Positions 1-64,000 of a stretch of 64,000 nt of DNA are shown here, in pieces. Positions within the stretch are counted from its first letter, which is position 1. The number at the start of each line of letters is the position of its first letter. The notes beneath the pieces were generated by a model. That model did no database searches, was not told the DNA's origin, and saw only the letters and a program-made list of their open reading frames with translations. The position numbers and the translations under genes are program-made. The stretch is from Nymphaea colorata (lineage: Eukaryota; Streptophyta; Magnoliopsida; Nymphaeales; Nymphaeaceae). The stretch is from positions 37,997,115 to 38,061,114 of the forward strand of contig NC_045138.2 of NCBI RefSeq assembly GCF_008831285.2, written 5' to 3'.

Positions 1-517
1 CCATCTTTTTGACATTCTCTGCCTTGTAGACATTTCTTTGGCAAAGTTCTGTGCATTTCTCATGTTTGATGTTACTAAAGCATTCCACATTAAGTCGCCA
101 TTCTGTGTGGGACCTGTGGGTTGTATCCTTGTGCAACACTTGACTAGATTTTCAACAAAGCAGATGGTTAAGATGCATTTATATTTTGGTAACTTTACTG
201 GGAGAGAATTGCCGCTTTTTCTATGTTGCATGTGAGCGCTAGCATGCATACAGTGTGTATTGCATCCTTGTGCACTTGGCTGTCTATAGGGCAGTTAGCA
301 TGTCAGATGGTTAAGATGGGTTTATGTTCTTGTAACGTGACAGACACAGGAGCTTTGCTGCTTGATGTCATTTGCAAGCACTAGGCATGCATGGGGACAG
401 CAAAGTTTCCTATATTTTGGTCTTACTGGATAGTATTGAAAAAGCTAACCGTTTCTTGTTGATGTTTTTCATTAGTATTGCTTGTACACGACCCATCACA
501 TGGCTGAATGATTGCAG
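1..517 (+). other. Upstream intron of the SNAPc4-like gene (window edge)
   Basis: T-rich sequence ending in an acceptor (attgcag, 511-517) directly before the first recognised coding exon. No coding exon could be assigned here, so it is taken as intron; the missing N-terminal exons lie left of the window. Confidence 0.55.
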
Positions 518-3500
518 GAGGAGAAAATTTCTCCCTTGTTTTTCGGTCCCAGGGAGAATTCACATGTTCCATTCTTCAGGAAGATGCTTTCCAAATTCCC
601 GTCAGCTTTAAAGAGGAGACCTTGGTCTAGTATGGAGAGGGAGAACCTTGCTAAGGGTGTTAAACAGCAAATCCAAGAGTTTTTACTTTGCAACTCAATG
701 GAGCTCCTTTGGTAGGCTTTTCTTTGCAGGGTCTCCCATGGTTGTTTTTTGTTGAGTGAACCTTAACTGATATTTCATTTCATTGCAGTGGTTCAGAAGA
801 AGATTTTAATCAACCAAACCTTTTAGATACTGCTGTTGCAGATATCAGCAATCTAAATATCTCGCCAGAACACATTAAATCATTTTTACCCCAGGTTGAT
901 TGGAACCGTTTGGCATCTATGTATCTAAAGGACCGGTCTGGTGCAGAATGTCGGGCAAGGTGATTGTTTGATCTGTGTAATGGCAATAGAATCTATCAAT
1001 ATTTTTTCTAGGCTAGCATATTCTGAGCCTCTATGGTGTGAGCACCTTCTTTCTGAATAAATAAATTTAAAATAGCTCGTTTGCTGTGCCTTGTATGCAT
1101 TTATCCACAGTTGAATGGAATCTATTTGCATATATTGGCTTTGGGTTTCTCTCTGTAAGTGCATTTTTTGTCAAGGGCCAACAACTTCTTTGCTTTGCAA
1201 TTGTGTGTTTATGTGTTTCTTGTGGGCGTTTAGTTGAAGTTTTCATGAATTGATGATGGTATTTTTTTTGGGTTTTTCTGATAAAAATAGATATGAATTA
1301 TCTACCTGGATGTTTTGAATGACAGTTTTGTGTACATCAGTACATGTGCATCAGAAGAAGTCACAACCACATTCAATTATTCTTTCCTCCTTTTTATTCC
1401 TTCAACTTCTTTATATGTTATCTGGTTGACTAGACATGATCCCTTTCTACAGATGGCTAAACACTGAAGATCCTTTGATCAACCATAGCCCATGGAGTAA
1501 GAGTGATGATAAACAATTACTGTTCATTGTGCAACAAGGTGGACCATATAATTGGATTCATGTAGCAGAGTTGCTGGGGATCAATAGAACTGCTTCTCAA
1601 TGTTTGTCAAGGTACCAACGTAGTCTTAATGTAAATATCTTGAGGGGTGATTGGACTGAAGAAGAAGATGTTCAGCTCCGTGCAGCTGTGGAAGCCTGTG
1701 GTGAAAACGACTGGCAACTAGTTGCATCTCATTTGGAAGGGAGGACAGGCGTTCAGTGTTCAAATAGGTCAGTGTTTCCTGATGTATTTGTGCTTGACAA
1801 ATAGTCTGTTCCAATTTGTTATAAGCATCATAATGGGTCCTAATGTACATAAGGCGTTAAACAAAAAATTATGCTGCTCTTGTCGGGAAGCAATTGAAAA
1901 GTACAACCCATAACCCTGGGGTCATGTTTGCCTGAAGCAACTGAAAAGTACAACCCATAACTCTGGGGTCATGTTTGCCTGAAGCAACTGAAAAGTACTA
2001 CCCATAACTCTGGGGTCATGTTTGCCTTAGTCACAGAAGTCATAGACAAACCTGTTATTGTCAAGTTAAGACATAAAAAAATTTAGTTCTGTGTGGGGTA
2101 TTGAGGGATGAAAAGCTACATCTTTTTTCGTATGGTTGTGATTTATTTATGATTGAATTTGCATAACCTGTAAAACTTCATGAAATTGCAAGGGGCAATT
2201 TTAATGTGCCATAAGTTTATTTGATTGCCTCTGATTCCAAAGCTGAAAACATATTTGGTGGATCTACACAAAAACCATATCTTTTTTGGGCATGCTTGTC
2301 TATGCAAAGACGGAAAACAACATCCATGATACTTTTTCAATCAGAAAAGATGTAGGTCAGAATCATTCAAATACTTGTTGGAAGAAGCTACAACTAGGTA
2401 AGGGAAATGTATAGAGTTTCTAGGAAAAAGAGATGGGTGAGATATCTTATGAAGTTATAGAATTAAGTTAACAAAAGAGTTATTGGAGATGAAGGTTATT
2501 CAGTTCTGAATTAGCTAAAAGTGATTAAGCTTGGGATTCTTAAAGGTTCTTGGTTGTCTCTTTCTTTCTATAGATGGTGGTGTAGCAATGGCTTTAGCCT
2601 CAAAATGTTAGAAACCAGGACAATAAATTAGTTAACCAGCCCCCTTTTATAAGCCCTTGGAGACTTTCTACAATCTTTAGTACGAGAATAAACTTTTGGG
2701 GTTTCATAGAAAATATGAATAAAAGAGTTATTTATATTACATCTTTAGTGGTTTATAAGATATAAGAAAGCAATTTAAAAACTTTTTGAGATGAAAGATG
2801 AATATAAGAGAAATTCTAAAGATTGAAAAAATATGAACAAAGGAGCTATTTTGTAACATCCTCAAAATATATGTAAGACAAAATTCTCTTAAGTCAGAGC
2901 ATAGTTGTAACAAGATAATATTGCACTATATGTATTACTTTTCCATCTTTATCATCTCCAAAGTGATGCTGATGGGTCTCAGTCATGACTCTCAGGCTAG
3001 GTACTAAAAGGAAGTGGCTTGATTCATTGATTGGGTATTGAGGCAGCTAAGCTGGCTTTCTTATTGGCAACAGCCAACAAGCTTAGAGGCCTGACTCTAG
3101 GAATAGGGTTTAAAAGAAGTGGTTCAATAAGAGAGTCTCAAAATGAATAAGCAGCCATCAGTTCCTGTCTTACCCTTTTTTCCCTAAAATACAAGGAGCT
3201 AAGTGCTTCATGCTTTGTATCTTTCCTTAGCTGGATGAACCTAGTCTATAAAACGGAATAAAGGGATTTGGAGTATCCATTTTTCTTCCAGCATGCTGGG
3301 AAATAGGTATTGGATGAACTGCTACACTAGCATGATTTGCAAGGGGTTATTGATGCCGTAATTGCGCAGGGTGTGGAAAGGCAAATAATCTGAATTTCTG
3401 CGTCTCTAGATGATAATTGCATTTGAACGAGAGTAGCAATTGCAGAATGACTGCAGCTTTGACTGCCTGAATTTGGTCGAATTTCCTATTCTTCTTTTTA

Positions 3501-6500
3501 GGTGGATATTCTCATTTTATATCTTTGCATGATGTTCCAACTTTTTTTTTTTCCATCAAAAACCATAATTTGGTTTTTACTTACTAAAACTCAACAACAT
3601 TTGATCTGTTACTTTTGATGATTTAGTTCGTAGAGCTGTCACAGATACCTCAAAAGTCTCTTGATATTTACTCAAAAAAAAAAAAAACAACTAAAGGCAA
3701 AAATATGTGGAAAATTTGCTGAGATTTTGAAAATCTCTAAAAAAATGAATATCTCGTGACTTTTTCATATTTTTTGGCAAAATTATTAGTTTTTTCATTT
3801 ATTTTATGTTTCTAATCTTCGTGAATTTTAAATTTTTTAAATTTGTTGATATTTTCCCCAAAATTTTCCTGAAAAAAACTTCGTCAAAAAGTACCTGAGG
3901 AAAACCTCGCCGATATTTTCTTGAGAAGTTGAGAACGATGTCTCAATAGTTCGTAGTATGACCATTTGATGTACTTTCTTTTTTTTTACCAATGCAGATG
4001 GCGCAAATGCCTTCACCCTAGTAAGGAAAGATTTGGCAGATGGACGGTGGAGGAGGACAAACGATTGAAAATAGCAGTAACACTTTTTGGTCCCGGAGCC
4101 TGGAAGAAAATTTGTGGGTTCATTCCAGGTCGTACTCAAGTACAATGTAGAGAAAGGTAACAGCCCAGAAGGAACTGAGATTATTTACCTTCTGAAACCC
4201 CATATTAATAATAGTACATGAACTAGGTTTCTTTTTTTTTCCAGGTGGATTCATTCTCTGGATCCATCCCTAAGACTGGATGTGTGGACTGAAGAAGAGG
4301 ATATGAAATTGAAGGCTGCAATTGCAGAATGTGGTAAGAAGTGGGCAAAAGTGGCTGCTCGCATACCTGGACGAACAAATGGTCAGTGTAGGAGGTAAGG
4401 CACTAATGTTTTCCTCCCGTGGTTTAGAAGCAGGTGCCCTGAAGTTATTTCTTTGGCATCATATATTCTTTTTCTGCATTCTTTATTATTGTTTCTAATA
4501 CTTCTAATCACTTTGTCCAATCTGCAGAAGATGGAAGGTACTATTCCCAGATGAAGTGTCTCTGGCTCAGAAGGCTCTAAAAATAAAGAAATCTGCTCTT
4601 ATCTCAAATTTCGTGTCACGGAGCAAAGACCGGCCTGCACTTGGTCCTGATGACTTCCTTCCTGTGCAAGGGGATGCTGAAACTGTTGATGCTAAAAATG
4701 CAAATGTTGGGAAATCAAAGAAAAGGTAGGATGGCATAGTTCTTAGTTTTCTACATTAAAAAGCTTGTTAGCAGAAGCATTTCCTGTGCTTGGTTTGATT
4801 ATGACGATAATATCTATGTGTAGCAGGGGTTCCAGGTCGAAGGAGAAGATGAAAGAGGTTGTCAGAAGGTGCGTCTTTAGGAACCATCTGGATCTCTGGT
4901 GCCTGACTTACTTGTTTAAAGGCAGCACACACACACTCTTTTATATATATATATATATATATTATCATATATATGTACAAGTCTATTGCTTTAAGCTAGT
5001 CCTAGCTAAGCATGTTCTGTAGATGATAACTCGTTTCTTGGGAAATGCAGTGACGATCCTCAGCCAGTTAGATGTAGAAAATCAAGAAAGAAGAGCGTAA
5101 AAGCTACTACTGAAACACCAGATGATGATCAAACATTGTCAATCTCAAAATCTCATAAAAAAGTTGAGAAAAAGGTTAATTTAACCGGCAGAGAACTTGT
5201 TTTGTATCAAGGGCCAAACAAAAGATTCCTAGAGGCAGCAGATGACAATGAAACATCAGTAACTTATAAACTGCATAAAAGGGTCAAGAAAAGAAGGGAA
5301 AAACCAACTGGCACACAAATCATTTTGCAAGGGCATACTGGTACTTTTACCTGTGACAATGGTGGCAATCCAAAAGAGGATGGTAGAACACAACTTAATG
5401 AAGGCGATGCAGCTCCACATAGTATGGACGATAGAGTGGGTGTGCATGATGGGCACTGTGAAGCCTCTGAGAACCAATTTTTGCAAAAGGCACAAAGTCT
5501 TGAGACTGGAGAAGCAGCATCTTGCGGTTCCAGAAATAGACCCCCATTAATGCGGAAAAATAATAGCAAGCAAGGAAACTTTGGTCTTGCTGACCTTTTG
5601 CTGGAACAAGTCATTGCTCCTAAGGTTATTTGTGAACTTCCATCAGCTATTGATGTTGGTGGCTCGGATTTTGTCAAGAATGCTCAAGTTATTTATTCTT
5701 GTGATTGGGAAAATGATGAGGATGCTCTTTTAGTTACCAGTAGTGGCTGTGATGTGGGAATCTCTGTTGCGGGGATTGAGAGAACGCATAATGCAGATGG
5801 AATAATTGCTATGCAAATGCATAATGCAGATGGAATAATTGATATGCAAGCAGAAAGAATCAATCCTGATGCATCAGATTGTATGAACTGTTTACCTCCA
5901 TCTCATGGCACAAATGCTTTTTGTGAAGAGGTTTTTGATGACGGAATTCCTGATCATGTTACATTTCCAGAGTCAAGCTTAATAGGCACTGTATTTAGTC
6001 GCTCCTCTTCTGACCTGAACGCGATTGGGTTTAATGCACCAGCTTCCTTGGAGGATGGATGTATTCAGCTGGAGGACAATACGTGTTTTGAAAAAGGTGA
6101 AAATGTTGGTCTGTCTGACTCCCATAATCTGGAAGGCGAACAATTAGAGGCTGTAATCTGTGAAGGCATCAAGTCCAATGGGGTTCAGAAGCAACTAAAT
6201 GGTGAGCCAGTAGCGCTTGTTAAACATTCAGGTTTCTTGGAGCATGGGAAAAAAAATGCTCGCAGTCTGCCGAGAGCTAGGAGAGCATCCAGAAGGAATG
6301 TCAGTGGGAAGTCCGACTTATGTATTCAGCTGGAAGACAATACGTGTGCTGGAAAAAATGTTGGTCTACCTGACTCGCATAATCTGGAAGGCGAAGGATT
6401 AGAGGCTGTACTCTGTGAAGGCATAGGGTCCAATGGGCTTCAGAAGCAACTAATTGGGGAGCCAGCAGTTGTCAAAGATTCAGGCTTTTTGGAGCATGGG

Positions 6501-7124
6501 AAAGAAAATGGTGGCAGTCTGCTGAGAGCTAAGAGAGCATCCAGAAGGAATGTCAATTACAGAGATATGGTCAACGGGAATTTCGACTTATGTATTCAGA
6601 TGGAAGACAATACGTGTGCTGAAAAAGGTGAAAATGTTGGTCTACTTGACTCACACAATCTGGAAGGCGCACAATTAGAGGCTGTACTCTGTGAAGGCGT
6701 CAAGTCCAGTGGGGTTCAGAAGCAACTAATTGGTGAGCCAGCGTTTGTTAAAGATTCAGGTTTCTTGGAGCATGGAAAAGAAAATGGTGGCAGTCTGCCG
6801 AGAGCTAGGAGAGCATCCAGAAGAAATGTCAAGTACAAAGATATGGTCAGTGCTAAGTTTGACTTATGTATTCAGCCGGAAGACAATAGGTGTGCTGAAA
6901 AAGGTGAAAATGTTGGTCTACTTGACTCGCATAATCTGGAAGGCGAGTCCAATGGGGTTCAGAAGCAACTGAATGGTGGGCCAGCGTTTGTTAAAGATTC
7001 AGGTTTCTTGGAGCATGGGAAAGAAAGTGGTGGCAGTCTACCGAGAGCTAGGAGAGCATCCAGAAAGAATGTCAATTACAGCGACATGGTCAGTGGGAAT
7101 TTCGACCTTTTTAGTGGTCGTTAG
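518..7124 (+). CDS. MYB4R1: SNAPc4-like 4R-MYB protein (snRNA-activating complex subunit 4), 3' part; 5' exons outside window
   Basis: Homologue of SNAPC4/SNAP190, the DNA-binding subunit of the complex that recognises the proximal sequence element of snRNA promoters in the nucleus. Eight exons join in frame, each junction splitting a codon after base 2: 518-711, 789-959, 1453-1767, 3998-4156, 4245-4394, 4528-4725, 4827-4868, 5051-7124. They encode about 1100 residues. Exon 1 here carries a FGPxENSHV-type motif known upstream of the MYB region in plant family members. Exon 2 ends with a half repeat (DRSGAECRARW). Exons 3-6 give four MYB repeats: R1 with the typical QCLSRYQRSLN helix, R2 WTEEEDVQL...GRTGVQC, R3 WTVEEDKRL...GRTQVQCRERW, R4 WTEEEDMKL...GRTNGQCRRRW. 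This 4.5-repeat layout is diagnostic. A Lys/Arg-rich stretch follows, then a long acidic/polar tail ending in four tandem ~90-residue repeats. The start codon is not in the window. The identification is firm; the exon at 4827-4868 is short and less certain. Confidence 0.9.
1768..3997 (+). other. Large intron of the SNAPc4-like gene
   Basis: A 2.2 kb intron between MYB repeat exons (donor gtcagt at 1768, acceptor aatgcag ending 3997). It holds a three-copy 47-bp tandem repeat near its 5' end and otherwise AT-rich sequence without coding signal. Its length relative to the other introns (78-493 bp in between) suggests old insertions, but I could not delimit any. Confidence 0.75.
1887..2027. repeat. 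47-bp tandem repeat, three copies, intronic
   Basis: Three head-to-tail copies at 1887-1933, 1934-1980 and 1981-2027, each starting gaagcaa and ending tttgcct. Copies differ at only a few positions. Confidence 0.93.
4939..4963. repeat. (TA)n microsatellite, intronic
   Basis: About a dozen TA dinucleotides in the last intron of the SNAPc4-like gene. Confidence 0.9.
5785..5850 (+). repeat. Short in-frame coding duplication in the SNAPc4-like protein
   Basis: Two adjacent copies of a ~33-bp unit encode HNADGIIAMQM and HNADGIIDMQA. It lies just upstream of the larger repeat array in the same exon. Confidence 0.8.
6060..7109 (+). repeat. Coding tandem repeat in the SNAPc4-like tail, four units of 81-92 codons
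   Basis: Four in-frame units: 6060-6320 (87 codons), 6321-6590 (90), 6591-6866 (92) and 6867-7109 (81). Each begins with a CIQxEDN motif, contains DSHNLEG, VQKQL and SGFLEHGK, and ends in a basic RARRASRRNV-type segment followed, in units 2-4, by YxDMV and FDL. Unit lengths differ only by whole codons; unit 4 lacks about 11 residues after HNLEGE. The basic patch could be a repeated nuclear-localisation or nucleic-acid contact motif, which is inference. Confidence 0.95.
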
Positions 7125-8825
7125 AGGATGTGTGGTGTAGGGATTTGGTGTACGGATGGAAAGCATGCCCGGAGTTGGGGCCCCTTCCTTTATTTTCAGA
7201 CAAGGGATTTGGTTTACAGTTGCTCTCTGGGTTGGCTGTCAGAAGAGAAGTCTCACTGAAAGCGTCATCAACGGCATACCAAGTGCTTAAACAGAAGTAG
7301 CTTTTTTTGTTGCTGCGCCTGTCAGACTGTCGGCAAATTAAGCAGCGTCCATTGTGGATGTGTTTAGATTCAGGCAATCGTGGAAGTGGACGACGGCGAC
7401 GTGTTACTTCTGAGTCTAGAAACGGCAATCTAAACATTTATTTGTATACGACGAGAGAATATAGGCAATATGGTCGGGGAACACTGCTCTATTGTTGGCG
7501 ACAGCGTCCGTGTGCGTGGGCACCTGAAAGTAGTTTCCGACTCGTTCCTTCAAGGTTCGGATTTTATGAAACGTGCCCATATCTACATGCTTGGTTCACC
7601 GTTCGTCTCTCTCTTTCACCACCCCATGGCTCTCGTTCTCGTATGTTTATTACGGACTGCAGTTTTGCTCCTGTGCAGGTAGAGGGCCTCGTTTTGTTGA
7701 CGATTTTTCTCTTGTGTAATCCTGTTTCCAAATTTCTTTTGTATTCTAATGTACAGAGAGAGGCGTTGCATATGTTGCGCCGGCTTTTGTAAATCAGGTA
7801 TCGGTTGGCGTTCTGAAGAAGATTGAATGGTTCTTCTCCAGATTTTTTTTTACTTGGTTTTAACATTGGGTGTCCGAAATTAATTTGGCATGATTATAAT
7901 CTTGATTTCAATACTTTTACGGTCTCCGAATGGCTGCTTGAATATACTTGAGGAAAATTTACAAAAGCCTGCTCGATCTTTGGCATGTTTGCAATACCTC
8001 TAAAATTCAGCGATGTTTGCAATGCTTGAATATACTTTATGGGTCATTCGTTCGAACATTATCCGGTTCAGGTAACCCAGGTTTGGCTCGAGTTAGTGTG
8101 CAAAATGGCGACCCTTATATACCCATTTATAAAATCATGGTATGTTTTTGAGCTTTTCTCTCTCACATAGAGGTTTAAATGGATCGGATGTCTGATGATT
8201 GATCTGATTTTAAACATCCCTACCTAGTACCTAATAAAGAAATTTGTATGACTGCTAACGGGATTTAGATTTTCTATGAACTTTCATAATGGAAAAGATT
8301 TGAATAGAGTTATGTAGTGCGCTTACATTGCTTGTCAAGTTATAACAGTTTAAAAATGAACAGCCTAACTTTCAAAATTATTTAGCAAAAAAAACAAAAA
8401 AACTCATTAAGAAGATATGATTCAACCATTTAAGTATCTATTATCAAACAGATGTTTACGATGTTTGTATTTGCTGAAAAATTGAGGCTGAAAATGCACC
8501 AACTTTTTTAGTTAAAAAGCACCAACCAAGTAGTCGATCATCCGAGTACACCAAACACATGGGGAGTTCGAATCTGTCAGATGGTGGGTGTTGCCAGATC
8601 AACTTAACATTAAAAATCTCTTGCTAAATAATAGTTGTTGCCGGAGCATTGTTCATGGAGCAACAATGGTTCAAGGTGCTAGCAACAATTTATGGTGCTT
8701 TTGGAACGCTTCCAGCAAATTGTTTGGAATCATGTTTGCATGGTTTCAATATTATCGGATGTCTCGGGACACCCCTCAAGTAAACAGTGCGCGATATGTG
8801 TTAAGCTGCTTATGGACACGTTGGT
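7125..8825. other. 3' UTR of the SNAPc4-like gene and intergenic DNA
   Basis: Follows the stop at 7124. The first few hundred bases are GC-balanced and probably 3' UTR; beyond ~7900 the sequence is AT-rich. A 161-codon open frame at 7307-7792 shows no recognisable motif. Near 8540-8600 a short run resembling a tRNA-type B box (gagttcgaatct) hints at a decayed SINE, but no boundaries are visible. Confidence 0.5.
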
Positions 8826-9035
8826 CCTAGGGGTGGGCATTAGGGCGGGCTGGCCCGGGACCCATTTTGGCTGCTCGGCTTGGGCCCAGTTTATTTAAAA
8901 AAAATTAAAAAATTATATATGATATGTATATATATATATATAATACAATTTTTTTAAAAAAATTTATCAGCCCAGGCCAGACCACGGCCATTTTCATTGG
9001 TCTGGGCTTGGCCCGACCCTGGCCGGGGGCACGGT
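8826..9035. mobile_element. GC-rich hAT-like terminal remnant
   Basis: Begins taggggtgggca, a terminus common in plant hAT-type elements, and contains two GC-rich patches of GGCCCGGG/GGCCC type in opposite orientation (8845-8892 and 8971-9030) around an AT-rich core. No matching right end or target-site duplication was found, so this is a tentative call. Confidence 0.35.
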
Positions 9036-12000
9036 CGTACAGGGAAATTCTCAATTTTTTTTTGTTGGCCCCTCTAAAATTTGATAGAACAATAACGAGC
9101 TTCCCAACATAAATTTTCTGGTCTGACCTGATGGTAGCCCCAGCAACAGTATTAGGCAACTCTAAGGAAGTGGACAATGAAATAAAAGAAGCGGTCAGTA
9201 CATTCCCCATTTAATATATGCATTTGGCTTCTTGTGATCAATGTTCGGCCCACAACCTTACGTGTACTTTAAAAATCATTCCCCAGATTTCTCTACAGAT
9301 AACGAACTGTTTCAGCATGATGAACTTGGAACCAAACATCCAGAACATAAAAGGTACGATCTGTCGAAATGAGCTTTCTTATATAATTGAGAGGACAATT
9401 CTGTATGTTTAGGCCGTCTTATTAGACTATAAAAACTCACCATAATCTTGTTGGCTAAGATAGGTACAGTAATACAAATAATACCAAATAGGCAAACCGA
9501 AATAATGCCTTCGTTTATAGAGATACGAAGAACCCAAAGAAAGTTACACAATGAAAAGATATGAGTAAGAGAAACACGTCCATCATATTATACTGTTTGG
9601 CTCCATGTGGGAAATGATGGAGGGAATTATTGGGGAAATCTGTGACAAGATGTAGCTGTAATCCATCTCAGGATGGCCCTGCAAGATGGCACATTATTTT
9701 CTGTGTGGACCTTAAGCTAAAGTTTACAACAGAAGGAGATGCGATTCGTGAAGTAAGAGTTTCCTCCATTAAAAGTTTTGCAACGTTGCAAAAATCGGTT
9801 TCCAATTGCTCTTGGAAGCCATGAGAGATCGAAACGTGTTGGCCATATACATCAATACAAATAGATTTTAAAAGTGAGTTGAAATTTTATTTTTTTCTTA
9901 AAAAGTTTAATTCATTGACGCATATGTGTATCTCCTGATTTTGGGAAAGGTCTCAATCTGCCCCTGCCTGGCCTCAGTTTGCATCTATACAGCGGGGTTT
10001 TGGATTCTTGTATCCAATGATTGAGAAGATGACTTTCATAATTGTTTTCTTCTTATGAGGAATTGAAATCAGGTGTTGCCAGATGACAAAATATATAACA
10101 ACCATCGTTAAAAGCACCAGCATTAGCAAGAGTTTATGGTACAACGATGATTTATCATGCTTTTAACGATAATTTATGATGTTTTTCGTGTTGAAATTGA
10201 AATAGTTAACCATCTAGCAAACATTGGCAGCTGGATGATTTCAATTTTTCTCATTTTCATTATTTAAGCAACTAGGATGGATAAGCTTACAGGTTGAAGC
10301 CAAATCCGCCACCTGTTGTGGAGCAGGTCTGGCCCCAATACAGCTGCACAATTATTGAGTAATTACATGTCATAAAGCAATTTTGTAAACTGTTTCTCAA
10401 AGTTCAAGTTCAGGATAAGACTACATGTTTAAAGGCCTTTTAAGTTGGTCCTTCATTTCTTTCAATGTATCAGTAGTGTTGAGGTTCAGAAAGTTTTGAA
10501 AGTTTTATCCTTACAATAAACTTTTCATCATTCGTACCAGTATTCGAATTGGAGACCAAGTATCTGAAAATCTAATAAATCAGATATGGTAAAGGGTGCG
10601 TCTACTTGAATCCGATTCTTCTGCCATCCCCATTTACTCTATAGCAACAAGGATTCAAGGCCAGGATTCTCCATCCAGCTTAAGGAACAAGTTCGAGAAA
10701 TTATGTGTGCAATTTCCTAAAAGTAGTTATAGTGGGGTCACTAGAATTTATCTTCTCAAACAATCTTGGATGGAATGTGAACTTTCTCAGTAAGTCTTAA
10801 GCATATCTTGACAAGGAAAGCACTTAAGTGTCTAAAGGAGTCTTTCGACACTGGTGTGCAGATCACCTTATGTGACTGTAATTGGTTCTACTTACCTGCA
10901 ATTCCCGTGTTTGTTTAGTAGATTGTGTTCGCAGGGAATCAATGGGAATGACTTGGACGAAGTCCAGAAAAAGATACGAGTAAGTTGAAAGCCTCTTCTT
11001 TAGCATCATCAGGAACTAGCGTCCTTCCCCAAAAGGGTTGGAGTAATTATTAACTTATCATTTAGAACTGTTTTTCTTTGCTACTTTTATCAGGTCTGCT
11101 ACTTCTTTCGAGCCAAACAACTGGACATAGGAATCCAGAATGTGGGTTTGTAAAGGATGCTGCAACTCCCTCCTCTTCCGCTTTCACTACTGTTCCCCCA
11201 AGGAAACGAAGGGAGTAAAGTTCTGATACTCGTTGCTTAACTGGTTCTTAAAGTATCCGTTTGTTTCTTTGTTCTCTTTCTTTCCACAATGAGTTTGAAG
11301 TGATACTCAGATTAAACTTTTCTGTAAGCAGAGGTAAAATCCCTTGGATGTAAATGATTGGCCAGGCTTATGCATCTACGAGTTCGGTATAGGAGTGACA
11401 ACGACGGGAATGAATAATTTTTGGGGTCTTTTCCATGGTCAGAAAAAATGAATTTTAGCGATTTCACTCCAACGTGTCCTTGGTTTAATTAATAAAGAAC
11501 TGCAGAATCCAGCTGCAATCCACCGTTAAAAGAAAATTTATAGTATACAAATACAGATTCTATCCCTCTGTTCCGCAAAAAACTTAATGGGTAGTCACAC
11601 CGTAGCTTGCATAAATAAGTGGAAGACTAAAACTGCTCTGTGCCCGAGGAACCACAAAAAAGAAAGAAAAAAAAGAAAAAGGTGTCAAGTTACAGTACAA
11701 TATGAGCCTGCCATAAAGAAAGATGTTGGAATCTCACCTTGCTTGGTATTCAATCAACAGAGAATTTAACATTTCTCCTTTGTCGTGTACAGAAGCTTGG
11801 TTGGTGAGCTTGGTTCAACTACCGTCTAAAGAAATTAAAAGAAGGCGTCTCTGTTGAGAATATTTTCATATAAAATAATGGGCTTTTTTTGTGCGTCTCT
11901 TACAGGCTTGCGTTGGAATCAGCCTCTGGGCTCTCTCGGTCCACTTAAATTAGAATTCTTTTGACGGGTATCTAGGGAGTCGACGTCCTCCACCTAAGAT

Positions 12001-12290
12001 TAGTTTATGCCCTGCGAACTCACTCAACCGACTTGTATAAGTCCAAATTTAAACTGTGGAATGTTTCGAAGGACAAAGATAGGCTGAACAGAGGATGACG
12101 GGAGTTCTGTCGAAAATTTGCTTTGAAATTTTGGAGGAAAAAAATGCAATTTGAAAAAGGAAACAAGGCAAAGAAAAAAGCAAGGTCTGGTGTCCAACGT
12201 CTTGAGGGTTGAAACTTGCTTTCCTCCTCGTCGAACACTCAATTTGTGTGCTTATATTGAAAACCGAACTCATTCAGGCGGCGTCGACCA
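9036..12290. other. Intergenic region; possible exon remnants, otherwise nothing recognised
   Basis: AT-rich DNA between the SNAPc4-like and mannanase genes. An open stretch at 9630-9824 and a spliceable set at 10596-11130 look weakly coding (separate entry). From about 11800 the sequence is probably promoter and leader of the mannanase gene; a TATA-like catataaaat lies near 11867. Confidence 0.45.
10596..11130 (+). pseudogene. Possible three-exon 3' end of an unrecognised gene or gene remnant
   Basis: Three segments join with canonical splice sites and one preserved frame: up to 10789 (donor gtaagt), 10935-10979 (acceptor ttcgcag, donor gtaagt) and 11094-11130 (acceptor tatcag, stop TAG). 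The combined product would be about 90 residues ending in FEPNNWT. I do not recognise it. An in-frame stop at 10590-10592 blocks extension upstream, and no start or earlier exon was found, so it may be a decayed gene end or chance. Confidence 0.25.
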
Positions 12291-12317
12291 TCTCTCTCTC
12301 TCTCTCTCTCTCTCTGT
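12291..12317. repeat. (CT)n microsatellite in the mannanase leader
   Basis: Run of CT dinucleotides about 600 bp upstream of the mannanase start. CT-rich tracts are common in plant core promoters and 5' UTRs. Confidence 0.85.
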
Positions 12318-12920
12318 CCGTCTTTCCAGTCTCTCCGAAACTTGTTTTCTGCATTGGGGACCAGCCTCGTTCAGGCTGTAGGAACCTGGAACCCCCTCTC
12401 TTTCTCTCACAGAGGCTTCCGGCTGTAATGCTTATCGGTTTCTCTCTCTTAAAAGCTGGACTTTTACGTTGAAAACCATCGTCCTCGGGCTGTTTATATC
12501 ATCTCTCCCTGCAATAGTGGAAGCCTGAAGACTTCAAAGGCAAGGGTGGTTACCCTTCTGAAACTCCATGATCAATCGCATTTGGTTTGCGCAACTTTGG
12601 TTGTTGGCGACTCTGTGTAGCTCTCTTGGTACAACAAACTTTGCGCTCTAGCTTGTAGCAGCCGACCAGGGATGCCTTATATTGACGTTAAAAAGATTCC
12701 CACTTCTTTCTACGGTATTATATTTGGTGCAGACTAATTAGTAACCTCAAAGCTGCAAAATCTGGATTGGCCATTGATGCCTGGAAGCCAGATTTAGAAT
12801 GTGTGGGTCCTCATTGAAGCCTTTTGGAGAAACTGCTAACCTTGTTGTCCTTTTATTGCTATATTGGCAAGAACCAGTCAGTAGATTTTGAGTTGGTTGT
12901 GATTCTTCCTGATTCCCAGG

Positions 12921-15900
12921 ATGTTGGCAGGAAATGGACTATTTTGCCCGCTTCTTGGGTTTGCTTCGTGTGCTGTTTTTATTTACATGACATTGGGGGA
13001 TTTAAAGTTTTTCTTCAGGGAGCCAAAGATGGAGTTTGTGAGAAGAAATGGGACTCAATTTGTTGAGGGAGGGAAGGAATTCTATGTCAACGGATGGAAT
13101 TCTTACTGGTTAATGGATCAGGCGGTGGAAGAATACAGTAGGCCGAGAGTAACGAAAATGCTTCATGCTGGTGCCAAGATGGGGCTTACTGTTTGCAGAA
13201 CTTGGGCTTTCAATGATGCCGGATATAATGCCTTACAGCTTAAGCCGGGAGAATTTGACGAACGCGTATTTAAGGTAATCTCAACTCTCTTTCTCTTTTC
13301 TTTTTTTCTTCTTCTTCTCCTTTTTCACATCTCATGATTGATTTGAACGCGTATACGGGCAAATGTAGCAGCTTTACATTGTACATCGATCCTTTTCGTT
13401 TTCATTCTGCTTCTTGCTGCTTTCTTTGTATTGCCAGAGAAGGACCTATTTTTTAAGTTTTATTTTTGTTGGTTCGAACAAGATTGTCTCTAATGATCTT
13501 GGTCACTCCATAAGCACCTAAAATATTAGAACGAAAAACTAAACATAAGGTGTATCACCCATTATCATAGACATGACGTAACTCTTGAGAGGTTGTAATA
13601 TGAAAGATGCTGGAACAGGCACTTCTCATTTCATCTATGGTAGTAGCAACTCATGGTCTTTGAGGAGAAGTTGCAGCCAATGCTACAAGGGCAACTACTC
13701 ATTGTCGTCAGAATCCTCATCTTGCAATACAGATATAAAAAAACAGAGACTGGGCCTACATTTAGGTGTGTTCTAACTCTTTTTTCTGGGGCATGATGCT
13801 ATTGTCTTGCTATAGACTTGGACACAGGCGACAGTTCTCACATGATTGTCATCTGAATGTATCGCAAGAATCCAGCAAGCTGAAATAAGGTCCAAACAAA
13901 CAACTAAATGAGTAAGCAACTAACTTCTATGACAGGATTCTGATACCAGTACACAATTTGGTGACCTCGAGTTTATGAAGGATTTTGGTGTTCAGATATA
14001 TGGTTTTTCAAATCATAGAATGCAACTATAATGCACATGATGCTTGTGCGCTTCATGTTCCAAGTTTAATGACAAGCTCAGTATGACACTGCTTCTAGCG
14101 TTAATTGGGTTCCTTTCAGTGAGGGTGCTTTGTAGTCCACCTGAACACCTGAGTGCTGCAATTGAGATGACAAAACCAAATAGAACATCAATTGGAGTTT
14201 TGATTCTAATAATCTTTTATGAATTCTTTAGTGTCTGTAGTACTTTTTCTTTCATATATTTGACTGTACGTTTGGGGCCTTTCTATTTGATGGTAACAAA
14301 ACAATGTGAACACTTTCGTAGGCATTGGATCGAGTCATTGCAGAAGCACGGCACCATGGGATTAGATTAATCCTCTGTCTGGTGAATAATTTGCATGCCT
14401 ATGGAGGTAAAGCTCAGTATGTTCAATGGGCATGGGAGGAAGGGTCAGCTTCAAGCAGGTCTAACGACTCTTTCTTTTCCGATTCCTCCATCAGACATCA
14501 TTTCAAGAATTATGTGAAGGTAAGTTGAAATGAATAGCTCCATCTATTTCAAAAACTTGTACAGCTGATCACAATTTATTAGGCCTATGTGACCTTTCAA
14601 AGCCTAATTTTGGGTTATTCTGCAAGCTTCCTTCATTTGTGCAACATTGACCGGCATTGTTATTCCATCCTTGTTCAATGGGTTTGATTACAGAAAGTAC
14701 CTCCTGAGTCATCTTATGAAAATATCAGTACTGAAAAAGAGTAGTCCAAATTGCAAATGGTTGTGGTTGAGATATTATGTCTATGAACCAAAACCTGGAT
14801 TTTATACAGTTTACTTCAACCTGGTCAATATTCCCTCCTGGTCATGTCTCATTCTGTGATTTGTATATGTATGCTCCATGCCTTAAATCAATTGTTTGTT
14901 TTCTTAAATCTTATATATTCAGTCAGAACTGGGTGGTTAGCTTTTATCCTCTCACTAATCTCGGCAGTTCTATTGTATGGTAGAATGTGAGTTGTATTTA
15001 TAATTTTATACATACATTCTCATCTTTGCTTGTCTATCTACAGACAATGTTGACTCGGAGAAATCGCTTTACAGGAGTTGAATATAGAAACGATCCTACA
15101 ATTTTTGCATGGGAATTAATGAATGAGCCTCGTTGTACAACTGATCCTTCTGGTAGTTCACTTCAGGTAATTTGCTTCTTCCCTAAATCTTCATTTTCTA
15201 TGCTTATTTAGCCTAATTTTTTGAAAGATTGATCTAGCTGACTGGACTAGCTCATTGTAGGTGCAGGCTGGGTCCATTCACATTTCACTATGAAATTTAG
15301 TACTTCTTCATATTTCTTTAGTTATGTCTATCTGTGGTTGTACAACCTCACAAGTACCAAATAATGAAATAAATGAGACAGGGGATCAAGGGTTACGGGC
15401 TCAAAGATTCTTCTTTCTCCTCAGTGGGCAAGATATTACTTAGCTTCAGTGTAAATATGATAATAGATTTCAATAAGCAATAGAAAATAGAAAATTTTAA
15501 TTAATAACAGTTGCTTAGTAATGATTTATGTATATGAGGAAGGACCAAGTTTGCTTTTGTTACATTGTTCTTCGTTGTATTTTGTTCCAAATATGTTCTG
15601 TTTAATGAATTGGTAGGAACATAAGATTGTTCCCCTAACTATTCTTGCCCTGAGAAAGGACTATCTTAACAGCAAGCTTCATGGAAAAACTCCCTGTAAT
15701 TTAATAAATCTTTACCTATTTAAAAAAATGCAGGGTTGGATCAAAGAAATGGCTGAATTCGTGAAATCTATTGACAAGAACCACCTACTAACTGTTGGAG
15801 TGGAAGGCTTCTATAGTGCAGCAACTGCCAAAAAGTTCCATGTGAACCCCGGAGACTGGGCAAGCAGCCTTGGCACTGATTTTGTGGAAAATTCGAGGAT

Positions 15901-16550
15901 TGCAGCGATAGATTTTGCTTCTGTTCATACATACCCAGATAGCTGGTAAGTACATCAGATTTGCTTAGTAGTTAGTCAATTACACGTGAAAAAATGTCAG
16001 TCATGTCTAGAAAAGATGCAAGCTCCATCAAGTTCATATGGTTTCGATGCAAAGACTGGTTTTTCTTCATGCAGTTTTAGTATTAAGCACATGTTTAGGT
16101 TCAAAAGGTCCTTGACTGAACTCGTACCCCAGTGCATAAACTCTTTCATACTACAGGTGTCCAGGGCTCAGTTTCACAGAGAAGATGAAGTTTGTGTCGG
16201 AATGGATATCATCTCATATTGATGATGGAGACCAGGATTTGAAAAAACCAGTGCTGTTTGCTGAATTTGGGTTGTCTTCCAAGACTGATAACTTTCAACC
16301 GGGACACCGATATCAGTACTACAAGAGGGTGTATGATTTACTGTACGAAGCTGCAAAAGCAACGCGATCTGGTGCTGGAGCAATGCCATGGCAGTTTCTT
16401 GTCGATGACATGGACGAGTATGGAGATGCATTTGCAATTGTTCCATGGAGGATACCATCCATTTACAAGCTCATAACCAGACAGTCGTGTAGGTTGGCAG
16501 CAATCCGCCATGGCAAGAGTTCATCCAAGTTATTGGCTGAATGCCCATAG
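12921..16550 (+). CDS. Mannan endo-1,4-beta-mannosidase (GH5 subfamily 7)
   Basis: Secreted or membrane-anchored enzyme that cleaves internal beta-1,4 bonds of mannan, glucomannan and galactomannan in the cell wall. Five exons join in frame: 12921-13274, 14322-14519, 15044-15166, 15734-15945, 16157-16550, giving 426 residues, the usual family length. Residues ~6-26 are hydrophobic and look like a signal peptide or anchor. GH5 landmarks run in order: [23 protein letters not shown] with [19 protein letters not shown] with the acid/base Glu at ~212, [11 protein letters not shown], and FAEFG with the nucleophile Glu at ~332, then GAMPWQF. Both catalytic residues are present and no frame is broken, so it should be functional. 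The start is the first ATG that places the hydrophobic segment at the N-terminus. Which mannanase paralogue this is cannot be told from sequence alone. Confidence 0.94.
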
Positions 16551-18348
16551 AGTTAGTATGTACATTTTCTTTTATTTTCTTCCAAAGTTGTTGTATTCAT
16601 ATTCTTTTGTTCCTTCTTGCATTTATGATGCATGTATAGGAAATATGTGTTTGGTGATATAGAAAGTTTTGGCTGTTTTTGTGAATGATCTGTCCACGGC
16701 TACCGGCGGTTTCAATGGCTCCAACTTCAACGACGGATATCACAGAGTGGACCTATACCAGATGCAGATGAGGCTAAATCCAATGCAAAATTTATTTTTT
16801 CAAAAAAATCTCATTAAAGTAGGCGAATCATCTCTCTCTTGCTCTCTTTCTCCCTCATTCTGTCTTTGACAAAGCAACGATATTTGTCTCTTGGGTGGGA
16901 AGGCCGTGAATTGAGCAGGCAACTGTGGATCTTAGGTTGGGGATCATCTGCGTGGTTCCTTCTACCGAATACTCGTAATTCATATGCCCGACTTTCTTGT
17001 CGAGATTTCAGCAAGATACGCACCTGCCCTGTGCCAGCCTTATGATAGATTTTCTCCTTTTCATTGCCAGCCTGTGAACAAACTGAGTCGAAGGCTGCAG
17101 TTTCTTTTCTGTCCCTTCGGCTGTCGTTTTCTTTTTTGAAAAAAAGGTATTCTGGTTTTCTTGACAAAACAGAAATTTATAACTAACTGCTGAATTTTTT
17201 ATGTATTAGCATACAACTACTTAGCATTTGCAAATTGACTTTATACAATCATTCACAACTACGTGCTTTAATATTATAATATTTTCAAAAGTACTACTTT
17301 ACATTTGTCGTAAAAGATGATTTCTTGTAAAAAGAAACAATTCCAATGAAATATGCTGCTTCTGGGGGATCTCATCCCCTTATTTTTTTATTAAGAGGAG
17401 CCATTGGCCCTCCTTTGCCTCACCACCTTTAAGATTAATAGAGCTTGTTTCAGAATCTATTAAAGTCTAAAGAAAGAGCTAAAAAATTTATAAAGTTGGT
17501 AAGTTCAATAATCAGTTCTTATTTTTAACCCTTTTCAAGCTAAAGCCGAAGCTAAATAACGAAGCTAATAAGAGATAGGTTGTGATCCACCAAACCAGGT
17601 CTTGACAATTTAGATGATATTATTTTTGATTGTCATAGTTACAAATATACGAATATGAGTTAACACCTTCTTTTATTGGCAATGAATTTTTTATGTCTTG
17701 GCTTGCAGTCGCAGGCGCCATATATATCAGATCTTATATGTATGTCATGCACCCATGAAATAGAAAACCCTGTAATGGCTCGTACCGTTATGAGGTTGAG
17801 GTTGGTATTAATAAGACAAGTATTTATGCTTATGGGAAACTCTGACGAAAAGAGGCACACATGAAACCATAAGTGGACATTCGTTTAGCTGATGCAAACG
17901 CCGGACACAGGGAACGCACCCGCACGGCTTGCAAAAAGCCAAAATACGTTCCGACGTTTCCTTGAAAAGTGCCACGGAATGGAGTCTTGTCTCGCTCCAT
18001 GCAAACACGGCAACCTCTCCCAGGGCCGCCGCATCTGTTCTTCCCGTTCTCGGGACACCAAGCGTCTTAAAAACAGAAAATCAAACATACTTTAAAATAG
18101 AGGAAATTTATTAAAGCACAAGTCCAAGTGCAACAAGAGAGAGGTAGACACAGGAAGGACCGACTGGACTAATACGGGCAGCAGCGTTCATGGTGCATCT
18201 CCATCTACCATAACATATCTAGACATCACATAAGCATGCCATGCATGAAGAAACATACATGCACACGCTCCACATACATAAGCACATACACATGCCTACA
18301 TGCAAACTGCCACCACGTATCTTCTGCTGCTCACGATGATAAGCAGGT
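16551..18348. other. 3' UTR of mannanase and intergenic DNA
   Basis: Convergent intergenic space between the mannanase (+) and metallothionein (-) genes. The first ~250 bp are probably 3' UTR. A moderately GC-rich patch at 17880-18075 contains only short open frames without motifs. The stretch just right of it (about 18110-18348) is probably metallothionein 3' UTR. Confidence 0.5.
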
Positions 18349-19339
18349 TTAATGGGCACCACAGGAGCAGTTCACGCACTTGCAGGCGGAGCCTGCACCG
18401 CACTTGCAGCCGTTCTCGGCCGCCGGCACCTCCATGACTTCATCGAAGTAACTGCAAATAAGATGCCGACTATTCTATTGAGCAAGGTCATTATCACCAC
18501 AGTTAAGCTTGATTATTGAAAGATTCGTGCAGTTGGTATGAAGTAAGATAAGTTAGATGCATGGTTGATCTAAGACACATCTATACCTCTTCTCCGTCTC
18601 GATGATATCGATACCAAAAGAATTTCCTTTCTTCCTGCAAGCACAAAATCAGATTACTTTTAATACCATATCATCATCTATACTCGTTTTTTCACATTTA
18701 AGTATTTAACCATTTGAAAATATAAAAATCATTAATATTTAGAACAACTTTATGAAGAAGGTCACTTTTTACATATATATATATATACACACAGGGAGAG
18801 AGAGATGATATGAACTTCATTAAACCAGTCACCATAAGAGGAAAAATGGATGCAAAACAAGATACAAAGGCAATTGTGAGATAGAGATACAGATGTATAC
18901 CCAAACTTATATATATATATATATGTTTGAGAAATCAGTCGGCTACTTTTAAGATCGGATGGTTATTTTTTATTTTATGTTACTAAAAACTATTAAAAAG
19001 TATGCATTTGAGACGATCAGTTGTTTAACAACCATGGTTTTTGGTGACAGAACATAATGACACAAAATAAAGAAAAAAAAACTTGGCAACAAAGGTAACC
19101 GGTTCAATTCAATTTGCATATGTACATGTATCGTTACCTTTAAAGAAAAAAGAGAGGAGAGACAGGATAGATATAAATTTAGGGCCGCATGATCTGATTA
19201 TTATATATACTCACACACGGACAAAGAAGCCAGCGCATGTATTCCACACACACAGAAATTAACCAATTAAAATATTATCGTAGTTCACTTACACGCACTG
19301 GCTCTTGTCAGCGCAGTCACAGTTGCCACAGGTCGACAT
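18349..19339 (-). CDS. MT3: Metallothionein type 3
   Basis: Small cytosolic cysteine-rich protein that binds Cu and Zn through thiolate clusters; type 3 forms in plants are typically abundant in leaves and ripening fruit. Three exons on the minus strand, read 19339-19293, 18634-18587 and 18451-18349, join to a 65-residue protein. The N-terminal domain has four Cys in the type 3 pattern (MSTCGNCDCADKSQC, then VKKGNSFG), a Cys-free spacer of about 31 residues follows, and the C-terminal domain has six Cys in CKC, CKC and CxC pairs ending CSCGAH. Donor and acceptor sites are canonical (gtaagt, cttgcag, gtatag, tttgcag). Length and domain layout match the family exactly and nothing is broken. Confidence 0.96.
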
Positions 19340-19446
19340 GGTGATGAGCAAGCTTGGTGGGGAGAGGAGTGAAGAAATGGAAGGAGAAGAGGCTCACTGC
19401 TTGATCAGGAAGTGCTTGTAGTGCAGAAGAAAGGTGGTGGGTATCG

Positions 19447-19455
19447 TATTTATAG
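19447..19455 (-). promoter_or_regulatory. TATA box of the metallothionein gene
   Basis: CTATAAATA on the minus strand, about 108 bp upstream of the MT3 start codon; its position fits a transcription start some 30 bp downstream and a leader of ~75 bp. Confidence 0.7.
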
Positions 19456-19784
19456 GCGCAAGTTTCATGAGGCCACCGGCGGTATCGCCTCTCAATCGTG
19501 TGTACCAAATGCTCTAAAGCAGCTCTTGCGTGTGGGCACACTCTTCTAGGATGAAGACGACAAAGGAATCTCTATGATACGAGGGTGGCAGGAAAGAGAT
19601 AGGCGCCGTCCCTTCCATCGCCGTCCGGTGACAGTGCTTTGCACGCTAACAGTTCTCAGTTTGGCCTTTCTTGATCGTCTTCCAAACCATCTCCCTTCCA
19701 TTTTGTTTTTGCTTTTCCATTTCGCGAAAGAAATAACTTCATGCAATAAAGTTCGGAAAGGTCTCAACTAAACTAATAAGAGGG

Positions 19785-20870
19785 TTTTTGGATGACAATT
19801 TACTCAAAACACCATCTCCAGAGTGTTTGAATAACAACTAAACTAGGTTTTGTCAAAGCCCGATTTTCATGAAAGGCCTGAAAAATCTATTTTCTACCAA
19901 GTTTTTCAGGTAAGCTTAATTTTTACCTCTAAACAAAGTTTTTCACTTGTCATTTAAACATGTAAACTAAGTTTACAAAACTGAGTTTTTAACAAGGTTT
20001 TCAAAAACATGGTTTTCATAAAACCAAGTTTATTGATGGCGTCATCCGAACCACCCCAAAAATTGGATTTGTGAAATTTTTAAAATCTTGTTTGTATGTT
20101 TTGATGACAAGTCAAAAAACTAAGTTTTTATTGTTGAAACCTGATTTATGTTTGGATGACAAAAATGTGTTTGACATAATGTCCAGACCTGGTGCAAAAA
20201 TATACAGACCTGTTGCTGTCGATGTCAAGATAATTAAGCTTCCCTATTAAAACCTGTCGTTGTGCATGTGCTCCTCAATTTTTTATTCATTCACTCACGA
20301 TTGCGCAGATTAAATAGATTCTTTGTTCACTTGTTACTTCTAAGGTGTCAATAATGATTGTTAGGTGAATTGGATCTTGATATTGTATATGTTCATGCAC
20401 CAAACTTCCCAACTCAATATGGGGAAGTAAATTTGAAGTTTATTAAAAGTAAATTTTGTAAAATGACGTTTTGCAGAGAAAACCTAAGCAAGGAAGGTGG
20501 GGTGGAGGGAGAGAAAGTTAGTGCATCGGACTGTGCACATTAAAGAAGGTGCACAGTAAAGAAGGGAAGAACATTTTGGTAATTTATTAAAAAGAAATAT
20601 CTTCCATAATATTTTTACTTTGTTCATTTTCAATTTTGTCTTCACAAAAAGTTTTATTTTTCAGGGTGAACTAAAGACATTTTACAGGAAAAATCTATGG
20701 CACATATAACCAGGTTCAGTGGTGGGGGTGTTGGTGAAAACAAGTTTTCCATAGACTAAAAAACAACATTTTATTTAAAAGTGGGTTTTCATAAAACTCG
20801 GTTTCTAAACCCTCAAAAGAATGTTTTGGAGGCAAAACCTTTTAGGGTTGTCACCCAAATGGCACCTAAG
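19785..20870. mobile_element. Degenerate repeat element with GTTTTCATAAAAC-type sub-repeats
   Basis: Dispersed copies of short phrases such as gttttcataaaac, aagttt and ggatgacaa in both orientations; the left edge reads ggatgacaattt and the right edge ttgtcacccaaat, which may be decayed inverted ends. No coding capacity. Confidence 0.3.
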
Positions 20871-21402
20871 TTTACATTTTTAAGTAAAACACTCTGGCTA
20901 TATGTGCGAGCCCGAAAATTTAGAAAAATATAATCCTCCTGCAAAGCACAAAAGGTAGCATATGAAAACATTAGAATGGGCCTCATTTCATCCCTCACAT
21001 GCACGTCATGCACTATTAATATGTCTTTAAGATGAAGTTTGATAAGAAGAACATTATGTTTTTGTAATACAATATATGGGTTGTTTGGCTCATGAAATGA
21101 TAACATACCTTTTTATGAACCTGCCTTCATGCACCGTTCCATTAGCCAAACAACCTCCTATGTTTGAAGAACACCATGTTCTTATTTTAAAAAATATTAC
21201 ACGACCATGTTCGGCGTTTGATTGTAGTTTAAGAACAACAGTATTCATAATCATGACGACGTATTTACTGAAATAAGAACATGATATTTACGAGTCGAGA
21301 ATTTCAAGAACTCTCGTTTCAAACACACAATGTTCCCATAGAGGGATAATAACATCAATCAGTGGTACCCGCCCTGTTTGTTTGAATTTAAATGTCAATT
21401 TG

Positions 21403-21610
21403 GGGGGCCTTTGATACATTTAAAATCATGAACTTTTACAATAAAAATGCTTAGTTTTTAAGAAATTAAAATTATTAAACAAACATGGTATTTTGTTTTT
21501 GGAATTAGAAAACTGAAACTTAGAATTTTAATTTCATTCTTGTTTGAGGAGTAATTATGCTTCTGTAATTTTTATTCTTCAATCAAAATTCCAAACCATC
21601 AAACGCCCCC
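21403..21610. mobile_element. MITE, ~208 bp
   Basis: Left end GGGGGCCTTTGAT and right end, read on the opposite strand, GGGGGCGTTTGAT; both continue into AT-rich sequence of similar composition. No coding capacity. A target-site duplication could not be assigned, so the superfamily is left open. Confidence 0.6.
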
Positions 21611-23162
21611 TTAAAAGAGGATATAAGGAACAGACAGCCATATGTTTGTGAATTCCACCCATTTTGAAACACATTCTGTGTGATCTTAGAGTCCTTCCCA
21701 TCAGATGCACTTTCTCTTATCTAAATGTAACATATTAGAAGATTCAACTAACCACTCAGCATGGTTGATTTCGGGTAGAGGTACTAGTTTCGGGGTTTTA
21801 TGTCGCAAATTCTCTCGGCCTGGTGCAGTTTTCTAGGGAAAAACAAATATTCTAAATTCATAAAAGTAATGAACTTCACATTAAATACTTAAATGGGCAA
21901 ATGAGGTCTCTCTCCTTACGACGGGGCTCGATCGTTCATTGCCTTGGTTGTATGTTCCGGTGGTTGGCAAAACAATCATGATATTGAGAACTAAACCGCG
22001 TCAGTCTATTCTCCAAGCAACCGCTGTTGATCACCTTATCTCTTTGGTCGAAAAAAGAAACTTATCTTGTCTTCGCAAAGCATCGGAAACGGGCCATTTT
22101 CGTGTTTCAGACGTCGACTGCCATCGCTTTCGAAGGGAGCAACTTTCAAATCAAAGATTAGGAAGCTGATGCTCCACGAAGGTTAAGTTAAAGAAGACAC
22201 TGCATTCCAATGGCGTGATACACGACACCTGCAAATACTTAGTTGGCTGCAAGTTTCTTCCATCAGAAGAAAAAGCAACTTAGATAATGTTGCTCCCAGT
22301 TTTCTTATTTTGCAGAAAAATTCTGGACCAAGAAAGTCGTGGCCCGTCTTTCGAGGGCACCGGATTCTTCTTTGTTGTTGTGTTGTCAATGGATTCATTT
22401 TTTTGTTAATTTCTTAACCAAGGCTTCTGCTTGTTGATTCATGTACAAGGACACGGGAGAACACATAATTCTGGATGAAAGACCTTTTATTTTTCTTTCT
22501 TCTTTTCTTTTTTTCAATTCTTCTTTGTCTGTTGGTTTCTTTGGAGATTTTTTTTGTTGCTGATTTTTTTTTTTTTTTTTTTTGTTTTCTTAATGACCTC
22601 TCGTTACTCAATTTTATCAATGCATTTCCATTTTGTCGGTTCTCTTTCTCTTCCACCAAATGTTGGTAGCGCAACAGTTTGAGTTGGGTGGGGTGTTGTA
22701 GTCATTAGTTACGTCCTTAATTCGAATCCTAACGGCGCTGTCTGATGATATTAATGAGTAATGTTCTCTTCTCCTCTCGCTCTCTCCCCATTTAGTCCGA
22801 CCTTCTACTTATGATAATTTCTATTTAATGAAAAACTTTGAGATAAAGTGATCAAGAGCCCTTAAATCTCATGGGTGACTCATTACATCAATGGCGAAGC
22901 CACATATTTGTTAAATGAAAGCAGTCCAAAATAATATATTACTTAAGTGCGTTTTTGTTATACAACTAAAGTTAAATCTAACTGTGTCTTTATAAAAAAT
23001 TAAGAAATGAAGATCATATCTTAACACACTGCCATGCTTATAGAGTTGAAGTGCCAAGAGGTTTGTGTACTTGTGGTTTATTTAATTTTATTTTTACTAA
23101 ACCTCTTTTTGCGCCTTGTAAAAATGTATGGACATCTCAAAAGGAGAAAGGGAGAAAGGAAT

Positions 23163-23190
23163 GTTATATATATATATATATATATATATT
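23163..23190. repeat. (TA)n microsatellite
   Basis: Uninterrupted TA tract in intergenic DNA. Confidence 0.9.
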
Positions 23191-23696
23191 TTAAAATATT
23201 AAGAGAAAGGGTTTGTTCTCTTTAGTAAAGTCTTGTCAATCTTAATCATCTTAAAAGATGGTTCATGTGCCTTCTAGCAATGTATCAAAATCTCAAATGC
23301 AGAAAGGAATTTTTGCAAAATATTAACAAAAAAGTTTAGGATGCTCTTGTACAAGTATCGTCAATCTAAATCGTCTACATGACACAAAGGCATTGAATAA
23401 ATGGTGCGGTGTTTTATTAGGAATTGCATTAGTCACGTAGTTAATCTAAATGTGAATAGGTATTTGGAAATATTAATATAATCCTATCTTATATTATGTT
23501 TACGTTAAGTGTTTCATGAAGTTGCCCTTGTCTAACAGAAAAAATCATGAAATAATAACAAAATGTTCTTATACCAAATAACCCCTAGTGATAATAATAA
23601 TAGTAGGTTTATGTTTTATGTATATATACTCAAAAAATTAGGATAGATTCATCGATCGTTTTTTTAAAGTGTTTCATGAATTTATTCATATTTTTG

Positions 23697-23857
23697 AGGG
23701 TGTCGTTTGATAATAATAACAATTTGATACTGTTCAATCAATAAATGTGTACCAAAAAGTATGATGTATTCATAAAACACTGTAATAAAGTATTTCACAT
23801 TTTTGTATAGACTTACGAAACAATAACAAACTTTTTCTATTACCAAACAGCTCCTAA
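23697..23857. mobile_element. MITE-like element, ~160 bp
   Basis: Left end gggtgtcGTTTGATAATA and right end, inverted, ggagctGTTTGGTAATA form imperfect terminal inverted repeats around AT-rich sequence. Confidence 0.5.
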
Positions 23858-24202
23858 ATGTTATATTAAAAAAGAGTTGAATCAATCTCATTCGTGTTTT
23901 TACTATATTTTTTTCATTTTTTAAAAATAGTTTATGCATATGTGATCTGCATTTTTAAAAAAATGTAGATCAATCAAAGTTATGCTTTATAGTTTGTAGA
24001 CATGTTAAGATGAGTTAGTTAAACAAAAATAAAATTTTCTCTATTTCAAGAATATTATTTTAATAAATTTATAACGTTTAACGAGCTCGAGCCACACCGT
24101 TAGCTTGAGAGTTGGTCCTAAAAGATCCAGTTCAGCTGGACGACCTGCTTCCACCCGAGACGCGAGCTGAAACCCGAGTCGTGTTAATCTCGAACCACCC
24201 TT

Positions 24203-24210
24203 AAACCCTA
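24203..24210 (+). promoter_or_regulatory. Telo-box-like motif upstream of the L21m gene
   Basis: AAACCCTA, about 90 bp upstream of the L21m start. Telo boxes (AAACCCTAA) are known in promoters of plant ribosomal-protein and translation genes, so this fits co-regulation with them; the match lacks the last A. Confidence 0.45.
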
Positions 24211-24297
24211 CCACGACGGCGTCGTCTTCCCGGCTTTTGCAGAAGAAAGAAGAGAGAAAAGGACGGGGTTGATAGAGGATTCCGTTTCAGGATCTCG

Positions 24298-27200
24298 ATG
24301 TCCATGGCGGCAAGGCGACCTATCCAATCGCTTCTCTCTGTCCGCCGTCTCTCTTCCGCTCTCCACTCCAAGAACGACGCGGGGTTCCTTAAAACCCTCG
24401 AATCCCATCCCTCTTCTTTTCCCGACCCCCCTCTTCCTCTTTCGGGCTCGATCCTTCCGCATTCCCTCCAGAAATGTGAATCCAGTCTGGGAAGCGAGTC
24501 TATATTTCGTCAGGGCTTCTCGACAACGACGAGGAAGCCAGAGTTCAGGCAAAAGCGCGAAGAGGATGAAGGTGATAGCGATGAGGAAGGACAAGAAGAT
24601 TATGATGATGACGATGACGATGGTGAAGAAGAGGATGACACAGACGAGGAGGAAGCGGTTTCTAACCGTCTGGCCGGTAGAGAGATGAGTGATGCTGAGA
24701 AGGCGGAAGAGGCGGCGGCGATCGGATACAGAGTGATCGGGCAATTGCAGGCGTCTGAGCGGCCGTTCAAGCCCTGGGAGCCGGTCTTCGCAGTGATTCA
24801 GGTTTCAGTATAATGTTCTTTTTTTATTAGTTGCCTTTGGTTTTCTTGCATTTCTTCATTCGTAGATTTTATGATTGCCGTTCTATGGCCTGGATAAACG
24901 TGAGATAGTTCTTCCTTTCGAGCTTGTTTATTTTTAGGTTGAGGTTGTTTGCCAATTAAAATGCTGAAGTTTTTTGTCCTTCTGAACTGTAGCGTTTCGA
25001 ATGGCTCGGATTTTTAGTTGTGGAATTGGAATCCTAACTAAACTCAGAATTCTTTTTGTTGTGAGGTTTGAGAATGCAACCTAGTAGTGAGGTGCTTGCT
25101 TGAGTTACATTTTGCAAGGAAGTTTTCAGGTTAAAGACTGCACAAGGAGGCGGCGTGAGTTGAAGTTGGTAGTATTAGTCTGTCCTGCAATGTGTCTTCA
25201 GGCTTTCTTAAGGCACCTTTTCCCTGTGCATTGACTCTGAATATGATGACGGTAATCGGCCTTGAAGGACTCCCTGGTCCTTCGGCAACTGGTTAAGGCG
25301 AATGCGTAAGTTGATACCTACGGGAATCAGTTAGATGTGTCCTAAGTGGACGGAGTAAGGAGCTTCTTACTTTGACGCCGAAGGTAAGACAAAAGTACCA
25401 CTGATTTCTGAATTAGGTTAGTGAAATAAGCCTGCAAGAAAAGGCTAAACTGGATCCAAAAGGTCCAAAATGAGATCCTTTATCTCAGGCATCCGGATAG
25501 TATTCAAATTGTTTCCAGCAGTGTCGGATTGTGGAATTTGAGTTATGAAAGGTAGCACATGAACTCTCAAGTCTCAACCATTTCTTAGACTTTAAAGTGA
25601 ATTATACTGGTGGTAGTTTAAAAGGAGAATGCTTTTGAGCAATGAGTTGCCGAACTGTTGGAGTTTTGGATGACAGAGCTGGAGGAATACTTTCTCATAT
25701 ATTTTTGGGTAAGATGACCCATTTGAGAGGCAAGAATTTCACTTTTATAAGTGTATACCACTTCATATTTTGCCCTAATATGAAATATGGGGAATTGAAA
25801 CCCAATAAAGATGTCAAAGAATTAACCATTTTCATGGGTACAAATAATAAATGTGGAAATTCCAAATGATCGAATTGAAAAGACACTGTGATGATTCCAG
25901 GTGAAATACATTCCTACTTCTTCAATGAACTTTTTAAAATGTGATATTTTCGTGCTTTCACCCATACGATGAGAAGAAGGAGACAAACTTATTTATTGAA
26001 AAATATTAGTATGTAGTTGCATGTAAATGTAAGTGTGTATTTTTTTATTGTTCTCATTGCTGGCATTTTCAATTGCTTATCACAAATGAAAGGAAGGAAA
26101 AGATATCAAGTTTGTCAATTTGTTTATGGCCATTTTCCTTTAGCAGTCAATTTGCGTTCTTTCAGAGATCATAATGTCTCTCAAAGAAGATTTTTAGTTG
26201 CCTTCTTACAGATGGTTGGTGTTTTTTATTCACTTCTCCTGTTTTTCATTCCTATAGATTGGATCTCATCAGTTCAAAGTTTGCAATGGGGACTGTGTCT
26301 ACACTGAGAGGTTGAAGTGGTGTGAAGTAAACGACAAGGTATAAGGTATTGCCAACTATTTATGTGCCATAGTTTCAGATTTTGGAGTTTGTTTCCAAGC
26401 TATTGTTTACAATATGTCACACTTTTTATTTCCTTGTTGAACAAAGTATGCTGTGGTAAAGTTTATTTTTTTTCCCTTTTTCCCTTTGGTCTTCTTTGTC
26501 AAAATTAAGAGACCATTATGATTCTGTTAAAAGCATATTCCTGGACCGTTGTTTTTGTGATTTTTTTTATAGTTGAATAATTGAAGGTGTTTTATGATAA
26601 TTTCTTGACTTTTGAGGAATTTCTCAAATAGTTCTGCCAGAAAATTTCAAGAATAGAATATATAGTCAGATGGCTTGAGTTATCTTTCCAGATAATGACA
26701 GAAAAGGTGGATATTGTTATCATTTTAAAATTTAGTTGTGTTGCTAAAAATGCATACGTTAGTAGGTGAATTGATGATCTAGTTCTGGATACACAAAAGT
26801 GCATCTCAACTTGCATTTGGTAGTTGTCAGTTGGCAGGTAGGTAGCAAGGGGAGTTTTAGCTTCCTATACATCCAATTAACTCCTTTAGAAACAAGAAAG
26901 GAGAATATGGCAGCAATCATGCTGTTTTACAACTACCTGCTTGTGAATTGTTTAGAGTCTTTAAGTTAGGATGAGTATCTCCAGAACATGATGGCTTGTG
27001 GGAGTCTTGATTTTGTCCACTTGGAATGAGACTTCCTCTAAGCACGATATGGTTCTTTTTCTCTGGTTGGTGAAGACATTCTTATTTTGAGCTGGTCTTC
27101 ACTTTATTGGGCAAAGCAACCTTTGAAAACAAGCATGTTTTCAGTTCATGGGAAACTCCTCAAGGTATCAAGCAGGAACTGAGAAATGGTATTATTGCAC

Positions 27201-28287
27201 CCAGGGTTTCCAATTCAACATTGTATATTAGGTGCTTGAAAATGTAATTCTGATTGAATGTAAGAACATATAGATCTTGTTGACATATTGATTCTTACTG
27301 TCTGTGCAGCTGATTCTCAGTAAGGTATTGATGATTGGATCGAAGACACAGACTATAATTGGCAGGCCAATTCTGCCAGATACGGAGGTTCATGCTGTCG
27401 TTGAGGAGCATGTAAGTGACTAGATCCCTTTTGGTAGCATCACCGTCAAATCACATTGTAGTAGTACTGGAAAAAGCTCTTCTAGTCTGCCATTTACTGA
27501 ATATTTCTTGAAACGTGACGACTTTAATCCATTACTTCATCTTGTTTCTTTTGTGCTCTCCCTCTCGTGTCTGCATTTCACATTTTTTTGAAAGATTATC
27601 CTTCCTTTTTCTTTGCTCCTCTTCATGGGAGCTGACATGGCATATTGAATGGATTCTTTCTGTGAATTATTCTTCAAAGCATAAGTTGACAATTTGCTTT
27701 TTGATTTGGACTACTTCATTCTATTGCAGCCGAACTTAATTTCTTCGTAATCAATGTTTTAACATCTCTACATTTTAGAAAAAAGGAAAATTGTAGCAGA
27801 TGGCAGAGGCTAGTTTGCTGCATGGTTTGGGCAAAAACTGCGTTCTCTTTTCTGGTTGTTCTAGATGTTAGAAGGCGTAGATAGTGTTCTGTGTTTGGTT
27901 CTTCATGCTTTTTGTTTTTCCATGACCTGGAATTTTACGCAAGTGTTTTTGGGTGTAGCATTTCTTTTGTGCTTTTTGTCTCTGGAATGAAATTCAGCTT
28001 TTTGTTTTCCATGTAATGCCTTCTGCATTTAGCAGCCTTGTGTGACTTGAAAACTGTTTCACCTGGCAGGCTAAAGATGCAAAAGTAATTATATTTAAGA
28101 AAAAAAGAAGGAAAAATTACCGTCGAACCAAGGGGCATCGTCAGGTAAACAAATTGAATACAAACATTCTGTTAACTGTTTTTGGTTTATAGATTCACAT
28201 GACTTGCTGTGTTTGCAGGAATTGACAAGACTCAGGATTACGGATATTCAAGGAATAGAGAAACCACAAACAGTGATGGCTGCTTAG
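24298..28287 (+). CDS. RPL21M: Mitochondrial 50S ribosomal protein L21 (bL21m)
   Basis: Component of the large subunit of the mitochondrial ribosome; the Arabidopsis orthologue is NFD1, required for nuclear fusion in female gametophytes. Five exons join without splitting codons: 24298-24801, 26258-26338, 27310-27411, 28070-28144, 28219-28287, giving 276 residues. The N-terminus is rich in Arg and Ser and lacks acids, as in a mitochondrial transit peptide. Residues ~86-122 are almost entirely Asp/Glu. The L21 domain begins near residue 145 (YRVIGQLQASERPF, then FAVIQIGSHQFKV) and ends with the family signature KKKRRKNYRRTKGHRQ followed by LTRLRITDI. The core matches bacterial L21 (~103 residues); the rest is organellar extension. 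All splice sites are GT-AG. A long frame on the opposite strand of exon 1 (24208-24744) is a shadow. Confidence 0.95.
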
Positions 28288-29480
28288 TTATCAAGTAATC
28301 TTTTCCCCAGGAAACAACCTCTGACAGGGATGTGCGATAGGCTCCTTTATGAATATATCCATGCCTTATACTATGGACGTGGAACTGATTTGCAAGTTGT
28401 CCATTGCGGAGTGCTCGTAAATATCCAGTGAGAAATAAGGCAATTGTTTGTCTGGTTTTCCACATGTATACTTGAAATTTCCAGTGAATTTTCTAAGTGA
28501 TATATTTGACATGTTATCACTGTCGGAACACTTGGAACACTTTGATTTATGCATTTGAAGTTCGGCTATTTGGAGATGAATTTGGCACCTTGTCACCACT
28601 TATGGAGGGAATTCCTTCCCTCGATTCTTATGTTCTGTACTTGCAAGGGTAATTATTTCCAAGATTCTTGAGGCCGCAAGTGTTTGTTGACTTTTGCTTT
28701 TACATAGTAACCCGAAGCTTGACGATATTAATTAGCAAATGGTTCACTTCTGAAGAGAATTAGATCATTGTTTTTTTCTATCATATGATTTGCAGTTTTC
28801 TCCATCATTTTTACCTTCCTTGGTTTGTGCTTTTTCAAAACATGTGCTTGAGATCTGGATGTACTTGTCAATGAAGAATAACCATGGGTAATTGTGCTAT
28901 TTCTGTTTATGGATTTACTTGCAGGGCTATATGTTTCTCTTGGAGTCCTGCCATCTCCATGTTAAATCAAATCTGTGTTGCATTAGCGCAGCAAATGATA
29001 TTGTACCCCCAACCGTGCTGCTCACGTCGAATGGAATTATTGGATATTCTCATGGCAACTTTTAATAAGCATTCTTGCTTCAAGCCCTTGTAGACTCATG
29101 TGTGCTCTCAACATTAGATATGCTCTAATCTGTTTGCTACCGGTCATTGCTCTTGGTAGTATACGTAACTGAAATGGTCTGGATGATTATTTTCTAAAGA
29201 AATTGTCGTGTATATGCTTGGTGCCTGGTTCATCATTAACAGCTCGCACATTTCTTTCTTTTGAGATTCTCAGAAGTTTCTTACTTCTGCATATTTTCAA
29301 GTTTTCAGCAAAGTATCATCCCTAATTTCATTGTATACATGTGCCTGTGTAAAAAGAAAGGTAAAAATCTATCTTACTGGATTTTAAAGTGTCATTTTTC
29401 TTCAAAAATATTAAAAAAATGTTCGTTATGAAAACAAAACCAAAAAAATGTTAAAATAAGAAAAGTGAAAAGAGGAAAAA
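28288..29480. other. 3' UTR of L21m and flanking DNA
   Basis: Downstream of the L21m stop. Nothing coding was recognised; the first few hundred bases are probably 3' UTR. AT content rises after ~29380 toward a microsatellite. Confidence 0.5.
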
Positions 29481-29484
29481 GGTT

Positions 29485-29486
<2 letters not shown>

Positions 29487-29552
<66 letters not shown>
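29487..29552. repeat. (TA)n(GA)n compound microsatellite
   Basis: About 18 TA units run directly into about 15 GA units, just left of the first large duplicated block. Confidence 0.95.
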
Positions 29553-29554
<2 letters not shown>

Positions 29555-29759
29555 TCTTAAGGAGCCTTTTGATTTTTTTCTCAATCTCTTCATTTTTTGC
29601 AGGAATTAAAAATACATTAATTTCTCATTTGCTTTCCCTTCCTCCCCTATCTTTTCCTCTGCATCCAAACATTGTTTTGGAGTCCATCCTTTCTCTCTCC
29701 TTTCCTCCATCCTAGCGAAGGGAGTGACGGACTGACGGTACGTCAAGGCACGATGCTTC

Positions 29760-32700
29760 TCGGCTCTGAGATGGTGCGACGTGGTGCCGCGGTACAGTGC
29801 GCATCTCTGTCAACATTGGGCAGCATCAAGAGGCAGCCATGTGGTTGGAGAGAGAGCGGAGTGGTTCGTTCCGTATCAATTTATTGTAACAGTCGCAATA
29901 GCAGTCACAGGTGGAGGAAATTACGACACTGATACTCGTAGCATGGCAAAAACGAATTTTACTATACATTTCAAAAAAGTGGTGCTGTTAGTAGGTTCAG
30001 AAAAAAGTGATATTTTCTACATTACATTTTTTTTTGTTACCTTCCGAAGCTCTTCTCGTGGGTGGATGGATTTTCCGCCTTCTGAAGCTATTATCTTATT
30101 CAAAATGGAGGAGCCAAATTATACTTTCAAAATTTTAACAAAATATAATTTTTCAAAATATTTATATAAGATAAATAAAATTTTCAAAAATTTACATGTA
30201 AATTAAAAAAAAATTATTTTGAGAGGAACCACGGCTCCTGCCGGCCCCTGTGTAATTCATCTGCGGTAGCCATAATAGCAAGAAGTTTCTATCAATGCAT
30301 TGGTTAGGAGAATACGAGGCAGTGGCCGAAATACATGGGGTCTGTGTAGGCGGTGCATATCAAAAGTTTCATTGGAAAAATGAAAAATCATATCGCAATG
30401 CCGATGACTTACATCAAACCTATGTTGGTGACTGAGTGCCCCTCCGCCAAAATATCCTGGCTCTGCCATTGGTAGAAAGTAGAATATAAGTTGCCGTAGA
30501 CATAGCATGATATTTCTTTAAAAGGGATATCAATCCCCTAAACTTTAAGGGTCCAAGTTTGGGCATCTGTTGAAACTCTACTAGTTACTGTGGTACCTAA
30601 CAGAACCTTTTGAAGAAAAAAACCTAGAACTTGTGCTGGTAGATGCTCCACTAATAGCAAAAGAAAAAGAAAATGTTTTGATAAAGAATACATTACATTT
30701 ATTTTCAAATGGGCACCTTTAATGGGATTCGATTCTAGTTGACGTTCGGTCTGTTCCTTAAAAGAATAAAAGTTTCAAAACTTTTATAAATTAAAAGCAT
30801 ATACACAATGAGAGTAGCAAACACAAGCTTATGTTTGAATTGCTTTTATTTAGCTGCCTCTTTTGAATATGAAATAGATGGCCAGGCCAAAAACATTCAA
30901 ACTTAAGTATGTTTTACTTATATTCTCAAAAGTTGGTAGCCTTTTATGAAAAGTTAATTTCTATTAAATCGCAGAAGAAACTACTTATTGTGTTTTTTAG
31001 GTTGCACTGTCATAACAAAAGTTCTTGGTTTGGAATTCTTTTAAACTTACCCTCCAATTTGGCTGTAACAAACGAAAAAATTAGATCATTTGATGGGATT
31101 TGACATGTGATTTTTTATTCGTCAGTTACATGTTTTAAAGCTATGACTCCAATAAAAGACAGTACATTTATATAAAATTTTAGTGCATTCCAACGCGTGA
31201 TCACTTGAACAAGTAATATTTTCATTGGGTTTGTATGAACGAAGGCAATCTTAAGGAAGCTGAGTTCCAGTTCTGACTCATGTAGATCATGTCAAAAATT
31301 GGTTCGGGTATAAAATAAAGTACAGATTCGTGTTTCTCAAAACCACATAGTGGGTGGCTTGATTTCACAAATGGGTTCCGCTTCAAACTCCGAGTTCTAT
31401 AGTGATCAGATTGGTTCGTAGTGAATCCGTATCACCCCATTATCAAGACAGCAACTGTGAGTATATATGGCCGACCTAGTTAATACAGCAACTTATTGGG
31501 AGAGAAAGAGAGGGAGAGAGGGAGAGGAAGAGACTGTGTCATTATGGGGAGCAGATACTACCGGGTGCTCCACCAAGTTGTGGATCAAACTATTCGAATG
31601 GTATTTGTACACAAGGTCAACGGCCTGGTATGAAAATGCAACCAGGCTTTACTCAACTCACTGAACCGGCTGGAACAGTAAACCCACTAGATATTGGCTC
31701 AATATGCACTAGAAAGCACAGGATGCTTGAAGCCCATAACATCACTGTGCCCTATAGTCAGCCATATCTGTCTGCATGCTTTCTTGACATGCCCTTTTCC
31801 GGGATGTACAAAAATTGACTTAAGAGCCCAGGTCCTTCTTGTCAGCCATGTTCATGGCAGGTGGATGGATGATGTGCCTGTTGAAGCTGTCTGCCTTTCT
31901 TGAAATGCGCTTTTCCTGATTCTGAAATCTGATGCGCATCGATTTGAGAAGCATGGCCCTTCTTGGCAGCCATTACCATGGCTGTTGATCATGGATGATT
32001 TGAGTCTGCACCAATGGTGTTTGCGACTATTAGTGGTATCCAACGTCGGAGCACTAATCATCTTTGGCATGTCGGAAAACACAGATTTGGATATTCCTTC
32101 CTACCATTAAAAGTTTATCTGGTTATGGATGTCCTACGCAGACGTATCAGATTGGTTGATCAATGCTTATCATGCACTAAGGAATACACTTGCCTGCTGA
32201 GTGGATTGTTCTGCCAGCACATATGATGAAAAGTTGTTCGATGTATTGTATAATTTGCTTAAAGATCGAATACTAACTTTTATTTTCTCGGCGTTTCTGC
32301 AGATACGCCTAATAGAAAAAGCACGAGGCGTAGATACCTTGGTCTCTGCAAAAGTGGTTTTCATTACTTGAAATCTGCATTTGGCGTCTAAATTCCTGCT
32401 TTACCTTTGATATGTTCTACGGCGCGTGCTTTCTGCACCTCCTGCCCCACCAGCTAGGCTATGCCTCACGGGGCTTGATGATCTAATGAATTGAAGTTGG
32501 TATTATAATCAACTCAAAACTGTCAAACTGGGGACATTCCAATCAGAAATCTTCCGGGAGATAGGATTTCAGTCTTTTATTACCAAAAAAATCTTATGTA
32601 CATCAAAAAATAAAGGGGTGCAGAGCATCAGATCTTCACGAAAAGGAAAACAAGCAGTGACACTCCTACTGCTCAAGAACTTTGGCTCAAGAACCGATTG

Positions 32701-35700
32701 GAATTGCAGTTAGCAAAACCCGAATTCATCGACACAAGCAGTGAAATTAAGTTAATCAATCTCATAAAAGGTGTCCTGATCTCCATTGGAGATGTGCTTT
32801 CTACATATTTCTAGCCTTGGTCTATCGTCTGAACTCTGCAGAAAAGGTGCGCATTCTGCAACTAAAGACAGCGCACAGGAGGCCATGGCCCTGGGGAAAG
32901 AGCTTGGATTTGAAAAAGGCCAATAATATATTGTATCATTTTGCTGGGGAGAAGAGTTTGGATTTGAAAAAGGCTGTTAATATATTGTATGATGTTTAAT
33001 TACTGACGAATATCTTGGAATTTTCACGAAATTTAATTGACTCGACCTTCGTTGCATGAATATTACCTAGTTTCATATTACTGTTTACCAAGACTGCAAC
33101 AAAATTTGTGTTTTACTTTCAATTCTTTGCAACAGGAAACTTCTCTTAGAGCACTAAACCATATCTGTTAATTCCCTAAAATCTGTCATCCATAGTTTCA
33201 AGCGTTTGTCGATGCTTCCAAACTTTGAACATTAAATTGGCAACCATAGTTGTTTCTAAGAGCCATTCTACCACGAAAAAAATTTCAACCTTTTACCCCT
33301 CTTGTTATAAGTAAGTTCCATCATCTTGATCGATGAAATGCACTGAATAATTTGAGATTCTCACCTAATGAAGGTACATAGTGATAAGTGTGATTGGCAA
33401 AAGGGAAAAGAGTATTCATTCCCTTGTGCATTTGGTGCATTTCGCCTTGTTAAATAGAAGCACAGCAGTGAACCTGATCTCCACTTTGTAAATTATTCTC
33501 TTAAAGGAGCAAACATATCAGGTGCGGTCGTTAGGCCATGCCTTCCCAAATATACCTTCTATGTTTGCCTCCCATCCTTCTAAGTTGTTCATTTTTTAAA
33601 ATATAACCATGTAGATGGATGCAAAATACAAGAATAAAAAGCCATGCAAATCGGATGTCTAGACAAACCCTGCGAGGCAGTTAATTTTTAAAATGCTGTA
33701 AAATCTAACTTATCTGATTTTTATGTTCTTTCTGATCTTACAAATTCTAACATTAATTTTCATCCATCCGTATAATTAGGTTGGTGAAATCACTACTTAA
33801 ACGGTTGCGCCATAAGGCACACGAGAGGGCCAAGATAAAAGTGAGAGAAGTGACCACATATATTACATCTCTTAACATTCCTTTTGTTAGGCTTGTTTAG
33901 ATGTGCTTATATTTACTCATAAAAATCAAAGTATTTAGTAGGGGAGATACCTGCAAGAGACCGAAGCCTCTTCACCTTTCCTTCGTGCCTCCAAGATCCA
34001 AAGCTTCTTTGGAACATTGGTGGTGAGTGGTAAAGAGTGTCACATATCGTTTATTTGTAGCCAGAAGAGTGGTACAACTGAACTTCTATTGGCTCGTCCA
34101 CCTATACTATGCCGTTCCAGATAATTAACCTATTTAATAGGGAACATGCAACCTTTTGGCTGTTTTTAACATATCATAGCACTTATCAGGCTGAAAACGA
34201 AGTGGGGACATCCAAGACCTGGGACAACACCATGCCAAGCCCAGGATAAAGACTGGTGAATTCCCTTTGCTTATGAATTGCTATCAGTACGAGCTCCTAA
34301 TCAGCATTGTGTCATCAAATGCTGCTGAAGAAGCTTATACCAACATCAGTGCAACTTTTTAAGTGAGAGAATATACTAAAAATATCAGCAGATATTCTTC
34401 TCAGAGTGGCGAGCACAGATCTCTCCACTATGATTCTAGAAAAGAAATTCGCTACTAAAATGATCTCACGGATGCTGGCTGGGAGGCGGTCTAACTCCCC
34501 AAGTATGCTCTTATTCTTCTCGACACTCATAAATCGTTTTCACCAATTCAACTCCAGATGCATGATCTCTGCACTACCAGTTAGGAGAGAGCATATTCCC
34601 TGCGATTCTGCGATGTCGTGGGAGACCAACCAAGTGAAGTCGGGAAAAGTGTGATGCTGAACCAGAAAGGTTGTCCTGCTTTTACTGCGTTTTCTGTAAA
34701 AAGTTGAGAGGATTTCCGTATGCTTCTCAAAATCTACCTTTGATTTTGTGCACGATTCGGTGCATTTCCTTCTTTCTTTCTGTTGTTAATTCCCTTGTGG
34801 GGAGACCAGCTGCGAACATTGTCTGAAGTTATGAAAGGTGCCATTGGGTTCTACGTAGTTGGGGACACTTAATGCTGCTCTGATTGGTTGCTTGAGGATC
34901 TTTGAGTCTCAGCAGCAAACAGAAGCAGGAAAGTCAGAGAAAGAATGAGAATGTTCCAGAATAGCGAGATGTGATTGGATGTCCACCGAAGGGTGGAGGT
35001 GTTCCTTTCTTGGGCTATACAGGACTTTATCTCTCTAGGGGATGTTTGATACGCTTGGTTGGAGTGCAAGTGAGAATCTGCCTAAGATGGTTTGTCTAGG
35101 ACAAAGTGTCAACATGTCTCACTTTTCTGTTTCTGTTTGAACTATGAACAGATTTTACGCAGAGAAAAGGAGTTTTTTGGCCATGAAATCTTTTGTTGCT
35201 GAAAACAATTACATGACTTGAGCATGAGAACGGTTTAAGCGAACATATTTTATCTACCAGATCAATTGTATGATTATATTACGATATTAAATTAAGCAAT
35301 GCAAAACATATTTGTGTGATTGTTTAGATCTCTTTCTCTCTCTCAAACGCACAAAAAGAAAAAGAAATAAATGTTGTCACGTTAAACATAAGTTAAAGTG
35401 TAAGTTGAAGAAAACTGTGGTGGCCCTTCTAGGGAAGTTACTTTTGAGTAGGGGAGTCAATGGATCTGAGTAGGATAGAATACCCAGCCAAACTACTAAA
35501 AAAAAGTCGGATATGGAAAAATAATTTTACATTTAAAAGGACATCTATTGGTTCTGGATTTGGTTTTCAATAAATTTCCATGCGGATTAAGATCCAGATT
35601 TAGTTTCAGATAAATATTCTATGTAAATCTAATATCCATAAATATTGAAAGATGGCTCTCAACGTATCGTTGGATTCGGTTGTATACTTAAAAGTCAGAT

Positions 35701-35945
35701 TCAGATGTGAACATAGAAGTCTGATTCAGATTCAAATTGTAAATTTAAAAGCATGACTCAAATATAGAATGGACTTCTTTCATATTCAAATCTGAATATA
35801 ATGAACTTCCGTTAAATCAGATATTTAAAGGCACATCCGGTTCCATGAGAATCCATTCTTTTGAATCCCTACTTTCAAGGTGACAATAACAAACATATCA
35901 CACACTCTTGCACAAACACACACACACGTACAGAATGAGAGAGAT
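29760..35945. repeat. Large duplicated block, copy 1 (~6.2 kb)
   Basis: Nearly collinear with 50305-57330; the right part also matches 38517-41790. The shared segment starts at ctctgagatggtgcgacgtg and ends just after a (CA)n tract with gtacagaatgagagag. It contains only short open frames; one at 34406-34654 is preserved in two copies but shows no known motif. Within it, 30050-30250 and 30430-30480 contain phrases such as gccggcccctg and gagccaggatatt that are typical of decayed plant transposon ends. No gag, pol or transposase was recognised. Confidence 0.85.
32886..32995. repeat. Two-copy ~54-bp tandem repeat inside the duplicated block
   Basis: Two adjacent units share gaTTTGAAAAAGGC and aatatattgtat. 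The pair recurs in the second partial copy at about 38703-38812 and is truncated in the third near 54650. Confidence 0.8.
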
Positions 35946-36860
35946 TTATACTAATGTGTTTATCTTTATCTGTTTAGTAAAAGGGCATCAGATATTTTTC
36001 ATGCTCAATTTTATGCATGTGCTGGCTTCTTGTGTGGCTGGTGTATAAGCTGAAGGCTTCCTGACCCTCTTCTGTCTAAAGGCTGTGTTGAGTGTTCATC
36101 AGATAGGTTAAGTTGGATGAGCGCAACGTCCCCACCCTATTATTTAGTTTTAAGCAAAGTTAGTGGAGACAAAGCCATTGTGCAAATCCAAATTATCAAA
36201 TAAATTGCAAAATCACTTGCTTTATTTCTTTAGACAACACATTCAACACATAATTTTCTATAGAAAAAAATTGTGTTGGGGAAGGGGGTCAGGTGTTTCC
36301 CCTCTTTTCTACAAAATCAATTTTTGTCAAAATTGGATTTTTCGAAATCCAGTTTTGGTAGTACCTAAACACTATGAAAACATGGTTTTGATGGAAAGGC
36401 CCAAATGTAAAGTTTCATTCAAATCTAGTTTTGGTGACATTCAAACACTACGAAAATGTGGTGTTAAAGACCAAACCAGTTTTTACTTGTAAATATTGGT
36501 TTTAATGTATCATGATATAATCCAAACGTCTCTAAAAAAGAATAATTTTTGCTTTAAATGCGGGGAGAGAGAGAGAGAAGAGAGGGGACAAGAACGGGTT
36601 TACTTGTTTCATAATAATATCAAGATTAATACTATTCATCTCATCAATACTGTAGATAGCACCTTCCAAAAATTGAACAGTTTGATGTGATTATAACACG
36701 CCACACAAGAAGGCAGCACATGCATAAAATTGAGCATGAAAAATATCTGATGCCCTCTTTTACTAAACAGATAAAGATAAAACACATTATGTGTTAAATC
36801 TCTCTCACTCTGTACGTATGTGTGTGTGTGTTTGTGCATGAGCGTGTGATATGTTTTGTT
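35887..36860. repeat. Inverted repeat pair, arms ~165 bp, at the end of the duplicated block
   Basis: Sequence 35887-36050, including the (CA)n tract, atctttatctgtttag and catgctcaattttatgcatg, recurs inverted at 36690-36860. The ~640 bp between contains a GA-rich tract at 36568-36590 and AT-rich DNA. Confidence 0.85.
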
Positions 36861-37209
36861 AAAGATTGTAGCATAAGGGAATACGCTCCTTCAGCTAGCT
36901 ATTGGCGGTGGAACATATTCTTTTCTTTTAAAAGTTATTTACAATTTCTCAAGTCATGTTTGAAGAAATAATGAGCATAAGAGCCGAACGGGTGGTGCTC
37001 GGTCAAGAGTCGGCTCGAGTTCGACACGTGGCTCACGTAGACGACCCTAAGATTAAAGTAGTAGAAACGTGATTTTGGTATCTGAGTTAGCTTTTTAACA
37101 CTCGTTTTGATGCCAAAATCAGGTTCTCCACTCGGTTTTGGTGCCATCCAAACGGAATCTCGGCCTGGTCGTCCGGAGTGAAGCTGAAGTCGGTTGTGGT
37201 CATGGTTCA

Positions 37210-38515
37210 CTCGTTTCAGTGAACTAACTCGACGACGAACTTGTTATGAGCTAAGTCAAATAGCCAGGAAAGGTTCCTCTCTTCTAGAGCCTTACGCCCG
37301 CACACACATGCTTGGATTTGTTTATGTTGATAAAAAAGCACAATCACCATCATTTCTTAAACAAATCTGAGTATAGGTACGTTCTCTCTCTCAACGCAAG
37401 AACACCCAATTATCGCAAGCCCCCAGATTCGGGGTAGAAAAAGATAGGAAGAATAATTGAATGAAGAATAAAATATTTCAAGGGACTTCGAAAAATAGTA
37501 CCCCGAACCGTCCTTGTTTCTTTCGTTAGTCTTTCTTTCGTTCAATAGAAGAGCACCCTCCACACAAGTTGTTTTTTTGTTGGAGGAAAGAAAGATTGAT
37601 GGAAGGAAATGAGGACGGTTCAGGGTGCTATTTTTTGTAGTCCCGTGGTCTCAAAGATTTCATTGTTCATTCAATTATTCTTCCTATCTTTTTCTTTTTC
37701 CAAATCTGGGGGCTTGCGATAATTGGGTGTTCTTGATCTCAGTAAAGTTTAGATGTCTTTCTCGAAATTCTAGTTTAGATGTCTTTCTCGAAATTCTTTT
37801 TAGACCCGACGAAACACATTTAGCTGCGGATTGGGGAGTCCAAAACTCGGTCATACTTGTCAAACGTGATTCGTGTTTCTAAGAATTCTCTTGATACAAT
37901 AACCAGAGTTTCTTAGCACTTCCCCATGTTTGTGTTAAGACGGACATCAACTCTTAATTGTTACAGAAAATAAAGAAAACCTGGAAATCTTTATCAATCC
38001 ATGTGAACGGTGGAGCTCATAAAACTCGCTAGTTCAACTCGGCCGCCCACCGGTGAAGCCAAGGCATATCGGCTGGTTCGTTTCTCAATTTTCAGTCTCA
38101 CTACCACCATTAGTGGGGTCACCACAACAAATGATTGGATGGTGCTTGGAAACAAATATATAAAAAGGAAAGCTGAAGCCTGTTTCTTAGGATCTTTTTT
38201 CAGCTTTCCTACAATCTTTTTGAGGGAGAAGAAGAAAGGTTCTTGAGAAATGTAAAGAAACAGGGTTTACCATTCCTTTCTATATCTTTGTTTTCGAAGC
38301 ACCACCTGGTGTGATGAGCCCCACCAGTTGTGGTGATAGTTGTGAGGCTGAGAAATGAAGCCAAACCAACAAGCCGAGATGCCTTTTCTTCATCTGTTGG
38401 GAGCCGAGCTGAACCAGCGAGTTTTATGATCTCGAGTTTCTTGGATAAGATTGGGGTTCGAGGTGCTTTGTGTAATTCTGAAAATATATTGCTTCATCTA
38501 TATGTACTCATTCGT
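37210..38515. repeat. Second duplicated block, copy 1 (~1.3 kb)
   Basis: Collinear with 44870-46195, sharing ctcgacgacgaac, ggttcctctcttctagagc, a gtgaacggtggagctcataa segment and a shared cttttcttcat end. An adjoining segment at 36975-37045 matches the last 70 bp of the window (63930-64000). No gene is recognised; an internal inverted pair with attcttcctatctttttc lies at 37436-37460 and 37675-37700. Confidence 0.85.
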
Positions 38516-38516
38516 G

Positions 38517-41500
38517 AAATTGCAGTTAGCAAAGCCCGAATTCATCGACACCAGCAGTGAAATTAAGTAAATCAATCTCAGAAAAGGTGTCCTGATCTCC
38601 ATTGGAGATGAGCTTTCTACATATTTCTAGCCTTGGTCTATCGTCTGAACTATGCAGAAAAGGTGCCCATCCTGCAACTAAAGACAGCGCACAGGCGGCC
38701 ATGGCCCTGGGGAAAGAGCTTGGATTTGAAAAAAGCCATTAATATATTGTATCATTTTACTGGGGAGAAGAGTTTGGATTTGAAAAAGGCTGTTAATATA
38801 TTGTATGATGTTTTGATTATTTAATTACTGACGAATATCTTGGAATTTTCACGAAATTTAATTGACTCGACCTTCGTTGCATGAATATTACCTAGTTTCA
38901 TATTACTGTTTACCAAGACTGCAACAAAATTTGTGTTTTACTTTCAACTCTTTGCAACAGGAAACTTCTCTTAGAGCAGTAAACCATATCTGTTACTTCT
39001 CTAAAATCTGTCATCCAGAGTTTCAAGCGTTTGTCGATCCTTCCAAACTTCGAACAACAAATTCGCAACCATAGTTGTTTCTAAGAGCCATTCTACCACG
39101 AAAACAAATTTCGACCATTTACCCCTCTTGTTATACGTAAGTTCCATCGTCTTGATCGATGAAATGCACTGAATAATTTGAGATTCTCACCTAATGAAGG
39201 TTCATGGTGATAAGTGTGATTGGCAAAAGGGAAAAGAGTATTCATTCCCTGGTGCCTTTGGTGCATTTCGCCTTGTTAAATAGAAGCACACCAATGAACC
39301 TGATCTCCACTTTGTAAATTATTCTCTTAAAGAAGCAAACATATCAGGTGCGGTCGTTAGGCCATGCCTTCCCAAATATGCCTTCTATGTTTGCCTCCCA
39401 GCCTTCTAAGTTGTTCTTTTTTTAAAATATAACCATGTAGATGGACGCAAAATACATGAATAAAATGCCTTGCAAATCAGAAAGACATGCCCTATGAGGC
39501 AGTTAATTTTTAAAATGCTGTAAAATCTAACTTACGTATCTGATTTTTATGTTCTCTCTAATCTTACAAATTCTAACCTTAATTTTCATCCATCCGCATA
39601 ATTAGGTTGGTGAAAGTACTATTTAAACGGTTGAGCCATAAGGCACATGAACGGGCCAAGATAAAAGTGAGAGAAGTGACTACATATATTACATCTCTTT
39701 AACATTGCTTTTGTTAGGTTTCTTTGGAAATCAACATATTTAATAGGTAAGATACTCTTAAGAGACCCAAGCCTCTTCACCTTTTCTTCGTGCCTCCAAG
39801 ATGCAACGCTACTTTGGAACATTGGTGGTGAGTGGTACGCCTTTCAATTAAAGTGTCACATATCCTTTATTTGTAGCCAGAAGAGTGGTACAACTGAACT
39901 TCTACTGGCTCGTCCACCTATACTATGCCGTTCCAGATAATTAACCTATTTAATAAAGAACATGCAACCTTTTACATATCATAGCAATTATGAGACTGCA
40001 ACCTTTTACATATCATAGCAATTATGAGACTGAAAACAAAGTCGGGACATCCAACACTTGGGACAACACCATGCCAAGACCAAGATAAAGACTGCTGAAT
40101 TCCCTTTGCTTACGAATTGCTATCAGTACGAGCTCCTAATCAGCATTGTGTCATCAAATGCTCCTGAGGAAGCTTATACCAACATCAGTTCAACTTTTTA
40201 AGTGAGAGAATATACTAAAAATATCAGCAGATATTCTTCTCAGAGTGGGGAGCACAGATCTCTCCACTATGATTCTAGTAAAGAAATTCGCTACTAAAAT
40301 GATCTCACGGATGCTGGCTGGGAGGCGGTCTAACTCCCCAAGTATGCTCTTATTCTTCTCGACACTCATAAATCGTTTTCACCAATTCAACTCCAGATGC
40401 ATGATCTCTGCACTACCAGTTAGGAGAGAGCATATTCCCTGCGATTCTGCGATGTCGTGGGAGACCAACCAAGTGAAGTCGGGAAAAGTGTGATGCTGAA
40501 CCAGAAAGGTTGTCCTGCTTTTACTGCGTTTTCTGTAAAAAGTTGAGAGGATTTCCGTATGCTTCTCAAAATCTACCTTTGATTTTGTGCACGATTCGGT
40601 GCATTTCCTTCTTTCTTTCTGTTGTTAATTCCCTTGTGGGGAGACCAGCTGCGAACATTGTCTGAAGTTATGAAAGGTGCCATTCGGTTCTACGTAGTTG
40701 GGGACACTTAATGCTGCTCTGATTGGTTGCTTGAGGATCTTTGAGTCTCAGCAGCAAACAGAAGCAGGAAAGTCAGAGAAAGAATGAGAATGTTCCAGAA
40801 TAGCGAGATGTGATTGGATGTCCACCGAAGGGTGGAGGTGTTCCTTTCTTGGGCTATACAGGACTTTATCTCTCTAGGGGATGTTTGATACGCTTGGTTG
40901 GAGTGCAAGTGAGAATCTGCCTAAGATGGTTTGTCTAGGACAAAGTGTCAACATGTCTCATTTTTTTGTTTTTGTTTGAACTATGAACAGATTTTACCCA
41001 GAGAAAAGGAGTTTTTTGGCCATGAAGTCTTTTGTTGCTGAAAACAATTACATGACTTGAGCATGAGAAGGGTTTAAGCGAACATATTTTATCTACCAGA
41101 TCAATTGTATGATTATATTACGATATTAAATTAAGCAATGCAAAACATATTTGTGTGATTGTTTAGATCTCTTTCTCTCTCTCAAACGCACAAAAAGAAA
41201 AAGAAATAAATGTTGTCAAGTTAAACATAACTTAAAGTGTAAGTTGAAGAAAACTCTGGTGGCCCTTCTAGGGAAGTTACTTTTGAGTTGGGGAGTCAAT
41301 GGATCTGAGTCGGATAGAATATCCAGCCAAACTACTTAAAAAAAGTCGGATATGGAAAAATAATTTTACATTTAAAAGGACATCTATTGGTTCTGGATTT
41401 GGTTTTCAATAAATTTCCAATCGGATTAAGATCCAGATTTAGTTTCAGATAAATATTCTATATAAATCTAATGCCCATAAATATTGAAAGATGGTTCTCA

Positions 41501-41790
41501 ACGTATCGTTGGATTCGGTTGTATACTTAAAAGTCAGATTCAGATGTGAACATAAAAGTCTGATTCAGATTCAAATTGTAAATTTAAAAGCATGACTAAA
41601 ATATAGAATGGACTTCTTTCATATTCAAATCTGAATATAATGAACTTCCGTTAAATCAGATCTTTAAGGGTACATCCGGTTTCATCAGAATCCACTCTTT
41701 TGAATCCCTACTTTCAAGGTGACAATAACAAACATATCACACACTCATGCACAAACACACACACACATACGTACAGAGTGAGAGAGATTT
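38517..41790. repeat. Large duplicated block, partial copy 2 (right half, ~3.3 kb)
   Basis: Matches 32704-35945 with few differences over long stretches (for example 40140-40940 against 34300-35100). It begins abruptly at ttgcagttagcaaagcccg, fused to the end of the second duplicated block, which marks a rearrangement junction near 38515. Confidence 0.88.
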
Positions 41791-42036
41791 ATTCTTTCTT
41801 GATTGACCTTCTTATCCCAAATTGATGGATAGGTGGGTGCAAAACTTTATGGCATTTCGAATTTTGCGTGAGAAGATTGATAGAGAATGTTGCCTCTCAT
41901 GCTGATCCACGCAACCTACACTTGATTTCACTTGAGACATTTTTCAAAGGTTTTAGTGAAGCATCTACCAGCACAACTTCTAGGCTTTTTAGACCATGAG
42001 AACATGTGAAAGTAAACAGTCATTACCTGCAAATCT

Positions 42037-43547
42037 TAAATATGAGCATATTGGTATACTCTTTATTGACCATGAAATTCACACGGTGAGGAAGATTGTG
42101 ACTGATCATTATGTATTTCATGCCATAACCCTCTGCCAAAATGGCTCTCATGACCTGCAAATCATCTTTCGCCCCATGTTGATGACAGATTTTTCGTGTG
42201 CATATGGTTTGGAATACATGTTTTGCTTGGAATATCCCTAATTTGTCGCGTCTAACTTCAGACATGATAAGAAAATGCTATTCATGGCACATCATGATGT
42301 ACATGGGATGCTTCGTGCGCATTTCCTCCATTGGCACATTTCTGCAGACTGTTCCTGCGGTTTCTGCAGAAAGCTTTCCTCAAGTTTGTTGGTTTCCATG
42401 CAGGGATAAAGTCCAAACACTGAATAATTTCATGAAATTTACTACCATTTTGTTTGCCTTTACAACAAAACATGCTCTTTTTGTTCTCTGTTTGAATTTA
42501 GGATGTACAATGATTTTTCATGTGCTTGATTTCTGGGTAAAAAAAAAAGCTTCGATATGTTTAATTACCAAACGCTCCTACAATTTCTAAAATGGAAAAC
42601 ATACTCCAGCTCACATAAAATATACTCCAGCTCCTACAATTTCGATATGTTTAATTATCAGTCTCAGGTTTTCCCATTTCATTTTTCAGAGAATTGGAGA
42701 GCCCTGACCAAAAGGAGCTAGCAACAGTTCTTAGCACTGGGGATGAATTTGTAATCTCCAAGAAGAAGAAGAGGGTTTTATTTGAAAATACACAAAACTA
42801 AAACACGTATTCGAAATCTGCTAATATGGTAGGGACAATCCCGGCAAATAAACCTTAGTTGAAATAATAATGAAAAACATGGTTTCAAACCGCATTAAGA
42901 AATCTAGAGAGTTCTTAGCGAAAGACAATTGGTAAAATTTGCTTCGAAGACAGCGCTAGCATGATGCTTAATTAAATAAATAATTGCAAAATTTTAAGTC
43001 ATTATTTCTGGACCAATGAAGTCCAAACAAAGCTCTAAAACCCTCTAGATTGTCTTTCGCTAAAAAAATCATTGTACATCCTAAATTCAAACAGAAAGAA
43101 CAAAAAGAGCATGTTTTGTTGTAAAGGCAAACAAAATGGTAGTAAATTTCATGACATTATTCAGTGTTTGGACTTTATCCCTGCATGGAAACCAACAAAC
43201 TTGAGGAAAGCTTTCTGCAGAAACCGCAGGAACAGTCTGCAGAAATGTGCCAATGGAGGAAATGCGCACGAAGCATCCCATGTACATCATGATGTGCCAT
43301 GAATAGCATTTTCTTATCATGTCTGAAGTTAGACGCGACAAATTAGGGATATTCCAAGCAAAACATGTATTCAAAACCATATGGACACGAAAAATCTGTC
43401 ATCAACATGGGGCGACAGAAGATTTGCAGGTCATGAGAGCCATTTTGGCAGAGGCTTACGGCATGAAATACATAATGATCAGTCACAATCTTCCTCACCA
43501 TGTGAATTTCATGGTCAATAAAGAGTATACCAATATGCTCATATTTA
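42037..43547. repeat. Long inverted repeat, ~484-bp arms with a ~543-bp loop
   Basis: Left arm 42037-42519 and right arm 43063-43547 are reverse complements with only scattered substitutions. Both arms contain an ~80-codon open frame (minus strand left, plus strand right), but the differences between them change amino acids, so selection for a protein is not evident. The right arm ends abruptly at 43547 against a different repeat. Confidence 0.92.
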
Positions 43548-43558
43548 GTGGAGCATCT

Positions 43559-44388
43559 ACCGCCTTTCTTCGTCCTTCGTCTTCTCGACTTTTTCCCTTT
43601 TCAGAAAGAAAGATGCAGAGAGCTGGGACAGAGGACGATGATGAAGAGGAAGAAAGAGACCCTCCCCCCACAAAAGTATCGGCTGACTGTGGGCGCGTTA
43701 ATATAAAACACTGCAACTCAGAGAGTAGATTCTTGCGGTGCCACCAGGCGATCCCCGTCTCTCTCTTCCGAGGAATAAAAGCCTCGTAATGACTGATTTG
43801 GATTTGATATAAACTATGGATTTGGATCTGGATCCAAATTTAAACTGACCGGCTAACGACAAAAGGTCAGGGAAGACCTTTCTCATGGTTGACGTCAACG
43901 GCTGTTAACTTCCCTCAGTTTTTTCTCTTGGAAATAATTCGTTAAATTATTTTTCCTATTTCTTCTCATTATTTCTCCACACATGCTTTGGTAAATTTTA
44001 AATAACTACGAAAAGAAAAAACACATGTCAGCATTCTGTCACTACACTTGCAAATGGATCCAAATCCAATACAGCAAAACGCATTAAAGATCAAATCCAA
44101 ATCAGTCGCACCAGCCTGTAAATAACTGAAAAGCACAGGGCCAGTGTCGTCATTATAAAGGCTTTTATTCCTCGGAAGAGAGAGACGGGGATCGCCTGGT
44201 GGCACCGCAGGAATCTACTCTCTGAGTTGCAGTGTTTATATTAACGCGCCCACAGTCAGCCGATACTTTTGTGGAGGGAGGGGCGCTTTCTTCCTCTTCA
44301 TCATCGCCGTCTGTCCCATCTCTCTGCATCTTTCTTTCTTTTCTGAAAAGGGAAAAAGTCGAGAAGACGAAGGACGAAGGAAGGCGGT
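43559..44388. repeat. Inverted repeat of the promoter-like block (head-to-head)
   Basis: The left arm (43559-43790) is the reverse complement of 44160-44388, including the GC-rich stretch with gcgcccacagtcagccgata. The spacer 43800-44150 contains a segment (43820-43970) that recurs at 61850-62010. Confidence 0.88.
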
Positions 44389-44868
44389 CGCAAGAATTCA
44401 TCTCGGGTTGGTGGCGGAGTCGTGCGATGTTGTGGCGGGTAAGGGAATGGCTTGATCTCTGGGGTTTGGGGAAGGCCGGACTTTTCTGAGTATCGTCCTC
44501 TACCTTCCCTAAATTTTCGTTCCTTCTTCTTCTCTGCCCCTTCCCTTCCCCTTCTGCCTTTCTCTGGAGATCCTACCTAGTAGCTACACGATCGTCGAGC
44601 GCGGAACGTGGGAAAGGAAAAACAAGAAAGCTAGACACGAAGAACGAAAGAATCCAAGCCAGAGCTTCCTTCTAGGCCGGTCGGAGCACCGCCGGAGGTC
44701 AATATCTCCCGATTCCGTTCTCACGCTCGCAATACCGGAAAAGGTGAATTCATCTGCTCTTTTTTCTGTGTTCGCGTGCCCTTCCTCCCCTGAGAGGTTT
44801 CCTGTCCACTTTTCTTTTTCGAAAAGCCCTTCTCGATGAGCCGCGGTTTACTTAGTAAGATTACCAAA
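44040..44868 (+). repeat. Promoter/5'-UTR-like duplicated block, copy 1
   Basis: Nearly identical to 62862-63670. It is GC-richer than its surroundings, CT-rich, and near its end has a plausible 5'-UTR intron donor (ggaaaag followed by gtgaattc at 44744). It looks like a captured gene leader duplicated several times; no downstream coding sequence is attached in either copy. An 85-codon frame at 44232-44489 is low-complexity Ser-rich and is not considered a gene. Confidence 0.75.
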
Positions 44869-44869
44869 C

Positions 44870-46195
44870 TAACTCGACGACGAACTGGTTATGAGCTAAG
44901 TCGAACTGAGCGACCTGCTTGCTCAGTTCAAAAAGCCAGGAAAAGTTCCTCTCTTCTAGAGCAGTACGCCCGCATCTACAGTTTTTCTTACTAATGAAAC
45001 AACACATGCTTGGATTTGTTTGTGTTGATCAAAAAGCATAATTGCCGTCATTTCTTAAACAAATTTGAGTATAGGTACGTTCAGAACACCCAATTATCTC
45101 AAGCCCCTAGATTTGGGGTGAGAAAAAGATAAAAAGAATAATTGAATGAACAATGAAAAAAAATCAAGGGACTTTCCTTATTTTTTTCATTAGTCTTTCT
45201 TTCGTAGCACCATCCACTACAATAGCACCATCCACGCAAGTCGTTTTTTTGTTAGAGGAAAGAAAGATTGATTAAGGAAATGAGGACGTTTTAAGGTGCT
45301 ATTTTTTGAAGTCTCCTGGTCTCGAGATTTCATTGTTCATTCGGTTATTCTTCTATCTTTTTCCTTGTCCAAATCTGGGGGCTTGCGATAAGTGGGTGTT
45401 CTTAATCTCAGTGAAGTTTATGTCTTTCTCGAAATACTTATTAGAGAGGACGGAACACATTTAGCTGTGAATTGGGGAGTCCAAAACTCGGTCATACTTG
45501 TCATTATCCTTCAAACGTGATTCGTGTTTCTAAGAATTCTCTTGATACAATAACCAGAGTTTCTTTAAAAAGAATCTGGATGTCACTTCCCCATGTTTGT
45601 GTTTAGACGACCATCAACTCTTAATTGTAACAGAAAATACTGAAAACCTGGAAACCTTTATCAATCCATGTGAACGGTGGAGCTCATAAAACTCACTGGT
45701 TCAATTTGGCTGCCCACCGGTGAAGCCAAGGCATATCGGCTGGTTTGTTCGGTTTCATTTCTCAATTTTCAGTCTCACTACCACCATTAGTGGGGTCATC
45801 ACAACAAATGATTGGATGGTGCTTGGAAACAAAGATATAAAAAAAGGAAAGCTGAAGCCTGTTTCTCAATAGCCTTTTTCAGCTTTCCTACAATCTTTTT
45901 GAGGGAGAAGAAGAAAGGTTCTTGAGAAATGTAAAGAAACAGGGTTTACCATTCCTTTTTATATCTTTGTTTCCGAAGCACCACATGTGATGAGCCCCGC
46001 CAGTTGTGGTGATAGTTGTGAGGCTGAGAAATGAAGCCAAACCAACAAACCGAGAATGAGATGCCTTTTCTTCATTTGTTGGGAGCCGAGCCGAACCAGC
46101 GAGTTTTATGAGCTCAAGTTTCTTGGATAAGATTGCTGTTCGAGGTGCTTTGTGGAATTCTGAAAATATATTGCTTCAAGTAAGGTATATATACT
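44870..46195. repeat. Second duplicated block, copy 2
   Basis: Collinear with 37222-38512 with small indels. It abuts the promoter-like block at 44868, whereas at 63670 the same block continues into different sequence, which shows a deletion or recombination at this junction. Confidence 0.85.
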
Positions 46196-46632
46196 CATTC
46201 TAGAAAAACGGAAACTTGTATGCTATTTAGAATACATAATCAAACATGCGGCGTGCAGGCTTCCCAATTTATGATCTGTCGACATTCTTAATGTGTGAAG
46301 GGTGATCATCGTATAGGTACAGTTATGCTGATACTCTCTTGATTTTGGAAGTGCTTAATAATTATGTCAAACTAAGTTCAAAATGAAAAGAGAACTATGT
46401 AATTCTTATTTTGATTTGATAATCCAGGCAAAAATATCATGAATTTATGGATCTTTGGGTTGTTTGAACCATGTTCATAAATAAACTCGTGAAATGGAAG
46501 CAACGAAGCTGGGTCCATCATGGCCGTCTCGGCAGGCTACATTTGCGTGCACCTATGTGGCCAATTGGGCGGTTGTGGGGAGTGCGGTTGCTACGGCGGG
46601 AGTTAAGGCATCATCAATTAGGGTTTAGGGGT
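46196..46632. other. Unassigned spacer
   Basis: AT-rich followed by a GC-rich 100 bp just before the left end of the 3.6 kb element. Nothing recognised. Confidence 0.5.
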
Positions 46633-47627
46633 TAGGGCTGAACACAAGCCAAGTCGAGCCCGAGCTCGGCTCAAGCTTGAAAATAACTCGACTACACTGG
46701 CTCAAACTCGACTCGATAGTCACGTGTCGAGCTCGACTCGATTAAGCTCGCTAAACTTGTTTAGTTCAAAAATCCTTACTTGTTGAGCTCGAGCTCGATT
46801 AAGGCTAGATTAACTCGTTACAAAGGAACACAAACAAAAAACCAACTTATCTATTGCAAGAGAAATAAAATTTTGGTAACCAGGAACCTATCCCGATTTG
46901 GAAACCATATAGCTCGTGAGTCGTGAAAAAAGGCTAAGATTCAAACAAACATTGCAAAACCACACAATTGAGAGGACGAAATATAGATGCAATTCCAATT
47001 AATAACTACACAAGCGGGAGAGTTTGGAATTCCTGGCTGAGAGTTGAAGTACAATGACAAGCGAGCTTACCTGCAGCTGCAATAAAGCTAATGGCGGCAC
47101 AATTAGCCTTATGGACTTAATAATGAATTTAGCAACTCTTGGCGCTATAGAAACAAGAGAACCTTAACCATTCTCAATCACATATATGACAATTCACATT
47201 CCAGCCTCTCAACACTTACAAAGACATATAAATCAACTATTTATTCGTAGTAGACCTTATTCACCGCAGCTGCCAACAATAACAATATTATAAACAAAAC
47301 AAGGAAATCATGACTAATGAATTCCTCTCACAGTTCTAAAGTGTAAATAGTCAAATGACAACCATTTCATATGGACAAATAGACGAATACATGAACATCA
47401 ATAGATACTTTAGATAAGCAAAATGAATTCACTTCTGCACTGAAAATAGACTATCAAAAGAGAAATGGAGTATCATAAACAAATCAAATGATAATAAGCA
47501 AGATGAAGGACCTATTGACAATGCAACACAAAATATTTCATAGAGGTCAATAATCACCATTCATTTCACAACTACTATTTGAATAAAAGGAGCAGATATC
47601 TATTGGGAAAAAATTCCTATATGCTCA

Positions 47628-47858
47628 TAGCTCTAGCTCCAAATGGGTGTCAGAACAGTTTCTCCAAATGGAAGGCAGGCCAGTTCCATCAAATTCATTC
47701 CAAATGAATGAGACTTCTACATAATTAGCTTGTTCAGAAGTATGTAAAAATATGTGAACAAATGTTTTAAGAGCCTTCTCTCCTCTCAAGGAACCAAAAC
47801 TTGAAAATGAACCATCCATTCTTCTAGCCACAATAACAGCAAAGCTCCTAAATAACAT
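47628..47858 (-). pseudogene. Possible captured 3' exon of an unrecognised gene
   Basis: An open frame on the minus strand, preceded by a T-rich tract with ttatttag, encodes a non-repetitive stretch with SFIWNEFDGTG and ends at a stop. I do not recognise it. It is listed because it lies in the same element and orientation as two clearer fragments. Confidence 0.25.
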
Positions 47859-48165
47859 AGAAAAAGGACTATGTCACATTATTGTCAAATTTAAAAAATT
47901 GTTCTTAAGAGGTGAAGGAAAGTTAAAGATTACTTAACATGGAAAAAAAAAGAAACATATACTAATATGGCAGCAGTCCTAACACACACATTAACATCAT
48001 ATAACAACCCAAAAAGTTAAAACAAATTCTCTAGTTAAGTATATAATAGGAAATTAAGCAAGCATTAAACAACAAGAATGAACCATATTTCACAAAATGA
48101 CCAACATTTGGAATGAATAACAATTAACAAGAGCACATCATCGTAGCAGTATACTTTGCATTTAC

Positions 48166-48236
48166 CTCTTCAAGCCGCTTTCTTATACTGTTCTCAGGGC
48201 CCAATATGAGGCCAATGAAGTTGATATTTGGATACG
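48166..48236 (-). pseudogene. Captured exon fragment of a KH-domain (SF1/QKI-type) gene
   Basis: A 71-nt exon on the minus strand between an acceptor (tctcaaag) and a donor (gtaaat) encodes YPNINFIGLILGP followed by RKRLEE. This is the conserved start of the maxi-KH domain of splicing factor 1/QKI-type RNA-binding proteins (consensus NF-x-G-x-ILGPRG). The GPRG turn is altered to GPEN, which argues for a decayed copy. No neighbouring KH exons were found. Confidence 0.5.
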
Positions 48237-49356
48237 CTTTGAGAAATATATAAAAATATGTGAACAGACTTGTAATTTAAATTCCAAGCACAGACCTGTA
48301 CATTGCCGAGTACAAATTAAATGTTGTTGCATGAACAAATAAAGCCTAGATTACGTAGTTGGAATCTTTGAAAGAGTCTTGGCAATGAAAAATTAACTAA
48401 AAAAGAACCTTGGTTTGTTTCTGGCTGTGACAGGAACCTTGGTTTGCTAATGATGCTCTTGATTGAGGTAACATGGAAACTATAACAGACTTTTGCTTTG
48501 ATTATTAAGAAGAAATAAACTCTCCAAGCACTGTTTGTTGAAGCATCACAGTCTCAACTGATGTTATACAACCACTGTAAGATGAAATGAAGTCAAACAA
48601 CATAAATATCCAAGTAGTTAATGACATGTGGAAAAACCAAAGGACTTAGAACAACCTGCAAGCAACGCAATCATGTAATGTGAAAGTGACAGGTTCACTT
48701 TGCTGACTTTTCTGAGATAGCAACTTCTTTTGGCCCTACAAAACGAACAACCTAAACTCCTTCGTAAACTAAGGCACCATGTTTGAATGATATTTGATTA
48801 AAGACTGCCAAAATCATGATTGCATGTTCAACAGACAACAACTATTTTCTGGAGACTTCAAACACAACATTCGAGTTCAGGCTCCATTCAGCAATCAAAC
48901 GAGAAGTGGAAAAGAGGAAACATCATGTAGTATGCTTCAAAAATAAGATAACATAGCATGTCCAGATGGACGACTTCATCCAGAAATTTGGAAGGTAGAA
49001 AATAGCACAGCCCGAGCTTGCCACATTGAGTCTATAAGAACCCAAACTGTGTTCAGAAAAAAGCAAAAAAAGACAACCAGGTTTTTTGGACTGCCAATAA
49101 GCTCGTCTCACAATTTCAGGAAAACGAAAATGTGGACAAAACAAAAATGTGGACACGATCCCAGAGTGGCCTATTGTCTAACGAAGAAGAAAATTGACGA
49201 AGATAACACAAAAAGCAGTGTACCCACTTCTCCCAATAAAGGGAAAGTCAACTACAGATCGAGAAAAATAAGAACAATCACCACAAAATCTTCTTGCTCG
49301 TCTATGAAAATGTTCGAAAAGAAACCCTCAAAAACACAAAAAAAAAAGACATTTAC

Positions 49357-49418
49357 CGTTGGAATGGCGCTAGCCACACTAGCAATGGCTGCTGCCTTCA
49401 GTCCTGCCCGAACCCCCT
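49357..49418 (-). pseudogene. Captured exon fragment of an early nodulin 93 (ENOD93)-like gene
   Basis: A 62-nt exon on the minus strand, bounded by acceptor gtgtag and donor gtaaat, encodes GVRAGLKAAAIASVASAIPT. ENOD93 proteins have the same block (EGVxAGxKAAxxAxxASAIPT) just before LASVR. The following LASVR...PWA exon is absent from the element. Intact splice sites on both sides indicate capture at DNA level rather than from mRNA. Confidence 0.6.
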
Positions 49419-50304
49419 CTACACAAACACCAAGAAACAAGAACTCAAAGTGAAAATTTGTAGCATGTACCAACAAAACCAGCGAAACTAATTTGTGGTT
49501 TCTCAGAAGGAGATGCAAGGGGAGATCGGTTGAAGGCGGCGGCGCTCACCTGAAACCTTGAAGGATGACACGGAGTAACGAACTTACGAGGGTTTCACTT
49601 GGGGAAAAAATTTTGATACGATAGAGAGAACAAATGGGCAAAGAGGTACTCACTGGCTCACTGCGACGAGAGATGGAGAGAGTTGTCGGTGTTTTACCAG
49701 GGTCACCAGAATGGCAGAACCCAACGCCGACGGTCCTCGTCAACAAGGAAAGATCAAAGCTGCGGCGGCCTGAAACCAGTTGAAGTATGAAGGCATTGAA
49801 GGGTTTTCTAAGGAGATGGAGAGGGAGAAGGCTGAAGCGGAGAGCACAGGTAGGAAAGGAGAAGAGAAGGAGAAGTTTCGAGATGACGGACGACGAGAGA
49901 CAGAGAGTCGAAGAGTCGAAGAGAGGGAGAACAAAAAGGAAACAAAGTTAAAACTGAAAAAGAGTTTCCCGCCTGAACGCTGAATCGGTTCTCGAAAACC
50001 CGTAGAGTCAAACTTTAACGGGTTCAGTTGAGTGAACTCGAACTCAACTTTGAGTCGACTCACAAATTCGAGCTTGATTCGTTCAATTTCGTTCAAGATA
50101 TGATGCAGCTCGAACTCGAGAACTCACATATGAGTCGAGTTCGAGTAGTTTGACTCATTGTTCACCCCAAATCATTAACTTCAACTCGGCTCGACTCTTT
50201 GTTCACCCTTAATCTTTTTCCCTTGGGGTTGCATTTGTGTCGTTGGCGATCGGGTCCCCATGTGCAATGTTTGACCTTTGGTAAAGGCACGTTGGAGGGG
50301 TGGC

Positions 50305-53300
50305 TTCTCGACTCTGAGATGGTGCGACGTGGTGCAGCGGTGCAGTTGGAAGTGTGCGCATCTATGTCAACATTTGGCAGCACTAAGTGGCGGCGATGTG
50401 TGCGGAGAGGAAGAGGGGAGTGGTTCGTTCCGTATCAAATACATCACGGAAATCAGTGATGGCACAAACGGGAGTAATCCCTACATTTTCAAAGAAAATT
50501 TAACGATAGGATGTGCTTTCGTTTTAAAAGCTAGAAAAGTGCTCTTGATTCGCTGTGTACAATTTGATGTATAACGATTCAGATTTTGATCAAATAAAAA
50601 TTTGAATATTTTACAAGCACGTCATCAACTATGATGACTAAACACACTAAAGTTTGGAGATTTGTTACTTAACTGCCTTCTGTATAATTAATACGAAGTA
50701 CTTAAAAACGAATTGTTTTTGCCATTCTTTCTTCTGTTAGGTGCTCCTTCATAAAATTTCAAAAAATGGGTAAGAATCTACGTTCTGAAAGATGATAATC
50801 ACAACAGTAAAGTTGGACTTTTTGAAAAAGACACGCGAATTTCACATCAATGCAACTACAGAAACATTATATAATCAAGTCAAGTGATCCATCTGGAGGA
50901 CAATAAAAAATATAGGAGGTTAACCGAATATTTTCAGTACCTCGATTTTGATTTACCAGTTTTTAGTGAATATTTGAAAGCATTTACTAGAGAGCAAATT
51001 AGACGAATAACGACGAAAGACTGTCACAATTTATGGTGTCGCAATAGCAGTCACAGGTGGAGGAAATTACGACACTGATAATAGTCTTAATGGCGGCGAT
51101 TGGTAATGACGGTGGCCATGAGAGGCGGTAGCATGGCAAAAAACGAATTTTACTAAACATTTCAAAAAAAGTGGTGCTATTAGTAGGTTCAGAAAAAAGT
51201 AATCTTTTCTACGGTACATTTTTTTGTTACCTTCACAAGAAGCTATTATCGTGGGTGGATTTTCGCCTTCTGAAGCTATTATCTTATTCATAGTTCTTAT
51301 TGATAATCAAAATTTTGACAAGGGTTGAAAAATAATTTTTAAATTTTTTTTATATAAGATGAATAAAGTTTTTAAAAATTTATATGTAAAATATTTTGAG
51401 GGAAACCATAGCCCCTACTGGCCCCTGACTCCGCCCTGCGTAATTCACCTGCCATAGCCATGATAGCAAGAAGTTTATATCGATGTATGGTGAAAGAAGA
51501 AATAAAAGTAGGAACAAAACTTAAAAAAAGTTTCTAGATATTTAAGCTTCTCTTTGACTAATCGATCTGATCCTGAATGGCGTCCATTCTTTTAGAATGG
51601 CAATCTTTACCCACTTTTTGAACATGATCTGGTCCTACTACGCGGGCAGGATGTTGGTTTTTTTTTTTTTTGTTAGGAGAAAATGAGGCAGTGGCCGAGA
51701 TACATGGGGTCTGGTGTAGGCGGTGCATATCAAAAGTTTCATTGAAAAAATGGAAAATCATATCGCGATGCAGATGACTTACATCAAACCTATGTTGGTG
51801 ACTCGAGCGCCCCTCCGCCAAAATATCTTGGCTCTACCATCGGTAGAAAGCAGAGTATAAGTTGCTATAGAAATCATAGGATATTTCTTCTGTTGAAACT
51901 CTAGTTACTGTGGTACCTAACAGAACCTTTTGAAGAAAAAAGCCTAGAACTTGTGCTGGTAGATGCTCCACTTATAGCAAAAGAAAAAGAAAAGGTTTTG
52001 ATAAAGAATATATTACATTTATTTTCAATGGGCACGATTCGATTCTAGTTGATGTTCGGTCTGCGTCTTTTGACATGAAATCGATGGCCAATAAGTATGT
52101 CTTACTTATATTCTCAAAAGTAGGTAGCCTTTTATGAAAAGTTAATTTCTATTAAATCGCAGAAGAAACTACTTATTGTGTTAGAAACATAGATGCCGGA
52201 TTATCATGTCGTGACCATGAATGTATTCAGAGTAAGTGTAAAATTTTGAAGCAAACTCTCTTTGAGCCTTAAAACTTTCGCAAGGCAAGTACGGGAGAGG
52301 AGGCTCAGCCGCACAAGAAGCCGCAATAAGGGTCGAACCATGACTATTCACTTCCAAGAGTGGCTTTTCCTCAGTTGTGCTGAGCTCTCGGGTTTCCTTA
52401 GCGTCACCTCATTCAATAAAAAGCCACTAGTGCAATTACTAGTTAGCGAGAAGGACTTGTTGCGGGCTAGCATGAGGTTAATACTCCACACTGTCTAAAA
52501 AAGAAGCCCGACGGCTCCTCCATCCCTTTGTCTCTAAGGGTATGGGCAGCGTTGAAGTCTAGAAGAGATATGATACACCGATTAAAGAGTGTCACCATTT
52601 GCGGTCCAAGACCAATAGCAATCACAGGAATTCAACCGATGACATGCCTTAAATGCACCACTTACCCGACCAACCATGCTAGGGGAGCAAGCCAGACTTG
52701 TTAGATTGGATCCAAGTAACATGAAAACTGGATGGTTAGCTAGGTTGCACTATCATAACAAAAGTTCTTGGTTTGGAATTCTTTTAAACTTATCCTCCAA
52801 TTTGGCTGTCACAAAAGAAAAATTAGATGTTTGGATGGGATTTGACTTGTGCTTTTTTGTTGGTCAGTTACATGTTTTAAAGCTATGACTCCATTAAAAG
52901 TCAGTAGATTTATATACAACTTTAGTGCATTCCAAAGCGTGATCACTTGAACAAGTCATACTTTCATTGGGTTTGGTATGAACCAAGGCAATGACAAGGA
53001 AGCCGAGTTCCAGTTCAGAATCATGTAGATCATGTCATAAACTGGATGGGGTATAAAATAAAGTACAAATTCGTGCTTCTCAAAGCCACATGGTGGGTGG
53101 CTTGATTTCACAAACTCCGAGTTCTATAGTGATCAGATTGGTTCGTAGTGAATGCATATCACCCCATTATCAAGGCACCAACTGTGAGTATACATGGCCG
53201 ACCTAGTTAATACAGCAACTTGTTGGGGGAGAAAGAGAGGGAGAGAGGGAGAGGAAGAGACTGTGTCCTTATGGGGAGCAGATACTACCGGGTGCTCCAC

Positions 53301-56300
53301 CAAGTTGTGGATCAAACTATTCGAATGGTATTTGTACACAAGGTCAACGGCCTGGCATGAAAATGCAACCAGGCTTTGGCCAACTCATTGAACCGGCGGG
53401 AACAGTAAACCCACTAGATATTTGCTCAATATGACTAGAAAGCACAGGATGCTTGAAGCCCATAACATCACTGTGTCCTGTACTTAGCCAAAAACTGTCT
53501 GCATGCATTCTGGACATGCCCTTTTCTGGACTGTGGAATTTGATGTACATAAATTGATTTAAGAGCCCCAGGTCCTTCTTGCCAGCCATGATCATGGCAG
53601 GTGGATGGATGATGTGCCTGTTGAAGCTGTCTGCCTTTCTTGAAATGCCTTTTCTTTATTGTGAAATATGATGCACATCGATTTGAGAAGCATGGCCCTT
53701 CTTGGCAGCCATTACCATGGCTGTTGATCATGGATGATTTGAGTCTGCACTGATGGTGTTTGTGACTATTAGTGGTATCCAACGTCAGAGCAGTAATCGT
53801 CTTTAGCATGTTGGAAACACAGATTTGGATATTCCTCCCTACCATTAAAAGTTTATCTGGTTATGGATGTCCTACGCAGACGTATCAGATTGGTTGATCA
53901 TTGCTTATCATGCACTAAGGAATACACTTGCCTGCTGAGTGGATTGACATTCTGCCTGCACATATGACGAAAAGATGTTTGATTTATTGCATAATTTGCT
54001 TTAAGATCGCATACTAACTTTTATTTTCTTGGCGTTTCTGCAGATCCGCCTAATAGAAAAAGCACCAGGCGGAGATACCTTGGTCCCTGCAAAAGTGGTT
54101 TTCATTACTTGAAATCTGCATTTGGCGTTTAAATTCCTGCTTTACCTTTGATATGTTCACCTTTGATATGTTCTACGGCACGTGCTTTCTGCACCTCCTG
54201 CCCCACCAGCTAGGCTATGCCTCTCGGGGCTTGATGATCTAATGAATTGAAGTTGGTATTATAATCAACTCAAACTGTCAAACTGGGGATATTCCAATCA
54301 GAAATCTGCCGGGAGATAGGATCTCAGTATTTTATTACCAAAAAAATCTTATGTACATCAAAAAATAAAGGGATGCAGAGCATCAGATCTTCACGAAAAG
54401 GAAAACAAGCAGTAACACTCCAACTGCTCAAGGACTTTGGCAAAAGAACCGATTGGAATTGCAGTTACAATACCCGAATTCATCGACATCTTCAGTGAAA
54501 TTAAGTAAATCAATCTCATACAAGGTGTCCTCTTCTCCATTGGAGATGAGCTTTCTACATATTTCTAGCATTGGTCTATCGTCTGAAATCTGTAGAAAAG
54601 GTGTCCACTCTGCAACTAAAGACAGCGCAGAGGCGGGCATTGTCGTCTGGCCTGGGGAAAAGAGATTGGATTTGAAAAAGGTGCCCATTCAACCTTTTAC
54701 CCCCCTTGTTATAAGTAAGTTCCATCGTCTTGATCGATGAAATGCACTGAATAATTTGAGATTTTAACCTAATGAAGGTTCGTGGTGATCAGTGTGATTG
54801 GCAAAAGGGAAAAGAGTATCATTCCCTTGTGCCTTTGGTGCATTTCGCATTGTTAAATAGAAGCACACCAATGAACCTGATCTCCACTTCGTAAATTATT
54901 CTCTTAAAAGGAGCAAACATATCAGGTGCGGTTGTTAGGCCATGCCTTCCCAAATATGCCTTCTATGTTTGCCTCCCAGCCTTCTAAGTTGTTCTTTTTT
55001 AAAATATAACCATGGAGATGGATGCAAAATACATGAATAAAAATGCATGAAAATCAGATGTCTTGACAAACTCTATGAGGCAGTTAATTTTTAAAATGCT
55101 GTAAAATCTAATTTACGTATCTGATTTTTATGTTCTTTCTAATCTTACAAATTCTAACATTAATTTTCATCCATCCGCATAATTAGGTTGGTGAAAGCAC
55201 TACTTAAACGGTTGCGCCATAAGGCACTCGAACAGGCCAAGATAAAAGTGAGAGAAGTTAAAAGTGAGAGAAGTGACTACATATATTACATCTCTTAACA
55301 TTGCTTTTGTTAGGCTTCTTTAAATGTGCTTATATTTACTCATAAAAATCAACCTATTTATTTAGTAGGGGAGATACTAGTAAGAGACCCAAGCCTCTTC
55401 ACCTTTCCTTCGTGCCTCCAAGATGCAAGGCTACTTTGGAACATTGGTGGTGAGTGGTACGCATTTCAATTAAAGTGTCACATATCCTTTATTTGTAGCC
55501 AGAGGAGTGGTACAACTGAACTTCTATCGGCTCCCACCTATACTATGCCGTTCCGGACAATTAACCTATTTAATAGGGAACACGCAACCTTTTGGCTGTT
55601 TTTAAAGCATACTTCATAGCAATTATCAGGCTAAAAACAAAGTGGGGACATCCAAGACCTGGGACAACACCATGCCAAGCCCAAGATAAAGACTGGTGAA
55701 TTCCCTTTGCTTATGAATTGCTACCAGTACGAGCTCCTAATCAGCATTGTGTCATCAAATGCTGCTGAAGAAGCTTATACCAACATCAGTTCAACTTTTT
55801 AAGTGAGAGAATATACTAAAAATATCAGCAGATATTCTTCTCAGAGTGGGGAGCACAGATCTCTCCACTATGATTCTAGAAAAGAAATTCGCTACTAAAA
55901 TAATCTCACGGATGCTGGGAGGCGGTCTAACTCCCCAAGTATGCTCTTATTCTTCTAGACACTCATAAATCGTTTTCACCAATTCAACTCCCCAGATGCA
56001 TGATCTCTGCACTACCAGTTAGGAGAGAGCATATTCCCTGCGATTCTGCGATGTCGTGGGAGACCGACCAAGTGAAGTCGGGAAAAGTGTGATGCTGAAC
56101 CAGAAAGGTTGTGCTGCTTTTACTGCGTTTTCTGTAAAAAGTTGAGAGGATTTCCGTATGCTTCTCAAAATCTACCTTTGATTTTGTGCACGATTCGGTG
56201 CATTTCCTTCTTTCTTTCTGTTGTTAATTCCCTTGTGGGGAGACCAGCTGCGAACATTGTCTGAAGTTATGAAAGGTGCCATTCGGTTCTACGTAGTTGG

Positions 56301-57330
56301 GGACACTTAATGCTGCTCTGATTGGTTGCTTGAGGATCTTTGAGTCTCAGCAGCAAACAGAAGCAGGAAAGTCAGAGAAAGAATGAGAATGTTCCAGAAT
56401 AGCGAGATGTGATTGGATGTCCACCGAACGGTGGAGGTGTTCCTTTCTTCGGCTGCGGCTGTACAGGACTTTAGTAGGTGTTTGATACGCTTGGTTGGAG
56501 TGCAAGCGAGAATCTCCCTAAGATGGTATGTCTAGGACAAAGTGTCAACATGTCTCACTTTTCTGTTTCTGTTTGAACTATGAACAGATTTTACGCAGAG
56601 AAAAGGAAATTTTTGGCCATGAAGTCTTTTGTTGCGGAAAACAACTACATGGCTTGTGCATGAGAATGGTTTAAACGAACATATTTTATCTACTAGATCA
56701 ATCGTATGATTATATTACAATATTCAGTTAAGCAATGCAAAACATATTTGTGTGACTGTTTAAAATAAGAAATAAATGTTGTCACGTTAAAAATAACTTA
56801 AAGTGTAAGTTGAGACAAAAACTCTGGTGGCCCTTCTAGGGTAGTTATTTTTTTTCCTGGGGAGTCAATGGATTTGAGTCGGATAGAATATCCAGTCAAA
56901 CTACTTAAAAAAAGTCGGATATGGAGAAACAATTTTACATTTAAAAGGAAATCTTTTGGTTCTGAATTTGGTTTTGAATAAATTTCCAAGCGGATTAAGA
57001 TCCAGATTTAGTTTCAGATAAATATTCTATACATATCTAATATCCATAAATATTGGAAGATGGTTCTCAACATATCGTTGGATGCGGTTGTATACTTAAA
57101 AGTCCGATTCGGATGTGAACATAAAAGTCTGATTCATATTCAAATTGTAAATTTAAAAACATGTCTCAAATATAGAATGGACTTCTTTCATATTCAAATC
57201 TGAATATATGAACTTCCGTTAAATCAGATATTTAAAGGTACATCCGGTTCCATGAGAATCCATTCTTTTGAATCCCTACTTTCAAGGTGACAATAACAAA
57301 CATATCACACACATATACGTACAGAGTGAG
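50305..57330. repeat. Large duplicated block, copy 3 (full length, ~7 kb)
   Basis: Collinear with 29760-35945 apart from indels: an extra ~600 bp at about 50440-51035, an extra ~555 bp at 52185-52740 (SINE-like, separate entry), and a deletion near 54690 that removes sequence matching about 32925-33285. It ends at gtacagagtgag like the other copies. No intact coding sequence was recognised. Confidence 0.85.
52185..52740 (-). mobile_element. Insertion with tRNA-like (SINE) promoter motifs
   Basis: Present in this copy of the duplicated block but absent from the equivalent site near 30998 in the other. On the minus strand it has ctagcatggttgg (A-box-like) and ggttgaattcc (B-box-like) near 52625-52680, and a second B-box-like ggttcgaccct near 52330. 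The presence/absence pattern supports a young insertion; the dimeric SINE reading is tentative. Confidence 0.5.
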
Positions 57331-57357
57331 GTTGGCATTTTCTTGTTGCAATAAAAG

Positions 57358-57623
57358 TAATAAGGAAACCTTTTCTTCTTGCTTGCAACAAGAGAAGGTT
57401 GGCATTTGAGTCTCTTTTCAGAGCGGTGGGTTGGAACATCATATATTAATAGTTGGTCTTCGAATTCGGGATTGAACGGTTTCTAGTGTATATAGTTTGC
57501 AAGTCTTAATAAGGAAACCTTTTCTTGGTGCAAGCAACAAGAAAAGGTTTCCTTATTAATTCGAAGACCAACTATTCATATATGATGTTCCAACCCACCG
57601 CTCCGAAAAGAGACTCAAATGCC
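57358..57623. repeat. Nested hairpin: ~66-bp outer arms and a perfect 21-bp inner stem
   Basis: Outer arms 57401-57467 and 57558-57623 are near-perfect reverse complements. Inside, 57507-57527 and 57538-57558 form a perfect 21-bp stem with a 10-nt loop. A third copy of the inner motif (taataaggaaacc) lies at 57358. The element sits directly at the right end of the duplicated block. Confidence 0.88.
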
Positions 57624-57659
57624 ACCCCTCCCCCTAACAGATGCACACACACACATTAG

Positions 57660-57800
57660 TCCCGAGCCTCCAAGGTCCTGATCGGGAACCTGGGTTGGGT
57701 ATGGTACACCTTTCAAGGGATGTAACGGTTCTAGGGAAGTAGCACCCATGGGAATAGAACTGATGACATGCCTTCGGTGCCTGCTCAATCAGTTATGCTA
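57660..57800 (-). mobile_element. SINE-like remnant
   Basis: On the minus strand, ggggcgtagcataactg followed ~35 bp later by cagttctattcccatggg resembles the A and B boxes of tRNA-derived SINEs. It shares the phrase aaggcatgtcatc with the insertion at 52185-52740, which suggests the same family. Confidence 0.45.
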
Positions 57801-58217
57801 CGCCCCTTGAGACATGAATATATGATGATCATGTTCTGCTGTAACACATGCGACTAACCAAACTTTAGAATGCAAAATCAAGGGAATAAAGGCCACGTGA
57901 TGATTTTTCCGCCATTGGAGAGACTCCACACAAACTTTTTCTTGTTTCTCTCCCTCTCTTCAATGAGGATCATACTGTGCTAGGTGTGCGCTTTATACAT
58001 GCACCAAGCCAATGGCAGCTAACTTAGTGAAGTCAAACTGGAAACCAGACATAAGTCATGCACATATCCAAGTGGGTACCCACAAACCAACACACATTCA
58101 GTGATGTGGATGCCACATGTTGCCCTGTCAGACCCAATTCTTGAGTATCAATAAACTGCTGGGCGAGCCCCACTGAAGTGCACATTCAAAAGGAACACTA
58201 CAAAATAAACAAACACC

Positions 58218-58535
58218 ATGGAAGGTCCAATCTGCAGGAAAGCAGAAGAAAGTGGAAGCCATCATGTAAAGAGCACTATGAAGGGCATAGAATTTTTTGC
58301 CTTCACATGCAATTTTAGTCTTTTCCTTCTTCTTTTGATGTTTATTTTCTTCTTTTTGACAAACTCTGGGGAGAGTTATCCTAAGGGATGGTTGGACTGC
58401 CTTGTGCTTTTGGTTGTTGTGTGTGGTGGAGATGGACCATTGATTGCTTTTTGGGTGCTTGTAGGGTTTACTTTCCCTCTCAGTTTTTTTGCCTGGGGGT
58501 TTCATAGGGTGAAGAGTGCTGTTACTGTTGCTTAG
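58218..58535 (+). CDS. Possible small membrane protein, unrecognised
   Basis: A 105-codon frame starting in good context (caccATGG). The product has a hydrophobic segment around residues 33-47 and a second, longer one around residues 60-90, and ends in a short basic tail. No family is recognised. The opposite strand is open as well over a longer span (58128-58586), so coding is uncertain; it could be chance in T-rich DNA. Confidence 0.25.
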   Translation: MEGPICRKAEESGSHHVKSTMKGIEFFAFTCNFSLFLLLLMFIFFFLTNSGESYPKGWLDCLVLLVVVCGGDGPLIAFWVLVGFTFPLSFFAWGFHRVKSAVTVA

Positions 58536-58589
58536 AATAATAAACCAACTAGTGGAATTGGAAGTGAGTGGGACTTCCATTACCATAAT

Positions 58590-59831
58590 GAAGAGTAATT
58601 AGCATCAATACCATGGGGCCAAAAATTTTAAAATAATAATAAAGGGAAAGTGAGGAAAGTGCTTGCTACAGCATGTTCGTTGTCCGGACACTTGTCGGTT
58701 TGTTATTGGCATGTCGGGGTCTCCAAGATTAATAATAGTACAAATAGCATTTTAGCAAGATTTGACATGGGGAACCTGGTGCTCAGTTAAATTGTTTAAT
58801 GACTTTGAATGGATTCTTCTTCTTTTTCTTTCTTTTTTTTTTTTTCTAAAAAGATATTATCAATGGTGCACTTGGGAGGTCTGGAAGTGCATGATAATCA
58901 CTTATCCTCATTGCTATTGTTGCGTTTTGGTTATGAATCTAGTGACTCTTGACTTTTGTTAGCGGGATCCCGACTCTGGTCTTCTTAATTATCATTTTTG
59001 AGAGAGAGAGATTTGGCTCGATGGGGCACAAGCTAGTTGTTTTTCAATGTGCTTGGTATGTTCGTGGAAGATAGGATTAGCTGCAAGGTGAATCGCTGTT
59101 TGATTATCACAAAATACATATGCAGGACCTGCATGGTTTATCTTCAATTCTGTCAATAGGTCTGCATGGGCCCTGGCTCCACCTCAAGTTTTTTTTTTCA
59201 AATAAAAAAATTCATGTAAATTTTAGAAAATTTTACTTGTCTGATTTTTACCTTGTAAAATGCATGGTTATTCATTTTGATTCAGGACAATCTGGGTCGC
59301 CTTAGATATGAAGTCTAAGACAATCTATATACATTCATAGAAAAATGTGACATTGATTTGGTTTGGCGAAGGCTTATCCCCTTTGGTTGAACTTAAGTCA
59401 GTGGTGGCTCTGTGTACTTTACAAGCCAACCTGAAGAACCAACATCTGGTCCTTGCTCAATCTTCATCGATTGAAACCTTTCTAAAAGAAACATTTTAAA
59501 AATTGGGAGTGGGCATATCATGCCTGCTAGGAGTTGGGGCTCTACATATGTATAGGATATGATCGCTGAGTTTTTGATCTTATCCAAATGAACATTGAGA
59601 ATTTACTATCGATCAGTTCAAGTGGAAAACTTTTTTGATCCTACAATATAGAAACAGCTAAAATGTTATGAAACCGTGTTGATAAATCTAAACTGGCTAT
59701 TTCTCAATCGTCCAACAGTTCTCCTTGAAAACTATGTAAGTGGAAAGTGATTTAAAGAAATTGTAGAAAAAAATACAATGCAACTAAGATACACAAGATA
59801 CACCATTAAATTTTCTAGATGCATTATTTTG
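58590..59831. other. Unassigned AT-rich DNA
   Basis: No recognised gene, repeat boundary or element; a short GA run lies near 59000. Confidence 0.55.
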
Positions 59832-60677
59832 TAGTATCATATGATTGCTGGTCTTAGGTCGTGACTCGCCATCTATGGACGAACCTTGCAGAGGAACCCT
59901 TAGGTTTTCGGGGTATTGAATTCTCATCGAGATCTTGGACTAAACTGTTTGTCGGAAACCCGACATTAGATTGTCTATGACCCATGAACTAATAGAGAAT
60001 GATTGTGGCCATAAGAACTTTTGATCAAGGTCTATAAGAAACCCTTAATCAATGTTGTCAGTGTACTCCCATCAGTGTGCGTAAGGTTGAAGCTAGCCAA
60101 TATATACTAATTATAAAAGATGCAAGTGCTCTTACTTCTTACCAAGAGCACCAAATTCCATAAGAATTCCCGTTTTGAGGGAATCTAATACTTCCAATTA
60201 GAGATTAAAGGAGAATAAAAAGGAATTAAATTAACTCTGCTTCAGCTTGTACAAGAGGTTGACACTTTTTCCCACATGAACCAATCACGACTGCCAAGTT
60301 GAAGCAGTACATGCCAAGCTGAAGCAGAGTTAATTTAATTTCTTCTTATTATCTTTTAATCTCTAATTGGAGGTATTAGGTTCCCTCAAATCACTTGTGG
60401 AAGTTGGTGCTCTTGGAAAGAAGTAAGAACAGTTGCATTCTCATGGGAGTACACTGATAACATTGATTAAGGGTCTCTTATAGACCTTGATCAAAAGTTC
60501 TTAAGGCCACAGACATTCTCTATTAGTTCAATAGACAATCTAATGCCGGATTCCAAACAAACAGTTTAGACCAAGATCTCGACGAGAATTCCATACCCCG
60601 AAAACCTAAGGGTTCCTCTGCAAGGTTCATCCATAGATGGTGAGTCGCGGCCTAAGATCAGCAATCATAGATACTAT
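59832..60677. mobile_element. Foldback/MITE-like element, ~845 bp
   Basis: Left arm about 59832-60250 and right arm about 60317-60677 are imperfect reverse complements over nearly their full length; both outer ends carry tagtatc...atgattgctg. The loop of about 65 bp includes cacgactgccaagttg. No coding capacity. The left arm has an extra ~50 bp near 60090. Confidence 0.85.
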
Positions 60678-61205
60678 AAGTATCGGGTCCCATGCGAATG
60701 ATTTTGAGTCTCTTTCTCAGCTCGGATCCACATCGGGCGAAGGCCCAGGTTGGATAAGCCTTGGCTCTTCACTGATAGAGGATGGGTCTAGTTTGGATCT
60801 CCCTCCTATACGTCATTCGATGTTCCCATTTTGGATCTGTTGTAATCAGTTTGGTGGTGTAAGCACCCCCACAAAAGTATCTGAGGAAGGAACTATGTCA
60901 ATAGAGTGTGGGGGTGCCGGTGGTGGAGCGGTACATCCTAAAAAATTTAGGTACGGTGAAGGTATTTTACTATTATTATTATTATTTTAATTTACATATA
61001 TATATTATTATTATAATTTAGATATTAATGTATATAACATACTTAAATAATTATATTGCATAAAAAAATATCAGAACAACATATATTATATAAATAATTT
61101 AGTAATATGACATTATAACTGGGCTCGGGTGACAGTCGGAGTTACACCCGACTTGATGCAACCCGGATGCACCAGTAAAATAGAAGAGTCCAGTGACTTA
61201 GTGAC
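60678..61205. other. Unassigned DNA with AT-rich simple repeat
   Basis: Contains a (TTA)n/(TA)n tract at about 60967-61020. An open frame at 60637-60990 overlaps the foldback element and ends in simple repeat, so it is not considered a gene. Confidence 0.55.
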
Positions 61206-61209
61206 TTAG

Positions 61210-62010
61210 GAAGGAAGCTCTGGCTTGGATTCTTCCGTTCTCTCTGTCTAGCTTTCTTGTTTTTCCTTCCCCACGTTCCCCGCTCGACGATGTGCAGCTA
61301 CTAGCTGGGATCTCTAGAGAAAGGCAGAAGGGGAAGGAGAAGGCAGAAGGGGAAGGAGAAGGCAGAAGGGGAAGGGAAGGAGCAGAGAAAAGAAAAGAAG
61401 GAACGAAACTTTAGGGAAGGTAGAGGACGATATTCAGAAAAGTCCGGCCTTCCCCAAACCCCACAGATCAAGCCATTCCCTTACCCGCCACAACATCGCA
61501 CGACTCCGCCACCAACCCAAGATGAATTCTAGCCACCACCTTCCTTCGTTCTTCGTCTTCTCGACTTTTTCCCTTAGACTTTCGGTTGACTGATTTACGT
61601 CCTGTTTGATTGGAAGGAAATGAAGAAAAATGGAAGGAAACAATAATCAATCGTTTGGTTCTTTTTTTATTGAAACAAAAAATCAAATTAAAAAAAAAAT
61701 TATTTGATTGATAAATTTTTGAATGATAAACTATTAAAAATTCTCTCATTTCCTCTTTTTTTATTCCTTCTTTTTCATTTCATTCATTTGTCATTCCTTT
61801 CCTTTTCCATATCTTTCATTTCCATCATTGTCTTTTCCTCCATCCAAACAATGGATTTAGATCTGAATCCAAATTTAAACTGACCCGATAACGGCAAAAG
61901 GTCAAGGAAGACTCACTTTTGCCAGCCTTTCTCATGGTTGACGTCAACTGCTGTTAACTCCCCTCAGCTTTTGCTCTTGGAGCTAATTCATTAAATTCTT
62001 TTCCTAGTTC
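61210..62010 (-). repeat. Inverted, diverged copy of the promoter-like block plus spacer
   Basis: 61210-61575 is the reverse complement of about 44360-44680, including ctcgacgatgtgcagctac and gtccggccttccccaaac. It carries a local triplication of gaaggcagaaggggaag at 61325-61376. 61850-62010 matches 43820-43970. Between them, 61590-61850 is an unrelated AT-rich insertion. Confidence 0.8.
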
Positions 62011-62861
62011 TTCTCATCATTCCCATAGGACTTGAGAAATTGTAAATAACTACAAAAAGAAAAAAATATGTTCCACTACCAATAGCTAGCTGAAAAAGCA
62101 TATTCCCTTTCTATGCTACAAAATCTTTAAGAAAAAATAGAAAAAAAGATCGTTTTCTTATAAATTCCCCATGAATCATCTAAACTCCACTGGATTGCCA
62201 TCCGTCTTGATGCTTGCCCGCTCATCGCTCGACCCAATTGTGAGATTGGGTTCAGGCAAGGTGGGTCTGTTAGGTTTGTGTCGAAAAGACATACTTTTCA
62301 GCTGGGCTTGGACCCACTTAAAGTAGGTCCAGTGCCTTATCCACTTGAGCAGGCAACCCAAGATCCAGATCCATGAAAATCTGAAATCCAGACTAAGATT
62401 GGATTAGACAACAAAGATTCGCAACTTTATGACAGTCCAGGAAGATCAATCAGCACCAATTGTAGAGGCTGGGCTCTTCTCGTATTCGATCTTCATTAGG
62501 ATCATCTAATGGGAATATGGAGCTACCGAGTCCTCATGGTCCAAAGCTGGTTTAAAATTTGATTCCCTTCTGCTAAGGGGATTCGTAATTGTGTATCCAG
62601 ATTGTTTATTTAGATTTTTTCTTTCATGCTTCATTAAATCCAATCACATTTAGAAAAACCCATGTTCATTAAAAAAAAAATGAAAATTTTAGTTTAGTTT
62701 ATATAAAAATTTTGAAAAATAATATTTGGGTTCTAGTTAAAATTTGAAACTATAATTCTATCTCTGTAATAAAAAATTGTTACATATTTAAGTTAAAAGA
62801 ATGCCGTAGCAGCCTGAGCCGTTCAGCTTTCAAGTGATATTCTGAGTCAGCATTGTCTCAC
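62011..62861. other. Unassigned DNA between inverted promoter-like blocks
   Basis: AT-rich, with no recognised coding sequence or element. Confidence 0.5.
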
Positions 62862-63670
62862 TACACTTGCAAATGGATCCAAATCCAATACAGCAAAACG
62901 CATTAAAGATCAAATCCAAATCAGGCGCACCAGCCTGTAAATAACTGAAAAGCACAGGGCCAGTGTCGTCATTATAAAGGCTTTTATTCCTCGGAAGAGG
63001 GAGACGGGGATCGCCTGGTGGCACCGCAGGAATCTACTGTGAGTTGCAGTGTTTATATTAACGCGCCCACAGTCAGCCGATACTTTTGTGGAGGGAGGGG
63101 CGCTTTCTTCCTCTTCATCATCGCCGTCTGTCCCAGCTCTCTGCATCTTTCTTTCTTTTCTGAAAAGGGAAAAAGTCGAGAAGACGAAGGACGAAGGAAG
63201 GCGGTCGCAAGAATTCATCTCGGGTTGGTGGCTGAGTCGTGCGATGTTGTGGCGGGTAAGGGAATGGCTTGATCTGTGGGGTTTGGGGAAGGCCGGACTT
63301 TTCTGAGTATCGTCCTCTACCTTCCCTAAATTTTCGTTCCTTCTTCTTCTCTGCCCCTTCCCTTCCCCTTCTGCCTTTCTCTGGAGATCCTACCTAGTAG
63401 CTACACGATCGTCGAGCGCGGAACGTGGGAAAGGAAAAACAAGAAAGCTAGACACGAAGAACGAAAGAATCCAAGCCAGAGCTTCCTTCAAGGCCGGTCG
63501 GAGCACCGCCGGAGATCAATTTCTCCCGATTCCGTTCTCACGCTCGCAATACCGGAAAAGGTGAATTCATCTGCTCTTTTTTCTGTGTTCGCGTGCCCTT
63601 CCTCCCCTGAGGGGTTTCCCGTCCACTTTTCTTTTTCGAGCCGTGGTTTACTTAGTAAGATTACCAAACC
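62862..63670 (+). repeat. Promoter/5'-UTR-like duplicated block, copy 2
   Basis: Nearly identical to 44040-44868, including gcgcccacagtcagccgata, the ttttctgagtatcgtcctc segment and the putative donor ggaaaag/gtgaattc. Right of 63670 it continues into different sequence, unlike copy 1. Confidence 0.8.
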
Positions 63671-63929
63671 GCCCTTGGTTAATTTCAGAATTCCTCACTT
63701 TTTCTTCTTGCGATGAGGTTAGTGGAGATTTTGATGCGTGTTTATCTCGTTTCCTTTCCAAGTCAAATCCTTGACTAGAGATTGGTGCCACTGATTCCCG
63801 ATCGCATTGTCTATTTGTGTGGCCACGCTCAACGTTCCACCTTTATCCCATTTTTTCCGGATAAAGTGGTTCTAGGTCCGGCATTTCTAGAAATAAGTTA
63901 CCGAAAAATCTCACCCCCTGTCTGGTCTG

Positions 63930-64000
63930 GACGGGCCGAACGAACGCGTGGTGCTAGGTCAAAAGTCGGCTCGAGTTCGACACGTGGCTCGCGTAGACGA
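63930..64000. repeat. Start of a further copy of the second duplicated block's 5' flank
   Basis: Matches 36975-37045 (ggctcgagttcgacacgtgg, then cgtagacga), truncated by the window edge. Confidence 0.75.

Follow-up and report, generated by a model that had tools for sequence, protein, structure and literature searches.

A 3.6-kb stretch of the window (the whole 64-kb stretch of DNA analysed here) is bounded by imperfect inverted ends at 46632-50212, and it is probably a decayed non-autonomous Pack-type DNA transposon with terminal inverted repeats (TIRs), hAT-like in the architecture of its ends and carrying pieces of two genes, one like early nodulin 93 (ENOD93) and one coding for an RNA-binding KH protein of the STAR/SF1 type. 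The DNA of the window (GC content 0.387) is eukaryotic and apparently comes from a plant. Directly visible in the element are its inverted ends, paired clusters of a short motif and two exons flanked by splice borders. The first-pass annotation had read the region as Pack-type capture, by a hAT-like element, of exon pieces from two or three unrelated genes. The picture is in the main that of Pack-type capture: two unrelated fragments with splice borders share a strand and are enclosed by inverted ends that have matching motif clusters, and none of the ORFs matched a transposase family. The hAT label fared less well.

Gene fragments inside the element

The ENOD93-like exon (GVRAGLKAAAIASVASAIPT) occupies exactly the interval at which it had been proposed, 49357-49418 on the minus strand. 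It is 62 nt long and runs from phase 1 to phase 0, with an AG acceptor before it and a GT donor (GTAAAT) after it. ENOD93 genes are natively split by introns, which agrees with the second intron described for Arabidopsis in part of PMC11530774. The open reading frame (ORF) containing the exon matches the Pfam family ENOD93 (PF03386) at 27.9 bits (E 2.2e-6), above the family cut-off of 25 bits, and the 20 whole codons of the exon taken alone still score 25.3 bits. Upstream, positions 49489-49549 on the minus strand may represent the first coding exon of the same gene: they read VSAAAFNRSPLASPSEKPQI, which we take to resemble ENOD93 N-termini. The reading frame of this stretch holds no ATG, its ORF by itself has no Pfam match, and a manual splice to the ENOD93 exon gives 44 residues of which Pfam matches only 21-44. 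Still further upstream, 49550-49990 (minus strand) is a pyrimidine-rich, GC-richer stretch (GC 0.494 and a strong strand skew over 49500-49999), which, judging by composition, may be a captured 5' leader.

The second fragment, a KH exon of the STAR/SF1-BBP type (YPNINFIGLILGPENSIRKRLEE), lies in the same orientation as the ENOD93 exon, on the minus strand at 48166-48236. It is 71 nt long, also runs from phase 1 to phase 0 and has AG and GTAAAT at its borders. A phmmer search of the PDB with the KH piece returned branchpoint-bridging protein as the best match (E 4.2e-5), the next matches being chains of KHDRBS1 (Sam68), quaking, SF1 and GLD-1. Among the 20 PDB matches listed, 18 are STAR/SF1-type KH chains, including 2bl5, which we take to be of this type, and the other two are IGF2BP3 chains. 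In Pfam, the piece scored 15.6 and 16.3 bits (E 0.015 and 0.0088), and 11.9 bits within a longer concatenate, below the KH cut-off of 30 bits and at about the noise level set by the unrelated matches LIM_bind (0.012), NUP210_Ig (0.011) and MIR (0.017). Because the Pfam score is at noise level, the identification rests on the consistent list of PDB matches together with two empty controls, the reversed KH peptide (best E 6.6) and a neighbouring ORF (best E 0.61). On these grounds we accept the KH-domain fragment at precisely the position first suggested for it, for which Pfam alone would have been insufficient.

The first-pass annotation had also described the splice sites as intact. Both borders of the ENOD93 exon bear this out, as does the KH donor, but the KH acceptor is less safe. 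The PDB alignment starts at query residue 7, whereas the whole codons of the exon begin only at about residue 15, so that the match extends upstream of the acceptor. As including this upstream sequence improves the match (E 4.2e-5, against 5.7e-4 for the exon plus only the two residues before it), the acceptor may not be a native exon border. The adjoining sequence belongs to a 28-nt direct repeat (minus strand), one copy of which lies at 47733-47760 and the other at 48239-48266, ending directly ahead of the acceptor AG (48238-48237). The copies are identical at 25 of 28 positions, and their score, 19 by our own count, is the best for any direct repeat in 46860-49499, whereas 100 shuffles yielded nothing above 15. 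Such a duplication is compatible with templated filler; if it is filler, the KH acceptor would not be native.

The suggestion of 'two or three' genes thus stands for two, ENOD93 and KH, and not for the third. The candidate was an 82-codon open frame at 47625-47873 on the minus strand, which has no Pfam match and reaches a best E of only 0.41 in the PDB; in viral contigs, 14 stretches fit its pattern, with 0 confirmed relatives. By our own estimate from base composition, chance alone would give the element roughly one frame this long. Two exon-like bits spotted by eye near 47075 and 48700 (minus strand) were likewise set aside, as Pfam matched nothing in their ORFs. The absence of a third Pfam match is nevertheless weak evidence, because Pfam is blunt for single exons: at E 0.01, it missed the mannanase exon at 16140-16550, found in the PDB with E 6.5e-19. 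Scans of the window with Rfam and for tRNA genes were both empty.

Inverted ends and paired motif clusters

Inverted termini had been claimed for the element and they are present, albeit in imperfect form. The left terminal and subterminal region (46632-46820, plus strand) starts with TTAGGGCTGAACA, is rich in CTCGA/TCGAG and aligns in inverted orientation with 50016-50212, the right region, whose minus-strand reading starts with TTAAGGGTGAACA. The two termini are identical at 11 of 13 bases in an ungapped alignment. Two of the features that characterize Pack-type elements, host-gene fragments inside (the ENOD93 and KH exons) and terminal inverted repeats, are found here, the latter imperfectly. 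Over their full length, 46632-46820 and 50212-50016 align with many gaps and at low identity. The score of this inverted alignment, 54, was reached by none of 300 dinucleotide shuffle pairs (maximum 48) and by one of 1000 placements across the window that kept the same geometry (maximum 55). In direct orientation the same two ends score 42, which is also high because the motif is nearly palindromic.

The motif itself is a stronger sign of an element than the alignment score. Of the 82 CTCGA/TCGAG sites in the window, 10 fall within 46633-46850 and 9 within 49980-50212, while about 0.2 sites are expected at each end from the rest of the window. The corresponding Poisson probabilities (5e-14 for 10 sites and 4e-12 for 9) overstate the case, since the motif was picked after viewing the ends. 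The pairing of motif clusters at both borders is clear all the same: the two ends of the element are the only dense clusters in the window, and other groups of at least four sites in 250 bp occur only at 24.1-24.5 kb, with just four sites each. Clustered subterminal repeats at both ends are a hAT trait, and we infer that the 10 and 9 sites are putative transposase-binding repeats. A short telomere-like TTAGGGG repeat (2.9 copies, 46618-46637) sits right on the element's left border.

No second copy of the element occurs within the 64-kb window. The pattern of its ends is absent from viral contigs, though these are hardly the place to test for an element from a plant. The joined flanks have no good match at any other place in the window, and a search for an empty site through the repeat unit from 50272 on (with a relative from 29733 on) gave no convincing match to the left flank beside the relative, the best score being 36.

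Transposase, superfamily and alternative explanations

As had been noted at first pass, the element contains no recognizable transposase: none of its 37 plus-strand and 45 minus-strand ORFs of at least 25 amino acids matches a transposase family in Pfam, although an ORF-based search could miss shorter or badly broken remnants. The element's ORFs gave weak matches to unrelated families, none above cut-off.

The superfamily is a more delicate matter. An 8-bp target duplication, expected for the hAT-like element of the first-pass annotation, was not found: at distances of up to three bases from the two ends there is none, not even with three mismatches allowed, and in a wider scan the best pairs agree at 7 of 8 positions (right border 50222), which, given how many offsets were tried, is within chance (about 1.7 expected by our own estimate). 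Thus, the end architecture supports the description as hAT-like, but without a fitting duplication hAT membership is not established. PIF/Harbinger elements duplicate TTA/TAA at their target, and TTA does stand at 46632-46634 and 50209-50211; however, this pair is only 3 bp long and leaves the inverted repeat gapped. Given the missing 8-bp duplication, the three-base pair and the gapped repeat, we speak of an element hAT-like in end architecture and leave the superfamily open. Mutator-like elements (MULEs) have long TIRs of high identity and a 9- or 10-bp duplication. We rejected a Mutator-like (Pack-MULE) assignment, as the ends align with gaps and at low identity and no 9- or 10-bp duplication is present there (nearest 7 of 9, right border 50221). 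Nor is a Helitron supported: a strict scan of 45500-51500 on both strands, confined to perfect hairpins with CTRRT directly after them, yielded no candidate.

Several other explanations of the region have to be weighed against a hAT-like Pack-type element. One of them, which we regard as unlikely, is that the fragments were brought together by two unrelated insertions, by a Helitron or by some other rearrangement, each of the similar ends being a solo piece of the same common repeat. The lack of a target duplication fits this explanation, repeats and rearrangement joints abound around the element, and stepwise capture of gene fragments is known for Helitrons, as part of the literature on them describes. 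Yet the ends are inverted and both motif clusters abut the borders, neither of which sits well with separate insertions, and the empty hairpin scan speaks against a Helitron. It is quite unlikely, too, that the element is of the same kind but belongs to PIF/Harbinger, with the TTA pair as its target duplication and GGGCTGAACA and GGGTGAACA as its termini. TTA does flank GGG...CCC termini on both sides, and Pack-PIF elements exist (PMC8903248, in its section 9). On the other hand, a one-base gap is needed at position 4 of the inverted repeat, the 3-bp match is weak, and it is the hAT element Ac that is described, in part of PMC3260210, as having repeated motifs within its terminal 200 bp.

The remaining explanation attributes a present function to the cargo: headed by the captured ENOD93 leader, the minus strand would give a chimeric transcript that serves the host as a working gene or as a long non-coding RNA. 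Both exons do have intact splice borders and a leader-like pyrimidine-rich stretch lies upstream. However, neither of the two ORFs able to lead into the ENOD93 exon (49252-49545 and 49445-49594) contains an ATG or methionine, although an exon further upstream could hold a start, and a direct splice from the ENOD93 exon puts the KH exon out of frame, with a stop 17 codons into it. We therefore consider a working gene or RNA extremely improbable. The fuller scenario of a hAT element with two unrelated gene fragments and the promoter-proximal leader of one of them, driving a spliced ENOD93-KH chimeric RNA in the host, is very unlikely as well. As far as the sequence can tell, the cargo looks dead, because of the missing ATG in the two frames and the stop in the joined exons: it appears no longer to work, and nothing here suggests that the scraps still encode protein.

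On the Pack-type reading, which we prefer, a non-autonomous TIR transposon would have taken up genomic pieces, introns included, of the ENOD93-like gene and the STAR/SF1-type KH gene. These might have been copied in as genomic DNA through errors made while excision breaks were being repaired, an idea quoted in a section of PMC3260210. Alternatively, neighbouring insertions could have fused, as in the Pack-TYPE model outlined in section 9 of PMC8903248. A transposase supplied from elsewhere would then have mobilised the element, with decay setting in afterwards.

Relation to known gene-capturing elements

The closest parallels come from maize. Like Ds2 and Ds-l4, as portrayed in part of PMC3260210, the present element is non-autonomous and contains genomic gene fragments with introns; Ds elements are hAT elements, and one of them, Ds2-22, carries two exons with the intervening intron. 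In contrast to Ds2 and Ds-l4, which the same account credits with 11-bp TIRs and 8-bp duplications, the element here has imperfect ends, no 8-bp duplication that we could find and two source genes. The Pack-hAT and Pack-PIF elements of maize and rice, as treated in part of PMC8903248, are likewise TIR elements with pieces of host coding sequence, and one maize Pack-PIF subgroup resembles our element in holding pieces of two genes. Published Pack-hAT and Pack-PIF elements, in that same portion, have TIRs with a target duplication and group into clusters of copies, whereas the element here is less well bounded, shows no secure target duplication and occurs as a single copy in the window. Pack-MULEs, in the relevant part of PMC13317346, also harbour gene fragments in a TIR DNA transposon, but our element differs from them in having neither a long TIR of high identity nor a 9- or 10-bp duplication at its ends.

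Capture of genes by hAT elements is thus already in print (PMC3260210 and PMC8903248, in the sections concerned), and the element described here is a further example. According to the maize Ds survey, as excerpted from PMC3260210, capture of gene fragments is rare among hAT elements. If the element is confirmed as hAT, its two genes would add one example of exon shuffling by plant transposons; by itself, it opens no new question.

Surroundings in the window

A unit of about 6-7 kb is repeated in direct orientation at 29755-35952, 38515-41795 and 50303-57312, one of these three copies being partial. The copies are 90-94% identical over their longest stretches and 75-82% over others, and the element adjoins the third on its left. 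A 1.3-kb foldback-like repeat with strong internal inverted similarity occurs at 37222-38519 and 44867-46206 (about 80% identical), its first copy abutting the partial unit where the latter starts, at 38515. Two repeat pairs look recent, an inverted one of 98% identity (42037-42518 and 43064-43547) and a direct one of 96% (44027-44869 and 62846-63669). Tandem copies of about 260-270 bp, roughly 78-82% alike, extend over 6059-7106 within a 704-codon open frame (5010-7124) that has no Pfam match at E 0.01. Elsewhere in the window, 16140-16550 is an exon of a mannan endo-1,4-beta-mannosidase gene (PDB 1rh9, E 6.5e-19) and 1430-1804 is an exon encoding two Myb repeats (90.5 bits in Pfam).
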